NCBI GenBank assembly: GCA_014169315.1
Contig: AP022133.1
Location: 3,472,001 to 3,536,000 of the forward strand
Origin: Enterobacter cloacae
GTDB lineage: Bacteria; Pseudomonadota; Gammaproteobacteria; Enterobacterales; Enterobacteriaceae
Direction of reading: 5' to 3'
DNA: 64,000 nucleotides
In this document: one piece after another, positions 1 to 64,000 of the stretch
How the letters are laid out: every line of letters starts with the position of its first letter
How positions within the stretch are numbered: position 1 is the stretch's first letter
Notes under the pieces: generated by a model
What the model was told of the DNA's origin: nothing
Seen by the model: the letters and a program-made list of their open reading frames with translations, nothing else
Database searches by the model: none
Made by a program: the position numbers and the translations under genes

Positions 1-1
1 G

Positions 2-952
2 AATTCTCAAGAGGCCAAGACCAATACCTTTTTGTTAGTTGCCGAGCGTTGGTGGAATGTGAAGAAAACCAGCGTAACAGAGGACTATGCCGACGATATC
101 TGGCGCTCGCTTGAGAGAGATGTTTTCCCGGCAATCGGTGATATCAGTGTCACCGAGATTAAGGCTCATACTCTGGTTAAAGCAGTTCAGCCGGTTCAGG
201 CCAGAGGTGCATTAGAGACTGTTCGCCGCCTTTGTCAGCGTATTAACGAAGTCATGATTTATGCGCAGAACACAGGCTTGATTGATGCAGTTCCCAGCGT
301 AAACATCGGGAAAGCGTTCGAGAAACCGCAGAAGAAAAACATGCCTAGTATCCGCCCGGATCAACTTCCACAACTAATGCAGACTATGCGCACGGCAAGT
401 ATCAGCCTGTCCACACGATGCCTATTCATGTGGCAGCTTCTCACCATTACCCGCCCTGCCGAAGCCGCTGAAGCTCGATGGGATGAGATCGATTTTGATG
501 CTAGCGAATGGAAAATTCCTGCTGCTCGAATGAAGATGAACCGGGACCATACGGTTCCATTATCTGATGGAGCTCTCGCTATTCTGGAAATGATGAAGTC
601 TCTCAGTGATGGCCGAGAATTTATCTTTCCCAGTCGCATCAAACCAACCCAGCCGATGAACAGCCAAACAGTGAATGCAGCACTCAAGCGTGCTGGATTA
701 GGAGGCGTTCTCGTTTCTCATGGCTTGCGTTCTATCGCCAGCACTGCTCTCAATGAGCAGGGATTTCCGCCTGATGTTATTGAAGCAGCATTGGCTCATG
801 TTGACAAAAATGAGGTTCGGCGAGCTTATAATCGTAGCGATTACCTAGAGCAACGTCGTCCAATGATGCAATGGTGGGCTGACTTTGTGAAAAAGGCAGA
901 TAGTGGTAGCCTCACTGAAGTTGAATTTACAACATTAAAGCTCACTGGATAG
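2..952 (+). CDS. P4-type tyrosine integrase, 5' end outside window
   Basis: Tyrosine recombinase of the P4/CP4-57 integrase family, which inserts islands into the 3' end of tRNA or tmRNA genes. The frame is already open at base 2, so the N-terminal arm-binding domain lies outside the window. The catalytic domain is complete: first Arg in TRPAEA, the HGLRSIAST box (His-x-x-Arg), the later His in LAHVDKNEVRR and the Tyr nucleophile in AYNRSDY. The C-terminus after the WW pair is longer than in the second integrase at 26.3 kb, which is otherwise very similar. It is the likely integrase of the element that ends near 26.2 kb. Confidence 0.93.
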   Translation, partial: NSQEAKTNTFLLVAERWWNVKKTSVTEDYADDIWRSLERDVFPAIGDISVTEIKAHTLVKAVQPVQARGALETVRRLCQRINEVMIYAQNTGLIDAVPSVNIGKAFEKPQKKNMPSIRPDQLPQLMQTMRTASISLSTRCLFMWQLLTITRPAEAAEARWDEIDFDASEWKIPAARMKMNRDHTVPLSDGALAILEMMKSLSDGREFIFPSRIKPTQPMNSQTVNAALKRAGLGGVLVSHGLRSIASTALNEQGFPPDVIEAALAHVDKNEVRRAYNRSDYLEQRRPMMQWWADFVKKADSGSLTEVEFTTLKLTG

Positions 953-1245
953 GAGAAATTCTTAATCCACAAAAGCAAAAAACAGGAGTGTGTGGTAATG
1001 ACGCAATCCTGTTTTATAAAATCTTATTTCTTGGGCTACATGCATGATTTGACCGGACGAGCATTGGCTCATACTATCAGAAATAAATGTGAAGCAGCCT
1101 GCAATCGTACAGACTTGTTGAATGACGCCAAATGATGCAGACATGGGAGATTATGTTCTGGCTGCGACCTCTAATACCTGATAAACCAGCCTTCCATTGG
1201 TACGGGCGCTTCCAGACACTCATATAATAAATCAGGGGAATAATT

Positions 1246-1719
1246 TTGTTTATCCTTCGGGCTGCACATGAAGAGGCGAGTAGATTTCGAGAGCTACTCG
1301 AAAAATGTGATCCATCAACAACCTACCTCATACCTCACGACTTTCCTGTCATGAGTTGTAGGCTTTGCTCAATGTTGCTTTCCTTCCACTTTCTGCAATT
1401 ATGGCCCGAGCTGGAATTGAAGGGTGTCACAGGAGCCACCGGTAAAAATGGCGCGATAACTCACTACTGGCTGGAAGTGGGGGATTACGTTATTGATATC
1501 ACCGGGGATCAATACAACATCATCAACGCCAGTAAACTAAACGAAGATATCGTAAGAAGCAGGCCATTTGTGCCTGTTCACGTCGCTCACCGAAAGGACA
1601 GCTATCTCTATAATTTATTTAGAATTCAAGGGAAGGAACGTTTAATCTTTGGATTTCCGACAATCGGTGATGATTTCGTCGATGAGATGGAATGTGATTA
1701 TCGCCAGCTTGTTGGCTGA
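1246..1719 (+). CDS. Orphan 157-residue protein with transglutaminase-like Cys-His-Asp
   Basis: Not recognised as a named family member. It starts with TTG, chosen because AGGGGAA lies five bases upstream. Visible motifs are an FPxxxC box with Cys38 followed by SMLL, THYWLEV with His73, and YVIDITGDQY with Asp84. The spacing and the 'viDiTgdQ' pattern resemble the Cys-His-Asp core of papain/transglutaminase-like hydrolases. There is no signal peptide or membrane segment. It lies alone between the integrase and the leftward alpA operon, so it may be island cargo; a peptidase or amidase role is inference. Confidence 0.6.
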   Translation: MFILRAAHEEASRFRELLEKCDPSTTYLIPHDFPVMSCRLCSMLLSFHFLQLWPELELKGVTGATGKNGAITHYWLEVGDYVIDITGDQYNIINASKLNEDIVRSRPFVPVHVAHRKDSYLYNLFRIQGKERLIFGFPTIGDDFVDEMECDYRQLVG

Positions 1720-1804
1720 TGGTAAACATAGAACCAGGATAAGAGTGCAGATCTGCGCTTATATCGGCAAATCTGCAACTGAGGTTCTACTGGCCTTACA
1801 GTGG

Positions 1805-2485
1805 CTATGACGTTATCTGACTTGTGCCTAAGTTCCGGTAACCGTCACTTAAATGTTTGGTGTTGTTCTTTGCCAGGTAAGCGACCCGTAGCAGGAAGTC
1901 ATAATAATTAGGGCTTAACGTTAATGCGTGGTGTCGTGTGAACCAAGCAGTGTGGTTCTTCGGGAAATGAACCCGACTGGCGTAATCGGGATAATCAAGT
2001 CCAATAGCGCTGCACCAAGCTTTCTGAATACGAGTCGCCATATTATCAGCATCAGGTTCGGTGTAATTCCCCAGATAAGCATAGACCTCTCTGTCAAACA
2101 ACAGAACTAGGTGATAGTGGGGATGTTCACTGGTATTACGTTCTCGGGCCCAGATATAAGCGGGTAATGCAGGTTCACCAGCCCTACCTGAACGCAGGTG
2201 CTCAGCCCGTAGCTGGCTTTTCAGGGAGTCTAAGGCTCGGGTGATAGCCTTCTCATCATCTCTCTGAAAACACAATGGTAAATCAGGTTCACCGGCAGCA
2301 TGGGACTGAGCAAATCTCAGGACAGCAAACACGGCGAATATGCGATTATTCTTCTCAAGAAAATCATATACCACCGCAAGCGAGCGACGAAGCATATACC
2401 GCGACATTCGGGAGCTATATTTATTTTCTGCATCCAGTAGAAGGTATTCAAAGTTTTTTTCAGATAACCCATCAAGTGATCTCAT
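1805..2485 (-). CDS. yfjJ: YagK/YfjJ (inovirus Gp2-type) family protein
   Basis: A 226-residue member of the YagK/YfjJ family, related to inovirus Gp2 proteins and common in P4-like islands. The central segment EHPHYHLVLLFD carries an H-x-H flanked by hydrophobic residues, compatible with the HUH motif of rolling-circle initiators, followed by Tyr-rich stretches (VYAYLGNY). Third and last gene of a leftward alpA-yfjI-yfjJ arrangement, separated from yfjI by about 250 bp. A replication or mobilisation role is inferred from the family resemblance; family assignment is fairly sure, biochemical role is not. Confidence 0.75.
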   Translation of the reverse strand: MRSLDGLSEKNFEYLLLDAENKYSSRMSRYMLRRSLAVVYDFLEKNNRIFAVFAVLRFAQSHAAGEPDLPLCFQRDDEKAITRALDSLKSQLRAEHLRSGRAGEPALPAYIWARERNTSEHPHYHLVLLFDREVYAYLGNYTEPDADNMATRIQKAWCSAIGLDYPDYASRVHFPKNHTAWFTRHHALTLSPNYYDFLLRVAYLAKNNTKHLSDGYRNLGTSQITS

Positions 2486-2487
2486 AA

Positions 2488-2738
2488 TAAATTACTCAAG
2501 TGATATTTGTTGTGGGTAGCTGTGGGCTACCCATGTAATTAGGTGTACAGAGCCTCAACAGGGATAGATTATCTCTGCTGGTATCTGGGTATATAAGGAT
2601 GGTTAGTTAACTGGTATATATTACATATACCGACCAATCAAAACTGGAAATAACTTTATTCACAGCAATATAATCCTCAGCCGACTAGGGGTTAATACCG
2701 AAATAACTCATTAATAAATAATAAAAATCACTCTGAAG
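2488..2738. promoter_or_regulatory. Spacer with two inverted repeats upstream of yfjJ-like gene
   Basis: AT-rich gap between the yfjI-like stop and the yfjJ-like start. It holds GGGTAGC / GCTACCC arms (2514-2531) and a perfect GGTATAT-ATTAC-ATATACC repeat (2613-2631). These could be operators or an origin hairpin for the HUH-like protein; no function can be assigned from sequence alone. Confidence 0.35.
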
Positions 2739-4265
2739 TTATTCTTTAATGGGCAAGCTGCTAAATACACTCCCACCACTATGATAAACCGGTCTTCCTG
2801 ACAGGATGTTTAGTTTTGCATCCAGTTCTGTAGGCGTCATTTTGTAAGCAAGATATTTGACGTAATGCGTCCCGTTTTCATCCTCCCATAACTGAACTTT
2901 TCCTTCGTCAGAAAGCTGTTCAAGAATAGGCATCAGGTTTGCTTTTTTTCTGAGTGGAAGATAAATCTTTTGCATAATCTCACGCCTTAAAAAATCGTAA
3001 GAGCCGTTCTTGACAAGATTGTTTTCGAACCATTCAAGAACTATTTCAGTATAGGAAGGTCCCATGACAGCATCCATTTTTATCATAAAATGGTTAAGGT
3101 ACCATTCCGATATTAATAGTGCAGCTTCCAGCGTTTCCAGCGAAATAACTGTTGAGTCAGGGGTAATAAATAACTGCATCACAGCAGCAATTCTGGCTGT
3201 ATGTTCGATGAACCGAGCACCCCAGTCATTATAGTGATACAGTTTTTTCCCTGGCTGTATCAGATATTTTATAAGCCTGTCAACATCATGTAACCGCTTC
3301 TTTGCATCTGGAGCAAAGGTCATACAGATGCGGGGTTCATTTTTTTCCCTTCGCTTGATCCCAGCGGCTATATGTTTTTTCTGAATAGAGTAAAACTTAT
3401 CGAGATCGGATTCATTGCCAGGTACAAGATCATTAATGTCAATCAGCCTGCTGATCAATGTAAGATCCATTCTTAAAATTCGCGCATCTCCTCCCGTTGC
3501 CCTTATTTTGTTAGCCATAGATTTCAGAACGTTGTCATGTGGTTCCGGCTGCATCATCAATAGCATACCCAGCCGGGGATCCTTAATGTAAGAACTGCCC
3601 GTTGACACACGGCTGACCCGATAATTATCACCACACCACAGGCTGCTAAGATTTGCTGCCTTACGGCGCATGATGCTTTCGAACAGAGCACTTCCCTCAT
3701 CAGAAGTGATACCCAGGCTGGAATAGTCGCTCATTTCTTTCAAAAGCGCTTCCGGTGTAGGATCTGTTACCGTTAAATGCACTCTCACAGGCTTTACAGG
3801 TTCATTTTTAAGACATTCCTCCAGCTCGTGCCTGGCTTCTTCTATTCCGTCTTTCTGACGTATCGCTTTCTGAAGCGATTTCTTAAGGCTTTTACATTCT
3901 TCATCCCAGAGCACATATTGTCGTTCGTATTCTTTCAGCCTAACTGAGAATACCTCGGCTTGTTGGTGCTCAAACTGGTGAATTTGGGCCATTGCAACCC
4001 TATATACCGTTGTTTTTCGGCTTCCCGATCTTGCCAAACTAATGTGGAAATGCGACACGGGTGCGATAACACCATCAACAATTTCAACATCATACATATC
4101 CTGACAGGCCAGAGACATGCTTGCCAGAATTGTGGAAAATGTTAGCTCAATAGAGGCTTTAGTTTTTCCACATATGTAAAATAAAATTTGCTGGACGAAA
4201 ATCAAAATCGCTCTAACATCCAGATTAAGATCATGATTTTCATTTTTTTTATGTGTAAGTTTCAT
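2739..4265 (-). CDS. yfjI: YfjI-like DUF3987 protein
   Basis: A 508-residue protein resembling the DUF3987 family (YfjI of CP4-57), often found in satellite islands near replication genes. The N-terminal third has a P-loop-like segment (LARSGSRKTT, about residues 77-86) in which the usual GKT is replaced by RKT. A Lys/Glu-rich coiled stretch (about residues 95-155) and a larger helical domain follow. AAGGAG precedes the ATG with good spacing. It lies directly downstream of alpA with a 25-bp gap, so the two are probably cotranscribed. The exact role is unknown. Confidence 0.8.
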   Translation of the reverse strand: MKLTHKKNENHDLNLDVRAILIFVQQILFYICGKTKASIELTFSTILASMSLACQDMYDVEIVDGVIAPVSHFHISLARSGSRKTTVYRVAMAQIHQFEHQQAEVFSVRLKEYERQYVLWDEECKSLKKSLQKAIRQKDGIEEARHELEECLKNEPVKPVRVHLTVTDPTPEALLKEMSDYSSLGITSDEGSALFESIMRRKAANLSSLWCGDNYRVSRVSTGSSYIKDPRLGMLLMMQPEPHDNVLKSMANKIRATGGDARILRMDLTLISRLIDINDLVPGNESDLDKFYSIQKKHIAAGIKRREKNEPRICMTFAPDAKKRLHDVDRLIKYLIQPGKKLYHYNDWGARFIEHTARIAAVMQLFITPDSTVISLETLEAALLISEWYLNHFMIKMDAVMGPSYTEIVLEWFENNLVKNGSYDFLRREIMQKIYLPLRKKANLMPILEQLSDEGKVQLWEDENGTHYVKYLAYKMTPTELDAKLNILSGRPVYHSGGSVFSSLPIKE

Positions 4266-4290
4266 TGAACACTCCTTTTTGAGAAAAAAA

Positions 4291-4521
4291 TTAAACCACC
4301 CGGGAGGCGATCCACTCGTCTACAGAGGTAGAGCGCCAACCGACAGATGCAGCCCCAAGCCGGATCGGTTTAGGAAAATCAGCATCGTAATACCGGGATT
4401 TTGGGTTCAATTTCTCGTAGATGCTGGATCGGGATATTCCCAAGAGTGCCGTCAACTCAGCCATACGCAGAATGCGCAGAGGCTGGTTAGAATGGTTCAT
4501 TTGCTCACATGGTTTTAACAT
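4291..4521 (-). CDS. alpA: AlpA-family regulator
   Basis: A 76-residue helix-turn-helix protein of the AlpA (MerR-like excisionase/regulator) family. In CP4-57, AlpA activates intA and promotes excision. The HTH is MAELTALLGISRSSIYEKL, followed by the typical FPKPIRLGAASVGWRSTSVDEWI wing. AGGGGA lies eight bases before the ATG; an alternative start is Met8. First gene of the leftward control operon and about 100 bp from the divergent 607-residue gene, so that short gap must hold both promoters. Confidence 0.9.
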   Translation of the reverse strand: MLKPCEQMNHSNQPLRILRMAELTALLGISRSSIYEKLNPKSRYYDADFPKPIRLGAASVGWRSTSVDEWIASRVV

Positions 4522-4621
4522 TTTTAGTTCCCCTAATTGGACGTCTTAGTCAGCGCTCGAACTCTCTCATACCATCTGAGATACTGTCCCCGTCAAAAAA
4601 CGGAAACCAACCGGAGGGAAC

Positions 4622-6445
4622 GTGGGGACTCATGCTTTTGCTGATATGATGTATAACCTTTACCAGTGCTTTGGCCTGTTTGATAAAGATGACGAACGAC
4701 GTGAAGCGCTTGGAAACAGCAGTTTTTCCTTTCATCAGTCTTTTTTTGATAAGGGCTATGACGATGTAATAAGGATAATTGATAGTAATGAAATCTTCAG
4801 CCTCGAAGAAAGACGTAATATTTTTTACAAATACGAGCAACTATATAACGCAATAATGTATATTCCGGTCTTTTCTCATCTGGACAATCGCCAAATCGCA
4901 AAGCGATACCTTCAATCCGCATTACCCCCCATAGTAGCATTAGACGTTTACAATACTCTTCAACCCGATGATGAGATACACTTCTATTACCATATTCATC
5001 TTTTTTTAATCAGTAGACACTGCCCACACGAAATCACTGATAAAAGAAAGATTTATTCCGGAGTAAAAGAATATCTACGGGAATATATTCGCACACTTGA
5101 TTTTCACTACACAGATCATCTGGCATCACTTATTAATTTCATTAACAATATTAAAGAAAGTAGTGGACAGAAGGAAGCGACTATTAAAAGAGTAATAAAA
5201 GATTGCCGTTCAGAGTATGATGAAAGTTACATTTCTGAAAAGGACATAAGACTCAACGCACTGAATTTAAATAAAATTGAAAGGGCTTATCTATCGCTTA
5301 ACATACTGCTTGCATTCGAGCGCAAGACCTCAGCAGTCACCGCGGTATCCAGGAATTACCGACATACCGTGGACAATGGTGTTAATTACAAAAATAGTTA
5401 TGGTATTTTGTGTCGATATCTCTATTCCAGAGGGTATGATGAACAATTATTACACTATATTACACTCCCCTTTTATAATGAGGCAGTCCGACCAGTTTCG
5501 GTAATGATCGAGGAGAAACCATATCTCTATGTTCACAAATTAAAATGGCTTGTTTTTAACACCGGAGAAGACAATAAATACTCTAAGTGGGATTTAGCCG
5601 AAATGGCATCCTGTTTTAATGCCGCAGCTAACTCAGATGTACTAAAGCCTTACTCCCAACTTTTACAAGCCATAATTTTTCTCAATCAGAATAAAACAGA
5701 AGAAGCATTCCATCTTGTAAACAAAATCCCATTAGATACCTTACCGATTGGTTACCTGCCCTCAGCCTTTTCAGTTATCAAACTGGCATTAAAAGTGAAA
5801 CTGGAAAGAAAAAAAATAAAAAACAAAACACTACTATCCATAATAAATAGTACGTTGAGCAATCAGGGGACCATTACTGAACTTATTGCTTTAACCCCAG
5901 GGGAAAATAATAGCATTGTATTATCCGCAGATAACATGACTATCATGCGTGCAATAAAAATGTACAACCATATGATAAGAAAGGTAAGTTATTCATCTGA
6001 AGATTCACCATCTGATATCTGTCCGCAAGCTATATTCGGGGTTCTTGATGAAATAGAATGTGCACTGGGTAAATTAAATATCCTTATTCGCGAAACAGGT
6101 GCTAAAATTGATAGCAATGAACTAGCCCGGCTTATAGTGAAAAATAAAACACTAACAGCTCGTGAATTGAATGAAAACCTGGTTGGCGTACTTGATAAAT
6201 GCACACTTTATAATTTCCTGAGTAGTATCAATGTTTTTATTAATTATTTGAGATGCCCTGAAGAAGAACTAGGACACATCAGGATATTTGCCGGAGTAAC
6301 AGAAAAGCCAAGACGTCTTCGGGGAAAGATATGTGAGGCTTTGAGGATTGCATCAGAAATACGTAGAGAGGGGGAATTTAAGAAGGAGGGAAAAACGACC
6401 AGACGTCAACAGAAAAGCGCTGGCGCAGCCCGAAAAAGCAAATGA
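4622..6445 (+). CDS. Orphan 607-residue island protein
   Basis: Not recognised. The GTG start follows GGAGGG by four bases; the first in-frame ATG lies eight codons in. The protein is mostly alpha-helical by composition, rich in Tyr, Leu, Asn and Lys, with no signal peptide, membrane segment, Walker motif or HEPN motif that I can see. The C-terminal 35 residues are strongly basic (KTTRRQQKSAGAARKSK), suggesting nucleic acid or ribosome contact. Base composition is AT-rich. It is divergent from alpA and convergent with the qat operon, the position where such islands carry variable cargo, so an uncharacterised defence or regulatory function is possible. Confidence 0.7.
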   Translation: MGTHAFADMMYNLYQCFGLFDKDDERREALGNSSFSFHQSFFDKGYDDVIRIIDSNEIFSLEERRNIFYKYEQLYNAIMYIPVFSHLDNRQIAKRYLQSALPPIVALDVYNTLQPDDEIHFYYHIHLFLISRHCPHEITDKRKIYSGVKEYLREYIRTLDFHYTDHLASLINFINNIKESSGQKEATIKRVIKDCRSEYDESYISEKDIRLNALNLNKIERAYLSLNILLAFERKTSAVTAVSRNYRHTVDNGVNYKNSYGILCRYLYSRGYDEQLLHYITLPFYNEAVRPVSVMIEEKPYLYVHKLKWLVFNTGEDNKYSKWDLAEMASCFNAAANSDVLKPYSQLLQAIIFLNQNKTEEAFHLVNKIPLDTLPIGYLPSAFSVIKLALKVKLERKKIKNKTLLSIINSTLSNQGTITELIALTPGENNSIVLSADNMTIMRAIKMYNHMIRKVSYSSEDSPSDICPQAIFGVLDEIECALGKLNILIRETGAKIDSNELARLIVKNKTLTARELNENLVGVLDKCTLYNFLSSINVFINYLRCPEEELGHIRIFAGVTEKPRRLRGKICEALRIASEIRREGEFKKEGKTTRRQQKSAGAARKSK

Positions 6446-6459
6446 TGCTTTTGACTCCC

Positions 6460-6493
6460 CTGCTACAGCTGCTACACGTAGCAGCTGTAGCAG
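6460..6493. repeat. Perfect 34-bp palindrome (16-bp arms)
   Basis: Arms CTGCTACAGCTGCTAC and its exact reverse complement flank a two-base centre (AC). It lies between the convergent 607-residue gene and qatD. There is no T-run on either side, so a simple intrinsic terminator is not obvious. It could be a bidirectional transcription block, a recombination site or a protein-binding site. Confidence 0.9.
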
Positions 6494-6523
6494 TTGCCAG
6501 GAAGCAAGATAAACACTTTTGGC

Positions 6524-7258
6524 CTAAGCTAAACGTTTCATTAGAAGTAAGCCATTCGATCTCAGCAAAAACGATGTTTCATCTTGCGATATATTCCATA
6601 TCTCAGCTAATTTAATTGTTACAGTATTAGCCTCCCATGGCATTACATGCGCACCACGCATTTTCGCAAATGGTCCATCGCTCTCTGGGACCACTCGATC
6701 ACGTGGCATAAGTGCTGCCAGCTTACGTCCATTAGCAGACTCCATCATTGTTGGTCCAACACTGAACCAACAGCCGGCATCGGCTGCTCTTCGAAGGACA
6801 GAAGGAGAATCGGTAAACCAGTGAAGAACCGCTGTGCCAAATCCAGGATTCACATCAAGAATATCTAAAACTTCCTTGGCTGCAGCCCGAGAATGAATGC
6901 TGAGAACTCGCCCACCTAGTCCTACACACTTTTCAACAATGGCTTTAAATATATTCTTTTGAAGTTCAAAGTACGGCCTGCACCGTGATGAACCATCCAG
7001 ACCAATTTCGCCAATACCAGTGCAATCCTCCATTTGTGATAGCAACATTTCCAATTCGCTATGTTTTTTATCTGCTATCTCAGGGTGTAGGCCTGGGGAA
7101 ATGAAACATTTCTGAGTGGTGGCCAGAACTTTCGAAGTTGCAGCGTATGCTCTTGGACTAGTTGTAACCAGCCATACAAATTCGGTTCGCTGCAATGCTT
7201 CGATGTAGACTTTCTTGGCATTCGGATAAAGATCTAAGTGGCAGTGGAAATCCATCAA
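6524..7258 (-). CDS. qatD: QatD, TatD-family nuclease
   Basis: Metal-dependent hydrolase of the TatD DNase family and last gene of the QatABCD anti-phage system. The 244 residues show the metal-binding FHCHLD at the N-terminus, a GIGEIGLDG box, SIHSR, HWFTDS and the C-terminal PESDGP; together these are the expected TIM-barrel metal ligands. Its ATG overlaps the qatC stop by four bases, indicating translational coupling. Role in defence follows from the known qat locus (KAP ATPase, QatB, QueC-like, TatD-like); the substrate is unknown. Confidence 0.92.
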   Translation of the reverse strand: MMDFHCHLDLYPNAKKVYIEALQRTEFVWLVTTSPRAYAATSKVLATTQKCFISPGLHPEIADKKHSELEMLLSQMEDCTGIGEIGLDGSSRCRPYFELQKNIFKAIVEKCVGLGGRVLSIHSRAAAKEVLDILDVNPGFGTAVLHWFTDSPSVLRRAADAGCWFSVGPTMMESANGRKLAALMPRDRVVPESDGPFAKMRGAHVMPWEANTVTIKLAEIWNISQDETSFLLRSNGLLLMKRLA

Positions 7259-8511
7259 ATTACACCGTCCCTTCGAAGCAAGGCAGCTAACTCAGCTAAC
7301 CCCTGTTCAGCAACGTGACGATAATGAGGGCGATCCGCAGCTGACGCAAAGGCTAGTGTGGCCCCCAGGAAGGCATCAATCCCTTTTTTTTCGGCGGCGA
7401 GTACAGCACAAGCCACTGCCATTGGATCGTCAGCATTTGCTTTTCCTGCCAACGACAGATTGGTGAATTTATATCTTGTCGTATCAGAAATCCCCCAGCG
7501 CTGAATCGCAGCTTTACGAACCATACATGGCACGCATCGACCGCAGTGTGTTCGGTTGTAGGTACGGAAACGACCGCAACTTGTCGAATCACATGCAAAT
7601 CTTGTTAGCAGTGTTTGATCTGCACACTGTGCCAACATCTCTCCCTTCGTCATGAACCGATAGGGCATACACAATTGAGCATTGACGCCAACGGCATCAA
7701 GTAATTTTTGAAGGAAAGTCATGAACTGTGGATGTGTTGTTCTTGTGCTGAGGCTAGCCATCCTTCCCGGAAGCAATGGAGGATTGATACTTATGAACCC
7801 ATTTTCTGGTACCAATATTTCGGCTCTGTTGACCGATAACAATGATGTAGCGAGCACAGCAAGACCATAGAACGCCATTGAGCGAGCTCTGGTCGATGTT
7901 TCTTTTTTACCACTAAAAACGACTTTATGACTCCACTGTTGATGCCAGTCGCCTCCACCTAGTGCATCAGCATAGGCAACTTGCCGAGCTGAATCTTCAA
8001 AAGCAAGTTGTGACACAAAAATTGGTTTACGCCCTGCTGCTGTTGCATCTATACCACCTATCAGGCTATCAAGGCCTCCAGAAAGTAGAGACACGCAATC
8101 TCGGTCGCACTCTCTGTGATTGCCTTTTGGTGGTGTTGGGCCGCCAGGCAGGAAGTGCAGCGTCCAAAAGTCACCAGAAAGAACTCGAAGCATTTCCTCT
8201 GCGATAGCTTTATTTGCTTCCCAAGGAACTGGATCATTAAGTGTAATATCAAGCTCAATTTGGCGAGTCCAACCATCAGCACTATTTTTGCGGAGAACAG
8301 CAACATCTGAGGCATAAACAGCAAAACAAAAAAGCATGAAATCCCACACTGGGATCGATGGGGCATAGCCAGCACTTTTTAGCTTACGCAGCCAACCAGA
8401 GGCAATACGTCCAATGCCGGGTCGTGATGATGCCTCTAGGAAGGTGAATGCACGAGTGCCTACTGGCACATTTTGGGGTAGCGAATTGATACTTGAGCAA
8501 AGAATTTTCAT
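7255..8511 (-). CDS. qatC: QatC, QueC-like enzyme
   Basis: 418-residue QueC-like protein of the QatABCD system. A PP-loop ATP pyrophosphatase signature LLSGGLDS is near residue 143, and a C-terminal zinc knuckle CGRCVPC follows an upstream Cys, as in 7-cyano-7-deazaguanine synthases. The roughly 140-residue N-terminal extension before the PP-loop is not part of housekeeping QueC. It overlaps qatB and qatD by four bases each. Family knowledge supports a deazaguanine-type or nitrile-forming chemistry acting on a protein or nucleotide; which applies cannot be seen here. Confidence 0.92.
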   Translation of the reverse strand: MKILCSSINSLPQNVPVGTRAFTFLEASSRPGIGRIASGWLRKLKSAGYAPSIPVWDFMLFCFAVYASDVAVLRKNSADGWTRQIELDITLNDPVPWEANKAIAEEMLRVLSGDFWTLHFLPGGPTPPKGNHRECDRDCVSLLSGGLDSLIGGIDATAAGRKPIFVSQLAFEDSARQVAYADALGGGDWHQQWSHKVVFSGKKETSTRARSMAFYGLAVLATSLLSVNRAEILVPENGFISINPPLLPGRMASLSTRTTHPQFMTFLQKLLDAVGVNAQLCMPYRFMTKGEMLAQCADQTLLTRFACDSTSCGRFRTYNRTHCGRCVPCMVRKAAIQRWGISDTTRYKFTNLSLAGKANADDPMAVACAVLAAEKKGIDAFLGATLAFASAADRPHYRHVAEQGLAELAALLRRDGVI

Positions 8512-9380
8512 GATTCAGAGAACACCGTAAGGGCGTCTTGTAACGCCGAAGTCGCAATTTCTCGCATGGAATGTGAAGTACTGCCAGAACGTACCTTTCC
8601 CATCGACTTGTTAACAACAACCATAATGTAGTCAAGCACTTGTGCTAATCGCTGTTGTATGACGCTAGGTACATATTTTAGCTTTTCAAAAACCCTTCCG
8701 AGTTCAAGTTGAACCCGGTTGTAAACATCGTACGCCACTGTGAATGCCATTACATTGGCAATCTGGTCATCCGCAAGATTGAAGATATCAGCAGTGGGAT
8801 CTACTTCATAAAGATGAGAGATGGCCTGATTCATTGCATGCTTGGCTGACTCTTCGTCAATACTTCCCCCCGTGGGCAGCAGCTTTTGTACAACTTCTAG
8901 AGCAGTATCATGGGCAGATAGATTTCTCTGTTTTACCGAAGCAACCCACGCATCGATATCAGGGTCAGTCCCATCTCGGGCTGTTGCCAGAAAGCCCCCT
9001 AATGAAGCAGAAGCTATAGCGCTAGTGCGCATACGGCTCGCCGCTTTTACTGAGCCGCCCATACCTTTTTTAATGAAACTCGAAATACCTCGCCGTAAAT
9101 CAGATCCACTACCAGATTGCACGAAACCCGTGAGAGCCCTTCGCGCTTCCTGATAACGACCCGCTGGCGCTGCGGCCGGACTTTCTACATGCTGCGGTGT
9201 AGTGTTGTCATTCTCCGAGTCACTGTCATTTGCACCATCAGAGCCATCTTCGGGAGCTGGATTTGGTGATATAGGTTTGTCTGCATGGCTAGAGTCAATG
9301 CCAGTTTCAGCATCATCTAGCCATGGTGGATCAAACGATGCGCCAGAACCGGCTCCTGAGCTTGAGGTCGAGGTACCCAT
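8508..9380 (-). CDS. qatB: QatB, defence system component
   Basis: 290-residue second gene of the qat operon. The N-terminus is low complexity (Ser/Gly/Asp/Asn/Pro, roughly residues 1-75, beginning MGTSTSSSGAGSGASFDPPW), followed by a helical domain with a Gly/Ser-rich hydrophobic stretch. No catalytic motif is recognised. The start codon directly abuts the qatA stop. The flexible Gly-containing N-terminus makes it a plausible substrate of the QueC-like partner, which is inference. Identified by position between the KAP ATPase and the QueC-like gene and by length. Confidence 0.88.
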   Translation of the reverse strand: MGTSTSSSGAGSGASFDPPWLDDAETGIDSSHADKPISPNPAPEDGSDGANDSDSENDNTTPQHVESPAAAPAGRYQEARRALTGFVQSGSGSDLRRGISSFIKKGMGGSVKAASRMRTSAIASASLGGFLATARDGTDPDIDAWVASVKQRNLSAHDTALEVVQKLLPTGGSIDEESAKHAMNQAISHLYEVDPTADIFNLADDQIANVMAFTVAYDVYNRVQLELGRVFEKLKYVPSVIQQRLAQVLDYIMVVVNKSMGKVRSGSTSHSMREIATSALQDALTVFSES

Positions 9381-11255
9381 TTATTTCTTCCTTGCATTTT
9401 CAATTGCACGTTTAACAGGTTTCGGAATCTGTTCGTCCCGTTCCCACTTAGATAAAACATCTTTCGCCCAGCTACACTCTGTCAAAGCTGAAACCAAGCC
9501 TGGGGCAAGCTGAGAAATAGGTGCCTGACTAATGAGTGCAGCGGCTCGAGCCCCGGTACTTGGGTGAATATGAGACACCTCGATAAGCATCAAGACCTCT
9601 TCGGCCTTTTGCCATAAACGGTTTGGTCGCCGAATTTCCCAGGCGCGAGCCATGGCAAGACCAGACTGCAGTTCACCAGCATCCATTATTTGCTGTTTTA
9701 ATGCTTCGTTCGAATTTCGGGCTGCCACCAACGCATCACGTAATGCTTTACCTACTACGTTCAGATCATCGGCACCAAAATCCCTAACGGTGCTATCTCT
9801 ACTGAGGTGCAATATAGGTCGCATATCCATATCACCAAGCAGAGGTTTGAGCTGCAGCCACTCACGGACAAACTCTTTATCTCCAAATAGAGTGGGGAGC
9901 GTATTATCCGGGTCTTTAGCAGCCATCTCTGCGTCATGAAGAATGCTGACTCTTCCTTCGTTTTCGGCCGAAACCTTTTCCGCCAATGCATTCGCAGTAG
10001 CTTCGTCACACCGCTCGAGTAAATGCCACTTAGCCAGAATTTGTACATCCACATCAATGCCTTGTGGTTTAGCTAATGTCTTACGCAAAAACACGGTATT
10101 AAGAAATCGCTTAATCAGTCGTGGGTTGGCCTGGACTGTACTTGCACTAAAAAGTAATGGAGCCAACCTCTCAGCTAGCCCCATTAGGTCGAGTAACTCA
10201 GCATCCTCCTTTTCCACCAGCGTTTCGAGGAATGCAAGATCAACGGTTTTTCCCGTCCAAGTTTCTCGTAGTCGAGCTTCTACGCTGAGTTTAGCTTTCT
10301 CAAAACTCTCGGTTTTCAGCTGTCCGCTGCGGTGAGCACGTTCCAAAAATAGCAACGCGGTATATGCTTTAGTCTCGTTAGAGCCTAGTCTTGGTACTCG
10401 CAACGGAACTTGAATTAACTTGTCGAAATAATTGGTTGCGATATCGTCATCCAAACCAGTACCAGCAAAGTGGACACGGACGGCTCCACGAATAAACACA
10501 TCGTCCGCGGCGATGACGAATGCACTTCGACGCAGAAACAGTAGCAACCGAATAGCCTCGAGCGTTGAAATAGCAGTCTTAGGTAGGCATCGATCAAGGT
10601 CATCGACAAAGACTACTAACGTGATATTCAGCTCGACGAGTAGCTCTTCCAAGGCTTCTCGAAAGGATTGTATTTCTTTTGGCAGCGAAACGGGTTTAGC
10701 TTCGTTCAAGAGTCCTTTGGTAGCTTCTGATGCATCTTTGGCGACTGCGATGCCTTCATTAAGTGATTCATTCTGCAATGCACCTTTTCCAGCCTCGACA
10801 ACTTTTCCAATAAGACCGACCGGAACCCCTGTGATCAAAGTGGCTGCAACTTCTCCACCAAGTTGAGCCAACCGTAGAAAATTAATGCGCTTGACGAGGG
10901 ATTTTGCCTTACCTAAAAGTCCACTATTCTGGGCGACTACAGCCTCAAGTACTGCATCTCCAACCGTCTGTAGCAGCGCGGTACGTGCATCTTCAAAGCC
11001 TTGATAAAGCCATGGATTGAAAGTTATCACTATATGTTTTGGTCGTTCCTCAGAGGCAATTTCCACTCCGACAGTCTGTTCCAGCGATAACTCAGATGCG
11101 ATCATCCGTACAAGTGACGATTTTCCTGCTCCCCAGCCTCCCGAGATCCCAATCGAGATTGGCTCCCCACCGGTATCTTTAATGAGCTCCGCACATGCTT
11201 TTGCTACTAGGCGAAAATTAACGTAATCAACGGTTGTCTCATTGTCATGCCACAT
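9381..11255 (-). CDS. qatA: QatA, KAP-family P-loop ATPase
   Basis: First gene of QatABCD; 624 residues. Walker A GGWGAGKS is at residues 39-46, and the Walker B segment FVDDLDRC lies near residue 218, typical of KAP NTPases. A hydrophobic stretch around residues 130-160 fits the membrane-associating insertion found in KAP proteins. The operon promoter must lie in the 11256-11470 gap. It probably senses infection or powers the complex, as inferred from the family. All four qat genes look intact. Confidence 0.93.
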   Translation of the reverse strand: MWHDNETTVDYVNFRLVAKACAELIKDTGGEPISIGISGGWGAGKSSLVRMIASELSLEQTVGVEIASEERPKHIVITFNPWLYQGFEDARTALLQTVGDAVLEAVVAQNSGLLGKAKSLVKRINFLRLAQLGGEVAATLITGVPVGLIGKVVEAGKGALQNESLNEGIAVAKDASEATKGLLNEAKPVSLPKEIQSFREALEELLVELNITLVVFVDDLDRCLPKTAISTLEAIRLLLFLRRSAFVIAADDVFIRGAVRVHFAGTGLDDDIATNYFDKLIQVPLRVPRLGSNETKAYTALLFLERAHRSGQLKTESFEKAKLSVEARLRETWTGKTVDLAFLETLVEKEDAELLDLMGLAERLAPLLFSASTVQANPRLIKRFLNTVFLRKTLAKPQGIDVDVQILAKWHLLERCDEATANALAEKVSAENEGRVSILHDAEMAAKDPDNTLPTLFGDKEFVREWLQLKPLLGDMDMRPILHLSRDSTVRDFGADDLNVVGKALRDALVAARNSNEALKQQIMDAGELQSGLAMARAWEIRRPNRLWQKAEEVLMLIEVSHIHPSTGARAAALISQAPISQLAPGLVSALTECSWAKDVLSKWERDEQIPKPVKRAIENARKK

Positions 11256-11472
11256 GATGTCCCCAATTATTTTTCTTCAAAACAACTCTTTACTAATTTC
11301 AGAAAGTTCTTCGACCCAACACCTGCTACCGAACTTATAGTATATGGGCAAGTTCCCCTTCTGTTTGCAAGGTTTTTGTTAGGATAAGGTAGATAATTGC
11401 TATCGAACTCAAATTCATTACAAATATAAATTTTAGAGTGAATTCTATGGCCTTCTACAGGGGATACCTCAC

Positions 11473-11623
11473 TCTGGTTAAGCGCTTCTGGCGTAGCCAG
11501 TGGTGCCGGGCGACGGCCTGGCAGACGTTGCTTTCCTTTTCGTCGAAAATTCAAACAGTAAATCCCGTGAACACGCTTATGGTTCCAAGCGTTACCCTGC
11601 CTGCATATCATCTGGAACCCGGA
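11473..11623 (-). pseudogene. IS3-family transposase OrfB fragment
   Basis: Translation on the minus strand gives NAWNHKRVHGIYC, then KRLPGRRPAPLATPEALNQ, matching the region just before the DDE core of IS3-family OrfB proteins (usual form: WNHKRVYRIYREL...PEALAVPEAINQ). It lacks a few residues after IYC and the match stops after LNQ, so only about 45 codons remain. No inverted repeats were found. The reading frame continues past the fragment into unrelated sequence, so it is not a gene. Confidence 0.7.
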
Positions 11624-11715
11624 AATCTCAAAAAGTGCCTGGAACTAAAACAGGTATGCTTACACCGGGGACAGGTCAAACCGAAAGCTCAATTCATTTA
11701 AAAAAGCATAATTAA

Positions 11716-11740
11716 CTCCGACCATTCAAAATGGTCGGAG
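11716..11740 (-). terminator. Hairpin downstream of the helicase operon
   Basis: Perfect 10-bp arms CTCCGACCAT and ATGGTCGGAG around a 5-base loop. Read on the minus strand it is followed, after about ten bases, by a T-run, fitting an intrinsic terminator for the leftward 515-residue gene. Confidence 0.6.
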
Positions 11741-11862
11741 GGGTATAAACTCCTATCAATTTAGCATTATCTCATTTGACATGAATAATGCCCCTCACCT
11801 ATTTGTTGTCCTTTAGCTAGTTCATAGCAACTTAGAAAAATTTATTCTCTGCAATATAAATG

Positions 11863-13410
11863 CTACTTGCGTAGCGATAAAATTGCCCGTGCGGTTTCAG
11901 CACGGTTAGCAATTTGCATTTTTTGTATTGCAGCATCCACATCTTCACCACTTTTCTTATTCAGTTTAATCAGAAACTCAACAGGTAATAGCGAAGTTAA
12001 ATTTTCAAGTTTTGATTCAGACCAATTGATGGTTGCAACAACCCCTTCAATTCGCTTAATCATTAGGTTTTTAAGTAATTCTAAACGCTCTGGCTCAACG
12101 GTTATATAACCAATCGGCAGGGTTAATGCACTATCAGAATTAGGTTGACCATGGTATTGCACCAGAGCAATCACATCAGGGATTAAGAGTATCTCCAAAC
12201 GATCAAACTTAGCCTCTGAAGTCAGGCCAATACCGGTAGGAAAACGACCAAAGTGTCGCTTACGTTCTTGACGTTTCTCGCCTTCATCAGCGCTTGGGTG
12301 TAAAAGCGAAATACGGGCAACCTTATCATCAGCATAATTGCCAAGGATATCACCTAGATCACGATTAAAACGCGAAAGTTGACTGCCATTAGCTCCCCAA
12401 AGTGGTACTTTGCTGCTATACCATAGCGCTTTTGGAACAATGTTACCTTCATAATCACGTAATGCATTATGCAACATACTGATAAAGAGCTTAGAGTTAT
12501 GCGGCAAATAAACAGCCCCTAACATGCCGGTAGTCAATGAAGTACCGTAGCCAGTTTTCCGTTGTTCGCGGGCCTCTATCCAAGCGGAATAGTCGAACTT
12601 ATAACCATTAGCAAATTGTAACAACACTTTATCATTTGCTAGTTTACAGAAAACTTCACAGTCGATACCAAATTCATCTAGTTTATGTTCTCCCAAAAAA
12701 TCTGCGATATGAGCCTCCAGATCGTTTGAAAGCGGCAGTCGGGTGTTACCTAAATATTCATAGGAGCGAGTAAATTTCTGCGGCTCAATGCTACCAGCAG
12801 AAGCATCGTAGCTAACCTCTATCTCTATTGGGAGCTGCACCATTTCATGCGAACTGCAGCTCATTATCTTATATAATCTAGTCCTTTGACGCTCATACTC
12901 ACTGTTGCGGCTAAGCAAAAGATGGTGGCGAAACTGGGAGCTAAAAGCCTCTGTTACCGCAGCAGCATCTCCCCCGATCTGATGCCGAGGCAATAGCTCT
13001 GGCAGTCCAGAAGTAAAACGACGATTCGGTTGCGGTTTACATATCGAAAGAGTTAGTAGATCGAACGCCACCTCCTCCGTACGTTCTTGATACTTAACTA
13101 AACTTGGCTTCCCACCATTACTAGCTGCATGCTTACGTAGGAATGAGCTAGCCTCAATATGCCCATCAGGATTAATGTTGATCAGTCTGTTAGCCAGCAA
13201 GCCATCAAGCAATACCTCTCGCTCACGATCGGTTAGACCAAAGTAATTCTGTAACTCGCTGGGGTAGAGCTGATCAAAAATAAGCAGCAAGCGGCATGCA
13301 AATTGTTCAATTCCAGGCATTAGTTTTTCAGTGGTCAAAGCGCAGTTGATTTTGTAACTACGCGCAGGTAGTAGAACGGTAATCAGATTACCCAGACGTG
13401 GTTCTGACAT
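11863..13410 (-). CDS. 515-residue partner of the NERD-kinase-helicase
   Basis: Not recognised as a named family. Its ATG shares one base with the stop of the split helicase gene (TAATG), so the two were translationally coupled. The N-terminal 110 residues look like a winged-helix domain (LTDREREVLLDGLLANRLI with a following wing); the remainder is mixed alpha/beta with no phospholipase D HxK(x4)D motif and no nuclease motif that I can identify. It contains FSSQFRHHLLLSRNSEYERQ and a long C-terminal helical stretch. The gene is intact, but lies downstream of the IS insertion and may be poorly expressed. Possible role: regulator or effector of the helicase protein. Confidence 0.75.
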   Translation of the reverse strand: MSEPRLGNLITVLLPARSYKINCALTTEKLMPGIEQFACRLLLIFDQLYPSELQNYFGLTDREREVLLDGLLANRLININPDGHIEASSFLRKHAASNGGKPSLVKYQERTEEVAFDLLTLSICKPQPNRRFTSGLPELLPRHQIGGDAAAVTEAFSSQFRHHLLLSRNSEYERQRTRLYKIMSCSSHEMVQLPIEIEVSYDASAGSIEPQKFTRSYEYLGNTRLPLSNDLEAHIADFLGEHKLDEFGIDCEVFCKLANDKVLLQFANGYKFDYSAWIEAREQRKTGYGTSLTTGMLGAVYLPHNSKLFISMLHNALRDYEGNIVPKALWYSSKVPLWGANGSQLSRFNRDLGDILGNYADDKVARISLLHPSADEGEKRQERKRHFGRFPTGIGLTSEAKFDRLEILLIPDVIALVQYHGQPNSDSALTLPIGYITVEPERLELLKNLMIKRIEGVVATINWSESKLENLTSLLPVEFLIKLNKKSGEDVDAAIQKMQIANRAETARAILSLRK

Positions 13411-14081
13411 TAGTTGTTATCTCCAAGCAGGCTTTGACCACACAGGATTTGGTAGTTTGGTTCATCTACGGCAACCTGTTTACTAATAAATTCATGAACG
13501 TTTCCAAGTGCTGAATCATTATTGGTCTTTGACCACATACGCCTAGCTCCCAGAATCAATAACCTTTCTTGAGCTCGCGAAATAGCAACATTTATTCGCG
13601 GCGCATCGCGCAGGAAACCTTGTAGTTTGTTGGGATTATCGCGGACCAGACTGAGGATAATTATCTTGTTCTCCTGACCCTGATATGAATCAACGGTATC
13701 GATCTTAATCAAACCACGTAACGATGCTGCCCATTCAGCCCGACTGATAGCATTATCAATTTCCTCTTTTTGCTGACGATACATTGTGATTATACCAATA
13801 GGATATGGCTGCTCTGTGGTAATAGTTTGCTCAAGCTGTGCAATGCAGTCATCGCTCGACAATGACTGCAAAGCCTCCAGCAGTAGCCTGACTTCTCGTT
13901 GATTGTAGTAACGGCCATTACCCTTATGCTCTTCTGCACCTGCTTCATTAGGGCTTGAACTATCGATCCAAGTAACAGTTTTGTTCCAAGGACTTGGTAG
14001 CTGGGAATACCAATCTGGCGAGACTTTCCTTGATGAATGCAGTTTACCGATATCTTGAGCGTAGAAGCACTCCGATACTAA
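13410..14081 (-). pseudogene. 3' part of IS-split NERD-kinase-helicase gene
   Basis: C-terminal 223 or so residues of the helicase interrupted by the IS5-family element. The frame is open from the CTAA duplication to the stop at 13410. It encodes the second RecA-like domain with superfamily 1 motif V (VDSYQGQENKIIILS) and motif VI (RINVAISRAQERLLILG). An internal ATG at 13871 could start a 153-residue fragment, but without motifs I-III this would not be a helicase. The junction with the 5' part is in frame when the IS and one target duplication are removed. Confidence 0.85.
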
Positions 14082-15278
14082 GGAAGCTGCGATTAAGTGG
14101 TCCGCAGCTCCCGATATGACGCCCCAAACCGTCCTTTATCGACGTCCTGTGGCTCAATTTTCCAATTTTCAGCCCAAAATCGTCTCTTCGTGGCTGATTT
14201 TGGCCCTGTTTCAGGCCAATTTCCTCATTTCAGGTAGATCTCGCCTGTGCCCGTATCAATTGGTCAACTCGAACCAGGTTCGCCAGGGTGAATAACATCG
14301 CCAGTTGACTGTCATTTTTAGCCAGCCCCTTGTACCTGGCTTTGACGAAACCAAACTGACATTTTACTATCCGAAATGGATGCTCAACCTTCGCTCGGAT
14401 ACTCGCTTTCAGGTATTCGTAACGGATGGCCAGCTTGTTCTTGCGCGGGTGTTGCTTCAATGCATTCACTTTGCCGGGACGCTTGGCGATAAGCCAGTCT
14501 GCGCTGACATCGCTGAGCTCATCGCGCTTTTCGGCCCCCTGATAACCAGCATCGGCTGAGATAAATTCTTCATCGCCATGCAGTAACTTGCCAACCTGAT
14601 TGAGGTCGTGCTCGTTAGCCGCCGTGGTCACCAGACTGTGGGTCAGGCCACTTTTGGCGTCCACGCCAATGTGCGCTTTCATGCCGAAGTACCACTGGTT
14701 ACCTTTCTTGGTCTGGTGCATGTCTTCATCACGGCTGTTGTGTTTGTTTTTGGTAGAGCTGGGGGCTTGAATGATGGTGGCATCCACCAAGGTGCCCTGG
14801 GTCATTAGAACGCCACACTCTGCTAGCCAGTGATTAACGGTACTGAAGATTTTGCGGGCCAGTTCATGCTGCTCCAGCAAATGCCGGAAATTCATGATGG
14901 TAGTGCGGTCTGGAATGGCTTTATCCAGTGACAGGCGAGCAAATTGGCGCATGGAGGCGATTTCATAGAGGGCATCTTCCATGGCCTCATCGCTCAGGTT
15001 GTACCATTGCTGCATGCAGTGAATACGCAGCATGGTTTCCAGCGGATAGGGCCTGCGACCATTACCGGCCTTGGGATACACAGGCTCGATAACGCCAAGT
15101 AATTTGTCCCAGGGAAGCAAGTCATCCATTCTGCCAAGGAAAACTTCTTTGCGGGTCTGGCGGCGTTTACTGGAAAACTCACTGTCGGCAAAAGTCAGTT
15201 GCTGGCTCATCCGGTTACTCATTCTGGGTTCAGGTTACAACACGATGATCTCACATCTCGGACTTATTCGCACCTTCC
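14082..15278. mobile_element. IS5-family insertion sequence (1197 bp)
   Basis: Terminal inverted repeats are visible: the left end begins GGAAGCTGCGATTAAGTGG, the right end, on the minus strand, GGAAGGTGCGAATAAGTCC. The element is flanked by the 4-bp direct repeat CTAA at 14078-14081 and 15279-15282, the target type of the IS5 group. Length and transposase match IS5 (about 1195 bp). It contains one transposase gene, oriented leftward like the gene it disrupts. Confidence 0.95.
14230..15222 (-). CDS. IS5-family transposase
   Basis: 330-residue DDE transposase close to E. coli IS5 Ins[20 protein letters not shown] at the N-terminus, the first Asp in GTLVDATII, the second in SADAGYQG and the Glu in [10 protein letters not shown]. 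Full length and without visible damage, so the element may still be mobile. A second start lies four codons downstream. Confidence 0.95.
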
Positions 15279-18200
15279 CTAACTCGCCAATTGGTTCTAC
15301 CATTCGATATTGAGTATCGAGTGTTACGCCGTCTGTTGCTTTAAAAGCACGTTCAAAATCAGACTCGTAAAAGATCCCTTTCCCGAGTTCTAACCTCTTA
15401 GAGGCTAACTTAAGATGCTGTTGATGATAGAATGGTGGCAATTGTTTATGATCCCCTACCAGTAATACTCGCTTGCCTGATTGCAGTGCTACCATCAATT
15501 CAGCAGCTTGTGCTCGGCCAGCCTCATCAACTATTACCCAATCAAAACTAGACTCAGCTAGCTCTAGTCGACGATTCCCAACACCAACAAGAGTTCCGCA
15601 AACCAATCGCTTACTTTTGAACATAAATCGATCAAACCCAGCCTCGCCGCCGCGTAATACATCCATCCACTCTTGGCTCATTTCCAATAGTTGCAGAAAA
15701 GGTTCAAGGTTCTCTGGATTGTTATAACTGCATTGTATGGCAATTTGCTCAGCCAACTGTCTTATCAAGGTCTCATCATAGACGAGAGTTTTCAGCAAGC
15801 TTTCATCGAATATTGAGTTAACAATTTCTTGTGTTCGCAGTTTAAGCTGATTGCTTTGTTCTAATAATTCAGTCAGTCGCTCTTGATGACTAATACTACT
15901 GCTCTTTGTCTGTTCTACTTTATCCAACTCACGGCTATATTGGCCATATGTCACCATCAAGGGATTCAGCGTACGATGTAACTGACATAACTGTTTGACT
16001 AATAATGGAGCCATGCCTAGGCGTTTTCCCAAGGAGCTAACTCGCAGGTCATATTCACGGTGAAATTTATGCTGAATCTGTCGCTGAAGAGCTTTAGTTG
16101 CAACACTTAGCATACCCTCATCAATCATAAGTTCATTACCAATACGTACTGTATCCAGTTCCATTCCTTTTGTATGGCAGAGCTCTCGAGCCTTAATGGC
16201 TACATTATCAACAGAAGCATGGGATTGGCCGACAAGAAGAATATTATTCACTCCGCAATGTTGATACAGATAGTGAATAAATTTTGAAATAAAGGTAGTT
16301 TTACCTGTTCCTGGCGGTCCCTGCAGAACTCCAACCGGTCCCAACTCGACCAACTGTTGAAACGCCATGAGCTGCTGTTCATTAAAACGTTGTCCAGGCT
16401 GATCATAAAGCTCGCGTAATGTCTCCGCGGATGGCCGCGGTTGCATTTGCTGCATACAGGGTTTCTGGTGGTAATCAAAATACTGTGGCAGATGCTGGAT
16501 CTCTGCTTTGTTTTCAATTACTCGTTGAAGGGCTCTTTGGCGCAACTCTCTTGATGATTTGTCACGGATCGACTCCAATAGTAGCTGGCTGCCGCTACTA
16601 ATTCGCTTACGAGCAGCATCGAAATCAAAGCGAATAGCCAATAGATTCGGCGTAGTTTCATTTAGCCGCAACTCCCCTAACTGCACTGATTCACGCTTAT
16701 CTTTAATATAAACAATGATCTTATCATCAAGTTCAAAGCTGAGGTCAGCACCGGATTCCGTTGTATATGGGTAGAGTAAGCAACCACTTGGTGATTCCTG
16801 AAAGTCAGTTGAATCGATGTTGACTATATCTCGTAGGTCTACTTCTGTGTCAGACAATGCCTGCCACAACTCAACCGGACTTGACTCACTACTATCGAAG
16901 TCATCTTCATCCATCTCTTGATTAGGATTAGCTCGCTCAATGATGGCGTCAATTACTGGCTCGAGATTAAACAGCAGTTCAATAAAAGTATTACGCTGAT
17001 TAAGTGAGCCACGCTGTAATGAAAGTTGAGTATTAATTTTAGCTTGGGAATATTTACCAGCCTTTATACTTTCTTCGATCGATAATCCTTTTTTATACAA
17101 TATTCTATTAATAGTGCGATTATCAGGATCCAGGTCTACCAATAGCCGCTCACCTAAACCAGTGATGTAACAACGCAATTCATGCGCAAAGCGTGGATTA
17201 GCTGACCAGTTACAGTGAAAATGATAGATGCCATCATTTTGTTCTAGAAGCTTCATTTCTTGCGGCCAATCATCTGTGCCCCAGCAAACAGGAATTACCT
17301 TATCCTGTAATTCAGACTCCACAACTTGCTTAATCTCAGCTTGTTCCGGGGCTCGAAGTGACTGCAGCAAAGGATCGAGCGCGATAGGTATACCGTCAAC
17401 GGTTTGCTTGGCACGTTCCAACTCAGCTTGAACCGGTACTGGCATATCTTCACTAAATAACTCCTCCACCATACGATATACGGCAAAGCAATCTCGCCCA
17501 AAAGCATCAGTGCTTTCAGGATTATCTGGCTGGTAACGATTATCTGCTGTTAATTCATCACTGAATTCAAGCAATCCAATCAGGGTAATTGCTGTCTGCT
17601 CCCCGGCTAGTACCAGCAGTTTCTCTGGGCAAAGATCTCCATGAGGTAACTGCTTTTCATGGAAAGCATGAATGGTGTTGATCAACGTCTCCGCTATTGT
17701 GAAACGTTGGGATTGTTCTAACACGTTCTCAGCAATAAACTGTGACCACGGTAGACCATCCACATACTCGCTCACTACATACAAGCCGCCTTGCCCTAAT
17801 AGCCCACAGGAATGCACCTTAGGAGTTGGCAGATTTATATGTGTAAGCTTATCGATTCGCTGCTTAAAAGCGTGGATACGGCGGTTAACACCAGGTTGCT
17901 GAGGATTCAGAATCACGCCATCCCACAACTTTACCTGCAGGGCTTTCCCACCTTGTTCACAGTGGTAACTGATGCTGCCTGTCGTAGCAATGGCAGCAAG
18001 CGCAGGGTAAACCATAGACAAATCTTCAGGAAGCGGAGGAAACTCAATTAACACACCAACGCTGTTCATCCCTTCGCGAAAGAATTTGTTTTGCTTTAAC
18101 TCTTGATAAATCTGGTTTGCTTCATCAAATTCTTGGCTATGTTCCTTAGTAGCCGCATTAAACTCATTGAGCATTATGTCTGCACGTGGAAAGCGTTTAC

Positions 18201-19569
18201 TTGGCTCAAGGTTAAGAGCTTGTTCAAACCAGCTATTTAAAATGCCGCTAAAAGGATCAGTTAATGGAGCTCGCCATTCAGGCATCTGTCCAGGAGTCAG
18301 TAACGATTCGCCTGCAAAACAAATACGATAAGCAATTACAGCCAACATGAATACATCTAGGCGATAGGGCTCAACTGCTTCTTCAAAAGCATCTTCGGGC
18401 AGAGTATATGGAGCACTTTGCAATGTCGGACGTAATGCCTCTAGGCTATTATGTCCCTCCAGCGAGGCTGCGCCAAAACCAGTAACGACAATGCTCTTTT
18501 GATCCCCTGCGTACCATAGATTGTGCGGGTCAATATCACAATGGCCTATACCTAGGCTATGTAATTCAGAGAATGGAGCCAATAATGCACGAACGCGATC
18601 AATACGATCAGACTTACTCCATCCGTCAGCTTCGCTATCTAGTATCTCATCCAATCGGCTAAAACTGCGGCGTAACTCATACAGCTCACGGGCATCATCA
18701 GTTACATCCTCGTCGGATAATTCCCTTACCGCACGCAACATATAATCCTGCATAGTTGCACTGCCATGACGAACCAAGCGACCGACTCGTGTTTCACGCA
18801 GAGCTATCTCAGACCATAATGTTTGCATTGCATTTGCTACACCCAGGGCATCAAAGTTCCACTGGCGTAGCAGGCCTCTATGTTGACTATTGTCTTTGTG
18901 GCTAGCCCTGAATTCGTGGTAGACCATGTGGGGATGACTAAAGAATGGCTTATCGCTCGCAAGATAACCGCTCTCTTTCAATGGTAAAGGCCTTACTTTT
19001 GGGCCTTCAAAGAAAGACTTAATGATCGGTAATGCCTCATCTGAATTTGGACGAGGCTTGCCCCCTTCAAATAGATAAGAAAAATTAGTCTCTTGCACCA
19101 GTTTTTCGTATTTTTTAGGATTGCCTATAGTCAAGAATTCATCGCGGGTATGAACATAGCGACTCTCACTTGGCGGCAAATTCTCAGGGCCTGCACTGCC
19201 ACACAGCACTACATGAGCCTCAACATGTAAAAAATAACCCAACTTACGAGAGAGCTCTTCCTGCAACAAATCCCTTAGCCGCTGTGCATGCTCGCGTTTG
19301 ATCTGATAGGGACTTTTGCCTCGTGGCTTACCATTTTGCAGCCACTTGCCCCCTTCACATGTGATGCTACCATTCCACTCTTTGAGCTCGACTAATAGCA
19401 GCCGGTCAGCAGTAATAATTAATGTATCGATTTCCATCGAGCCTTGGCTATCGGTAACAACCAAGCCAGCATAGCCAAACCAACTATCAGGTAACTGTTT
19501 GACCATCATATCAACTGTTTTGGTTTCACTACGGTGCAGGCCTGCACCACCTACTATCTGATACTTCAC
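15279..19569 (-). pseudogene. 5' part of IS-split NERD / kinase-like / SF1 helicase gene
   Basis: N-terminal 1430 residues of a protein that would have 1652. Order: a NERD nuclease-related domain (about residues 10-130, with IDTLIITADRLLLVELKEW), a kinase-like domain with HCDIDPHN near residue 343 but TGFG in place of DFG, a second kinase-like domain with HGDLCPEK near 643, then a UPF1/DNA2-like helicase with Walker A GPPGTGKT near 1085, Walker B VDEAG near 1346, GDHKQLPP, and DTQYRM near 1418. The IS cuts just after DTQYRM, so motifs V and VI are lost and the frame ends 14 codons into the IS. COG1112-type helicases fused to kinase domains occur in Mokosh defence, but no phospholipase D partner is seen, so this may be a different system. 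Confidence 0.88.
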
Positions 19570-19680
19570 GTTTTCTCCTGCACCACTACAATGCTGTTGG
19601 TGGTAGTCAAGTAAAATGGGATGTAGTTATCTCAGACATTGCATAGATTGCGCCTGCCTGATACTAAAAATGTGATTATG

Positions 19681-19723
19681 AAAGTGAACGCCAGAAATTT
19701 TATACCGTTCGCAAAGTGAACGC
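19681..19723. promoter_or_regulatory. 11-bp direct repeats upstream of yfjP
   Basis: AAAGTGAACGC occurs at 19681-19691 and 19713-19723, 32 bp apart, about three helical turns. It lies between the divergent helicase gene and yfjP. The phasing suggests a dimeric regulator binding site for one or both promoters. No regulator can be assigned; the WYL protein YfjR is one candidate. Confidence 0.45.
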
Positions 19724-19771
19724 ATTCCAAAATTTTTCAAATATATATCATCATCTTGAACATATCACTAT

Positions 19772-19804
19772 AACGGCGAATCCATAAGGATTCGCCGTTT
19801 TTGT
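19772..19804 (+). terminator. Strong hairpin terminator 22 bp before yfjP
   Basis: Perfect 12-bp arms AACGGCGAATCC and GGATTCGCCGTT with an ATAA loop, followed directly by a T-run. No rightward gene precedes it, so it either ends a short leader RNA (attenuation of yfjP) or insulates the block from upstream transcription. Confidence 0.8.
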
Positions 19805-19826
19805 TTTCTTTGTTTCAGGAGATATC

Positions 19827-20690
19827 ATGAATAATCTGGGAGGGTTGCAGTCCTTGCAGGGCTCACTTAAGGGCTTACCTGAATGGGCCTCAGAACGAGT
19901 CATGCAGCAAATTCGTCAGCTCACAAACTACGAGCCAGTTATCGGCATTATGGGGAAAACAGGGGCGGGAAAATCGTCGCTGTGCAATGCCCTGTTTGCC
20001 GGTGAAGTGTCGCCGGTCAGCGATGTTGCGGCCTGTACACGTGAACCTCTGCGCTTTCGTCTACAAGTCGGTGAGCACTATATGACGCTGGTGGACCTGC
20101 CCGGTGTGGGGGAAAGTGGTGCACGCGATACTGAGTATGCTGCGTTGTACCGCGAACATCTACCCCGGCTCGACCTTGTGCTGTGGCTGATTAAAGCTGA
20201 TGACCGGGCACTGGCGGTGGATGAGCATTTTTACCGTCGGGTGATTGGTGAAGCATACCGGCATAAGGTGCTGTTTGTTATCAGCCAGACAGACAAAGCT
20301 GAACCCACCAGCGGAGGAGAACGATTATCCACAGAGCAGAAGCAAAACATCAGCCGCAAAATCTGCCTGTTGCATGAGCTGTTCCAGCCCGTGCATCCGG
20401 TATGTGCCGTGTCCATCCGACTACAGTGGGGACTGCGGGTGATGGCCGAGCGGATGATAAAGTTCCTGCCGCGTGAGGCCAGCAGTCCGGTGGTGGTCCA
20501 GCTCAGTGCGCCACTTCGTACCGATTTCGTTAATAAAAAAGCCCGTGACGATTTTGGTGAAACAGTCGGCTCGGTACTGGATACAGTAAGCTCCCTGCCC
20601 CTGATACCGGCCCCGGTTCGAACAATCATTCAGGCTGTACGCGATACCGTGGTGTCAGTCGCCCGTGCCGTCTGGAATTTCTTCTTCTGA
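19827..20690 (+). CDS. yfjP: YfjP/YeeP-like GTPase
   Basis: 287-residue GTPase of the Era/HSR1-related group found in CP4-type prophages. G1 loop GKTGAGKSS (about residues 47-55), G3 DLPGVGE and a G4-like SQTDKAEP are present. The C-terminus is hydrophobic (LPLIPAPVRTIIQAVRD...WNFFF), suggesting membrane contact. GGAG precedes the ATG. First gene of a rightward cassette matching CP4-57 order; cellular role is unknown. Confidence 0.88.
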   Translation: MNNLGGLQSLQGSLKGLPEWASERVMQQIRQLTNYEPVIGIMGKTGAGKSSLCNALFAGEVSPVSDVAACTREPLRFRLQVGEHYMTLVDLPGVGESGARDTEYAALYREHLPRLDLVLWLIKADDRALAVDEHFYRRVIGEAYRHKVLFVISQTDKAEPTSGGERLSTEQKQNISRKICLLHELFQPVHPVCAVSIRLQWGLRVMAERMIKFLPREASSPVVVQLSAPLRTDFVNKKARDDFGETVGSVLDTVSSLPLIPAPVRTIIQAVRDTVVSVARAVWNFFF

Positions 20691-20718
20691 ATATTGCCAC
20701 TTGATCCGTTGTTTCCTG

Positions 20719-20752
20719 AGCCCTGTCGCCATTTGAGCGACAGGGCTTTTTT
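20719..20752 (+). terminator. Terminator between yfjP and yfjQ
   Basis: Perfect 11-bp arms AGCCCTGTCGC and GCGACAGGGCT with a CATTTGA loop and a T-run. It implies that yfjQ is largely transcribed from its own promoter or by readthrough. Confidence 0.85.
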
Positions 20753-20784
20753 GTATTTATTTTTCCATCATGAGGAATCTGCTT

Positions 20785-21618
20785 ATGACCCGTCTGACTT
20801 CGCGCTTTAGCGCAGCAAATATTATTCGTCGTGACCGTCCGTTAACCCGTGAAGAGTTGTTTCGGGTAGTACCCAGCGTATTCAGCGAGGACAAACATGA
20901 ATCGCGTAGTGAACGTTACACATACATCCCCACCATCTCCCTGCTGGAAAGCTTGCAGCGGGAAGGCTTTCAGCCGTTCTTTGCCTGTCAGACACGGGTG
21001 CGTGACCCTGGTCGCCGCGAACACACAAAGCACATGTTGCGTCTGCGTCGGGAAGGACAGATTATCGGCAAACAGGTCCCGGAAATCATTCTGCTCAACT
21101 CCCATGACGGTACAAGTTCGTACCAGATGCTGCCGGGGTTATTTCGTGCGGTTTGTGCAAACGGACTCGTCTGCGGTGAATCGTTTGGTGAGGTTCGGGT
21201 GCCGCACAAAGGCGATGTGGTGAGCCAGGTGATTGAAGGGGCGTATGAAGTACTGGGGATTTTTGACCGCGTGGAAGAGAAGCGTGATGCGATGCAGTCG
21301 CTGATGCTGCCGCCACCTGCGCAGCAGGCGCTGGCACACGCTGCACTGACGTATCGTTTTGGAGAAGACCACCAGCCGGTTGCTCCATCACAGGTGCTGT
21401 CCCCACGCCGCTGGCAGGATGAAAGCAACGACCTGTGGACCACCTACCAGCGTATTCAGGAGAATCTGATAAAAGGTGGGCTTAGCGGACGCAGTGTAAA
21501 AGGCAGCCGAACGCATACCCGTGCCGTGCGCGGAATCGATGGCGACGTGAAGCTTAACCGTGCGTTGTGGGTGATGGCAGAAACGATGCTCAGCGGGTTT
21601 CAGACAAACAAATACTAG
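20785..21618 (+). CDS. yfjQ: YfjQ-like DUF932 protein
   Basis: 277-residue DUF932 protein close to E. coli YfjQ (SVFSEDKHESRSERYTYIPT, GQIIGKQVPEIILLNSHDG, SFGEVRVPHKGDVV). The start at 20785 is preferred to the ATG at 20770 because GAGGAA lies seven bases upstream of it. Typical of CP4 prophages and plasmids; the family function is not known. No membrane segment. Confidence 0.9.
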   Translation: MTRLTSRFSAANIIRRDRPLTREELFRVVPSVFSEDKHESRSERYTYIPTISLLESLQREGFQPFFACQTRVRDPGRREHTKHMLRLRREGQIIGKQVPEIILLNSHDGTSSYQMLPGLFRAVCANGLVCGESFGEVRVPHKGDVVSQVIEGAYEVLGIFDRVEEKRDAMQSLMLPPPAQQALAHAALTYRFGEDHQPVAPSQVLSPRRWQDESNDLWTTYQRIQENLIKGGLSGRSVKGSRTHTRAVRGIDGDVKLNRALWVMAETMLSGFQTNKY

Positions 21619-21819
21619 CTCCGGATTAATGCGGACATCACCTGTCCGTTCATTGCTCAATTTACAGGCGATTTTTCCTCTAACTGGACACGAAGCCGCA
21701 TTCTGATCGCATTCGGCCAACTGAAAAAATACTGCTTCTGCTGTCCATATCCTGTCCAGCCCTCTCGTTACACTAATCACTTAATTTTCAGTCCATTAAC
21801 CGAATGGAGAAAGCCTCTC

Positions 21820-22524
21820 ATGTCTCAGACTGAGCGCCGCCATGAGCGCCTTGCGGTCCGCTTGTCGCTGATTATCAGCCGCCTTGTGGCGGGAGAAACG
21901 CTGATTATGCAGAAGCTGGCTACCGAGTTCGGCGTGTCAGTACGCACGCTGCGTCGGGATTTTCGTGAGCGGCTGACCTATCTCGACCTGGAGTTCCGTG
22001 ACGGGCAGTGCAGCCTGCTGTCCGGTAGCCGCCAGCGGGAGCTGGCGGTGCAGACCTTCGTCCGCCACTCCGGCGTGGAGGCGCTCTTTCCGGATATCGA
22101 CAACCAACTGGTTACCTCCCTGTTGAGTGCTAGTGAATCCCCCTGCCTTATCTGGCACAGCGCTACCTCCCGGGCACTGGCACGGCCTGAAGTGTTTACG
22201 CGACTGGTTCGCGCTATCACTGAACACCGTCGGGTGACGCTGCTGGCAGAAGGCGGTCGTTACTCCGGGCTGGCTCCTTACCGCCTGGTGTGCAGCGATG
22301 GCTGCTGGTATCTGACCGGTGAGCTCGGGGGGCATATAACGGTTTTCCCGCTGGGCGATATTCACACGGTAACCTTCCATCCGGCACTGTTCGTGCCGGA
22401 TGTACGGGTGCGTAACCTGCTGTCACATCCCGGTTTTCTTCGGGTATTACCCCACTTTCAGACTTTCCACTCACTGCTCGTTGTCAGTGACGACGGGTTT
22501 TCACCTCAAAAGGAACAGATATGA
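21820..22524 (+). CDS. yfjR: YfjR-like HTH/WYL transcription regulator
   Basis: 234 residues, the length of E. coli YfjR. An N-terminal DeoR/WYL-type winged helix (LIMQKLATEFGVSVRTLRRDFRE, with short following wing) is followed by a WYL-like ligand domain containing RRVTLLAEGGRYSGLAPYRLV and GCWYLTGE. WYL regulators are frequent in islands and defence loci. The gene overlaps the following exported-protein gene by four bases. Confidence 0.87.
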   Translation: MSQTERRHERLAVRLSLIISRLVAGETLIMQKLATEFGVSVRTLRRDFRERLTYLDLEFRDGQCSLLSGSRQRELAVQTFVRHSGVEALFPDIDNQLVTSLLSASESPCLIWHSATSRALARPEVFTRLVRAITEHRRVTLLAEGGRYSGLAPYRLVCSDGCWYLTGELGGHITVFPLGDIHTVTFHPALFVPDVRVRNLLSHPGFLRVLPHFQTFHSLLVVSDDGFSPQKEQI

Positions 22525-23135
22525 AATTACTTACTACCACGGCGCTGGCGCTCAGTCTGTGCGCGGGTACCGTTTTGCCAGTAGCCGCTGAAAATGTCGT
22601 AGGGACTGTTAAGGCCTGGCAATACATGCAAGCTGACGGCTGGAAATCAGCCGATGGTCTGGACAATAACACCCTCAGCAATGCGCTCTACGGTGCCAGA
22701 GTCATTGATAATTACCCCTGGACCCGGCAGTTTCTGCTGCGGATGGGATACAACGGAGGCTATTTTCTCGCGGACAAAAACACCAAAACGGTACGCAAAC
22801 TTGCACTCAAAACGGCCAGTGGCTCCCCCGCCGATTTGACATCCGTGTATCAGGGAGAGGGTAAGGCGTGTGGGTTCACTCTGATTGATACCCAGGCCTC
22901 GCTGCTGGACGAGGCGCAACAGAGATCGGGTGGTACAGATAATCCAACAGAAGCGTTGAATCATGCCCGGTCTACCTACGTACCGAAAGCCCTGCTGGTC
23001 GTGCCTGATAATTGCGTCAATCCAAAACAACAGGCCGCGCTGGCGGCTAAGCGTTCTCAAAAAGACCGCGAACTGCAGCAATGGGTGGCAAAGCAGAGCA
23101 TGGCTGAGCTGTGCCGCCGTACCGGTAACTGCTGA
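22521..23135 (+). CDS. Exported 204-residue protein in the yfjS position
   Basis: Clear Sec signal peptide (MKLLTTTALALSLCAGTVLPVAA, cleavage after the AxA-like site), so periplasmic. The mature part has four Cys residues (EGKACGF, DNCVN, ELCRRTGNC) that could form disulphides. No known domain recognised. AAGGAAC precedes the ATG, which overlaps yfjR by four bases. It occupies the slot of YfjS in CP4-57 but I cannot confirm homology. Confidence 0.75.
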   Translation: MKLLTTTALALSLCAGTVLPVAAENVVGTVKAWQYMQADGWKSADGLDNNTLSNALYGARVIDNYPWTRQFLLRMGYNGGYFLADKNTKTVRKLALKTASGSPADLTSVYQGEGKACGFTLIDTQASLLDEAQQRSGGTDNPTEALNHARSTYVPKALLVVPDNCVNPKQQAALAAKRSQKDRELQQWVAKQSMAELCRRTGNC

Positions 23136-23224
23136 AAGTCTGGTTACAGGCGTTTTAAATCACACCAGATGCCTGGCAAATATATCGGTTGTATTACGAC
23201 ATCCATTAATTCAGGAATAATGCC

Positions 23225-23635
23225 ATGTTAAGAATTATCACCTCAACCATACCTGCTCTCATTCTGTCACTCGCCACCTTCAGTACCGGTGCCGCGCAGC
23301 TTCCGGCAAGCCTGATGGATAAAGACAATCCCGGCCAGGAATACTGGTGCCAGGGGAACGACATCAACACCTCCATGTGCTCGCTGACCGGCGTCAGTCA
23401 TGACCGTAAGTTTGCCCTGATTCAGGACCTGCCGGGCCCTGCCTGTGAAGATTTAAGCTTCGGGGTTATCGACCTGGTGCGCCAGACCGGCGTCAACATT
23501 CCTTACGATGGTGGTGACTGTAAGGGCGATGTGCAGGCCGGGTTTGTGCGTGGCTCGAAAGATAATGCTCTGTATGTGAAGATTGTCCGGGGCAGCAAAA
23601 CCCTCAAGCTGTATAAGGTACAAACCGGTTACTGA
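23225..23635 (+). CDS. YfjT-like small exported protein
   Basis: 136 residues with a signal peptide ending near FSTGAAQ. The mature protein has four Cys (YWCQG, SMCSL, GPACED, GGDCKG), consistent with two periplasmic disulphides. Position corresponds to yfjT of CP4-57; the name is positional and tentative. A strong terminator follows. Confidence 0.75.
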
Positions 23636-23663
23636 CAATTTCCCCACACCCGCATACTCCCAC

Positions 23664-23695
23664 AGCCCCTGACGCGTCTGCGTCAGGGGCTTTTG
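23664..23695 (+). terminator. Terminator after the YfjT-like gene
   Basis: Perfect 12-bp arms AGCCCCTGACGC and GCGTCAGGGGCT around GTCT, followed by a T-rich tail. Confidence 0.85.
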
Positions 23696-23712
23696 CTTTT
23701 AAGGTACACCGA

Positions 23713-23952
23713 ATGCCTGAATCTCAATTACTACCGTCGGGTTCATTCACTCGCCAGCAGGCCGAAGCTGTTACCCGCCGGTATCACAACATCGCCATTG
23801 AAGACGACCAGGGCAGTCACTTCCGTCTGGTGGTTCGCGACCCCGAAGGCCGGATGGTCTGGCGAGCGTGGAACTTTGAACCGGATGCCGGTGCGGCCCT
23901 AAACCGATATATCTGGCAGGATGGCATTTGCAGAGCATTATCCATCGACTGA
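23713..23952 (+). CDS. DUF905 (YkfF-like) protein
   Basis: 79-residue soluble protein matching the DUF905 family: [25 protein letters not shown] and [13 protein letters not shown]. Usually found next to antirestriction and RadC-like genes on islands and plasmids, as here. Function is unknown. Confidence 0.88.
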
Positions 23953-24047
23953 CTGCAGTCATTTACCAGCATACATTTCATACCCTGATTACCCCATCCC
24001 ATACGCCAGCCATCGCCGCTGGTGTTTTTTATTGACGGAGAAACCCT

Positions 24048-24506
24048 ATGACAACACAGACACAGTACGAGTTTGTTCCCGCTAACGAACCGCAGTTCAC
24101 CCTCAGTGCCACGCTGGTACCCGACGAACAGCGTATCAACTTCTGGCCACAGCACTTCAGCTCCATTCCGCAGTGGATAACGCTGGAACCGCGTATTTTC
24201 GCCTGGATGGGCCGCCTCTGTGATGAGTACAGCGGTGGTATCTGGTCCTTTTACACACTCAGCAATGGCGGAGCGTTTATGGCCCCTGATGCTGACAGTG
24301 ACGATAAATGGCATCTTTTCAACGGCATGAACGGAAATGGTGTGGAAATGAGCGCGGAAGCCGCAGGCATTGCTGTCTGCCTGATTGAATACAGCCACCA
24401 TGCCTGCCGTACAGAATGTGACGTGATGACCGCACACTATTACCGCCTGCGGGACTATGCCCTGCAGCATCCTGAAGCTCACGCCATTCTGCGCATCATC
24501 GACTGA
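24048..24506 (+). CDS. yfjX: ArdB/KlcA-type antirestriction protein
   Basis: 152-residue member of the YfjX/YafX/KlcA family, which counter host type I restriction. Typical sequence: FWPQHFSSIPQWITLEPRIFAWM, YSGGIWSFYTLSNGG and HACRTECD. Nearly the same length as E. coli YafX. GACGGAGAAA precedes the ATG. It would protect the island during transfer. Confidence 0.92.
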   Translation: MTTQTQYEFVPANEPQFTLSATLVPDEQRINFWPQHFSSIPQWITLEPRIFAWMGRLCDEYSGGIWSFYTLSNGGAFMAPDADSDDKWHLFNGMNGNGVEMSAEAAGIAVCLIEYSHHACRTECDVMTAHYYRLRDYALQHPEAHAILRIID

Positions 24507-24521
24507 CCGGAGGAGCAACGA

Positions 24522-24998
24522 ATGAAACAGCTTTCCTTTTTACCCGGCGAGATAACGCCACAGGACCGGCGTCTCATCCAGCGTGCCCTCAGAGTTCTGG
24601 ACAGGCATCTGCATGAGCCCGGGGTGGCCTTCACCTCCACACATGCTGTCCGTGAATGGCTGCGACTGCATATGGCCGCGCTTGAGCGGGAAGAGTTCCG
24701 GGTGCTGTATCTGGATAATCAGAACCAGCTTATCGCCCATGAGACGCTCTTTAGTGGCACGATTAACCGCACCGAGGTCCATCCCCGGGAAGTGGTCAAA
24801 CGTGCTCTGTACTTCAACGCGGCGGCGGTGATACTGGCGCATAACCATCCTTCCGGCGAGACGATGCCCAGCCAGGCTGACAAAGCCCTCACGCAGCGAC
24901 TGGTTCAGGTACTTCAACTGGTGGATATCCGTGTCCCTGACCATCTGATTGTCGGCGGCAGACAAATCTATTCGTTCGCAGAACACGGTCTGCTGTGA
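24522..24998 (+). CDS. yfjY: RadC-like JAB-domain protein
   Basis: 158-residue short RadC/YfjY/YkfG family protein with a JAB/MPN metal site: Glu in the N-terminal half, then HNHPSGETMPSQAD. Lacks the helix-hairpin-helix of full RadC. 15 bp downstream of the antirestriction gene with a GGAGG site; likely operonic. Function in DNA metabolism is presumed but unproven for this family. Confidence 0.9.
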   Translation: MKQLSFLPGEITPQDRRLIQRALRVLDRHLHEPGVAFTSTHAVREWLRLHMAALEREEFRVLYLDNQNQLIAHETLFSGTINRTEVHPREVVKRALYFNAAAVILAHNHPSGETMPSQADKALTQRLVQVLQLVDIRVPDHLIVGGRQIYSFAEHGLL

Positions 24999-25006
24999 GG
25001 TATTAC

Positions 25007-25228
25007 ATGAAAATTATCAGTAAACGCCGGGCAATGACGATATACCGCCAGCATCCTGAGTCCCGAATCTTTCGTTACTGCACCGGCAAATACCAGTGGC
25101 ACGGTAGCGTCTGCCATTACACCGGCAGGGAAGTTCCGGATATCACAGGAGTCCTGGCGGTATACGCCGAACGCCGCCAGGACCGCGAGGGACCGTATGC
25201 TTGCCTGATGAGTATTACCCTGAACTGA
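25007..25228 (+). CDS. ypjJ: DUF987 (YpjJ/YeeT-like) protein
   Basis: 73-residue DUF987 protein (MKIISKRRAMTIYRQHPESR, CTGKYQWHG, GREVPDITGVLAVYAERR), very like E. coli YeeT. Start at 25007 gives good spacing to GTGAGG; an upstream GTG overlapping the yfjY stop is less likely. Regularly located between RadC-like and CbeA-type genes. Confidence 0.9.
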   Translation: MKIISKRRAMTIYRQHPESRIFRYCTGKYQWHGSVCHYTGREVPDITGVLAVYAERRQDREGPYACLMSITLN

Positions 25229-25246
25229 CGATAAAGGAGATTATAA

Positions 25247-25564
25247 ATGAGCAACATCACATGGGGCCTGCAGCGGGATATCACGCCGCGCCTGGGAGCA
25301 CGTCTGGTGCAGGAGGGCAACCGGCTGCATTATCTGGCTGACCGGGCCAGTATCACAGGTAAATTCAGTGACGCCGAATGCCAGAAGCTGGATGTGGCAT
25401 TTCCACACTTTATCAGCCAGATGGAGTCCATGCTGATTACCGGTGAACTTAATCCCCGACACGCCCACTGCGTCATTCTGTACCATAACGATTTTACCTG
25501 CGAAGCCGACACTCTTGGCAGTTGCGGCTACGTATACATCGCCATTTACCCCACTCAGCGCTAA
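25247..25564 (+). CDS. yfjZ: YfjZ/CbeA-type antitoxin
   Basis: 105-residue antitoxin of the YeeU/YfjZ/YafW family: [30 protein letters not shown] and the FPHFI segment. In characterised homologues it counteracts the toxin indirectly by stabilising MreB/FtsZ polymers (type IV). AAGGAG precedes the ATG. Followed after 20 bp by its cognate toxin. Confidence 0.93.
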
Positions 25565-25584
25565 TTACCTTCACGAGAGCAAAC

Positions 25585-25914
25585 ATGAAACCTCAACCTG
25601 CAACAACTTCGCGGGCGGCGAAGCCATGCCTGTCACCTGTGGCTGTCTGGCAAATGCTGCTGACCCGACTGCTCGAAAAACACTATGGCCTGACGCTAAA
25701 CGACACCCCGTTCAGTGATGAAACCGTGATTCAGGAACACATTGATGCCGCTATCACGCTGGCTGATGCCGTTAATTTTCTGGTGGAGAAATACGAACTG
25801 GTACGTATCGATCGCAGAGGATTTTCGTGGCTACAACAGACTCCCTATATTTCCGTAGTAGATATTCTGCGAGCAAGGCGCTCTACCGGATTGCTAAAAG
25901 CTAACGTGAAATAA
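25585..25914 (+). CDS. ypjF: YpjF/CbtA-type toxin
   Basis: 109-residue member of the YeeV/YkfI/YpjF toxin family, which inhibits FtsZ and MreB assembly. Conserved core [37 protein letters not shown] and [11 protein letters not shown]. Start at the ATG following ACGAGAG; a longer frame from 25522 overlaps the antitoxin and lacks the family's N-terminus. Slightly shorter than CbtA (124 residues), lacking the last dozen residues, as in some family members. Confidence 0.92.
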
Positions 25915-26090
25915 ACGCTTAAATACAGACAGACTAAAGGAAAGCAAAATGCTAATCTCACAGACGAAGAGACTTCTACTGTAACCTACCCTCCCCGGCA
26001 AAAACCTGACATTTTCTTTTAGGACCAACAATGGGACCAAAATGAAAATTGAACTGAAGGTTAGCAGCTATTAAACAACAAGTTATACAA

Positions 26091-26196
26091 CCAATTCAGA
26101 CTCCGCCAGCCCACCAAAATTCTCCATCGGTGATTACCAGAGTCATCCGATGAAGTCCTAAGAGCCCGTACGGCGCAAGCCCTACGGGCTTTTTTG
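26091..26196 (+). other. Putative attR: partial copy of the ssrA 3' end
   Basis: The stretch starting TTCAGACTCCGCCAG then CCCACCAAAATTCTCC resembles the T-arm and acceptor end of enterobacterial tmRNA (…CTCCCGCCAGCTCCACCA) and the sequence that normally follows ssrA, including its terminator. It lies just after the last CP4-57-like gene and just before a second integrase, as expected for a right attachment site shared by tandem elements. The comparison is from memory, so identity is approximate. The cognate attL (ssrA itself) would lie left of the window. Confidence 0.68.
26163..26195 (+). terminator. ssrA-type terminator in the attachment region
   Basis: Arms AGCCCGTA and TACGGGCT with an inner GGC-GCAA-GCC stem and a T-run. 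Looks like the tmRNA terminator duplicated with the attachment site. Confidence 0.8.
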
Positions 26197-26236
26197 TGCC
26201 TGTCGTTGTCCGAGAACATCCGGCTGAATCCAGAGA

Positions 26237-26294
26237 GAATTGGTACACGTTTAGGTATACGGTAGGATGTATGCCTAAAAGCGTATACCAATTC
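26237..26294. promoter_or_regulatory. Nested inverted repeats at the second integrase promoter
   Basis: Outer arms GAATTGGTA (26237-26245) and TACCAATTC (26286-26294) enclose inner arms TTTAGGTATAC (26250-26260) and GTATGCCTAAA (26269-26279). The inner end is 18 bp from the GTG start. The position suggests an operator or integrase arm-type binding site for autoregulation; function inferred. Confidence 0.6.
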
Positions 26295-26311
26295 CTGAAG
26301 GAGCGACCATC

Positions 26312-27524
26312 GTGGTACGGACAATACGCCCCCTGACAACACCGCAGTTCTGCACGCTAAAGTGTTAGAGAAGGATCTAACGCTACATGATGGCAATGGG
26401 CTTTTCCTGATAGTGAAAACCAGCGGGAAAATCTCTGGCGTTTCCGTTATCAACGTCCGGTAACAAAGCAGCGGACATTGATGGGGCTCGGTGCATTCCC
26501 CGCCCTTTCGCTTGCTGATGCCCGAGGGTTAAGAGCTGATTACCTTGCCTTATTAGCCAACGGAATCGACCCACAAATTCAAGCTGAAGTTGCAGAGGAA
26601 CAGCAGCAAATCGCTCTGGACAGCATTTTTTCGACGGTGACCGCTAACTGGTTTCAGCTCAAAAGCAAAAGCGTTACACCTGATTACGCAAAAGACATTT
26701 GGCGCTCACTGGAGAAAGATGTATTCCCTGCCATCGGTGAGATCCCTGTTCAGCAAATCAAAGCCCGTACCCTGGTTGAAGCTCTTGAGCCAATCAAAGC
26801 TCGTGGGGCGCTTGAGACTGTACGTCGACTGGTGCAGCGTATTAATGAGATAATGATTTATGCCGTAAACACTGGTCTGATTGATGCGAATCCAGCATCA
26901 GGTGTTGGGATGGCCTTTGAGAAACCCAAAAAACAAAACATGCCGACGCTGCGGCCAGAAGAATTGCCGAAACTGATGCGTTCTTTAATCATGTCAAATC
27001 TGTCTGTCCCGACGCGCTGTCTCATTGAATGGCAGCTCCTGACTCTTGTGCGCCCTTCTGAAGCCTCCGGTACTCGGTGGGCAGAGATCGATTTCGAAAC
27101 AAAGCTCTGGACAATTCCAGCCGAACGGATGAAGGCTAAGCGGGAGCATATAGTTCCTCTATCTCTTCAGGCATTAGAGATTCTTGATGTGATAAAGCCT
27201 ATCAGTGCTCATCGTGAACATGTTTTTCCGAGTCGGAATGACCCAAAGCAACCAATGAATAGCCAGACAGAAAATGCTGCTTTAAAAAGAATTGGATATG
27301 GGGGTAAATTAGTAGCACATGGTTTGCGCTCAATAGCGAGTACTGCAATGAATGAAGCTGGTTTGAATTCAGATGTGATTGAAGCAGCACTCGCTCATAG
27401 TGACAAAAATGAAGTTAGGAGAGCCTACAACCGTACAACATATTTGAATCAAAGAAAGGAAATAATGAGTTGGTGGGGAGGTTCTATATACTCCTTATCA
27501 TTTATAAAAAAGGGTATGTCATGA
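26312..27524 (+). pseudogene. P4-type integrase with frameshifted N-terminus
   Basis: A GTG with GAAGGAG begins a typical P4 integrase N-terminus (VRTIRPLT), but single-base losses are implied near 26335 (between RPLT and VLHAKVLEKDL) and near 26442 (between VKTSGK and LWRFRYQRP). After the second, the frame is open to 27524. Starting at TTG 26478, 348 residues could still be made, with LVRPSEA, HGLRSIAST and AYNRTTY catalytic motifs but without the N-terminal DUF4102 arm-binding domain. The C-terminus after SWWG is replaced by a short unrelated tail. Probably inactive, and close in sequence to the integrase at the window start. Confidence 0.82.
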
Positions 27525-28768
27525 GTAAATTCCAAAAAATAGACTTAGCATATGACTTCTTAATTGAAAAAGAAAAACAAGGCGCAACCTTTAAATTGTC
27601 GGAGCTATCAGAAGCCAGCACATGGTCTTTGAAAACATGTTCAACACATATTTCAAAGAAGCTTAGCTCCTATTTCCAGAGGGAAGGAGACGACTATATA
27701 ACTAATGGTCTTTTATTCTTAAGTAAAAACGACTTCAGAACAGCCCTAAGCCAGATATCATCTCTAACCAATAATTACTCAAGAAAAGGAATTCTTTTAA
27801 ATAAAGCTAAAGAGTTTGCGATACTCGCGGTTTCCACTTACAACAACCCGACTATAAAATTCAAAACATATGGGTTTATAATCAACATGAATATAGCATT
27901 CACATCACTTTTTCATGCTATATTTGAAAAAAACGAGGTCGACTATTATCACAAAGATGGTGCAGGGAATACAATTTTCATCGATGGAGAAGAAAAAGCA
28001 TGGGAATTAAAAGAATGCACAGAAAAATATTGGTTTGGGGTCAACTCACCAATTAAATCTAACCTTCACTTTCTTATAGGCCTAAGAAACAAAATCGAGC
28101 ATCGCTTTCTTCCTGTCATAGACTTAATGTGTAGCGGAGAATGTCAAGCAGCATTAACTAACTTTGAAAACATTATAACTAAAGAATTTGGTGATGAGCA
28201 TGCATTATTAGTAAACCTTGCTGTAGCCATGCAACTTAGTCGGGTATCTTCAGAGGCCAAAATAGAAGCATTAAAACAATTCCAATCACAGAATTACACC
28301 GTAGTTAGGGAGTTCATGGAAGCACAACAACATGAATTAAGTGCAGAAGCATTAGAGAGCCAAGAGTACCGCATTAAAGCTTTTTTAATTCCAAAGATAG
28401 GAAATCATGCCTCATCATCAGATCTATCTATTGAATTTGTTAATTTTAGAAAACTAAGCGATGAAGAAAAAGCACAGTATGAACAGGGCATAACATTTAT
28501 AAAAGAAGTACGAAGCCCTTATATTCACAAGCCATCAGATATTGTTTCAAAAGTAAAGGAAACTCATAACTTCTTCAATATGGCTTTACACACAAAGTGC
28601 TGGAAGTTCTTCGATGCTAGGCCAGTGGAAATGAATAATGACTACAAAGGAATATATTCAGGTTTTGTCTTAGGCTTCAACAATTATCTTTACTCTAACG
28701 ATTGGGTATCATTTTTAAATGAACAACTTAGTAACAATGACACCCTACAACGCATCCGCATCTCCTGA
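27521..28768 (+). CDS. DUF3644 protein with HEPN RNase motif
   Basis: 415 residues. The start at 27521 is chosen because AAAGGGT precedes it; the ATG overlaps the integrase stop (ATGA). The N-terminus (about residues 8-60, FLIEKEKQGATFKLSELSE...) reads as a winged helix. DUF3644 follows, with RNKIEH at residues 189-194, an Rx4H signature of HEPN ribonucleases. The C-terminal half is helical with no recognised domain. AT-rich compared with flanking genes. The kinase gene follows after 11 bp, so the pair is an operon. Likely an abortive-infection RNase toxin; the DUF3644 call is fairly sure and the RNase activity is inferred. Confidence 0.8.
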   Translation: MSKFQKIDLAYDFLIEKEKQGATFKLSELSEASTWSLKTCSTHISKKLSSYFQREGDDYITNGLLFLSKNDFRTALSQISSLTNNYSRKGILLNKAKEFAILAVSTYNNPTIKFKTYGFIINMNIAFTSLFHAIFEKNEVDYYHKDGAGNTIFIDGEEKAWELKECTEKYWFGVNSPIKSNLHFLIGLRNKIEHRFLPVIDLMCSGECQAALTNFENIITKEFGDEHALLVNLAVAMQLSRVSSEAKIEALKQFQSQNYTVVREFMEAQQHELSAEALESQEYRIKAFLIPKIGNHASSSDLSIEFVNFRKLSDEEKAQYEQGITFIKEVRSPYIHKPSDIVSKVKETHNFFNMALHTKCWKFFDARPVEMNNDYKGIYSGFVLGFNNYLYSNDWVSFLNEQLSNNDTLQRIRIS

Positions 28769-28779
28769 AGGAAATATAT

Positions 28780-29880
28780 ATGGCAAATTTTTTTCGTTTA
28801 GACAGGGATTGGGGATTCTTACAAGCTTTAGATAAGATAAACTCTCATTACAAGCCCGGAGGAATGGTCTCCGGAATGGCTAGGAATGTTCAGATACAAA
28901 ATTGGGGAGTTCTTGTTGGAAGAACTCGTGCACTTGCTGAAGTTGAATTAGCGATATCCCTTGCGGGGTCAAAATCTAAACTATGTAGGATAATACAAAT
29001 ATCAGACTCATCCCTTAATATGATGATTGATTTTTTCGAGAGTCTACCTAATGATATTAATAAGCAGGGAATCCAACAGGGAACATCCATATCCGGACAT
29101 TTATTACTTCGCCAGATTGGGAAAGGTGGGAATGCAGTAGTATGGAAAACAAGAACAACAAATAACAATCTGCATATAATGAAAATTGCTAAACGTAGTA
29201 AAGGAATAGCATTATCACGCTTTGATGATGAAATATCCACATTAAATAGAATCAAAGCCATAAGGGACAAGAACCTTCACACAATCCCTATCATTAATAG
29301 TTATAGCAACTTGGACGATGATGGTTTTGCTTGGTTTACAATGCCAGAAGCCACCCCTCTGGAAAAACATTTTGAAAAACACGCATCCACACCTCTAACC
29401 ATATTAAAAGGCATGCTGGATGTCTGTAAGACAATTGAAATACTTCACGCCCAAGACATTTACCATCGAGATATAAAACCAGATAACATACTTATCTATC
29501 AACATAAGTGGTCTCTTGGTGATTTTGGCATTGCCACTTTCCCCGATAAAGAAAAAATCACTAAAGAAGGTACCAAAATGGGTTCCCTGCATTACTACGC
29601 ACCAGAAATGTTAAGCAGTTCTCAAGAAAATTCTGGTATGTATGCTGACATATACAGCTATGCAAAGTCATTATGGGCCTTATTAAGCGGAAATAAGTAT
29701 CCCATTGCTGGGGAACTTAGATTAGACCGTCCAGAGGCAAAGTTATCTACTTACTGCATGTTGGATAAAATAGAGTTACTGGATGAAGTCATATCAGCTT
29801 GTACAAGCTATACACCAACAAACAGACCTTCAATATCAGAGATAAGAGCTGTAATTGAAAAGGTCATAGAAAATAAATAA
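28780..29880 (+). CDS. Serine/threonine protein kinase
   Basis: 366-residue Hanks-type kinase with a complete catalytic core: glycine loop IGKGGNAVVWK (about 113-123), ATP-binding Lys135 in MKIAK, HRDIKPDN at 229-236, DFG at 248-250, GSLHYYAPE and DIYSYA. The N-terminal 110 residues are unlike any domain I know and may sense or bind the DUF3644 partner. No transmembrane or PASTA region, so cytoplasmic. GAAGGAAAT precedes the ATG. Cotranscribed with the HEPN gene; probably activates or restrains it by phosphorylation. Confidence 0.88.
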   Translation: MANFFRLDRDWGFLQALDKINSHYKPGGMVSGMARNVQIQNWGVLVGRTRALAEVELAISLAGSKSKLCRIIQISDSSLNMMIDFFESLPNDINKQGIQQGTSISGHLLLRQIGKGGNAVVWKTRTTNNNLHIMKIAKRSKGIALSRFDDEISTLNRIKAIRDKNLHTIPIINSYSNLDDDGFAWFTMPEATPLEKHFEKHASTPLTILKGMLDVCKTIEILHAQDIYHRDIKPDNILIYQHKWSLGDFGIATFPDKEKITKEGTKMGSLHYYAPEMLSSSQENSGMYADIYSYAKSLWALLSGNKYPIAGELRLDRPEAKLSTYCMLDKIELLDEVISACTSYTPTNRPSISEIRAVIEKVIENK

Positions 29881-30091
29881 CACATCAGCTCTGCGCACAA
29901 TGCTCTCCCCGCCCCGCCTGCCCGCTTAATGGGGCGCTTTGAATGCAGGTGCATGGGCGACCTCAGGCCGCGCCAGAACTGGCGCTGGCGGGGGAGGCAG
30001 GGACATGAAAACGTATGCAAAACCATGCACCTTATGTATGCATGGCTTAATTCAGGGAAAATGGCGGGATTTACGGGGATTTTTTGACGGG

Positions 30092-30544
30092 CTACTGCGC
30101 GGCCAGTTCAGCGCGTTTTCGGACGTAATTCTGGTTTTGTGCAGGCGTGAATTTTTCACGATTATCATCCCGTGAAACCGCGTCAGGCCTGAACCCAATG
30201 GCCGTTAAAATGTCATTATCCTGTGCGGAATAATTTATTTTTCCACCGGTGGCCAGCCACACCGACAGCGCTTCACGCAGGTAGTCCACCGAATGCTGCA
30301 TTACGCAGTGTTTTACAGCGGGATGCTGGTTGTTATAGCCCATTAGTTCGGGGGCAAGTGAGGCGGTCAGCTCTGCGCCGTGCGCCTGCATAAAATCATT
30401 CAGGCGGTTGAGGATGCTGATGCGCTGCACGTCCTCATGCGAGCTAATATAGCGACCGGCAGCCTGATTAATTTCCCATTTTTTACGTCGATAATATTGT
30501 AAGCACCCTGTTTTACTTCCACGCACTTTTTTGAGTACTTCCAC
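30092..30544 (-). CDS. Hypothetical 150-residue mobile-element protein
   Basis: Not recognised. GTG start at 30544, directly after the stop of a small upstream frame. Basic N-terminus (KKVRGSKTG...YYRRKKWE) and a helical remainder with MQHSVDYLREALSVWL. No signal peptide. Found in what looks like prophage or satellite debris between the kinase gene and the backbone; a regulatory role is possible but not supported. Confidence 0.6.
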   Translation of the reverse strand: MEVLKKVRGSKTGCLQYYRRKKWEINQAAGRYISSHEDVQRISILNRLNDFMQAHGAELTASLAPELMGYNNQHPAVKHCVMQHSVDYLREALSVWLATGGKINYSAQDNDILTAIGFRPDAVSRDDNREKFTPAQNQNYVRKRAELAAQ

Positions 30545-30547
30545 ATT

Positions 30548-30652
30548 TTAAGCCATCATCAGGCACTCATCCGACACCGGGTTATCCAGAAGTCCCTGCA
30601 ACCGCTTACTGCGACATACAACCCGCAGATTTCCCCTCGTGATATTGTCCAT
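30548..30652 (-). CDS. Possible 34-residue peptide
   Basis: Short frame (MDNITRGNLRVVCRSKRLQG...) that ends just before the 150-residue gene and overlaps the end of the next one. No convincing ribosome binding site; it could also be the tail of a decayed gene. Kept because it directly abuts the downstream GTG, as coupled small genes do. Confidence 0.25.
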   Translation of the reverse strand: MDNITRGNLRVVCRSKRLQGLLDNPVSDECLMMA

Positions 30653-31139
30653 AAAAAGGAGCATCGAGCGTTGGAATATAAGGCCAGTCAACTTCGCTTT
30701 TTATGATATTTCGCGCAGCCATTGCTTCTTGCTCGGTTAAAAACATCCCTGAAAGATTGTTGTCAGCATCAATAGCAAAAAACGTAATCTCTGAGTCACA
30801 AAGTTGAGCGTTAACAATAACGAAGAGAGAATATGTTGCTCTTGCCCAACTTTCCTCTTCAGAACCAGGGACTTCTGCAGAATATATAGTGAACTCCTCT
30901 CCATTACACGACACTTTGTATTCTGGGATTTCAGAATCAATATACTCATAAATCTGAGCGGGATTGCGGATATGTTTTTTTAACTCAGGCAGCAAGCGTT
31001 GATAAGCCCCGGCAATCCCTTCTTCAGCCAATGTCTCAGCATCCAGAAAAATCAGGTCATCATAGTTCAAAGGACTTTCAGTGTCTTTGACATTGTCCTT
31101 TCGAAATGTTGGCAGCATTTTCAGCAATCCAGAAAACAT
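30606..31139 (-). CDS. Hypothetical acidic 177-residue protein
   Basis: Not recognised. Acidic, soluble, with ILxx-type helices and a central beta-rich segment (YKVSCNGEEFTIYSAEV...SLFVIVNAQLCDSEITFFAID). Composition and size resemble immunity proteins of contact-dependent or type VI toxins, but no toxin gene is nearby. Lower GC than the backbone. Last gene before the backbone-like DNA. Confidence 0.6.
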   Translation of the reverse strand: MFSGLLKMLPTFRKDNVKDTESPLNYDDLIFLDAETLAEEGIAGAYQRLLPELKKHIRNPAQIYEYIDSEIPEYKVSCNGEEFTIYSAEVPGSEEESWARATYSLFVIVNAQLCDSEITFFAIDADNNLSGMFLTEQEAMAARNIIKSEVDWPYIPTLDAPFYGQYHEGKSAGCMSQ

Positions 31140-31338
31140 AACATATTCCTGAGCAAAGAGTTTTTGTTACTGACGGTAAGATACAATACTTGTACAGCCC
31201 CTGACATCCTCCAGCCGCTAACTATTATGCTGTGTGGCGTTCTGCTTCACTTACAGTCTATTCCTAAAGCCACCCGCGCATTTCGCATGTCATCCTTAAT
31301 CACGCTCATAACACGAAAACGTTAATTGAGGATAAATG

Positions 31339-31695
31339 ATGAAAAAAACAATTATCGCATTATCTGCCGTTCTGCTGGCTTCTCCTGTTTTTGCGGCGAC
31401 CACACATGCAACCGACGATACCGTCGCCACGGCGAACGCGCACGCCAGCACGGCGAAGCAAAAGCTGCATGAAGAACAGAACAAAGGTGAAGAGCTGAAG
31501 CTGAAACAAAAGCATGCCGCAGAAGGTAAAAGCGAAAGCTTTGGCAGCAAGGTCAGCGAAGATTCCCAGAAAGCCTGGCATAAAACCAAAGAGGGTACCG
31601 AGAAAGGCTGGGACGTAACCAAAGCCGGTGCAGAAAAAGGCTGGAATAAGGCCAAAGAGGGTGCCGCTGAGCTGGAAAAGAAAGTCACTGAATAA
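31339..31695 (+). CDS. Small exported Lys/Glu-rich repeat protein
   Basis: 118 residues with a clear Sec signal peptide (MKKTIIALSAVLLASPVFA). The mature protein is charged, helical and repetitive: KxxEGxEKGWxxxKxGAEKGWNKAKEGA units near the C-terminus resemble LEA-like or apolipoprotein-like amphipathic repeats. The second ATG is chosen (GAGG seven bases upstream). Followed by its own terminator. Periplasmic stress role is inference. Confidence 0.8.
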   Translation: MKKTIIALSAVLLASPVFAATTHATDDTVATANAHASTAKQKLHEEQNKGEELKLKQKHAAEGKSESFGSKVSEDSQKAWHKTKEGTEKGWDVTKAGAEKGWNKAKEGAAELEKKVTE

Positions 31696-31704
31696 CCCCT
31701 CCGA

Positions 31705-31728
31705 AAGGTCGCGCAAGCGGCCTTTTTT
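31705..31728 (+). terminator. Terminator after the exported repeat protein
   Basis: AGGTCGC-GCAA-GCGGCCT arms (one G-T pair) followed by a run of T. Confidence 0.8.
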
Positions 31729-31826
31729 ATTTCCCTCCCCTGTCCTCCTTCCATACCAACCGGAAACGCTAAAATAAAAGCGTGAAGACCGCATATTCTT
31801 CATTCCCTGAAGAGAGGTACACGCAG

Positions 31827-32171
31827 ATGAACATTAAGGAAGTCGCACCTGAAACCCGTGGCGTCACCGTTGAGCTTCTTGCCAGCATTGACCTGGGCCC
31901 TGAAATTGCCGGGATGGAAGGCCGTCAGCTTCGTATGCGTAAGGTCACTATCGATCCGGGAGGTGTGTTTGGCCCGGTACATAACCATGTTGATCGTCCC
32001 GGCACTGTCTACATTTTACAGGGCATCATTACCGATCACCGAAATGGCATTGCAACAGACTATGGCCCGGGCGTGGGCTGGCCTGAAGATCACAACACGA
32101 TTCACTGGCTGGAAAATCGCGGTAGCACCCCGGCCGTTGAAATCTCCGTTGATATTGTTCACATTGTCTGA
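31827..32171 (+). CDS. Cupin-domain protein
   Basis: 114-residue single cupin. Motif 1 includes GPVHNHVDRPGTVYILQG (the first His pair and nearby residues could bind metal), motif 2 GPGVGWPEDHNTIHWLENRG. The ATG with AGAGAGG nine bases upstream is chosen. No signal peptide. Substrate unknown; family members are often small-molecule binders or dioxygenases. Confidence 0.85.
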   Translation: MNIKEVAPETRGVTVELLASIDLGPEIAGMEGRQLRMRKVTIDPGGVFGPVHNHVDRPGTVYILQGIITDHRNGIATDYGPGVGWPEDHNTIHWLENRGSTPAVEISVDIVHIV

Positions 32172-32178
32172 ACCCTGG

Positions 32179-32197
32179 ACCGGCCCGACGGGCCGGT
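32179..32197 (+). terminator. GC-rich hairpin after cupin gene
   Basis: ACCGGCCC-GAC-GGGCCGGT with a weak T-tail. Could terminate the cupin transcript. Confidence 0.55.
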
Positions 32198-32269
32198 TCG
32201 GATATTACGCGGCGAATAAAATCTCTGCGTCAGGCGTTAATACAATGCCTGAATGATGGAGATGCTTAG

Positions 32270-32845
32270 ATGATGCGTAATATCGCTCTGCTGATTGTGA
32301 TATTGCTTAGCCCGATGGTGAATGCAACCCCTGTCCGCTATGCCATTGACCAGCAAAAAACAGGAATTGTGCTCTCCTGGCGCGCGTTCGGTGGCATACT
32401 CTCGCAGGCATGGCTCAGAGGGGTTACGGGCGATGTCATCCTCGATCCAGCGAACGAATTCAACGACCAGATCCATGTCACGATCCCCGTAGCCACACTG
32501 GTGGCATCCAATAGTCTGCTCACCTGGCAACTCAAAAGCGATATGTTTTTTGATGCTGCACGCTACCCGACAATCATCTTTATCAGTGACCGGGTGGTTA
32601 CGCTGCAAAAGGATCATTTTCGGGTATTTGGCACACTGAACGTGAGAGAGATACGACGGCCGGTGATTCTGGATGTCATGCTCAAAGAGCATAACCTGGC
32701 ATTTTTAGCGCTCCATGCCACTACGGCTATCTCGCGCGCGTCTTTTAACATGGATCGCTTTGCCCTGGTTGTCGATGACCGGATTGCGATCAATATTGAT
32801 ATTCAGGCCCGGCCCGGGCGCGAATCAACCAATCATGCGCAATAA
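32270..32845 (+). CDS. YceI-family periplasmic protein
   Basis: 191 residues, signal peptide MMRNIALLIVILLSPMVNA, then a YceI-like lipocalin fold: YAIDQQKTGIVLSWRAFGG, LTWQLKSDMFFDAARYPTIIF, and GTLNVREIRRPVILDVML. YceI proteins bind isoprenoid or amphiphilic ligands in the periplasm. The 3' end overlaps the convergent anti-sigma gene by 21 bp. Confidence 0.88.
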   Translation: MMRNIALLIVILLSPMVNATPVRYAIDQQKTGIVLSWRAFGGILSQAWLRGVTGDVILDPANEFNDQIHVTIPVATLVASNSLLTWQLKSDMFFDAARYPTIIFISDRVVTLQKDHFRVFGTLNVREIRRPVILDVMLKEHNLAFLALHATTAISRASFNMDRFALVVDDRIAINIDIQARPGRESTNHAQ

Positions 32846-33613
32846 CGCCTGCGCGGTCTCCTGCAGTTGTGATGCGGGGTTACGTCCAATCAGGACAAAC
32901 TGATGACCCCGACGGTTCCACCAGGCAATGTTCATGTTGTACCGTTTTTCCGCCTGAACGGGTGTGGTTTTCCCCTGCTCCGTTGCGGAGATGCACAGCG
33001 CCATCGGGCCATAATCATTGTGAAGCCAGGCAATCTGCGCAATAGAGGTTCGTTCATACCGCAGAATACGCACCATTTTCAGCTCTGCACCTGGCAGCAT
33101 CAGCTGCTGTTCATTGAGCTGTAACCCTAAATCCTGCATCGTACGGGTCAACCCTTTCTGGAGTAACGCGGCCCCACTGTCGACATCCACCAGCGTTTCA
33201 GCACTGTAAAGCGACATGTATTGCGCCTCCAGATCACGAATCTGCTCGTTTTCATCCTGTTTTTCTGATGCCGGGCGCACCAGATATCCCAGACCGCTTC
33301 CTAAGACCAAAAAACTCAGTGAAGCGGCAATCAATGCGCGGCGGCTAACGCTTGCGCGTGGTTCAGGGTGCTCCGCAAGATGTTGCTCCAGCCTGGCCTG
33401 CATTCTTGCAAGCGGGGCATCGTTCAGCCAGGACGCAAAGGCACTTTTATAATCCTGATGGCTTTTCATCAATTCGGCGGTTCGTGCAGACAGTTGCGTG
33501 TCACCGCGCAGGCACTGTTCAAACTGACGTGCATCCTCACTCTCCATCTCGCCATCCAGCCAGGTGACAATGGCATCGTCGTTATACGGGGGCGCAAAAC
33601 GAATCGGTTTCAA
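32825..33613 (-). CDS. Anti-sigma factor (membrane-anchored)
   Basis: 262 residues. N-terminal cytoplasmic region with an acidic MESEDARQFEQCL segment of the anti-sigma type (no full zinc H-x3-C-x2-C), one membrane span about residues 92-112 (RRALIAASLSFLVLGSGLGYLV) and a periplasmic C-terminal domain. It overlaps the sigma gene stop by four bases, so it is its cognate regulator. The signal it senses is not evident. Confidence 0.85.
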   Translation of the reverse strand: MKPIRFAPPYNDDAIVTWLDGEMESEDARQFEQCLRGDTQLSARTAELMKSHQDYKSAFASWLNDAPLARMQARLEQHLAEHPEPRASVSRRALIAASLSFLVLGSGLGYLVRPASEKQDENEQIRDLEAQYMSLYSAETLVDVDSGAALLQKGLTRTMQDLGLQLNEQQLMLPGAELKMVRILRYERTSIAQIAWLHNDYGPMALCISATEQGKTTPVQAEKRYNMNIAWWNRRGHQFVLIGRNPASQLQETAQALLRMIG

Positions 33614-34212
33614 GAGCGTTTCTCCTGTGCAGAGGGCGGCAGGTCAAACGACCTTGCCAGCGTGGCACGCGCGGTGGCTAACCGGCTCATAATCGTGCCG
33701 ACGGGTACCGATAAGGTTTCTGCCGCCTCCTGATAGGTAAACCCTTCGACATAGACTAAAAACACGGTATTACGCTGCGCTTCTGGTAGCGCATTAACCC
33801 GCAGCATAATTTGCCGAAAACGCAGGCTGTCATCGTCCTGGTCACGCGTGTCTGGAGCCTCCAGATCGTCACTTTCCACAAATCCCTGCCCCATGCGAAC
33901 CCGACGCGCACGCAGGTCGGAAATCCATATTGAGTGGAGAATAGAAAACAGCCACCTGTCGATGCGCGTGCCCGGCGTAAACTGCGCGCTCTTTTCGAGC
34001 GCGCGCACGCAGGTTGACTGGACAAGTTCTTCCGCCGTATCACGATTATGCGACAACACCAGGCCGTAGCGCCAAAGGCGCGTGAGGTGTGCGGCAAGCT
34101 GCTGGCGAACGTCACTGGTTGTGATTTTACGACCCTCACGGTTGAACTCAGGATTCCGGATGTCCGTTAATGGCAGCCTGCAGGTCACGATATTCCTCAC
34201 AGGTTTGGCCAC
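33610..34212 (-). CDS. ECF-type RNA polymerase sigma factor
   Basis: Up to 200 residues; region 2 (RLWRYGLVLSHNRDTAEELVQSTCVRALE) and region 4 (ALPEAQRNTVFLVYVEGFTYQEAAETLSVPVGTIMSRLATAR) are both clear. The start is uncertain: the longest frame overlaps the upstream TPR gene by 65 bp, and a shorter start within the overlap is possible. Operon with the TPR and anti-sigma genes; probably autoregulated. Confidence 0.88.
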   Translation of the reverse strand: MAKPVRNIVTCRLPLTDIRNPEFNREGRKITTSDVRQQLAAHLTRLWRYGLVLSHNRDTAEELVQSTCVRALEKSAQFTPGTRIDRWLFSILHSIWISDLRARRVRMGQGFVESDDLEAPDTRDQDDDSLRFRQIMLRVNALPEAQRNTVFLVYVEGFTYQEAAETLSVPVGTIMSRLATARATLARSFDLPPSAQEKRS

Positions 34213-34684
34213 AAATACCGGCGATAACGTTCAGCTGTTCTTTCGCCAGATCGGGGCGTCCTTTTACCATCCAGGCTTCACCCAGATACTCACGCGCTTT
34301 GGCATAGTTAGGGTTCAGGGCAAGAGAGCGCTGATAATACCCAATCCCTTCATCCGTGCGGCCCAGTTTGCGGGTGGCGTACCCCCGGTAATTCCAGGCT
34401 TCTGCCGTATTGCTATTTTTCAGGGTGTTGAGAAGGTTTAATGCCGCCTGATACTCCCCTTTCTTAGCAAGATGGTAGGCATAGTTAGTTTTGTCCTGAT
34501 CGCTAAGACTGCTGCTTTTATCAGGCACGCATTTCTGGGTGGTGCTGTCATACACCTGTCCGGAAGGACAGTCAGGCGTTTTACTATTAGTACTATTATT
34601 GCCCATAGCCAGCGCTTGTGGGGCATGCAGGAACAATAACAGCACCGGAACGGCCAGATAGCGGACGGTGGCGAAGGTTTTCAT
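34148..34684 (-). CDS. Exported TPR protein
   Basis: 178 residues from the ATG with GGAG upstream. Signal peptide MKTFATVRYLAVPVLLLFLHAPQALA, a Cys pair region (TPDCPSG...KCVPDK), then about three TPR units (YAYHLAKKGEYQAALNLLN; AWNYRGYATRKLGRTDEGIG; YAKAREYLGEAWMVKG) and a final GICGQTCEEY. First gene of the sigma/anti-sigma operon, so probably a periplasmic partner or target of that system. Earlier ATGs would add an N-terminal extension before the signal peptide. Confidence 0.85.
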   Translation of the reverse strand: MKTFATVRYLAVPVLLLFLHAPQALAMGNNSTNSKTPDCPSGQVYDSTTQKCVPDKSSSLSDQDKTNYAYHLAKKGEYQAALNLLNTLKNSNTAEAWNYRGYATRKLGRTDEGIGYYQRSLALNPNYAKAREYLGEAWMVKGRPDLAKEQLNVIAGICGQTCEEYRDLQAAINGHPES

Positions 34685-35382
34685 ATTTTGCTCCAGGGTG
34701 AATGCACAGTAGGTGTACATAGTGTTAACGCGCAGTAGCGCGTTTTTATTCATCACCTGAACATTTTTTCTGCACACCGGGCTCATTCATCCCCGGGAGA
34801 GTGGCTACACATTGGTTCTCAATAGTGCATTCAGCATATGAATAATAAGTGAATCACTATTAGCGTGATTATATTAATACGCGTCACGAAAAAACTAAAA
34901 ATAAAATAGCAAACATAATATATCATACACCACGCTCCATTTATTGCGGCTTAAATGGAGGTTAAGCCGCAATAAATGATCGTGTAAATAAATTAAATTA
35001 ACATCACCAGAAAATACTCCCTATCGCAAATTAACCTCTCTCCGCCACGAACCAACCCCCTTCAACCCCGCACCACGCCTGGCGTTAAAAGCCATACACA
35101 CGAAAAAACCACCTCTCTGCTGCATTAATATTTATTCTCTCCATCAGGTTTGCGTAATTGAATTTTTATAGCTATATCATTTTTAGACGAACAAAAAACA
35201 ATAACACCACGAATTAAAGGGATTTATATAAAGAAGAAAAAAACAACTTAATATTATCTGAAGGAAATAATAGATATCGGACGCGTATAGCCAATTTTTA
35301 TTCTGGCGGGCTTCGTTCGCACTGAAGAAATCATCATCGTGTTACTCATCAAAATAGCATCACCACCAGGAGCCGTAACCTC
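34685..35382. promoter_or_regulatory. AT-rich intergenic region upstream of bapA
   Basis: About 700 bp without a gene. It must hold the promoters of the leftward TPR-sigma operon and of the adhesin. It is unusually AT-rich compared with both neighbours, as expected for an H-NS/StpA-silenced virulence-type locus, and contains the long inverted repeat listed separately. CCAGGAG is present before the bapA ATG. Confidence 0.6.
34938..34978. repeat. Perfect 17-bp inverted repeat with 7-base loop
   Basis: CATTTATTGCGGCTTAA and its exact reverse complement flank ATGGAGG. It lies about 400 bp upstream of bapA and 250 bp from the TPR start. No T-run follows, so it looks more like a regulatory RNA structure or protein site than a terminator. 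The loop contains a GGAGG-like sequence. Confidence 0.85.
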
Positions 35383-38300
35383 ATGAGCCAAATATCTGTT
35401 ATCTCAAAACTGACTGGCGTGAAAACGACCACGGAAGGGACTCAGGTCTCGCTGAATCATTCCTCTATCGTTAAGCTTCACCTGGAGCGCGCCGATATTC
35501 AGCATTTTGCCAGAAATAACAACGATCTGGTGCTCACCCTGCATTCTGGTGAAACCATCGTCATCAAGAATTTCTACGTCACGGATGCACAGGGTCTTAG
35601 TCAGCTGGTACTGGAAGATGACAACGGCGCATTGTGGTGGATTGAAGACCCCACTGCAGCAGCCGCGCATTATGAATCCATTGCCTCAACGGACGTTTTG
35701 CTGGCCGCTGCAGGCGGTGAATCAACCACCGGTGGTGCAATCTGGCCCTGGGTTCTGGGCGGCGTTGCGGCAGCCGGAGGCATAGCGCTGGCTGCCGGTG
35801 GCGGTGGCGGTGGCGGTGGCGGTGGCAGTGGCAGTGGCAGTGGCAGTGGCAGTGGACATAGCAACAGCGGAAGTAGCGACCCGGCGGATCCCGCAGACCC
35901 TCCGTCCCCGGATAAAACAGCTCCCGTTGCACCTGCTATTTCCGGCGTAACGGACAATGTCGGTACAGTCCAGGGCGCACTCACCAGTGGTCAAAGCACC
36001 GATGACTCCCGACCAACCTTTAGCGGAACAGCAGAGGCCGGATCAACGGTAACGGTTTACGACAACGGGACAGCCATCGGTAGCGTAGCGGCAGGCAGTG
36101 ACGGCAAATGGAGTTTTACCCCGTCGACAGATTTAAGCGAAGGTACACATAACATCACCACCCAAGCCACCGACGCTGCCGGGAACACTGGCCCGGGCTC
36201 TTCTTCATTTGCCGTGGTTGTGGACACCACACCGCCGGACACACCCACGCTCCTGAACGCAACTGAGCGCAACGGTGCGACGGCGACACAAATTCAGAGC
36301 GGTCACTATACCCATACCGGTACACCTGAGATTTCCGGAAAAGGTGAGCCTGGCGATACCATCACCCTCTACGATCAAGGGGTGAAAATTGGCGAAGCCA
36401 ACGTCGATAGTAACGGAAACTGGCATTTTACCCCCGGTTCCACACTGACCGAAGGTACACACTCCCTGACGATCACGGAAACCGATCCGGCCGGGAACAC
36501 CAGCGGCATCTCCAGACCACTGGACTTTATTGTTGATAACACGCCCCCGGGCGCGCCAACCGATCTCGCCATCACCCCCGACGGCGGCGCGCTGACCGGT
36601 AAAGCCGAAGCGGGCAGTACTATCATCGTCAGCAACGGCACCACCATTGTTGGTACGGCGGTGACGGACGCCCAGGGCAATTTCACGGTACCGCTCAACC
36701 CTGCCCAGCTGAATGGTGAAACCCTTTCAGTCACCGCCACCGATGCCGCAAGTAACACCAGCCCGCCCGCCAGTCTGACGGCTCCGGATACCACACCTCC
36801 GGCCATTCCGACGGGGGTTGTGGTCAATCACGATGGCGATCATGTTACCGGGAAAGCAGAACCTGGCAGTACCGTCACCGTGAAAAATGAGCAAGGCACC
36901 CTCATCGGTACAGGTCAGGCAGATGGCAGCGGTAATTTCGATGTTACCCTCTCACCACCGCAGAAAAACGGTGAAGTGCTGGACGTGACGGCTACCGACG
37001 GTGCGAACAATACCAGCCAGCCCGCGCTGGCTATCGCCCCGGACACCACTGCACCAGGCGCACCAACCGATCTTGCCATCACCGCCGACGGCAGCACGCT
37101 GACCGGTAAAGCCGAAGCCGGTAGCAGCATCATCATCAGCAACGGCACGACCACTGTTGGCACGGCGGTGACGGACGCTCAGGGCAATTTCACGGTGCAA
37201 CTGCACCCCGCCCAGCTTAATGGTGAAACCCTTTCAGCGACCGCCACCGATGCCGCAAGCAACACCAGCCCACCCGCCAGCCTGACGGCTCCGGATACCA
37301 CGCCTCCGGCCATTCCAACAAATGTCGTGGTCAACCACGATGGTGATCATGTCACCGGGAAAGCAGAGCCTGGCAGTACCGTCACCGTGAAGGACGAGCA
37401 AGGCTCCATCATTGGCACTGGTCAGGCAGATGGCAGCGGTCATTTCGATGTCACCCTCTCAACGCCACAGAAAAACGGCGAAGTGCTGGACGTGACGGCC
37501 ACCGACGGCGCGAGCAATACCAGCCAGCCCGCGCTGGCTATCGCCCCGGATACCACCGCACCGGGCGCACCAACCAATCTCGCCATCACCGTCGACGGCG
37601 GTACGCTGACCGGTAAAGCCGAAGCCGGTAGCACCATCACCATCAGCAACGGCACCACCGTTGTCGGCACGGCGGTGACGAACGATCAGGGTAATTTCAC
37701 GGTTACGCTCACCCCATCCCAGCGCAATGGCGAAACCCTTTCCGCCACCGCTACCGATGAGGCCGGGAATACCAGCACGCCAGGAACCCTACTCGCGCCA
37801 GACACCACGCCGGCGCAAACACCTGAAATTCTGGGTGTTGTTGATAATGTGGCCGACTTTACCGGCAATATCAGCAACGGTGGCCTGACGAACGACAACC
37901 ACCCAACGATTTACGGCAAAGGTGAAGCGGGTACTACGCTCAGTCTTTACAGCAACAACACGCTGATAGGCACGGTGGTGATCCAGCCAGATGGCAGCTG
38001 GTCATTCCCGGCAAACGCACCACTGTCTGAAGGCGGGAACGTTATTACCGCACAGGCGGTGGATGGGAAAGGTCAGGCAAGTAGCATTTCTGCGGCCTGG
38101 AATGTCACTGTCGATACCACCCTCCCCGATACCCCCGTACTGAAAAATGTGCTGGATGATGTTGCAGAAAATACCGGCCCCATCACCAGCGGCCAGGTGA
38201 CCAACGACAGCACCCCAACCTTTAGCGGTACTGGCGAAGCGGGGGCGACCCTCAACGTCATGGAGGGGGGGAACGTCATTGGTACGGCAAATATCGACGC

Positions 38301-41300
38301 GAATGGCGTCTGGACATGGACGCCTGCCAGCGGGCTGAGCAACGGCACACACAACCTGACGTTTGTCGCCGTGGATGCAGCCGGTAACCATAGCAACCCG
38401 ACCTCTGTCTTCCAGGTGAATCTCTCCACCACCGCACCTGGGGTCCCGACCATTGATTCGGTTACCGATGACGTTGGCAGCACTCAGGGCACGGTGACCA
38501 GCGGTAAGCCAACCGATGACAACCGGCCTCTGCTGGAGGGCACAACCACTGCAGGCAATACCATTGCCATTTATGATGGTAATACGCTGCTGGGCAATGC
38601 CACCGTCGATCTTTCCGGACACTGGAGCTTCACGCCAGGCATCCCGTTAGCCGATGGCACGCACAACATCACTGCCGTTGCCATTAACGCTGCGGGCAAT
38701 ACCGCCACCTCCGCTCCTTTTGTCGTGGAAGTCGACACCGTTGCCCCAGCAGCCCCGTCAACACCGGTAGTCACCGTCAACCCGGACGGTGTGGACGTCA
38801 TTCTGTCTCCAGGACAACCCACGCGGGATACCACCCCAACGCTTAGCGGCAGCGGTAATGTGGGTGATGTGATCACCATTTATAACGGTAGCACTCCGCT
38901 GGGTACCACAACGGTAGATGGCACGGGTCACTGGAGCTGGACGCCTAATCCTCCACTGCCTAACGGCACCTACGACATCAGTCTTACAGCCACGGACAAA
39001 GATGGTGCGGGCAACGAAAGCGCCGCGTCGCAGGCTGCAACCATTATCATTGATACCAGTGCGCCAGCCACACCTGCGGCTCCGGTGGTCACCGACAACG
39101 TGGATGCCCACACCGGCCCGGTCAGCAACAACGGCTCAACAAACGACGGCCGCCCGGTATTAAGCGGTTCCGGTGAACCCGGTGCGGTGATCACCCTGTA
39201 TGACAACGTCAATGGCACCAAAAGTGTGCTGGGCAGCGTAACGGTCGACCCGACCGGTCACTGGAGTTTCCAGCCATCCACTGCGCTAAGCCAGGGCAAC
39301 CACACCTTCAGCACCACGGCGAAGGATGAAGCAGGCAACATCAGTACAGAAAGCCCAACCATCACCGTTAATGTGGATACCGTTGCACCAGATCAGCCTT
39401 CCGGGCTGAGCATCAACGGACAAGGCACCATCCTCTCAGGGACGGCGGAAGCAGGCTCTACCGTGGAAGTACGTGATGCCAGCAACACGCTGATTGGCAC
39501 CGGAACTGCGGATGTTAATAACCACTTCACTGTCACGCTCTCTTCACCACAGGCGTCAGGAAATAACCTGAGTATCACCGCCGAAGATAGCGCCGGAAAT
39601 ACCAGTAACGCGACGTCCTGGACGGTGACGGGTACCGTGCAGCCACCGGTGATTGATGCCATTCTCGATGATGTGGGGCTGATTCAGGGGAACGTTAAAG
39701 GCGGCATCTCTGACGATCCCCTCCCGACCATCAGCGGCACGGCTCAGGCAGGCAGTACGGTTAACCTCTACCAGGATGGCATACTCCTGACGACCATCAC
39801 GCTGCTGCCAGGTGAAACCAACTGGAGTTTCCAGCTCATCGTGCCGCTGACTCCGCTGGCGCACAGTTTTACCGCCACCGCCACGCTGGGGGCGAACACC
39901 AGTGCCTCCTCCGACCAGGCGAGTGTCACCATCAACCTTTTGACCCCAGGTACGCCGGTGATCGGCGCGGTGACGGATGATGTGGCTCCATATACCGGCC
40001 CGCTGACAAACGGCCAGACCACCAACGACAACACGCCAACCCTGAGCGGCACAGCCGGTGCGAATAACACCGTCACCATCTATGATGGACTGACGAAACT
40101 TGCCGACGTGGTCGCCGGTGCTGACGGTAAATGGAGCTATACCCCAGGCGCACTCTCTGACGGAAGCCATAGCCTGACGATTACCGTCACCGATATCACT
40201 AACATCCCCAGCGTACCGTCTGAAGCGTTCGTGGTGGTGGTGGATACCACCCCGCCCGCGAAGCCTGGTATTGATACCGTTACAGACGATGTCCCACTGC
40301 TGACCGGAAACGTAGACAAAAATACCGCCACAAACGACACCACACCGACCCTTTCAGGCCACGCCGAAGCGGGCAGTACCGTATCCATTCGCGATAATGG
40401 CGTTGAGATAGGGACAGTGACGGCAGGCGCTGGCGGTACCTGGACCTTTACACCGACAAAAGCGCTGAATGACGGCACACATGATTTCACGGTAGTTGCC
40501 ACCGATAGCGTCGGTAATCAAAGTGTCGTTTCGGATGACTACAGCGTGACCGTTGCCACCACACCACCGGCACAGCCAACGCTGGATACCGTGTATGACG
40601 ATCTCCCGTCCGGTACGGGGAACCTGACCAACGGCCAGCTCACTAACGACAGCACGCCGACGCTCAACGGTACAGGGGTTAACGGTACCACCATCCATAT
40701 TCTGGATAATGGCTCACCCGTTGGCACTGCGATTGTCACGAACGGAACCTGGAGCTTTACACCCACAGTACCGCTTGGCGAGGGTGTACATAACCTGCGC
40801 GTCTACGCCAGCGATAACGCGGGCAATACTTCAACAACCACGCCAGCCTTTGCCATAACTGTTGATGCAACCCCACCGGCTAACCCGGTGGTTACTGGCG
40901 TGCTGGATGATGTTGGCCCGGTAACCGGGCAAATCGGCGCGGGGGGAACCACCAACGACAGCAAACCAACCCTCAGTGGTACGGGCGAAGCAGGCACCAC
41001 CATCCACATTACCGATGGGGGTACGGAGATAGGCACCGCCGTCGTGACGGCCGGTGGCACCTGGACATTCACCCCGGCCACAGCGCTGTCAGAAGGTACG
41101 CATAATCTGGTGATTTCGGCCACCGATCCGGCCGGAAACAGCAGCCTCGTCAACCCGACGCTCACGTTTACCGTTGATACGGTCGCGCCGGTGGCTCCGC
41201 TTGTTATCTCCGTTGCCGACGATGTGGGCACGAAGCAAACGCCACTCAGCAGCGGGCAATCCACGGATGACACCACGCCATCCTTTACCGGGTCAACCGA

Positions 41301-44300
41301 GCCGAACGCGCTGATCAGTGTTTACGATAACGGTACACTGCTTACTCAAATCGCAGCCGATGGCACGGGTGCCTGGACATATACGCCGCCAGCACTGAGC
41401 GAAGGTAGCCACGGATTTACCTTTACCGCCACCGATGCAGCAGGCAACGTTGGCCCGGCATCGACACCGTTCACGGTAGTCGTCGATACCACAAAACCGT
41501 CCGTGCCGCTTATCACCCAGGCGGTGGACGATGTCGGCACCGTTCAGGGAACGCTGAGCAACGGTCAATCTACTGACGACACCAGTCCGTTGCTGAAAGG
41601 CACCAGTGAACCGCTGGCGACAATCAACGTTTATGATGGTCTCACATTGCTGGGAACCACCACCGCCAATGCCAGCGGTAACTGGACGTATCAGGTCTCG
41701 TCTAACCTGAGCGAGACAACGCACAGCTTTACCGTGCGGGCGAGTGATGCCGCAGGAAACCTCAGCGATCCCTCCACACCGTTCACGCTGACAATTAGCA
41801 CCACCCCACCGGCTCCCCCCGTTATCACCGCGGTGGTGGATGATGTTGGGTCAATATCCGGCCCGCTGACCAACGGCCAGGCCACTAACGACAATCTGCC
41901 AACGCTGTCAGGAACAGCGGTTGCCGGTTCGTTAGTTCGCATTTATGACGGCACCACGCTCCTCGGTAGCGTGGTTGCTACCAATGGCAGCTGGAGCTTT
42001 ACCCCTGCAACAGCACTGAGCGACGGCCCTCATGCCCTGAAGGCCACCGCCAGTGACGCAGTGGGCAACCCAAGCGCAGACTCCAGCGTGTTTAACATCG
42101 TGGTGGATGCCACCGCGCCGAACACACCCGCTATCACCAGCATTCTTGATAATGTGGGTACCCTGACCGGTCCAGTTACCAGCTCAGTCCCCACCAACGA
42201 CAACACGCCAGAGCTTCACGGTACGGCTGAAGCCAACGCCGTAGTACGTATCTACGACGGAGCCACACCAATTGGCCAGGTCACTGCCGATGGCAGCGGC
42301 AACTGGACGTTCACCACCGGAGCACTCAGTGACGGACAACATAACTTCAGCGTGACCGCGACCGATGCGGTAGGCAATACCAGCGCCGCCTCAACCATCA
42401 GCGCCATCGTGGTCGATACCGTCGCCCCGCTCGCCCCGGGCGCACTTGCGGTCGTGAATGTGGGAACCCTTGTGACCGGGACAGCAGAAGCGGGCAGTAC
42501 CGTCACCATCACCACCAGCGGTGGCACGGTGCTCGGTACAGCGACGGTGGACGGAAGCGGTCATTTCAGCGTGGCCCTCTCACCTGCGCAGACCAACGGC
42601 GAAACATTGACCGCATATGCAACCGATAAAGCCGGTAACCTGGGGGCTTCCGCCAGCATCACCGCGCCGTTTACCACCCTGCCAAATGCGCCGGTGATTG
42701 CCACCGTGAGCGACGATGTCGGCACCCTGAAAGGCACGCTGTCTAACGGGCAAACTACTGACGACACCACGCCAACGCTGGCAGGTACCGCACAGCCCGG
42801 TTCCACCGTCACCCTTTACAATAACGGAGTATTAATCGGCACAACCCTTGCCGATGGCAGCGGCAACTGGAGCTTCACCACGCCAGCGATGGGGGAAGGC
42901 AGTCACGCCTTTACCGCGACCGCAACCAACGGCTCCGGGACGGGTCCTGTCTCAGCCGCAATGACCGTGATCGTCGACACCACCGCGCCGAATGCCCCTA
43001 CGGGTCAGTTCAACGCAGATGGCAGCGTGCTCACCGGCCAGGCAGAGGCGGGAAGTACCGTGACGATCCGCCTGCCCGATGGCACAACGTACACCGCAAC
43101 GGCCAATGCCAGCGGCAGCTACTCGCTGACCTTTGTTAACAAACAGACTGATGGCGGTACGTTGACGCTGACGGCGACCGATACTGCGGGGAATACGTCT
43201 CTGCCGGGTCAGGTGCTGGCACCCAATCTGCCGCTCTCTGCCGCGAACAACGTTGATGAACTGAACTTCACCACCACAGCCACCGTCACTGACGCACAAT
43301 ACAGTGATTACGGTGTCCTGCTGGTTGGTGCGGTGGGCAACGTTCTCTCGCTGCTGGGGAACAACAGTGCGCAGGTGAACTTCAACGTCGACAACGGTGC
43401 GTCAGCGGATATCACCATCAATGCCTACGGGACAGGGGTGGTGCTCGGTTTGCTCAACAGTATGCAGCTTGTGGTGCAGCACTGGGATGCGACCAACAAT
43501 GTCTGGACAACCGTGGTGGACACCGGGAACAACAGTACCCTGAACCTGTTAACCATCGGGGCCAGCGGCGTTTCCCTGAACCTGACCGGGCTGGCAGAGG
43601 GTCAGTATCGGGTGCTGACCTACAACACCAGCCTGCTGGCAACCGGCTCTTACAGTAGTCTGGATGTCGATGTCAGCCAGACCAGCGCGGGCACTATTGT
43701 TGGCACTAACCTCAACGTCAGTGGAAACGTGATCACCGATGTGGACGCCAGTGCAGGCAGCGATAATGCACCAGCCGGCACGCTGCTCACGCAGGTGACC
43801 AATGCTCTGGGTCAGGCGACGGCCATCAACGCAACGGGCAGCACCGTGGTTCACGGGCAGTATGGCGATCTCACCATTAGCGCCGACGGGACTTACACCT
43901 ACACGCTAACCACCACCAGCGCGACCGCCTATGGTCGTACGGAGAACTTCACCTATACCATTATGCACAACGGCGTAACGGCCAGTGCCCAGCTGGTGAT
44001 CACGCTGGGCAGCAGTGTGCAAAACACCCACGCCATCGCCGTGGATGACTCTTCGACCTTTACCTTCGATACCAGTGTTCATGCTGTCGACAACGGTACA
44101 TCGTCGCAGGGTGGCTTTACCGTGGTGGGTATCGGTCTGGGAAATGTGCTGACGCTTGATGTACTGAGCGACCTCAGCAATCCAATCATCTATAACGTCG
44201 ATCAGGGTACCACCCGCACCATGACGCTGCAGGCGAGCGTGGGTGGCGTGGCCATTGGCTCAGTGTTCGACCTTTACGTCTACAAATTCAATACCGCGAC

Positions 44301-45924
44301 CCAGACCTACCAGCAATACCGGTATGAAAAAAGCTGGCTGACTGCGCCGCTGCTGGGGGGAACCTCCGGGAAGCTGACCGTGGATCTCCCGGCGGGTCAG
44401 TATCTGTTCCTGCTCAACACGGCATCCGGCATCACCGCCCTGACCGGCTACACCCTGAACGTGCTTGAAGATCACGTTTACGCCGTCTCCAGTACTGGCG
44501 GTAGCACTACCGGTAACGTCATGGCCGATGACATTCTGCCGACCAGCGTCACCGCCACCGTCACCGATGTGAACGGCGTACACGTCAACGCCTCCGGTCT
44601 GACCACCATTCAGGGGTTGTACGGCACACTGTCGATCGACGCACAGGGGAACTACACCTATACCCTGAACAGCGGCGTCGGGGCGGATAAAATCAGCACG
44701 CCGGATACCTTCGTGTATACCCTCACGGATTCAACCGGCCATAAGGACAGCGCCTCGCTCAACATCACCCCAACGCCACACGCGCTGGACGCCATCAACG
44801 ATGTCAGCAAGGTGATGACGTTCGACACCGTGCAACATACCGTGGCCTGGAGCGATACGTCCGTCGGGAGCACCAACTGGACGACAGCCCTGTTGAAATC
44901 CACCAGCGGAACCGGCAGCGGAACCTTTATCGTCGATCAGAACACCGCCCTGCACGACATCGTGCTGCATTTTAATATCTCTTCCCTGCTGCCGCTGGGT
45001 GGGCTGGCCGTGAGCTGGTCTATCACCCTGCAGGGTGCATCCACCCCCATCATGTCTGACTCGTTTACCGGAGGCTCTACCACCATCAACCTGAGCAGTC
45101 TGGATCTGGATGCCGGTACCTACACCCTGAGCTTCACCGGTACGGCCGGGCCACTGAGCATCGGTGGTATCACGATCACCCCGAGCGTCACGGGTACCTC
45201 AGTGTTCCTGAATAACGACGAAACCACCTCAGGCCATTCCGTCATCGGCAACATCTTCGACGGGACAGACTCACAAGGGGCGCTGGATCAGCTGGCGTCG
45301 GTGGATACGCGCCTGAGCATCACCGGTTATGACGGCCATGTCAGTACGCTCGACCCGTATACCACCAGCAACGCCACAGCAACCGTTGTGGGACATTACG
45401 GCACCCTCTCTGTTGGCGTCGACGGTAGTTACACCTACACGCTGAACAGCGGTATTTCGCTGGCGACCATGACCAGCAAGGAGGTCTTTAACTACACCCT
45501 CACCGCAGCCAACGGGCAAACGGACAGCGCTTCGCTGACCATCAACCTGTCGCCGCAGATGATCAGCACCAACCATAACGACACCCTGACGGGAAGCGTC
45601 TATGGCGACACGCTGATTTATCACGTGCTCGATACCACTGTGGGAGCCGCTACGGGCGGTAATGGCACGGGAGATCACTGGACGAACTTCTCCGTCTCGC
45701 AGGGCGATAAGATCGACATCAGCGATCTGCTGGTCGGCTGGAACGGTCAGTCTTCAACGCTCGGTAACTACCTGCACGTCACGACCAGCGGAAGTAATAC
45801 CGTGATTTCCATCGACCGCGACGGTGCGGGAAGCACCTACGCCAACACAACCCTGGTCACTCTGGATAACGTTCAGACCAGCTATGACGAGCTTGTGAAT
45901 CAGCACCACAACATTATTACCTGA
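35383..45924 (+). CDS. bapA: BapA-like giant adhesin, type I secreted
   Basis: 3513-residue biofilm-associated surface protein. The BapA-type prefix domain (about 1-120) is followed by a hydrophobic WPWVLGGVAAAGGIALAA segment and a poly-Gly/Ser linker (about 139-163). About 25 Ig-like units of 85-110 residues follow (to about 2610), recurrent in DDVG, PTLSGTAEAGSTV, FTP and ATDAAGN motifs. Then come three VCBS-like segments (YGTLSIDAQGNYTYTL type). The C-terminus has an RTX-like NHNDTLTGSVYGDTLIYHV and a T1SS target signal. Mediates cell-cell and surface adhesion. Retained through the N-terminus, as in LapA/BapA proteins (inference). First gene of a four-gene locus. Confidence 0.93.
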   Translation: MSQISVISKLTGVKTTTEGTQVSLNHSSIVKLHLERADIQHFARNNNDLVLTLHSGETIVIKNFYVTDAQGLSQLVLEDDNGALWWIEDPTAAAAHYESIASTDVLLAAAGGESTTGGAIWPWVLGGVAAAGGIALAAGGGGGGGGGGSGSGSGSGSGHSNSGSSDPADPADPPSPDKTAPVAPAISGVTDNVGTVQGALTSGQSTDDSRPTFSGTAEAGSTVTVYDNGTAIGSVAAGSDGKWSFTPSTDLSEGTHNITTQATDAAGNTGPGSSSFAVVVDTTPPDTPTLLNATERNGATATQIQSGHYTHTGTPEISGKGEPGDTITLYDQGVKIGEANVDSNGNWHFTPGSTLTEGTHSLTITETDPAGNTSGISRPLDFIVDNTPPGAPTDLAITPDGGALTGKAEAGSTIIVSNGTTIVGTAVTDAQGNFTVPLNPAQLNGETLSVTATDAASNTSPPASLTAPDTTPPAIPTGVVVNHDGDHVTGKAEPGSTVTVKNEQGTLIGTGQADGSGNFDVTLSPPQKNGEVLDVTATDGANNTSQPALAIAPDTTAPGAPTDLAITADGSTLTGKAEAGSSIIISNGTTTVGTAVTDAQGNFTVQLHPAQLNGETLSATATDAASNTSPPASLTAPDTTPPAIPTNVVVNHDGDHVTGKAEPGSTVTVKDEQGSIIGTGQADGSGHFDVTLSTPQKNGEVLDVTATDGASNTSQPALAIAPDTTAPGAPTNLAITVDGGTLTGKAEAGSTITISNGTTVVGTAVTNDQGNFTVTLTPSQRNGETLSATATDEAGNTSTPGTLLAPDTTPAQTPEILGVVDNVADFTGNISNGGLTNDNHPTIYGKGEAGTTLSLYSNNTLIGTVVIQPDGSWSFPANAPLSEGGNVITAQAVDGKGQASSISAAWNVTVDTTLPDTPVLKNVLDDVAENTGPITSGQVTNDSTPTFSGTGEAGATLNVMEGGNVIGTANIDANGVWTWTPASGLSNGTHNLTFVAVDAAGNHSNPTSVFQVNLSTTAPGVPTIDSVTDDVGSTQGTVTSGKPTDDNRPLLEGTTTAGNTIAIYDGNTLLGNATVDLSGHWSFTPGIPLADGTHNITAVAINAAGNTATSAPFVVEVDTVAPAAPSTPVVTVNPDGVDVILSPGQPTRDTTPTLSGSGNVGDVITIYNGSTPLGTTTVDGTGHWSWTPNPPLPNGTYDISLTATDKDGAGNESAASQAATIIIDTSAPATPAAPVVTDNVDAHTGPVSNNGSTNDGRPVLSGSGEPGAVITLYDNVNGTKSVLGSVTVDPTGHWSFQPSTALSQGNHTFSTTAKDEAGNISTESPTITVNVDTVAPDQPSGLSINGQGTILSGTAEAGSTVEVRDASNTLIGTGTADVNNHFTVTLSSPQASGNNLSITAEDSAGNTSNATSWTVTGTVQPPVIDAILDDVGLIQGNVKGGISDDPLPTISGTAQAGSTVNLYQDGILLTTITLLPGETNWSFQLIVPLTPLAHSFTATATLGANTSASSDQASVTINLLTPGTPVIGAVTDDVAPYTGPLTNGQTTNDNTPTLSGTAGANNTVTIYDGLTKLADVVAGADGKWSYTPGALSDGSHSLTITVTDITNIPSVPSEAFVVVVDTTPPAKPGIDTVTDDVPLLTGNVDKNTATNDTTPTLSGHAEAGSTVSIRDNGVEIGTVTAGAGGTWTFTPTKALNDGTHDFTVVATDSVGNQSVVSDDYSVTVATTPPAQPTLDTVYDDLPSGTGNLTNGQLTNDSTPTLNGTGVNGTTIHILDNGSPVGTAIVTNGTWSFTPTVPLGEGVHNLRVYASDNAGNTSTTTPAFAITVDATPPANPVVTGVLDDVGPVTGQIGAGGTTNDSKPTLSGTGEAGTTIHITDGGTEIGTAVVTAGGTWTFTPATALSEGTHNLVISATDPAGNSSLVNPTLTFTVDTVAPVAPLVISVADDVGTKQTPLSSGQSTDDTTPSFTGSTEPNALISVYDNGTLLTQIAADGTGAWTYTPPALSEGSHGFTFTATDAAGNVGPASTPFTVVVDTTKPSVPLITQAVDDVGTVQGTLSNGQSTDDTSPLLKGTSEPLATINVYDGLTLLGTTTANASGNWTYQVSSNLSETTHSFTVRASDAAGNLSDPSTPFTLTISTTPPAPPVITAVVDDVGSISGPLTNGQATNDNLPTLSGTAVAGSLVRIYDGTTLLGSVVATNGSWSFTPATALSDGPHALKATASDAVGNPSADSSVFNIVVDATAPNTPAITSILDNVGTLTGPVTSSVPTNDNTPELHGTAEANAVVRIYDGATPIGQVTADGSGNWTFTTGALSDGQHNFSVTATDAVGNTSAASTISAIVVDTVAPLAPGALAVVNVGTLVTGTAEAGSTVTITTSGGTVLGTATVDGSGHFSVALSPAQTNGETLTAYATDKAGNLGASASITAPFTTLPNAPVIATVSDDVGTLKGTLSNGQTTDDTTPTLAGTAQPGSTVTLYNNGVLIGTTLADGSGNWSFTTPAMGEGSHAFTATATNGSGTGPVSAAMTVIVDTTAPNAPTGQFNADGSVLTGQAEAGSTVTIRLPDGTTYTATANASGSYSLTFVNKQTDGGTLTLTATDTAGNTSLPGQVLAPNLPLSAANNVDELNFTTTATVTDAQYSDYGVLLVGAVGNVLSLLGNNSAQVNFNVDNGASADITINAYGTGVVLGLLNSMQLVVQHWDATNNVWTTVVDTGNNSTLNLLTIGASGVSLNLTGLAEGQYRVLTYNTSLLATGSYSSLDVDVSQTSAGTIVGTNLNVSGNVITDVDASAGSDNAPAGTLLTQVTNALGQATAINATGSTVVHGQYGDLTISADGTYTYTLTTTSATAYGRTENFTYTIMHNGVTASAQLVITLGSSVQNTHAIAVDDSSTFTFDTSVHAVDNGTSSQGGFTVVGIGLGNVLTLDVLSDLSNPIIYNVDQGTTRTMTLQASVGGVAIGSVFDLYVYKFNTATQTYQQYRYEKSWLTAPLLGGTSGKLTVDLPAGQYLFLLNTASGITALTGYTLNVLEDHVYAVSSTGGSTTGNVMADDILPTSVTATVTDVNGVHVNASGLTTIQGLYGTLSIDAQGNYTYTLNSGVGADKISTPDTFVYTLTDSTGHKDSASLNITPTPHALDAINDVSKVMTFDTVQHTVAWSDTSVGSTNWTTALLKSTSGTGSGTFIVDQNTALHDIVLHFNISSLLPLGGLAVSWSITLQGASTPIMSDSFTGGSTTINLSSLDLDAGTYTLSFTGTAGPLSIGGITITPSVTGTSVFLNNDETTSGHSVIGNIFDGTDSQGALDQLASVDTRLSITGYDGHVSTLDPYTTSNATATVVGHYGTLSVGVDGSYTYTLNSGISLATMTSKEVFNYTLTAANGQTDSASLTINLSPQMISTNHNDTLTGSVYGDTLIYHVLDTTVGAATGGNGTGDHWTNFSVSQGDKIDISDLLVGWNGQSSTLGNYLHVTTSGSNTVISIDRDGAGSTYANTTLVTLDNVQTSYDELVNQHHNIIT
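35797..35850 (+). repeat. Hexanucleotide tandem repeats in bapA linker
   Basis: Five GGTGGC units (35797-35826) are followed by four AGTGGC units (35827-35850) and a variant. They encode Gly-Gly and Ser-Gly. Changes in copy number stay in frame and alter linker length only. Confidence 0.92.
36562..37800 (+). repeat. 507-bp near-identical tandem units in bapA
   Basis: Equivalent codons of the PTDLAIT module lie at 36562, 37069 and 37576, exactly 507 bp (169 residues) apart, with high nucleotide similarity. Each unit is a pair of Ig-like modules (A, about 240 bp, and B, about 265 bp); there are three A and two B. Most other Ig units in the gene are much more diverged, so this block is a recent duplication. 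Confidence 0.85.
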
Positions 45925-45937
45925 CAACAAAAAATAC

Positions 45938-45958
45938 CCCGGGCGCTCGTCGCCCGGG
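45938..45958 (+). terminator. Intercistronic hairpin between bapA and bapB
   Basis: CCCGGGCG-CTCGT-CGCCCGGG, perfect 8-bp arms, just after the bapA stop and about 40 bp before the next ATG. No T-run, so it may stabilise the bapA message or attenuate rather than fully terminate. Confidence 0.6.
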
Positions 45959-46000
45959 CATAAAGACAATAAAGCAGTACTCTTTTATTAGGGACAAGAC

Positions 46001-47401
46001 ATGAGAAAAAGAATGCCTCGCTGGTGGCTTTCGTGCTGCCTGATCGCCATATCCACCACTGTACATGCTGCAGTGGTGATCAATCCCCAACAACTCAGCG
46101 AGGAACAAGAGTTACCCGCTCTGGAAGGACGCGTTGCGCTCCCGGCCAGTAAAACTCCCCCGGGCGTACTGACGCTGGACGATGCCGTCACACGCGCCGT
46201 GAGCTGGCACCCGGCAATTAGTGAGGCAGTAGGAAAACTCTACGAGCAATCTGAACAGGTCGACGTCGCCAAATCGAAGTATTATCCGCAGGTTAACGCC
46301 GGTATGGACAACGGCTATACCCACAATGGCGGGGATTCCGGCTTTACGCCTTCTCTGGTGTTATCCCTCTCGCAAATGCTTTACGACTTCGGCAAAGTGG
46401 CAAGCCAGGTTCGCGCCGAGAACGCGGGTGTCGCCCAACAGCAGGCCAACGTGCTGGTCAGCATTGATACCATCGCCCATGATACCGCCACCGCAATGGT
46501 GCAGGTTCAGACCTGGCAACAGATGGTCGAAACGGCCAGAGAGCAGCTTGATGCCCTTAACGCCATTGGTAAACTGACGCGACAGCGCAATGACGAAGGG
46601 GCCACCTCGCTCTCTGACGTCGTCCAGACCGATGCCCGCATCGAAGGTGCGCGCGCCCAGCTGATGCAGTACCAGGCCAATCTTGACAGTTCACGCGCCA
46701 CGCTGATGAGCGACCTGGGGTGGAACAGCCTTAGCGCCATCAGCAACGACTTCCCCGACAGTCTGAAGCGCAGCTGTGACATCGCCGAGCCTGACGATCG
46801 GCTGGTGCCATCGGTGCTTGCCGCATGGGCACAGGCCGGTGTCGCGCAGGCGAATCTGGATAACGCCAATGCCCAGATGACGCCGACCATCTCGCTCGAA
46901 CCCGAAGTGCGCCACTATCTGAATGACAATTATGCGGGACACGGCTCACTGGATCGCACCCAGTACTCTGCCTGGGTCAAGGTACAGATGCCCCTCTACC
47001 AGGGCGGCGGGTTGACCGCACGGCGTAACGCAGCCGGACACGCGGTGGAAGCGGCGCAATCTACCATCCAGCGCACGCGCCTTGACGTGCGGCAAAAGCT
47101 ACTGGAATCCCGTAGCCAGGTGATGAGCCTGTTGAGTACCCTGCAAATTCAGTCCCGCCAGGAGTCGCTCAACATCCGCACGCGCGAGCTGTACCAGCAA
47201 CAATACCTGGATCTTGGTTCACGTCCGCTGCTTGACGTACTGAACGCCGAGCAGGAGGTGTATCAGGCACGCTTTACCCAACAACAAACCCTCGGGCAAC
47301 TGCACCAGCTTCAGCTTAACTGCCTGTATAACACGGGCCGCATCCGCCATGCATTCAGCCTCGATAACCGCACCATTCAGTCTGTGGAGATCCAGCCATG
47401 A
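46001..47401 (+). CDS. bapB: TolC-family outer membrane protein of T1SS
   Basis: 466 residues with signal peptide MRKRMPRWWLSCCLIAISTTVHA, and two TolC-like halves with long helices (LDDAVTRAVSWHPAISEAVGKL, LSDVVQTDARIEGARAQL, and the duplicated VRQKLLESRSQVMSLLSTL). It would form the outer-membrane channel for BapA. Overlaps the ABC gene by four bases (ATGA). A Leu-rich DVLNAEQEVYQAR segment near the C-terminus is typical of type I secretion outer-membrane proteins (LapE-like). Confidence 0.9.
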   Translation: MRKRMPRWWLSCCLIAISTTVHAAVVINPQQLSEEQELPALEGRVALPASKTPPGVLTLDDAVTRAVSWHPAISEAVGKLYEQSEQVDVAKSKYYPQVNAGMDNGYTHNGGDSGFTPSLVLSLSQMLYDFGKVASQVRAENAGVAQQQANVLVSIDTIAHDTATAMVQVQTWQQMVETAREQLDALNAIGKLTRQRNDEGATSLSDVVQTDARIEGARAQLMQYQANLDSSRATLMSDLGWNSLSAISNDFPDSLKRSCDIAEPDDRLVPSVLAAWAQAGVAQANLDNANAQMTPTISLEPEVRHYLNDNYAGHGSLDRTQYSAWVKVQMPLYQGGGLTARRNAAGHAVEAAQSTIQRTRLDVRQKLLESRSQVMSLLSTLQIQSRQESLNIRTRELYQQQYLDLGSRPLLDVLNAEQEVYQARFTQQQTLGQLHQLQLNCLYNTGRIRHAFSLDNRTIQSVEIQP

Positions 47402-49584
47402 AACACACCGACATTCCGCAGGATGATGTATTGACCGGGCAGGCGCTGGCGCAGTGGGCGCAGGCCTTTGGCTATGTCGCCGACCATTACCGTGTGGCCT
47501 GTTCCCCCGGCGCATTGATGGCCAGCGCCCCCTGGCTATGCGGCAAACCAATGGTGCCAGCACTCACTCAGCTGGCGCGGGAAGCAGGGCTGTCGTTCCA
47601 GCCCCTGGAAACCACACAAGATAGCCTCAACAGCTGGCGTCTGCCCGTGGTGGTGGAACTCGCTGAAGGCCAGATTGGCGTTATCGAACACTACGATGGT
47701 GAAGATACGCTGGAGATCTGTTTTGTCGGCGACACCGCGCAAACCAACCGCCTTTCCCTGACAGCGCTGCTGCCCAACATTCGTCATGTGATCGCCCTGC
47801 GCCCGCTGGCTGCCCTGAAGGACAGCCGCGTTGACGCCTACATTTCGAAGTACCGCCCGGACTGGCTCTACCGGCTGGTGATGCGCGATTTACGCCCCTA
47901 CACGTGGGTGATGCTGGCGGCGCTATTTATCAACGTTCTGTCACTCTCCGGGGTGGTTTTTTCCATGCAGGTTTATGACCGGGTGATCCCCGCCCAGTCC
48001 TACCCCACCCTCTACGTGCTGACGATTGGCGTACTGATCGCCACGCTGTTTGGCTTCGTGCTGCGCCTTGCCCGCGGGCACATCATGGATCTGCTGGGAA
48101 AACGCGCCGACCTGCGCGTTTCCGACCGGGTATTCGGCCACGCCCTTCGGCTACGTAACAGCGCCGTTCCACGCTCAACCGGCAGCTTTATTTCGCAGCT
48201 GCGCGAGCTGGAGCAGATCCGCGAGATGGTGACGTCATCGACCATTTCGACCATCGTCGATCTGCCGTTCTTTTTGCTGTTTGTGGTGGTACTGGCGATC
48301 ATCGCCCCGCAGCTGGCGTGGATCGCCCCCGTCGCTGCCGTGGTTATGGTACTTCCAGGTCTGCTGTTGCAGACAAAACTGGCCACGCTGGCAAAGCAGT
48401 CTGCCCATGAGTCCACCCTGCGCAACGCGGTGCTGGTAGAGAGCGTGCAGGGGCTGGAAGACATCAAGCTTATGCAGGCGGAAAACCGCTTCCTGCAACA
48501 GTGGAACAGTTACATCCAGATCACCGCCGAATCCGGCCTGCGCACCCGCGAGCTGAGCCAGGCGCTGATCAACTGGGGAATGACCATTCAGAGCCTGGTC
48601 TACGCTGGCGTCATTGTGGTCGGCGCACCGATGGTGATTGAAGGTACGTTAACAACCGGTTCCGTGGTCGCCGCGTCGATGCTGGCGTCACGGATGATCG
48701 CCCCGATGGCTACCCTGTGTGGCGTACTGGCGCGCTGGCAGCAAGTGAAAGCGGCAAAAGAAGGTCTGGACAGCATTATGCAACTGCCCACCGAGAACCA
48801 GCGGGAAGAGACGCCCATTCGCCAGGATGTGCTGCGCGGACATTATCTTTTTGACCAGGCACAGTTTCGCTACCACCCGGAAGATCCGCGTATGGCTTTG
48901 CGGATCAACCGACTGGAGATCAACCCCGGAGAGAGTGTGGCCATACTTGGCCGCAACGGGGCGGGGAAATCGACGTTGCTTCAGGCAATGGCGGGCGGTA
49001 TGGATTTGGCGAGCGGTGAACTACGGCTGGACAACCTGAGCCTGCCGCATCTGGACGTGGCGGATCTGCGACGCAACGTCGGCCTGATGACCCAGAATGC
49101 ACGGCTGTTCCACGGCACCCTGCGCGAGAACATCACCCTGGGTCTGCCACACGCCAGCGATGAAGAGATCTTCACCGTACTGGAGATGTGCGGCGCGGCA
49201 AGTTTTGTGCAGAAACTGCCAAAGGGTCTGGATTACCCGATTATGGAGAACGGCGTGGGGCTTTCCGGCGGCCAGCGACAGTCCATTCTGCTGGCACGCA
49301 TGCTCCTGCGCGATCCCAATATCGTACTTCTGGATGAACCTACTGCGTCGCTGGATGAACACACCGAGCGCGAATTTATTCAGCGCCTTGGCGCATGGCT
49401 GGGTAACCGCACGCTGGTGGTGGCAACCCACCGCGTTCCGGTACTGGAACTGGTAGAACGCGTCGTTGTGCTGAAAGAAGGCATGCTGGTGATGGACGCT
49501 CCAAAAGCGCAGGCGCTCAACAGCAGCCGCATGCAACAACAGGCAAACGGACGGGAGTGGAAAAATGAAAATCAGTCAGCATGA
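47398..49584 (+). CDS. bapC: Type I secretion ABC transporter
   Basis: 728 residues, LapB/BapC-like exporter. The N-terminal 130 residues look like a C39-type peptidase-like domain without catalytic Cys, as in non-processing RTX exporters. A membrane domain with about five or six spans (160-430) and an ATPase domain follow, with Walker A LGRNGAGKST, signature LSGGQRQSI, Walker B LLDEPTASLD and the switch His in VATHR. Inner-membrane energiser of BapA export. The end overlaps the membrane-fusion gene by 20 bp. Confidence 0.92.
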   Translation: MKHTDIPQDDVLTGQALAQWAQAFGYVADHYRVACSPGALMASAPWLCGKPMVPALTQLAREAGLSFQPLETTQDSLNSWRLPVVVELAEGQIGVIEHYDGEDTLEICFVGDTAQTNRLSLTALLPNIRHVIALRPLAALKDSRVDAYISKYRPDWLYRLVMRDLRPYTWVMLAALFINVLSLSGVVFSMQVYDRVIPAQSYPTLYVLTIGVLIATLFGFVLRLARGHIMDLLGKRADLRVSDRVFGHALRLRNSAVPRSTGSFISQLRELEQIREMVTSSTISTIVDLPFFLLFVVVLAIIAPQLAWIAPVAAVVMVLPGLLLQTKLATLAKQSAHESTLRNAVLVESVQGLEDIKLMQAENRFLQQWNSYIQITAESGLRTRELSQALINWGMTIQSLVYAGVIVVGAPMVIEGTLTTGSVVAASMLASRMIAPMATLCGVLARWQQVKAAKEGLDSIMQLPTENQREETPIRQDVLRGHYLFDQAQFRYHPEDPRMALRINRLEINPGESVAILGRNGAGKSTLLQAMAGGMDLASGELRLDNLSLPHLDVADLRRNVGLMTQNARLFHGTLRENITLGLPHASDEEIFTVLEMCGAASFVQKLPKGLDYPIMENGVGLSGGQRQSILLARMLLRDPNIVLLDEPTASLDEHTEREFIQRLGAWLGNRTLVVATHRVPVLELVERVVVLKEGMLVMDAPKAQALNSSRMQQQANGREWKNENQSA

Positions 49585-50764
49585 TGCCGCCGCGATGGAC
49601 GATCTGGATAACTCACTTGATTCTGAAAGCGGTTATTCCGGCGCGCGCCGTATTGTGTCGTTAACCCTGCTGCTGTTTATCGTCACTGGCGTCTGGGCGT
49701 GGTACGGCATTCTGGATGAGGTTTCGACCGGCACCGGGAAAGTGATCCCCAGCTCGCGCGAACAGGTTTTACAATCGCTGGACGGCGGGATCCTCACCGA
49801 ACTCAACGTTCACGAGGGTGACCAGGTGCAGGCCGGACAAGTACTGGCGCGGCTTGATCCGACGCGCTCAGAATCAAACGCCGGCGAGAGTGCCGCACGC
49901 TACCGCGCGTCGCTGGCTTCCAGCGCGCGTCTGTATGCCGAGGTCAACGATCTCCCGCTGAAATTTCCCCCCTCACTGGCAAAATGGACGGAGCTGACAG
50001 CCACCGAAACCCGGCTGTATAACTCGCGACGTGCTCAGCTGGAAGACACGCAACGCGAGCTGCGTGCCGCATTAGATCTCGCCAACAAAGAGCTGGCGAT
50101 CACCCAGCGCCTGGTTAAAACCGGGGCAGCGAGTCACGTGGAAGCCCTGCGTCTGCAGCGGCAAAAAAGCGATCTGGAACTGAAACTCACCGACGTACGT
50201 TCGCAGTATTACGTTCAGGCACGCGAGGCGCTATCCAAAGCCAACGCAGAAGTGGATATGGTCACTGCCGTCCTGAAAGGGCGTGAGGATTCCGTCGCAC
50301 GCCTGACGGTAAAATCCCCGGTGCGTGGGATCGTCAAAAACATCAAAGTCACCACCATCGGCGGTGTGATCCCACCTAACGGCGTGCTGATGGAGATTGT
50401 TCCCGTGGACGATCATCTGCTGATTGAAACCCGTCTGTCGCCGCGTGATATCGCCTTTATCCATCCTAACCAGGAAGCATTGGTCAAGATCACGGCCTAT
50501 GACTACGCGATTTACGGCGGGCTTCACGGGGTAGTTGAAACCATTTCGCCGGACACCATTCAGGACGAAGCCAAACCAGAGGTGTTCTATTACCGGGTGT
50601 TTATCCGAACCAGCCAGGACTATCTGACGAATAAAGCGGGGAGACACTTTTCGATTGTACCGGGGATGATTGCGACAGTGGATATCAAAACCGGAGAGAA
50701 AACGGTGCTGGATTATATGATTAAGCCGTTTAACCGGGCAAAAGAAGCACTGAGGGAACGGTAA
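49565..50764 (+). CDS. bapD: HlyD-family membrane-fusion protein of T1SS
   Basis: 399 residues: a short cytoplasmic N-terminus, one membrane span (about 30-52, IVSLTLLLFIVTGVWAWYG), lipoyl-like halves (EGDQVQAGQVLARLDP and VKSPVRGIVKNI), a coiled-coil hairpin (about 135-235) and the HlyD C-terminal domain (IVPVDDHLLIETRLSPRDIAFI). Links BapC to BapB. Last gene of the locus; GGGAGTGG precedes the ATG. Confidence 0.92.
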   Translation: MKISQHDAAAMDDLDNSLDSESGYSGARRIVSLTLLLFIVTGVWAWYGILDEVSTGTGKVIPSSREQVLQSLDGGILTELNVHEGDQVQAGQVLARLDPTRSESNAGESAARYRASLASSARLYAEVNDLPLKFPPSLAKWTELTATETRLYNSRRAQLEDTQRELRAALDLANKELAITQRLVKTGAASHVEALRLQRQKSDLELKLTDVRSQYYVQAREALSKANAEVDMVTAVLKGREDSVARLTVKSPVRGIVKNIKVTTIGGVIPPNGVLMEIVPVDDHLLIETRLSPRDIAFIHPNQEALVKITAYDYAIYGGLHGVVETISPDTIQDEAKPEVFYYRVFIRTSQDYLTNKAGRHFSIVPGMIATVDIKTGEKTVLDYMIKPFNRAKEALRER

Positions 50765-50811
50765 GCATTGCCGGTTATCCGCACGATGGTGAGAGAGTAG
50801 ATAATACGACG

Positions 50812-50834
50812 CCCTCTCCTTTCAGGGGAGAGGG
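50812..50834. repeat. CCCTCTCC...GGAGAGGG hairpin repeat
   Basis: 8-bp arms flanking a short loop 48 bp after bapD. Same CCCTCTCC-type sequence occurs after nrdF (62.7 kb) and is a common intergenic repeat in Enterobacter-type genomes; may act as a terminator-like mRNA end. Confidence 0.65.
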
Positions 50835-50970
50835 ATACCGTTTGTGCAACGCCATACATTTTCCCTGAAGCCATCTCGCAAACTCAACTTATTCTGCCCA
50901 TCCCCCTTACAAAGCGCTTCAGAGAGGCGTATCACTGCTCTCCATCCACAACCTACAGCACCAAAAAAAA

Positions 50971-50997
50971 TGCACTTGCGCACAGTGCGGAAGTGCA
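50971..50997. promoter_or_regulatory. Operator-like inverted repeat upstream of higB
   Basis: TGCACTT (50971-50977) and AAGTGCA (50991-50997) flank a GCGCACAGTGCGG centre that is itself partly symmetric. It lies about 45 bp before the HigB-like start, where an autoregulating HigA dimer would bind. Role inferred. Confidence 0.55.
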
Positions 50998-51039
50998 ATA
51001 AAATTCACTCAGCTTCATGGAGCGGAGCTAACAAGCATT

Positions 51040-51339
51040 ATGATTAATCATTTTCGCGATCAATGGCTTGAGGATTTTTTTCTTTATGGGAAATCGAGCA
51101 ATGTGATCCCTTCTGGCCTTGAAGCAGCTCTGGCGAGAAAGCTGGATATTATCAATGCAGCAACATCTCACCGGGATCTGCGATCGCCACCAGGCAATAT
51201 GTACGAAACATTGAATCCTCCACTAAAGGGGTTTTCCTCAATTCGCGTTAACAGGCAATACAGGCTGGTATTCAGGTGGGTAGAGGGTAAAGCAGACGAT
51301 CTCTATCTTTCACCCCATAAATACACGCTATACAAATGA
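51040..51339 (+). CDS. HigB-type (RelE superfamily) toxin
   Basis: 99 residues of the HigB/RelE fold: FLYGKSSNVIPSGLEAALARKLDIINAA, LRSPPGNMYETL, and the C-terminal RVNRQYRLVFRW with DLYLSPH. Such toxins are ribosome-dependent mRNA interferases. It precedes its antitoxin, the usual higBA order, with a 10-bp gap. Full length (E. coli HigB-like proteins are 92-104 residues). Confidence 0.92.
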   Translation: MINHFRDQWLEDFFLYGKSSNVIPSGLEAALARKLDIINAATSHRDLRSPPGNMYETLNPPLKGFSSIRVNRQYRLVFRWVEGKADDLYLSPHKYTLYK

Positions 51340-51349
51340 GGCATGACTT

Positions 51350-51697
51350 ATGGCACTCCAACAGGCACTTCGCAAACCCACCACGCCGGGTGATGTGTTG
51401 CAGTATGAGTATCTTGAACCGCTCAATCTGAAAATCAGCGATCTCGCGGACATGCTGAATGTGCACCGCAACACCATCAGTGCGCTGGTGAATAATAACC
51501 GTAAGCTGACTGCCGATATGGCTATCAGACTGGCTAAAGCCTTTGATACCACCATCGAATTCTGGCTGAACCTGCAGCTGAACGTAGACATCTGGGAAGT
51601 GCAGACCAACTCACGGACGCAGGAAGAGTTAGGCCGTATCAAGTGCGTTGCGGAGATCCTGGCAAAGAAAAAGTCTGGCCAGCCGGATGTCGCCTGA
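51350..51697 (+). CDS. HigA-type antitoxin (XRE family)
   Basis: 115 residues with HTH: LKISDLADMLNVHRNTISALVNNNRKLTADMAIRLAKAFD, the HigA addiction-module consensus, and C-terminal FWLNLQLNVDIWEVQ. Neutralises the toxin and represses the operon, as known for the family. Continuing with the toxin gene on the same transcript. Confidence 0.93.
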   Translation: MALQQALRKPTTPGDVLQYEYLEPLNLKISDLADMLNVHRNTISALVNNNRKLTADMAIRLAKAFDTTIEFWLNLQLNVDIWEVQTNSRTQEELGRIKCVAEILAKKKSGQPDVA

Positions 51698-51747
51698 CCG
51701 TTCATCAGGACGGCAGGCTTAGCGGTGTGACAAAAGGGTTGCTGTCA

Positions 51748-52275
51748 TTACTCTGTTTCCTGCGGTTGTGCTGTAAAATAGACACCGACATAGCGGGTAA
51801 ATTTACCGATAAACACCCCTGCAAAAACTCCGCCGGAGACAATCGCAAATGCGCTCATGGCGGGCTGTTGTAAAGTTTGCGGTGAAATGGCGCTCATCAC
51901 GCCCAGTACATATTTCACCAGAAACGCCAGCATCATAAACGGCAGTGCCGTGTAATCAGCCTGACGGAAAATACTGCGCGGTGCAGCGGCGCGGTTGATC
52001 GCCGTCGGTTTAATCAGGACGTACCCTGTCGCAGCTCCCGCCAGAATACCCGCCATCCACAGAGCGATGGTGGCGACACTAAGCTGGCGGTAAATCACCA
52101 GATCGTAAATATCCCAGATCAGAAAAATCGACGGAATGATGGCAAGCTTTTCCAGGGTAACCGTGGCGGGTTTGCGGGCTTTGACACCGCGGGAAATCAG
52201 AAAGACAAAAAGCACCCACACCCAGATGGGCGTGTGGCTCACAACACCCGTAATGAATTCAGCCATGTGGTTCAC
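51748..52275 (-). CDS. Small integral membrane protein (DUF6622-like)
   Basis: 175 residues with about five hydrophobic spans (TPIWVWVLFVFLI, LAIIPSIFLIWDIYDLVIY, ATIALWMAGILAGAATGYVLI, ALPFMMLAFLVKYVLGVMSAI, FAIVSGGVFAGVFIGKF). Resembles uncharacterised DUF6622 membrane proteins. Monocistronic, convergent with higA; function unknown. Confidence 0.78.
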   Translation of the reverse strand: MNHMAEFITGVVSHTPIWVWVLFVFLISRGVKARKPATVTLEKLAIIPSIFLIWDIYDLVIYRQLSVATIALWMAGILAGAATGYVLIKPTAINRAAAPRSIFRQADYTALPFMMLAFLVKYVLGVMSAISPQTLQQPAMSAFAIVSGGVFAGVFIGKFTRYVGVYFTAQPQETE

Positions 52276-52351
52276 CGCGCTGGTGACGAGAAATCAGGAA
52301 TTCGATAAGTATTGCGCATAACAGCGTAACTGCCATTATGCGCAGGCCGGT

Positions 52352-53533
52352 TTACAGTGAGATCTTCAGGCGTCTCACCGCCTCTTTCAGTTGTTCATCC
52401 GTTGGCGTGACAAACGACATACGCAACGTCGTGTGATCTGGCTCATTGCAGTAGAAGAATTCACCCGGCACAAAAACCACGCCGTTGCTTAACGTCTTTT
52501 CCAGCCAGCGGGTGGTATTAATGCCATTGTTCATTCTGGCCCACAGGAACATCCCGCCCTTTGGCTTATGGAATGACATCACATCACCCAGCTCGGCTTC
52601 CAGCTCACGTGCGAATGTCTGGTATTTCTGACGGTAGGCTTCGCGGATCATTTTAATCTGGTCAGCCAGACGGCCGGTTTTCAGATATTCATACGTCATC
52701 AGCTGCGACAGTGTGCTGGTGTGCAGATCGGTCGTTTGTTTCAGATTCACCACGGCTCTTTTCAGCCACTCCGGTACAATCACCCAGCCCACCCGGGTTC
52801 CCGGTGCGAGAATTTTAGAAAAGGTCGAGGTGTAAACCACATTGTCTTCATTACCGATGGCCCTGGCATGCGCAATTAACGGGCGGAAGACTTCATCGGT
52901 GTAATTTATTTCACTGTAGGGATCGTCTTCGATAATGACGAAATCATAACGCTTCGATAATTCCACCAGCTGTTTGCGGCGTTCTTCGGACAGCGTTACT
53001 CCGCCCGGGTTGCCAAACGTCGGGACAATATAAACCGCTTTAATCGTTTTATTTGCCACCAGCGTTTCCAGCTCGTCGACAATCATCCCTTCGCCGTCAG
53101 TCCCCACAGATTCAAATTTCGCCTGTGCCAGACCAAATACCTGCAATGCGGCCAGATAAGTAGGACGTTCTACAACGACGATATCACCAGGATTAATTAA
53201 TGCGCGCGCCAGCACATCCAGAGATTGTTGCGAACCGGACGTAACGACCACATCGTCGGCCTTGCATTGAATACCACGACCCGCACAGATCTGCTGAATA
53301 CCCTCGCGCAGTCCCGGAACACCCTCCGTCAGACCATACTGAAACGCCTCGTCAAAATGCTGGGATAACACGGCATCTGCAGCAATTTTCAGGCCTTCAT
53401 GATCGAAAAGTGCCGGATTAGGAATACCGCCTCCCAGAGAAATGACGCCTGCCATTTTGCTATGTTTTAATAATTCACGGATGGCAGATGATTGCAGGCC
53501 CTGCGCACTGCTGGCGAGTTTACTCACAGACAT
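52352..53533 (-). CDS. PLP-dependent aminotransferase (class I/II)
   Basis: 393-residue fold-type I enzyme of the ARO8/LysN-like group: GGGIPNPALFD, SGSQQSLDVLARAL, FGNPGGVTLSEERR, DDPYSEI and the PLP-binding Lys in STFSKILAPGTRVGW. C-terminal GMFLWARM and LRMSFVTPTDEQL complete the domain. Lacks the N-terminal GntR domain of MocR regulators, so an enzyme. Likely aromatic, 2-aminoadipate or branched-chain substrate; no neighbour narrows this. Confidence 0.9.
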   Translation of the reverse strand: MSVSKLASSAQGLQSSAIRELLKHSKMAGVISLGGGIPNPALFDHEGLKIAADAVLSQHFDEAFQYGLTEGVPGLREGIQQICAGRGIQCKADDVVVTSGSQQSLDVLARALINPGDIVVVERPTYLAALQVFGLAQAKFESVGTDGEGMIVDELETLVANKTIKAVYIVPTFGNPGGVTLSEERRKQLVELSKRYDFVIIEDDPYSEINYTDEVFRPLIAHARAIGNEDNVVYTSTFSKILAPGTRVGWVIVPEWLKRAVVNLKQTTDLHTSTLSQLMTYEYLKTGRLADQIKMIREAYRQKYQTFARELEAELGDVMSFHKPKGGMFLWARMNNGINTTRWLEKTLSNGVVFVPGEFFYCNEPDHTTLRMSFVTPTDEQLKEAVRRLKISL

Positions 53534-53606
53534 TCTCTCGTTACCTTCTCTTTTTTATGATGTGCCTAATCTTAGTAGCACATGTCTGCGATTTTGATAA
53601 TTACTT

Positions 53607-54503
53607 TTATGGATCTGCCGGGTCGCGCACCGCCTGCATAATATGCGCGATAAATTCAGTGAGCTTGGGTAACGGTCTGAGATCCTGCCGCCACAACAGA
53701 TGCACCGGCCTCGGCTCCGGGGTGTTGTTTTCCAGCACCCGCACCAGCCTGCCGCTTGCCAGTTCTTCTGCCACCAGCACTTCCGGTTGCAGTAATAATC
53801 CCGCCCCGGCTTTTGCCGCCATGCGTAGCCCGTAGCCATCGTTACAACGCAGGATAGCATCCCGCTTCCAGCGTACCTCCCCTTCCACACCCGGCAGCCG
53901 CCACTCGTTGCGCGCAGTCCAGACCGTATGTGACAGGCACAGATGATCCACCAGATCGGCAGGCGTTTGCGGCGTGCCGTAGCGTGCTAAATAGTCCGGA
54001 GCGGCGCAAATCACCATCCGGTACGGGCAAAGAAATTTCGCCACCAGATCGTCGTTGTGAATGTCACCAATACGAATAGCCAGATCAACACCTTCATCCA
54101 CCAGATCCACTTTCCGGTTAGTAAGATCCAGCTCCACACGAACTTCCGGGTAGCGCTGCAAAAACGTGGCGGTGAGTGGCGCAATCACACATCCGCCAAA
54201 CGAGGTGGGAGCCGTGACGCGCAAGGTTCCGGCGGGAGTCGCGCGTAGCCGCTCAACCGCATTTTCGGCAATAGCAACCTGCTCCAGTACCCGCTTTGCC
54301 TCTTCAAAATAGACACGCCCGGCATCGGTCAGGCTCTGACGACGCGTATTACGCTCCAGCAGGCGCGTACCAAACTGAGACTCCAGCAACGCAATGTATT
54401 TCCCCACCATCACCGCCGACATCTCAAGCCGTGACGCCGCGCCGGTAAAACTCCCACTTTCAACCACGGCAATGAACGTCTCCATACTGCGAAGCTTATC
54501 CAT
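53607..54503 (-). CDS. LysR-family transcriptional regulator
   Basis: 298 residues; N-terminal LysR HTH (FIAVVESGSFTGAASRLEMSAVMVGKYIALLESQFGTRLLERNTRRQSLT) and a substrate-binding domain (RVELDLTNRKVDLVDEGVDLAIRIG). Of the CrgA/YafC-like group. Divergent from the short-chain dehydrogenase 97 bp away, which is therefore its probable target. Confidence 0.93.
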   Translation of the reverse strand: MDKLRSMETFIAVVESGSFTGAASRLEMSAVMVGKYIALLESQFGTRLLERNTRRQSLTDAGRVYFEEAKRVLEQVAIAENAVERLRATPAGTLRVTAPTSFGGCVIAPLTATFLQRYPEVRVELDLTNRKVDLVDEGVDLAIRIGDIHNDDLVAKFLCPYRMVICAAPDYLARYGTPQTPADLVDHLCLSHTVWTARNEWRLPGVEGEVRWKRDAILRCNDGYGLRMAAKAGAGLLLQPEVLVAEELASGRLVRVLENNTPEPRPVHLLWRQDLRPLPKLTEFIAHIMQAVRDPADP

Positions 54504-54600
54504 ATTACAAACCCCTGATTAGCAATCATCTAACTTTAGCCCAGTTTATCTGACTTTTGATTTATTAAAGAATGAAGGCTCACAACATGAGGAGTCTGCT

Positions 54601-55203
54601 ATGAAAATCGTAATTATTGGTGCCAGCGGTACGGTGGGTCGTGCAGTAACGGAAGAGCTGGGTCGTCGCCACGAGGTTGTCCGCGTGGGTCGTACTCAGG
54701 GCGATCATCAGGTCGATATTACCTCTCAGGAAAGTGTGCAGGCGCTGTTCGAAAAAATCGGTCCGGTGGATGCCATTGTCTCGGCCAGCGGCGGTCTGTT
54801 CTTTGGCCCACTCTCCACCATGAAAGACAGCGACTTCAACCAGGGCTTACAGGATAAGCTGCTCGGACAAGTGCGTCTGGCGCTGACCGGACAGCACTAT
54901 CTGAACGAAGGTGGCTCGATTACCCTGATTAGCGGGATTGTGGCGCACGAACCCATTGCGCAGGGCGTCAATGCCACTACGGTGAACGCCGCGCTGGAAG
55001 GGTTTGTCCGTGCTGCGGCTTGTGAACTGCCGCGCGGCATTCGCATCAACCTGATCAGCCCAACGGTACTGACGGAATCCGCCGAAGCGTACGATGGGTT
55101 CTTCCCCGGCTTTGAAAGTGTTCCTGCCGCCACCGTTGCCCTGGCCTACCGCCGCAGTGTGGAAGGGGTACAAAGCGGACGGGTGTATAAAGTAGGTTAT
55201 TGA
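54601..55203 (+). CDS. Short-chain dehydrogenase/reductase
   Basis: 200-residue SDR: GASGTVGRAV nucleotide-binding loop at the N-terminus, NALxx-like SASGGLFFG, SLISGI-type active Ser strand (GSITLISGIVA) and C-terminal RINLISPTVL. The usual YxxxK is replaced by V-N-A-A-L-E-G (TTVNAALEGF), as in a small subgroup of SDRs, so catalysis may differ. Start ATG with GGAG upstream. Divergent LysR neighbour probably regulates it. Confidence 0.85.
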   Translation: MKIVIIGASGTVGRAVTEELGRRHEVVRVGRTQGDHQVDITSQESVQALFEKIGPVDAIVSASGGLFFGPLSTMKDSDFNQGLQDKLLGQVRLALTGQHYLNEGGSITLISGIVAHEPIAQGVNATTVNAALEGFVRAAACELPRGIRINLISPTVLTESAEAYDGFFPGFESVPAATVALAYRRSVEGVQSGRVYKVGY

Positions 55204-55347
55204 GTCACTTCCGGCGCTGATGGTCAGTTTGGCCTTCAGCGCTGGCGTGCCCAGCTGATGGTTTATTCCTTTCTTTACACTTTTGGCACTGGCTAAGTTC
55301 GCGTCATTAGTTTAGTATTACCTTAATTAAGTAAATGCTAAACTAAT

Positions 55348-55647
55348 ATGAACGAACTCGAACAACTTCAGGCCAGCGCAGCACAAGCCGCAGCGCTGTT
55401 AAAAGCCATGAGTAACCCGCGCAGGTTATTAATCCTGTGCATGCTGTGCGGTGCTCCCGGTACCAGCGCGGGGGAACTGGCTCGTGCCACGGGGTTAAGC
55501 GCCTCCGCCACATCTCAGCATCTCGCACGTATGCGTGAAGAGGGTCTTATCGATAGCACCCGCGAGGCGCAGCGCATTCTTTATTTCATTAAAAACGATG
55601 CGGTGAATCAGCTCATCAGCACCCTGAAAACCCTTTATTGTCCATAA
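55348..55647 (+). CDS. ygaV: YgaV, ArsR-family repressor
   Basis: 99-residue ArsR/SmtB winged helix: LLKAMSNPRRLLILCMLCG, AGELARATGLSASATSQHLARMREEGLI. Cys in LCMLCG suits the redox/tributyltin/sulfide sensing described for YgaV. Ten bases upstream of ygaP, with which it forms an operon as in E. coli. Confidence 0.93.
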   Translation: MNELEQLQASAAQAAALLKAMSNPRRLLILCMLCGAPGTSAGELARATGLSASATSQHLARMREEGLIDSTREAQRILYFIKNDAVNQLISTLKTLYCP

Positions 55648-55656
55648 GGAGCCGCC

Positions 55657-56178
55657 ATGTCTCTTCCTCTTATTTCTCCACAAAAGGCGAATGCGCTCGT
55701 CAATGTCGGCGCAAAACTGATTGATATTCGTGATGCCGACGAATACGCCCGCGAGCATATTCCAGTCGCACAGTCGGTTCCGCTGGAAACCTTGCCTGGC
55801 GGGCTGAAGACACAACCTGGTGAAACGGTAATTTTTCACTGCCAGTCTGGCGCACGGACATCAGACAATGCCGCCCGTCTGGCGCAGGCCGCATCCCCTG
55901 CTCAGGCCTACATGGTCGAAGGCGGTATTCAGGGCTGGAAACTGGCCGGGCTGCAGACCATTGAAGACAAATCGCAGCCGCTCCCGCTGATGCGGCAGGT
56001 GCAAATTGCCGCCGGGCTGTTGATTCTCTGCGGCGTCGTGCTTGGTTACAGCATTTCCAGCGGCTTTTTCCTGCTCAGTGGTTTTGTGGGTGCCGGGCTG
56101 CTGTTTGCCGGTGTAACCGGTTTTTGTGGAATGGCGCGTCTGCTGAAAGTGATGCCGTGGAACCGACGTACCTCGTAA
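55657..56178 (+). CDS. ygaP: YgaP, membrane rhodanese
   Basis: 173 residues: N-terminal rhodanese domain with active Cys in HCQSGAR (about residue 57) and two C-terminal membrane spans of DUF2892 type ([39 protein letters not shown]). Inner-membrane thiosulfate sulfurtransferase, as characterised in E. coli. AAGGAGCC before the ATG. Confidence 0.94.
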
Positions 56179-56258
56179 GCAGTACCCCGGCAGAATAGGC
56201 TGTACCCAGTGCCAGACGTGGGCTAAGGTGGAGAACACGATAACGATGAGGAGGTACT

Positions 56259-56438
56259 ATGTTTTCTGTCGGTGATTATGTGCAACCGCGTAAAGGCGGC
56301 CCGAAACTGAAAATTCTCGAAGTGAACGGCGAGAGTATTGTGGCAGTGCAGGCCAGCAATGAGCAGGGTGAGAAATTCACGCTGAGCTCCGCAGATGTTG
56401 CCCTGTACACCGAAGACGGTGATTTCGGCGTCTGCTAA
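56259..56438 (+). CDS. DUF2158 (YodC-like) small protein
   Basis: 59 residues, start with GAGGAGG: MFSVGDYVQPRKGGPKLKIL... The VGDYVxxxxGGP motif is that of DUF2158. Soluble beta-barrel-like protein, function unknown. Monocistronic, convergent with stpA across a terminator. Confidence 0.85.
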   Translation: MFSVGDYVQPRKGGPKLKILEVNGESIVAVQASNEQGEKFTLSSADVALYTEDGDFGVC

Positions 56439-56446
56439 ATATGCAA

Positions 56447-56468
56447 CCGGGCGGAGTCTTCCGCCCGG
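56447..56468. terminator. Bidirectional terminator between YodC-like gene and stpA
   Basis: CCGGGCGGA-GTCT-TCCGCCCGG, perfect 9-bp arms between two convergent genes, within nine bases of each stop. Confidence 0.7.
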
Positions 56469-56476
56469 CCCACGGA

Positions 56477-56881
56477 TTAAATCAGAAATTCATCCAGTGA
56501 TTTACCGTTTGCCAGCGCGCTGGCGATTGGTTTCGGCGTGCGGCCCTGACCGGTCCACGTTTTCTCTTCACCGTTCACGTCAATAAAGCGATATTTTGCT
56601 TCACGCGCTTTGCGTTTTTTCGCCGGATTGCCCGTCTGAGCCAGTTGAGAACCGAGCAGATCGGAAGGTGAAATACCATCAGCTTTCATCTGTTCCAGCA
56701 AAGCATTAATTTTATCCTGCTGTTCAGCGCGTTGTTGCTCGAACTCTTCCTGCTCGCTACGTTTCTCTTCCGCAACGATCCTGACTTTTTCCAGCATTTC
56801 TTCAAGAACATCCAGGGATAATTCACGCGCCATTGCACGCAGTGTACGGATATTATTTAGATTCTGTAACGTCAAAGACAT
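56477..56881 (-). CDS. stpA: StpA, H-NS paralogue
   Basis: 134-residue nucleoid protein: N-terminal coiled-coil dimerisation (SLTLQNLNNIRTLRAMAREL), linker, and C-terminal DNA-binding domain with the TWTGQGRTPKPIA core. The DNA-binding loop QGR is intact. Likely silences AT-rich loci such as the islands in this window. Distinguished from H-NS by position next to alaE and by the YRFIDVNGEEKTW segment. Confidence 0.92.
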   Translation of the reverse strand: MSLTLQNLNNIRTLRAMARELSLDVLEEMLEKVRIVAEEKRSEQEEFEQQRAEQQDKINALLEQMKADGISPSDLLGSQLAQTGNPAKKRKAREAKYRFIDVNGEEKTWTGQGRTPKPIASALANGKSLDEFLI

Positions 56882-57471
56882 ATTAATTGAAAACCTTTTT
56901 TGTGGTAAGTCGAGAAATCAAAGAACAGAATAATTCATTTCCCCTTCAATATCTACCCATCTAATTTCTCAGCCATTGCTGTAAATAGTTTGAAATATTT
57001 AAACTTAATATTGCTCTAATTCTGGATAAAGCATGGGGGGATATAACGCTGCACGATGAGCGAATGCATAAAAATGCAACACAGAAGAATAAAACAGACT
57101 GAACAAAATCAGCATTTTTATCTGAAAAATCAAAAAATGAAGAACAATTATCATGAGGCGAATGTTTTTTGTTCAAAACAAGAAACACCATGCTGATAAC
57201 ATGGTTAATCCGGGAGGGAGAATCATGCAAACAGATCACAACAACATGATTTTAAACAACAAAAACAATAAAGAAAAAGAAAATAACGAGGCGATTAAAA
57301 ATTAATCGATTTTAGAGAGTTTTGTGGACAAAACGGTAATAAATAAAAATTAATCACTAATTGTTAGTTTCAAACCAGAGATATACGCTATACACACCAA
57401 ACAAAGCAACCTAAAGCACTAAACGCTTCGGGTAAAACGTTACTATCGTGTTCTTCTCAAGGAGTTCAGAC
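56882..57471. promoter_or_regulatory. AT-rich stpA-alaE divergent regulatory region
   Basis: 590 bp with very low GC and no supportable gene; the 92-codon minus-strand frame in it has no ribosome binding site or recognisable protein. It must hold stpA and alaE promoters and is a plausible StpA/H-NS autoregulatory site. No clear consensus box can be assigned by eye. Confidence 0.55.
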
Positions 57472-57921
57472 ATGTTCTCACCGCAATCTCGCCTGCGCCA
57501 TGCGGTAGCGGATACCGTCGCGATGGTTGTCTACTGCTCCGTCGTGAACATGCTGATTGAAATATTCCTCTCCGGAATGTCCTTCGAGCAGTCGCTTTCT
57601 TCTCGTCTGGTGGCGATCCCGGTAAACATCCTTATTGCATGGCCTTACGGATTATACCGCGATGCGGTGATGCGTTTCGCCCGTCGTATGAGCCCGGCAG
57701 GCTGGGTGAAAAATCTGGCAGACGTACTGGCATATGTCACTTTCCAGTCTCCGGTCTACGTGGCGATTTTGCTCACGGTTGGCGCAGACTGGCATCAAAT
57801 TGCCGCTGCGGTGAGCTCGAACATTGTGATTTCAATGTTGATGGGCGCGGTGTATGGCTATTTTCTCGACTACTGTCGTCGCCTGTTTAAAGTCAGCCAG
57901 TACGACCAGGCAAAAGCGTGA
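57472..57921 (+). CDS. alaE: AlaE, L-alanine exporter
   Basis: 149 residues with four membrane spans ([73 protein letters not shown]). Start ATG with AAGGAG seven bases upstream. Matches E. coli AlaE (YgaW), inducible by alanine. Confidence 0.95.
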
Positions 57922-57927
57922 TCAGGA

Positions 57928-57949
57928 GCGACTGGCGTATGCCAGTCGC
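57928..57949. terminator. Terminator between alaE and ygaC
   Basis: GCGACTGGC-GTAT-GCCAGTCGC, perfect 9-bp arms between convergent genes. Confidence 0.75.
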
Positions 57950-57953
57950 AGAC

Positions 57954-58298
57954 CTATTGTACTTCGCCAAACAGTCCCTTCAGGAACCGTTCCAGCGCCA
58001 TACGCGAACTGAAACCATGCGGAATACCATAATGTTCATGCGTTTCCCCACCTAAATAGAGGGGGAATTGCTGATAATGATCGCAGGTTTTAATATCCGA
58101 GGCAGGCTCAGCAAATGACTGGCTTCTGTCTTTCAGCGTCGGATGAATAATGAGAGCCGTACGCCCCATTCTCGCTTCACGGTTAACATAAACATAATTC
58201 TCACCACGGCGATATCCATAGGCTTTTGGTGTCACTTCGTCCATGATGAATCCCGCTTTTTCAAGAACGCGCGCCACCTCATCGGGTCGTAAATACAT
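57954..58298 (-). CDS. ygaC: YgaC (DUF2002)
   Basis: 114-residue DUF2002 protein: [22 protein letters not shown] and [23 protein letters not shown]. Matches E. coli YgaC, a Fur-regulated protein of unknown function. Monocistronic. Confidence 0.93.
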
Positions 58299-58458
58299 AT
58301 CTCTTCCTCGTTATTTTTTCCTGCCGGGCAACCTTACCGTATTCAGCATTAGCAGGGCTTTCAGAATATTCCATAAACTGCCGGATAAGTCGTGACTCGC
58401 TTCAGATATTAAAATTCTGGGCTAAACTCAATGCGAAGGTAAAATTACGGAGGATCGT

Positions 58459-58785
58459 ATGTTTAACAGACCGAACCGGAATGATATTAACCACGACACC
58501 CAGGATATTCGTAATGATGTCAGCCAATTAGCAGACGCGCTGGAAGAAGTACTGAAATCCTGGGGTTCTGATGCAAAGGACGAAACGGATGCCGTAAAAC
58601 GTAAGGCTCAGTCTCTGTTGCGTGAAACCCGCGCCAGAATGCATGGCCGTCATCGTGCGACGCAGGCAGCCTGTGACGCGGCGAGTTGTGCAAATACCTT
58701 CGTCCGTGAGAGACCACTCTGTGCCCTGGGCACGGTCGCCGCCGTCGGCATCGTCGTAGGGGCTCTGCTCAGCCTGCGTAAGTAA
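58459..58785 (+). CDS. ygaM: YgaM (ElaB/YqjD family)
   Basis: 108 residues: coiled-coil N-terminus (DVSQLADALEEVLKSWGSDAKDE) and a C-terminal membrane anchor (LCALGTVAAVGIVVGALLSLR). DUF883-type protein associating ribosomes with the inner membrane, stationary-phase in E. coli. GGAGG precedes the ATG. Confidence 0.93.
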   Translation: MFNRPNRNDINHDTQDIRNDVSQLADALEEVLKSWGSDAKDETDAVKRKAQSLLRETRARMHGRHRATQAACDAASCANTFVRERPLCALGTVAAVGIVVGALLSLRK

Positions 58786-58850
58786 AGACCTGTCGCGATA
58801 CGTCTGCCCTGCCCCGCTGTACTCATCACCGGGGCAATAACACGCCAAAC

Positions 58851-58897
58851 ATCCCATATATTGTGTGGTTGAAAATCACCACATCTACATCTAGTAT
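58851..58897. promoter_or_regulatory. Candidate NrdR box pair upstream of nrdH
   Basis: A 16-mer at 58851-58866 (ending CATATATTGTGT) matches 13 of 16 positions of the NrdR box acaCwATATATwGtgt; a weaker one (10 of 16) starts 31 bp later at 58882. Two boxes three helical turns apart are the usual NrdR operator. Assignment by eye. Confidence 0.7.
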
Positions 58898-58970
58898 TCC
58901 TTTAGCGCAACACACACAACCTGACGCGATGACTCGCGCCGTTTTCTCATTTTAAATGGAAATACGAATC

Positions 58971-59201
58971 ATGAGCATTGTTATTTACACTCGTAGCAAT
59001 TGTGTTCAGTGCCACGCAACCAAACGCGCAATGGAAAACCGCGGCGTGGCGTTCGAGATGGTGAATATCGATCTGGTCCCGGATGCCGCCGATACCCTGC
59101 GCGCGCAAGGTTTCCGCCAGCTCCCGGTCGTCGTCACCGGAGAAACCAGCTGGTCTGGCTTTCGTCCGGATATGATTAATCGCCTGGCCACCCGTGCATG
59201 A
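58971..59201 (+). CDS. nrdH: NrdH, glutaredoxin-like electron donor
   Basis: 76 residues with CVQC redox centre and [16 protein letters not shown] motifs. Start at 58971 is chosen to match the known NrdH N-terminus; an ATG 15 bp upstream is possible. Reduces NrdE. Overlaps nrdI by four bases. Confidence 0.95.
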
Positions 59202-59608
59202 GCAGGCTGGTCTACTTCTCCAGCAGCTCGGAAAACACGCTCCGCTTTATTGAGCGCGTCGGGCTGCCAGCGATACGTATTCCGCTCAACGAACGCGAGC
59301 GGATCCAGGTAGAGGAACCTTACATTCTGGTGGTTCCCAGCTATGGCGGCGGAGGTACGGCAGGCACGGTACCGCGTCAGGTGATCCGCTTTCTGAACGA
59401 TCCCCACAACCGACAGCTTATTCGCGGCGTTATTGCGGCAGGTAATCGCAATTTCGGCGAGGCATTTGCCCGCGCCGGGGATGTTATCTCTCAAAAATGC
59501 GGCGTGCCGTATCTCTATCGTTTTGAACTGATGGGGACACAGCAGGACGTAGAGAACGTGCGTAAAGGAGTAAACGAATTTTGGCAACGACAACCGCAGA
59601 ACGCGTAA
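59198..59608 (+). CDS. nrdI: NrdI, flavodoxin for NrdF cofactor assembly
   Basis: 136 residues: [15 protein letters not shown] flavin phosphate loop, PSYGGGG and [13 protein letters not shown]. Generates superoxide to assemble the Mn(III)2-tyrosyl radical of NrdF. The 3' end overlaps the nrdE start by 28 bp. Confidence 0.95.
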
Positions 59609-61725
59609 TTCAGGCGATACCGGATTACCACGCACTAAACGCGATGCTTAACCTCTACGATCGCGATGGCCGTATCCAGTTTGGCAAAGACCATGATGCG
59701 GTGGACGCCTTTTTTGCCGCCCATGTCCGCCCAAACAGCGTGACGTTTGCACACCCAAATGAACGTCTCGACTACCTGGTCAAAGAGGGGTATTACGAAG
59801 AGCGGGTACTCGCCCGCTATGACCGCGCCTTTGTGGTGATGCTGTTTGAGAAGGCCCATGCCAGCGGTTTTCGTTTCCAGACGTTCCTGGGTGCATGGAA
59901 GTACTACACCAGCTATACCCTGAAAACCTTCGACGGCAAACGCTATCTCGAGAGTTTTGAGGATCGCGTGGTGATGGTGGCGCTCACGCTGGCTCAGGGT
60001 GATGAAGCGCTGGCAGAACGTTTAACGGATGAGATCCTGTCAGGTCGTTTCCAGCCCGCCACACCGACCTTCCTCAACTGCGGCAAAGCCCAGCGCGGCG
60101 AGCTTGTTTCCTGCTTCCTGCTGCGTATCGAAGACAATATGGAGTCGATTGGCCGCGCGGTGAACTCGGCGCTGCAGCTGTCTAAACGCGGTGGCGGCGT
60201 GGCGTTTTTGCTCTCTAACCTGCGCGAAGCGGGTGCGCCAATTAAGCGCATTGAAAACCAGTCCTCCGGCGTCATCCCGGTGATGAAAATGCTGGAAGAT
60301 GCCTTCTCCTATGCCAACCAGCTTGGCGCACGTCAGGGCGCGGGCGCGGTCTATCTGCATGCGCATCACCCGGACATTCTGCGTTTTCTGGATACCAAAC
60401 GCGAAAACGCCGACGAAAAAATCCGTATCAAAACCCTGTCACTGGGTGTCGTGATCCCGGATGTCACCTTTACGCTCGCGAAAGAGAATGCGGACATGGC
60501 ACTCTTCTCGCCGTATGACATTGAACGCATTTACGGCAAAGCCTTTGGCGATGTGGCGATAAGCGAGCTTTACGATGAGCTGGTTGCCGATGACCGCATC
60601 CGCAAAACGACCATCAACGCCCGCGACTTCTTCCTGCGGCTGGCGGAAATTCAGTTTGAATCCGGCTATCCCTACATCATGTACGAAGACACGGTAAACC
60701 GCGCAAATCCGATTGCCGGGCGCATTAATATGAGCAACCTGTGCTCGGAAATTTTACAGGTCAACAGCGCGTCCACCTATGATGAAAACCTGGACTATGC
60801 GGGCATCGGTAAAGATATCTCCTGCAACCTCGGGTCGCTGAACATTGCCCACACAATGGATTCACCGGATTTTGGTCGCACGGTGGAAACCGCCATTCGC
60901 GGGCTGACGGCAGTGTCGGACATGAGCCACATTCGCAGTGTGCCGTCCGTTGAAGCGGGTAACGCCGCGTCGCACGCCATTGGTCTGGGGCAGATGAACC
61001 TTCATGGCTACCTGGCGCGGGAAGGTATCGCTTACGGTAGCCCCGAAGGGCTGGATTTCACCAACCTCTATTTCTACACCATCACCTGGCATGCGCTGCA
61101 TACCTCGATGCAGCTGGCACGCGAGCGCAACCAGCGCTTCGCAGGTTTTGAACTGTCGCGCTATGCCAGCGGCGAGTACTTCAGTCAGTATCTCGAAGGC
61201 AGCTGGACGCCGAAAACAGAGAAAGTGCGGGCGCTGTTTACCCGCGCGGGGATAACGCTTCCTACGCACGAGATGTGGCAGCAACTGCGTGACGATGTGA
61301 TGCACCACGGTATCTATAACCAGAATTTGCAGGCGGTGCCGCCGACGGGGTCTATCTCGTACATCAACCACGCCACGTCGAGCATCCACCCGATTGTGTC
61401 GAAAATTGAGATCCGTAAGGAAGGCAAAACCGGGCGCGTTTACTACCCTGCCCCGTTTATGACCAACGAGAATCTTGCGCTCTATCAGGACGCCTACGAA
61501 ATCGGCCCGGAGAAGATCATCGATACCTACGCTGAGGCGACAAAACACGTGGATCAGGGGTTGTCGCTGACGCTCTTTTTCCCGGACACCGCCACCACGC
61601 GCGATATCAACAAAGCGCAGATTTATGCCTGGAAGAAGGGCATCAAGACGCTCTACTACATTCGCCTGCGCCAGCTTGCGCTGGAAGGCACTGAAATTGA
61701 AGGCTGCGTGTCCTGCGCGCTGTAA
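59581..61725 (+). CDS. nrdE: NrdE, class Ib ribonucleotide reductase alpha subunit
   Basis: 714 residues, the E. coli length. TTG start with AAAGGAG ten bases upstream. Catalytic elements: substrate Cys pair in FLNCGK and CNLGSLN, NLCSEI with active Cys/Glu, [18 protein letters not shown] and the C-terminal shuttle CVSC. Reduces ribonucleoside diphosphates, with NrdH as donor. Confidence 0.96.
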
Positions 61726-62694
<969 letters not shown>

Positions 62695-62698
62695 AAAC

Positions 62699-62746
62699 GC
62701 CCTCTCATCCGCCCTCTCCCCAAAGTGGCGAGGGTCAGGGTGAGGG
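62699..62746. repeat. CCCTCTCC-type intergenic repeat after nrdF
   Basis: GCCCTCTCCCC and GGCGAGGGTCAGGGTGAGGGG form a long imperfect hairpin directly after nrdF. Same repeat type as at 50.8 kb. Likely ends or stabilises the nrdHIEF transcript. Confidence 0.65.
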
Positions 62747-63074
62747 GAAATTAATACTGATTAATTTAATATAAACTTCATTATTTACCCTTAATATGCC
62801 CAAACCATCTACACTGTAATGTCCACGTCATATTCACCTGAATCACTCCAGTTCAGGTGAAATTTCCCTGTACAACAACAAAAAATTCAGAAAAATTCAA
62901 ACCACGCTCAGCCCTTTACTCATGGGAAATTCAGCCACTTCACCTGCAGCAAAATTCACACTATAAGTAGCCTCAGGGTTGTCTCAGATTCTCAGTATGT
63001 TAGGGTAATACCCGCTAACTATTTACCATGGTAATCATATCGACATAAACAAATAACAGGACATTCTCTATTGC
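62747..63074 (+). promoter_or_regulatory. proU upstream regulatory region
   Basis: About 330 bp of AT-rich DNA between nrdF and proV, with a perfect TTACCATGGTAA palindrome at 63023-63034, near the start. In relatives this region carries the osmoregulated sigma-70 promoter and H-NS sites. No box is assigned with confidence; the ATG is preceded by a weak ribosome binding site (CAGGACA). Confidence 0.6.
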
Positions 63075-64000
63075 ATGGCAATTAAATTAGAAGTAAAAAA
63101 TCTTTATAAAGTATTTGGTGAGCATCCGCAACGTGCTTTCAAATATATCGAAAAAGGACTTTCGAAAGAGCAAATTCTGGAAAAAACCGGGCTATCGCTT
63201 GGCGTTAAAGACGCCAGTCTGGCCATTGAAGAAGGCGAGATTTTCGTCATCATGGGGTTATCCGGTTCGGGTAAATCCACTATGGTTCGCCTTCTCAATC
63301 GCCTGATTGAACCCACCCGTGGACAGGTGCTGATTGATGGTGTGGATATAGCCAGAATATCAGATGCTGAGCTCCGTGAGGTGCGCAGAAAGAAGATTGC
63401 GATGGTGTTCCAGTCATTCGCGCTGATGCCGCATATGACGGTATTAAATAATACCGCCTTTGGCATGGAATTAGCAGGCATTGCGGCCGATGAGCGCCAG
63501 GAAAAAGCGCTGGATGCATTGCGTCAGGTAGGTCTGGATAATTATGCTCACGCATACCCGGATGAACTTTCCGGCGGGATGCGTCAGCGCGTGGGATTAG
63601 CCCGCGCATTAGCCATTAATCCAGACATTTTATTAATGGATGAAGCGTTCTCGGCGCTTGACCCGTTAATTCGTACCGAGATGCAGGATGAGCTGGTAAA
63701 ATTACAGTCGAAACATCAACGTACCATTGTCTTTATTTCCCACGATCTCGATGAAGCGATGCGTATTGGCGACCGTATTGCCATTATGCAAAATGGTGAG
63801 GTGGTGCAGGTCGGCACGCCGGATGAAATTCTGAATAATCCGGCGAATGATTATGTGCGTACCTTCTTCCGCGGCGTGGATATTAGCCAGGTCTTTAGCG
63901 CCAAAGATATTGCCCGCCGTACCCCGAACGGCATTATCCGTAAAACACCAGGTTTCGGTCCGCGCTCCGCACTCAAGCTTTTGCAGGATGAAGACCGCGA
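63075..64000 (+). CDS. proV: ProV, glycine betaine/proline ABC transporter ATPase, 3' end outside window
   Basis: First 308 codons of ProV; runs off the window. Walker [10 protein letters not shown], signature [15 protein letters not shown], Walker [14 protein letters not shown], switch [10 protein letters not shown], then the start of the CBS region (RRTPNGII). Characteristic ProV N-terminus [15 protein letters not shown]. ATPase of the ProU osmoprotectant importer. Start not ambiguous. Confidence 0.97.

What the first reader, a model, noticed from the sequence alone, without database searches (positions are those of the whole stretch)
27521..29880. HEPN (DUF3644) protein and Ser/Thr kinase as a compact uncharacterised module
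An Rx4H motif (RNKIEH) within DUF3644, with an N-terminal winged helix, sits 11 bp before an intact Hanks kinase with a novel 110-residue N-terminus. Both are AT-rich and in an island next to an integrase. A kinase controlling a HEPN RNase would be an attractive infection-triggered switch; I know of no described system of exactly these two genes.
Basis: partly seen in the sequence, partly recalled or inferred. Interest (0 to 1): 0.78.

Follow-up and report, generated by a model that had tools for sequence, protein, structure and literature searches.

The report
Satellite-borne RNase-plus-kinase candidate defence pair
Two adjacent genes in the remains of a virus parasite (a P4-type satellite) encode a probable RNA-cutting toxin and a protein kinase, probably an anti-phage system whose kinase part can also be found beside a different, nuclease-like protein.

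Summary
ORF 27521-28768 (415 aa) is a winged helix plus HEPN (DUF3644) protein; 11 bp later lies an intact Hanks kinase (28780-29880, 366 aa). They are the whole cargo of a degraded P4-type satellite: P4 homology stops at 27478 in the integrase and resumes at 29893 beside psu. That is the published P4 anti-phage hotspot, and the same window carries QatABCD and Mokosh genes.
The kinase N-terminus is not unique. It is homologous to an N-terminal extension on 11 of the 120 listed DUF3644 relatives (best E 4e-29), which links the two proteins. Pairing is not general: none of 11 other DUF3644 loci read had this kinase, and the kinase turned up in 1 of 392 family genomes. In 7 of 5,426 E. coli genomes a kinase of the same family sits beside a different protein with PD-(D/E)XK-like motifs.
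Best reading: a two-gene anti-phage module with a HEPN RNase effector and a regulatory kinase that can take other nuclease partners (0.5). Main rival: two independent defence genes sharing a hotspot (0.3). No activity, trigger or phosphorylation has been shown. New variant of a known kind.

The parts
26146..27478 (+). P4-type (ssrA-type) integrase region, 86% identical to a P4 satellite of E. coli MB20; reading frame broken near 26427 (coding pieces 26329-26430 and 26427-27479)
   Evidence: ORF 26478-27524 matches PF00589 1.2e-31
27479..29892 (+). Cargo: the stretch between the two P4-homologous flanks, holding just the two genes
   Evidence: blastn of L001 against the window
27521..28768 (+). 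DUF3644/HEPN protein, 415 aa; its ATG overlaps the integrase-frame stop by 4 bp (ATGA)
   Evidence: (PDC-S19 7.7e-94)
27521..27757 (+). Winged helix of the HEPN protein (residues 1-79)
27776..28198 (+). HEPN domain (about residues 86-226)
28085..28102 (+). Rx4H motif R189-N-K-I-E-H194
   Evidence: R189 and H194 in 120 of 120 listed relatives
28767..28772 (+). GAAGGA, Shine-Dalgarno-like sequence of the kinase, overlapping the HEPN stop codon
   Evidence: sequence printed; reading as a ribosome site is inference
28780..29880 (+). Kinase with N-terminal helical domain, 366 aa
28780..29055 (+). N-terminal domain (about residues 1-92, five predicted helices), homologous to the N-terminal extension of the 487-532 aa DUF3644 proteins
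29107..29844 (+). Hanks-type kinase domain (residues 110-355) with K135, E151, H229-R-D231, D248-F-G, A274-P-E
29893..30495 (.). P4 homology resumes (82% to E. coli MB20), from 13 bp after the kinase stop to the broken start of psu
30095..30484 (-). psu (polarity suppression), lacking the first ~57 residues
   Evidence: (PF07455 3.9e-63)

Best explanation
A two-gene anti-phage module carried as cargo by a P4-type satellite, now a remnant in the chromosome. The first gene makes a HEPN-fold RNase with a winged helix in front (fold and active-site motif supported here; RNase activity inferred). The second makes a Hanks kinase with intact catalytic motifs whose N-terminal helical domain is the same domain that other DUF3644 proteins carry on their own N-terminus (homology shown). 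Proposed mechanism: the N-terminal domain is the docking or trigger-sensing part; on infection it brings the kinase to, or switches on, the partner nuclease, which then cuts RNA and stops phage growth, perhaps by abortive infection. Because the other DUF3644 loci read lack this kinase, the kinase is more likely an activator or licensing factor than an obligatory antitoxin. In E. coli a related kinase would do the same job for another nuclease-like protein. Every functional step is inferred.
For: Site: cargo lies exactly between integrase and psu of a P4-type element, the site where Rousset et al. 2022 (PMC9122126, passages read) found diverse anti-phage systems; QatABCD and Mokosh genes are in the same window. 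HEPN; DUF3644 is listed as a HEPN family by Anantharaman et al. 2013 (PMC3710099, passages read). Kinase motifs intact. One unit: 11 bp gap, ribosome-site-like sequence overlapping the HEPN stop, HEPN start overlapping the integrase-frame stop. Link: an HMM of kinase N-termini finds 11 of 120 listed DUF3644 proteins at E 4e-29 to 2e-15, the next best being 0.27. Pair probably kept elsewhere: P0003 (86% HEPN) and P0122 (78% kinase) both list a longest contig of 3,765 bases. Partner change: E. coli L096/L097.
Against: None of 11 other DUF3644 loci read has this kinase; kinase in 1 of 392 family genomes, N-domain in 1 of 398 phylum genomes. No direct sign that the kinase acts on the HEPN protein. 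The P0003/P0122 adjacency rests on equal contig length only; those contigs were not read. A close HEPN cluster (P0005, 81%, 100 member sequences) has no kinase cluster of like size at 75-80% identity. The element is degraded (broken integrase, truncated psu), so this copy need not be active. The HEPN model is of middling quality (mean pLDDT 72, pTM 0.44).
Confidence: 0.5

Rival explanations
1. Two independent defence genes that happen to share a P4 hotspot: a solo HEPN (DUF3644, PADLOC candidate PDC-S19) and a solo kinase of the PD-T4-6/Stk2 sort.
For: DUF3644 occurs without the kinase in P2-type hotspots (L098-L100), beside an integrase (L119) and elsewhere: 0 of 11 other loci with the kinase. 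The kinase is found beside an unrelated protein in E. coli, whose relatives also occur without it: 0 of 7 places read.
Against: The kinase's N-domain is also fused to DUF3644 proteins; the cargo is just these two genes with an 11 bp gap; both kinase contexts read have it second, behind a nuclease-like gene.
Confidence: 0.3
2. Toxin-antitoxin pair: the kinase holds the HEPN RNase inactive by phosphorylating it, as MntA is recalled to do to HepT by AMPylation, and infection lifts the block.
For: HEPN toxins with a modifying partner are known (MntA-HepT and AMPylated HEPN rows among the best fold matches); toxin-first order and the tight gap fit. The winged helix of this clade is more diverged (mean 43% identity to the other DUF3644 proteins, against 61% among those) than its HEPN domain (65% against 69%); the C-terminal part lies between (48% against 59%).
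Against: The other DUF3644 loci read lack this kinase, so such proteins are not generally lethal without it. The residue two after H194 is F196, not the tyrosine that I recall as the target in HepT.
Confidence: 0.12
3. The kinase is itself the main effector (phosphorylating host or phage proteins, as Stk2 is recalled to do) and the neighbouring nuclease-like protein is a sensor or accessory.
For: Kinase-domain profile matches to MADS6, PD-T4-6 and Stk2 defence kinases; partner differs while the kinase stays.
Against: Both partners look like catalytic nucleases (R189/H194 in 120 of 120 listed relatives; E14, D52, D66 and K67 in 8 of 8 aligned P0217 relatives) and occur without the kinase.
Confidence: 0.08

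Closest known systems
DUF3644 (PF12358) HEPN family; PADLOC candidate PDC-S19
   Same: Domain, Rx4H motif, placement in phage and satellite cargo sites
   Different: PDC-S19 models cover the DUF3644 protein only (residues 92-411); here a kinase follows. The winged helix of this clade is unusually diverged.
P4 satellite psu-int anti-phage hotspot (Rousset et al. 2022, PMC9122126)
   Same: Cargo lies between int and psu; many different cargo systems are known there, some with HEPN (passages)
   Different: This element is a remnant. In the passages seen no HEPN-kinase pair is mentioned; the supplementary tables were not open to me.
E. coli H10-type cargo: P0217 + kinase P0218 (L096, L097)
   Same: Same kinase family with the same N-domain, same hotspot, kinase as second gene
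   Different: First gene is an unrelated 495-aa protein with PD-(D/E)XK-like invariants, not DUF3644
Single-gene defence kinases PD-T4-6 and Stk2
   Same: Hanks kinase domain
   Different: In the 25 of 33 rows shown, those profiles match the kinase part only (from residue 99 on); the N-domain is unmatched
MntA-HepT (MNT-HEPN) toxin-antitoxin systems
   Same: HEPN fold with a modifying enzyme next door
   Different: Partner is a protein kinase, not a nucleotidyltransferase

Membership tests
HEPN superfamily / DUF3644 | Match to the curated DUF3644 model | tested here: met
   158 bits against a cut-off of 27.6
HEPN superfamily / DUF3644 | R-x4-6-H motif kept across the family | tested here: met
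   R189 and H194 in 120 of 120 listed relatives, the best of 2,001 hits
HEPN superfamily / DUF3644 | HEPN helical fold | tested here: met
HEPN superfamily / DUF3644 | RNase activity, dimer | not testable with these tools
   needs protein
Hanks-type Ser/Thr kinase | Catalytic residues (K, E, HRD, N, DFG, APE) | tested here: met
   K135, E151, H229-R-D231, N236, D248-F-G, A274-P-E
Hanks-type Ser/Thr kinase | Kinase activity and Ser/Thr preference | not testable with these tools
   needs protein
P4-type satellite | P4-type integrase and psu flanking the cargo | tested here: met
   both present but damaged
P4-type satellite | Complete core (delta, sid, alpha and others) | tested here: inconclusive
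   blastn of the satellite regions L001 and L096 found no homology in the window beyond 30499; whole genome not searched for the rest
PDC-S19 (PADLOC) | Profile match | tested here: met
   7.7e-94, residues 92-411; a defence role is not shown by this
PD-T4-6 / Stk2 solo kinase | Whole-protein architecture | tested here: not met
   matches limited to the kinase domain in the rows shown; residues 1-98 unmatched
MNT-HEPN toxin-antitoxin | Nucleotidyltransferase partner | tested here: not met
   partner is a protein kinase
MNT-HEPN toxin-antitoxin | Tyrosine two residues after the motif histidine (definition recalled) | tested here: not met
   F196 in the sequence

The most novel reading that the evidence does not exclude
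A modular immune system of phage satellites in which one recognition domain is either fused to a HEPN RNase or mounted on a kinase that works with interchangeable nucleases (HEPN here, a PD-(D/E)XK-like protein in E. coli): a bacterial parallel to Ire1/RNase L, where a kinase and a HEPN-type RNase are coupled.
Probability: 0.25. Interest if true: 0.75.

Novelty: new variant of a known kind. Interest (0 to 1): 0.5.

Why it matters
If true, a kinase-controlled HEPN nuclease would be a bacterial counterpart of the kinase-RNase couplings of Ire1 and RNase L (Anantharaman et al. 2013, passages read, place the KEN RNase in the HEPN superfamily). The shared N-terminal domain gives a concrete handle: it can be tested whether it is the sensor, and whether swapping the nuclease changes the outcome but not the trigger. 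Even if the kinase and HEPN prove independent, a widespread HEPN family for which I found no experimental paper gains placement in a P4 hotspot (window) and in the P2 hotspot (three contigs).

Tried and rejected
General HEPN-kinase system: rejected. 0 of 11 other DUF3644 loci had the kinase (L002, L098-L101, L103-L105, L107, L108, L123). Limits: five of them are only about 4 kb, of which three were re-read at 12-14 kb with the same result (L117-L119); of 27 plasmid and 6 phage records with a DUF3644 match I read one each.

N-domain without relatives: rejected. N-domain of known fold: no convincing PDB sequence match (best E 0.017 over part of a nodulation protein); a weak Pfam YdaS hint on the E. 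coli kinase (E 0.17) is not significant.

Wider search for N-domain proteins: P0083 residues 1-95 found only itself and P0089 among 29 candidates, although 11 such fusions were already known, so that search is insensitive and its emptiness means little. A3 in viral contigs: 7 pattern matches, none confirmed; in 398 phylum genomes: own genome only.

HEPN as a single query in viral contigs: none. Foldseek of the HEPN model in PDB and BFVD: nothing at E <= 0.001. P0217 against PDB sequences: none. Rfam over 25-32 kb: none. Promoter-like sites: 13 found, 10.6 expected, so no evidence. Genus of G296: 0 of 4.

Fission or fusion history: in the FastTree of 120 DUF3644 proteins plus the window's, the 11 fusions form one clade (support 0.445) apart from the window clade (support 1.0); in the N-domain tree the 15 kinase N-domains group (0.82), and with four HEPN N-domains (0.93, midpoint root). 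Resolution is too low for more.

Full report
WHAT IS THERE. ORFs 27521-28768 and 28780-29880 lie as described, 11 bp apart on the + strand. The first protein matches DUF3644 (2.5e-46) and the second a protein kinase (1.7e-25). PADLOC places the first in its candidate family PDC-S19 (7.7e-94); for the second it lists 33 profiles, of which the 25 shown (MADS6, PD-T4-6, MkoA, Stk2 among them) match the kinase part only. The kinase ribosome-site-like GAAGGA overlaps the HEPN stop codon, and the HEPN ATG overlaps the stop of the integrase frame by 4 bp.

KINASE. The catalytic motifs are present. The N-terminal ~92 residues are five predicted helices. In the alignment of DUF3644 relatives, some of 487-532 aa showed an N-terminal extension that resembled it. 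An HMM built only from kinase N-termini found 11 of the 120 listed DUF3644 proteins at E 4e-29 to 2e-15; the next best was 0.27. Of 14 listed proteins longer than 440 aa, 11 carry it and 3 (P0025, P0056, P0061) do not. Invariant positions over a 13-sequence mixed alignment (8 kinases, 5 HEPN fusions) include W11, N21, G27, G32, R35, N36, I39, W42, G47 and A51. This shared domain is the main new point: it ties the kinase to the HEPN family by fusion evidence.

SETTING. The flanks are a P4-type satellite remnant. Homology to the satellite of E. coli MB20 runs from 26146 to 27478 (86%), stops, and resumes at 29893 up to 30495 (82%). The cargo between is just these two genes. The integrase frame is broken near 26427 and psu lacks its first ~57 residues. 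Rousset et al. 2022 (PMC9122126, passages read) describe this psu-int site, and the gpA-gpQ site of P2-like phages, as anti-phage hotspots. DUF3644 relatives lie in the gpA-gpQ stretch of contigs L098-L100, in L098 beside a reverse-transcriptase gene (naming genes and retron there is by similarity to recalled families and by eye). The window also holds QatABCD genes (6524-11255) and Mokosh MkoA and MkoB.

HOW GENERAL IS THE PAIR. Among 392 genomes of the family the kinase was found in 1 (own; E <= 1e-60) and the HEPN protein in 4, own included (E <= 1e-30). A DUF3644 profile rang in 3 of 369 class genomes, own included. No kinase of this kind was found in 11 other DUF3644 loci (for ten of them). 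In the protein collection, P0003 (86% HEPN) and P0122 (78% kinase) give the same longest contig length, 3,765 bases, so a diverged copy of the pair probably exists; I could not read that contig. Against this, P0005 (81% HEPN) has 100 member sequences and 13 contigs, while the kinase clusters at 75-80% identity hold 7, 3 and 1 (P0122, P0123, P0134); larger kinase clusters exist only at 54-60% (P0125 with 119, P0127 with 124) or 97% (P0121 with 26). So even close HEPN relatives may lack the kinase.

A DIFFERENT PARTNER. In 7 of 5,426 E. coli genomes there is a kinase of this family; the two loci read (L096, L097) have it, with the N-domain, as second gene of a P4 cargo whose first gene is a 495-aa protein (P0217) without a significant Pfam or any PADLOC match. 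The same seven records hold P0217 at >= 99% identity next to it by coordinates. Eight relatives aligned share E14, D52, D66 and K67, which resembles a PD-(D/E)XK nuclease site (inference). P0217 relatives occur without the kinase: 0 of 7 other places read had it (G296, G057, G379, G035, G355, L121, L122; the G035 and G355 stretches are only 2.9 and 4.2 kb), and L122 is a satellite-like element on a Klebsiella plasmid.

MECHANISM. Shown: folds or motifs, gene order, site, shared domain, partner difference. Inferred: RNase activity, kinase activity, defence, and any action of one on the other. I favour the N-domain as docking or sensing part and the kinase as activator of a partner nuclease, because both partner families occur without the kinase and so do not seem to need it as an antitoxin. 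The window's HEPN clade (window plus P0001-P0006) has a winged helix unusually far from 19 other DUF3644 proteins (43% mean identity, against 61% among those); the C-terminal part is also further (48% against 59%), the HEPN domain hardly (65% against 69%). This could mark changed regulation, but it is not known how many of that clade have the kinase.

PRINT STATUS. 'DUF3644' occurs in one held paper, 'PDC-S19' in none; searches combining HEPN, kinase and phage-defence terms (listings and abstracts' starts seen) showed no description of this pair. Passages of DefensePredictor (PMC13092281), Vassallo et al. 2022 (PMC9519451) and the Tha paper (PMC11087260) mention other HEPN systems.

Noticed in passing
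window 6524-11255 (-): QatABCD defence genes: QatA 1.4e-116, QatB 8.3e-34, QatC 4.3e-92, QatD 7.3e-68.
   Followed up: partly
window 11863-19569 (-): Mokosh genes MkoB (11863-13410, 1.8e-63) and MkoA (15235-19569, E 0) with a DDE transposase gene (14230-15222) between them.
   Followed up: partly
window 2-952 (+): A second P4-type integrase, 67% identical in protein to the MB20 one, at the very start of the window: two satellite-type integrases about 26 kb apart.
   Followed up: no
window 24522-25914 (+): RadC-like gene and CbeA antitoxin, followed by a frame that looks like the CbtA toxin (recognised by eye, not tested).
   Followed up: no
window 35383-45924 (+): 3,513-aa repetitive ORF that looks like a giant Ig-repeat adhesin (by eye), followed by three large ORFs to 50764 that may be its exporter (not tested).
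   Followed up: no
window 30606-31139 (-): 177-aa ORF beside truncated psu with no significant Pfam, NCBIfam or PADLOC match.
   Followed up: no
L098:5703-9248: Phage contig whose gpA-gpQ stretch holds a 317-aa gene, a reverse-transcriptase-like gene and a DUF3644 gene side by side (RT named by eye).
   Followed up: partly
L122:4998-6470: P0217-family gene (annotated as SEC-C protein) between a replication-type gene and capsid genes on a Klebsiella plasmid; 142 plasmid records hold relatives of P0217.
   Followed up: partly
L119:5330-8608: Integrase, DUF3644 and a 239-aa ORF of unknown family in a row in another family genome: a possible different partner of DUF3644.
   Followed up: no
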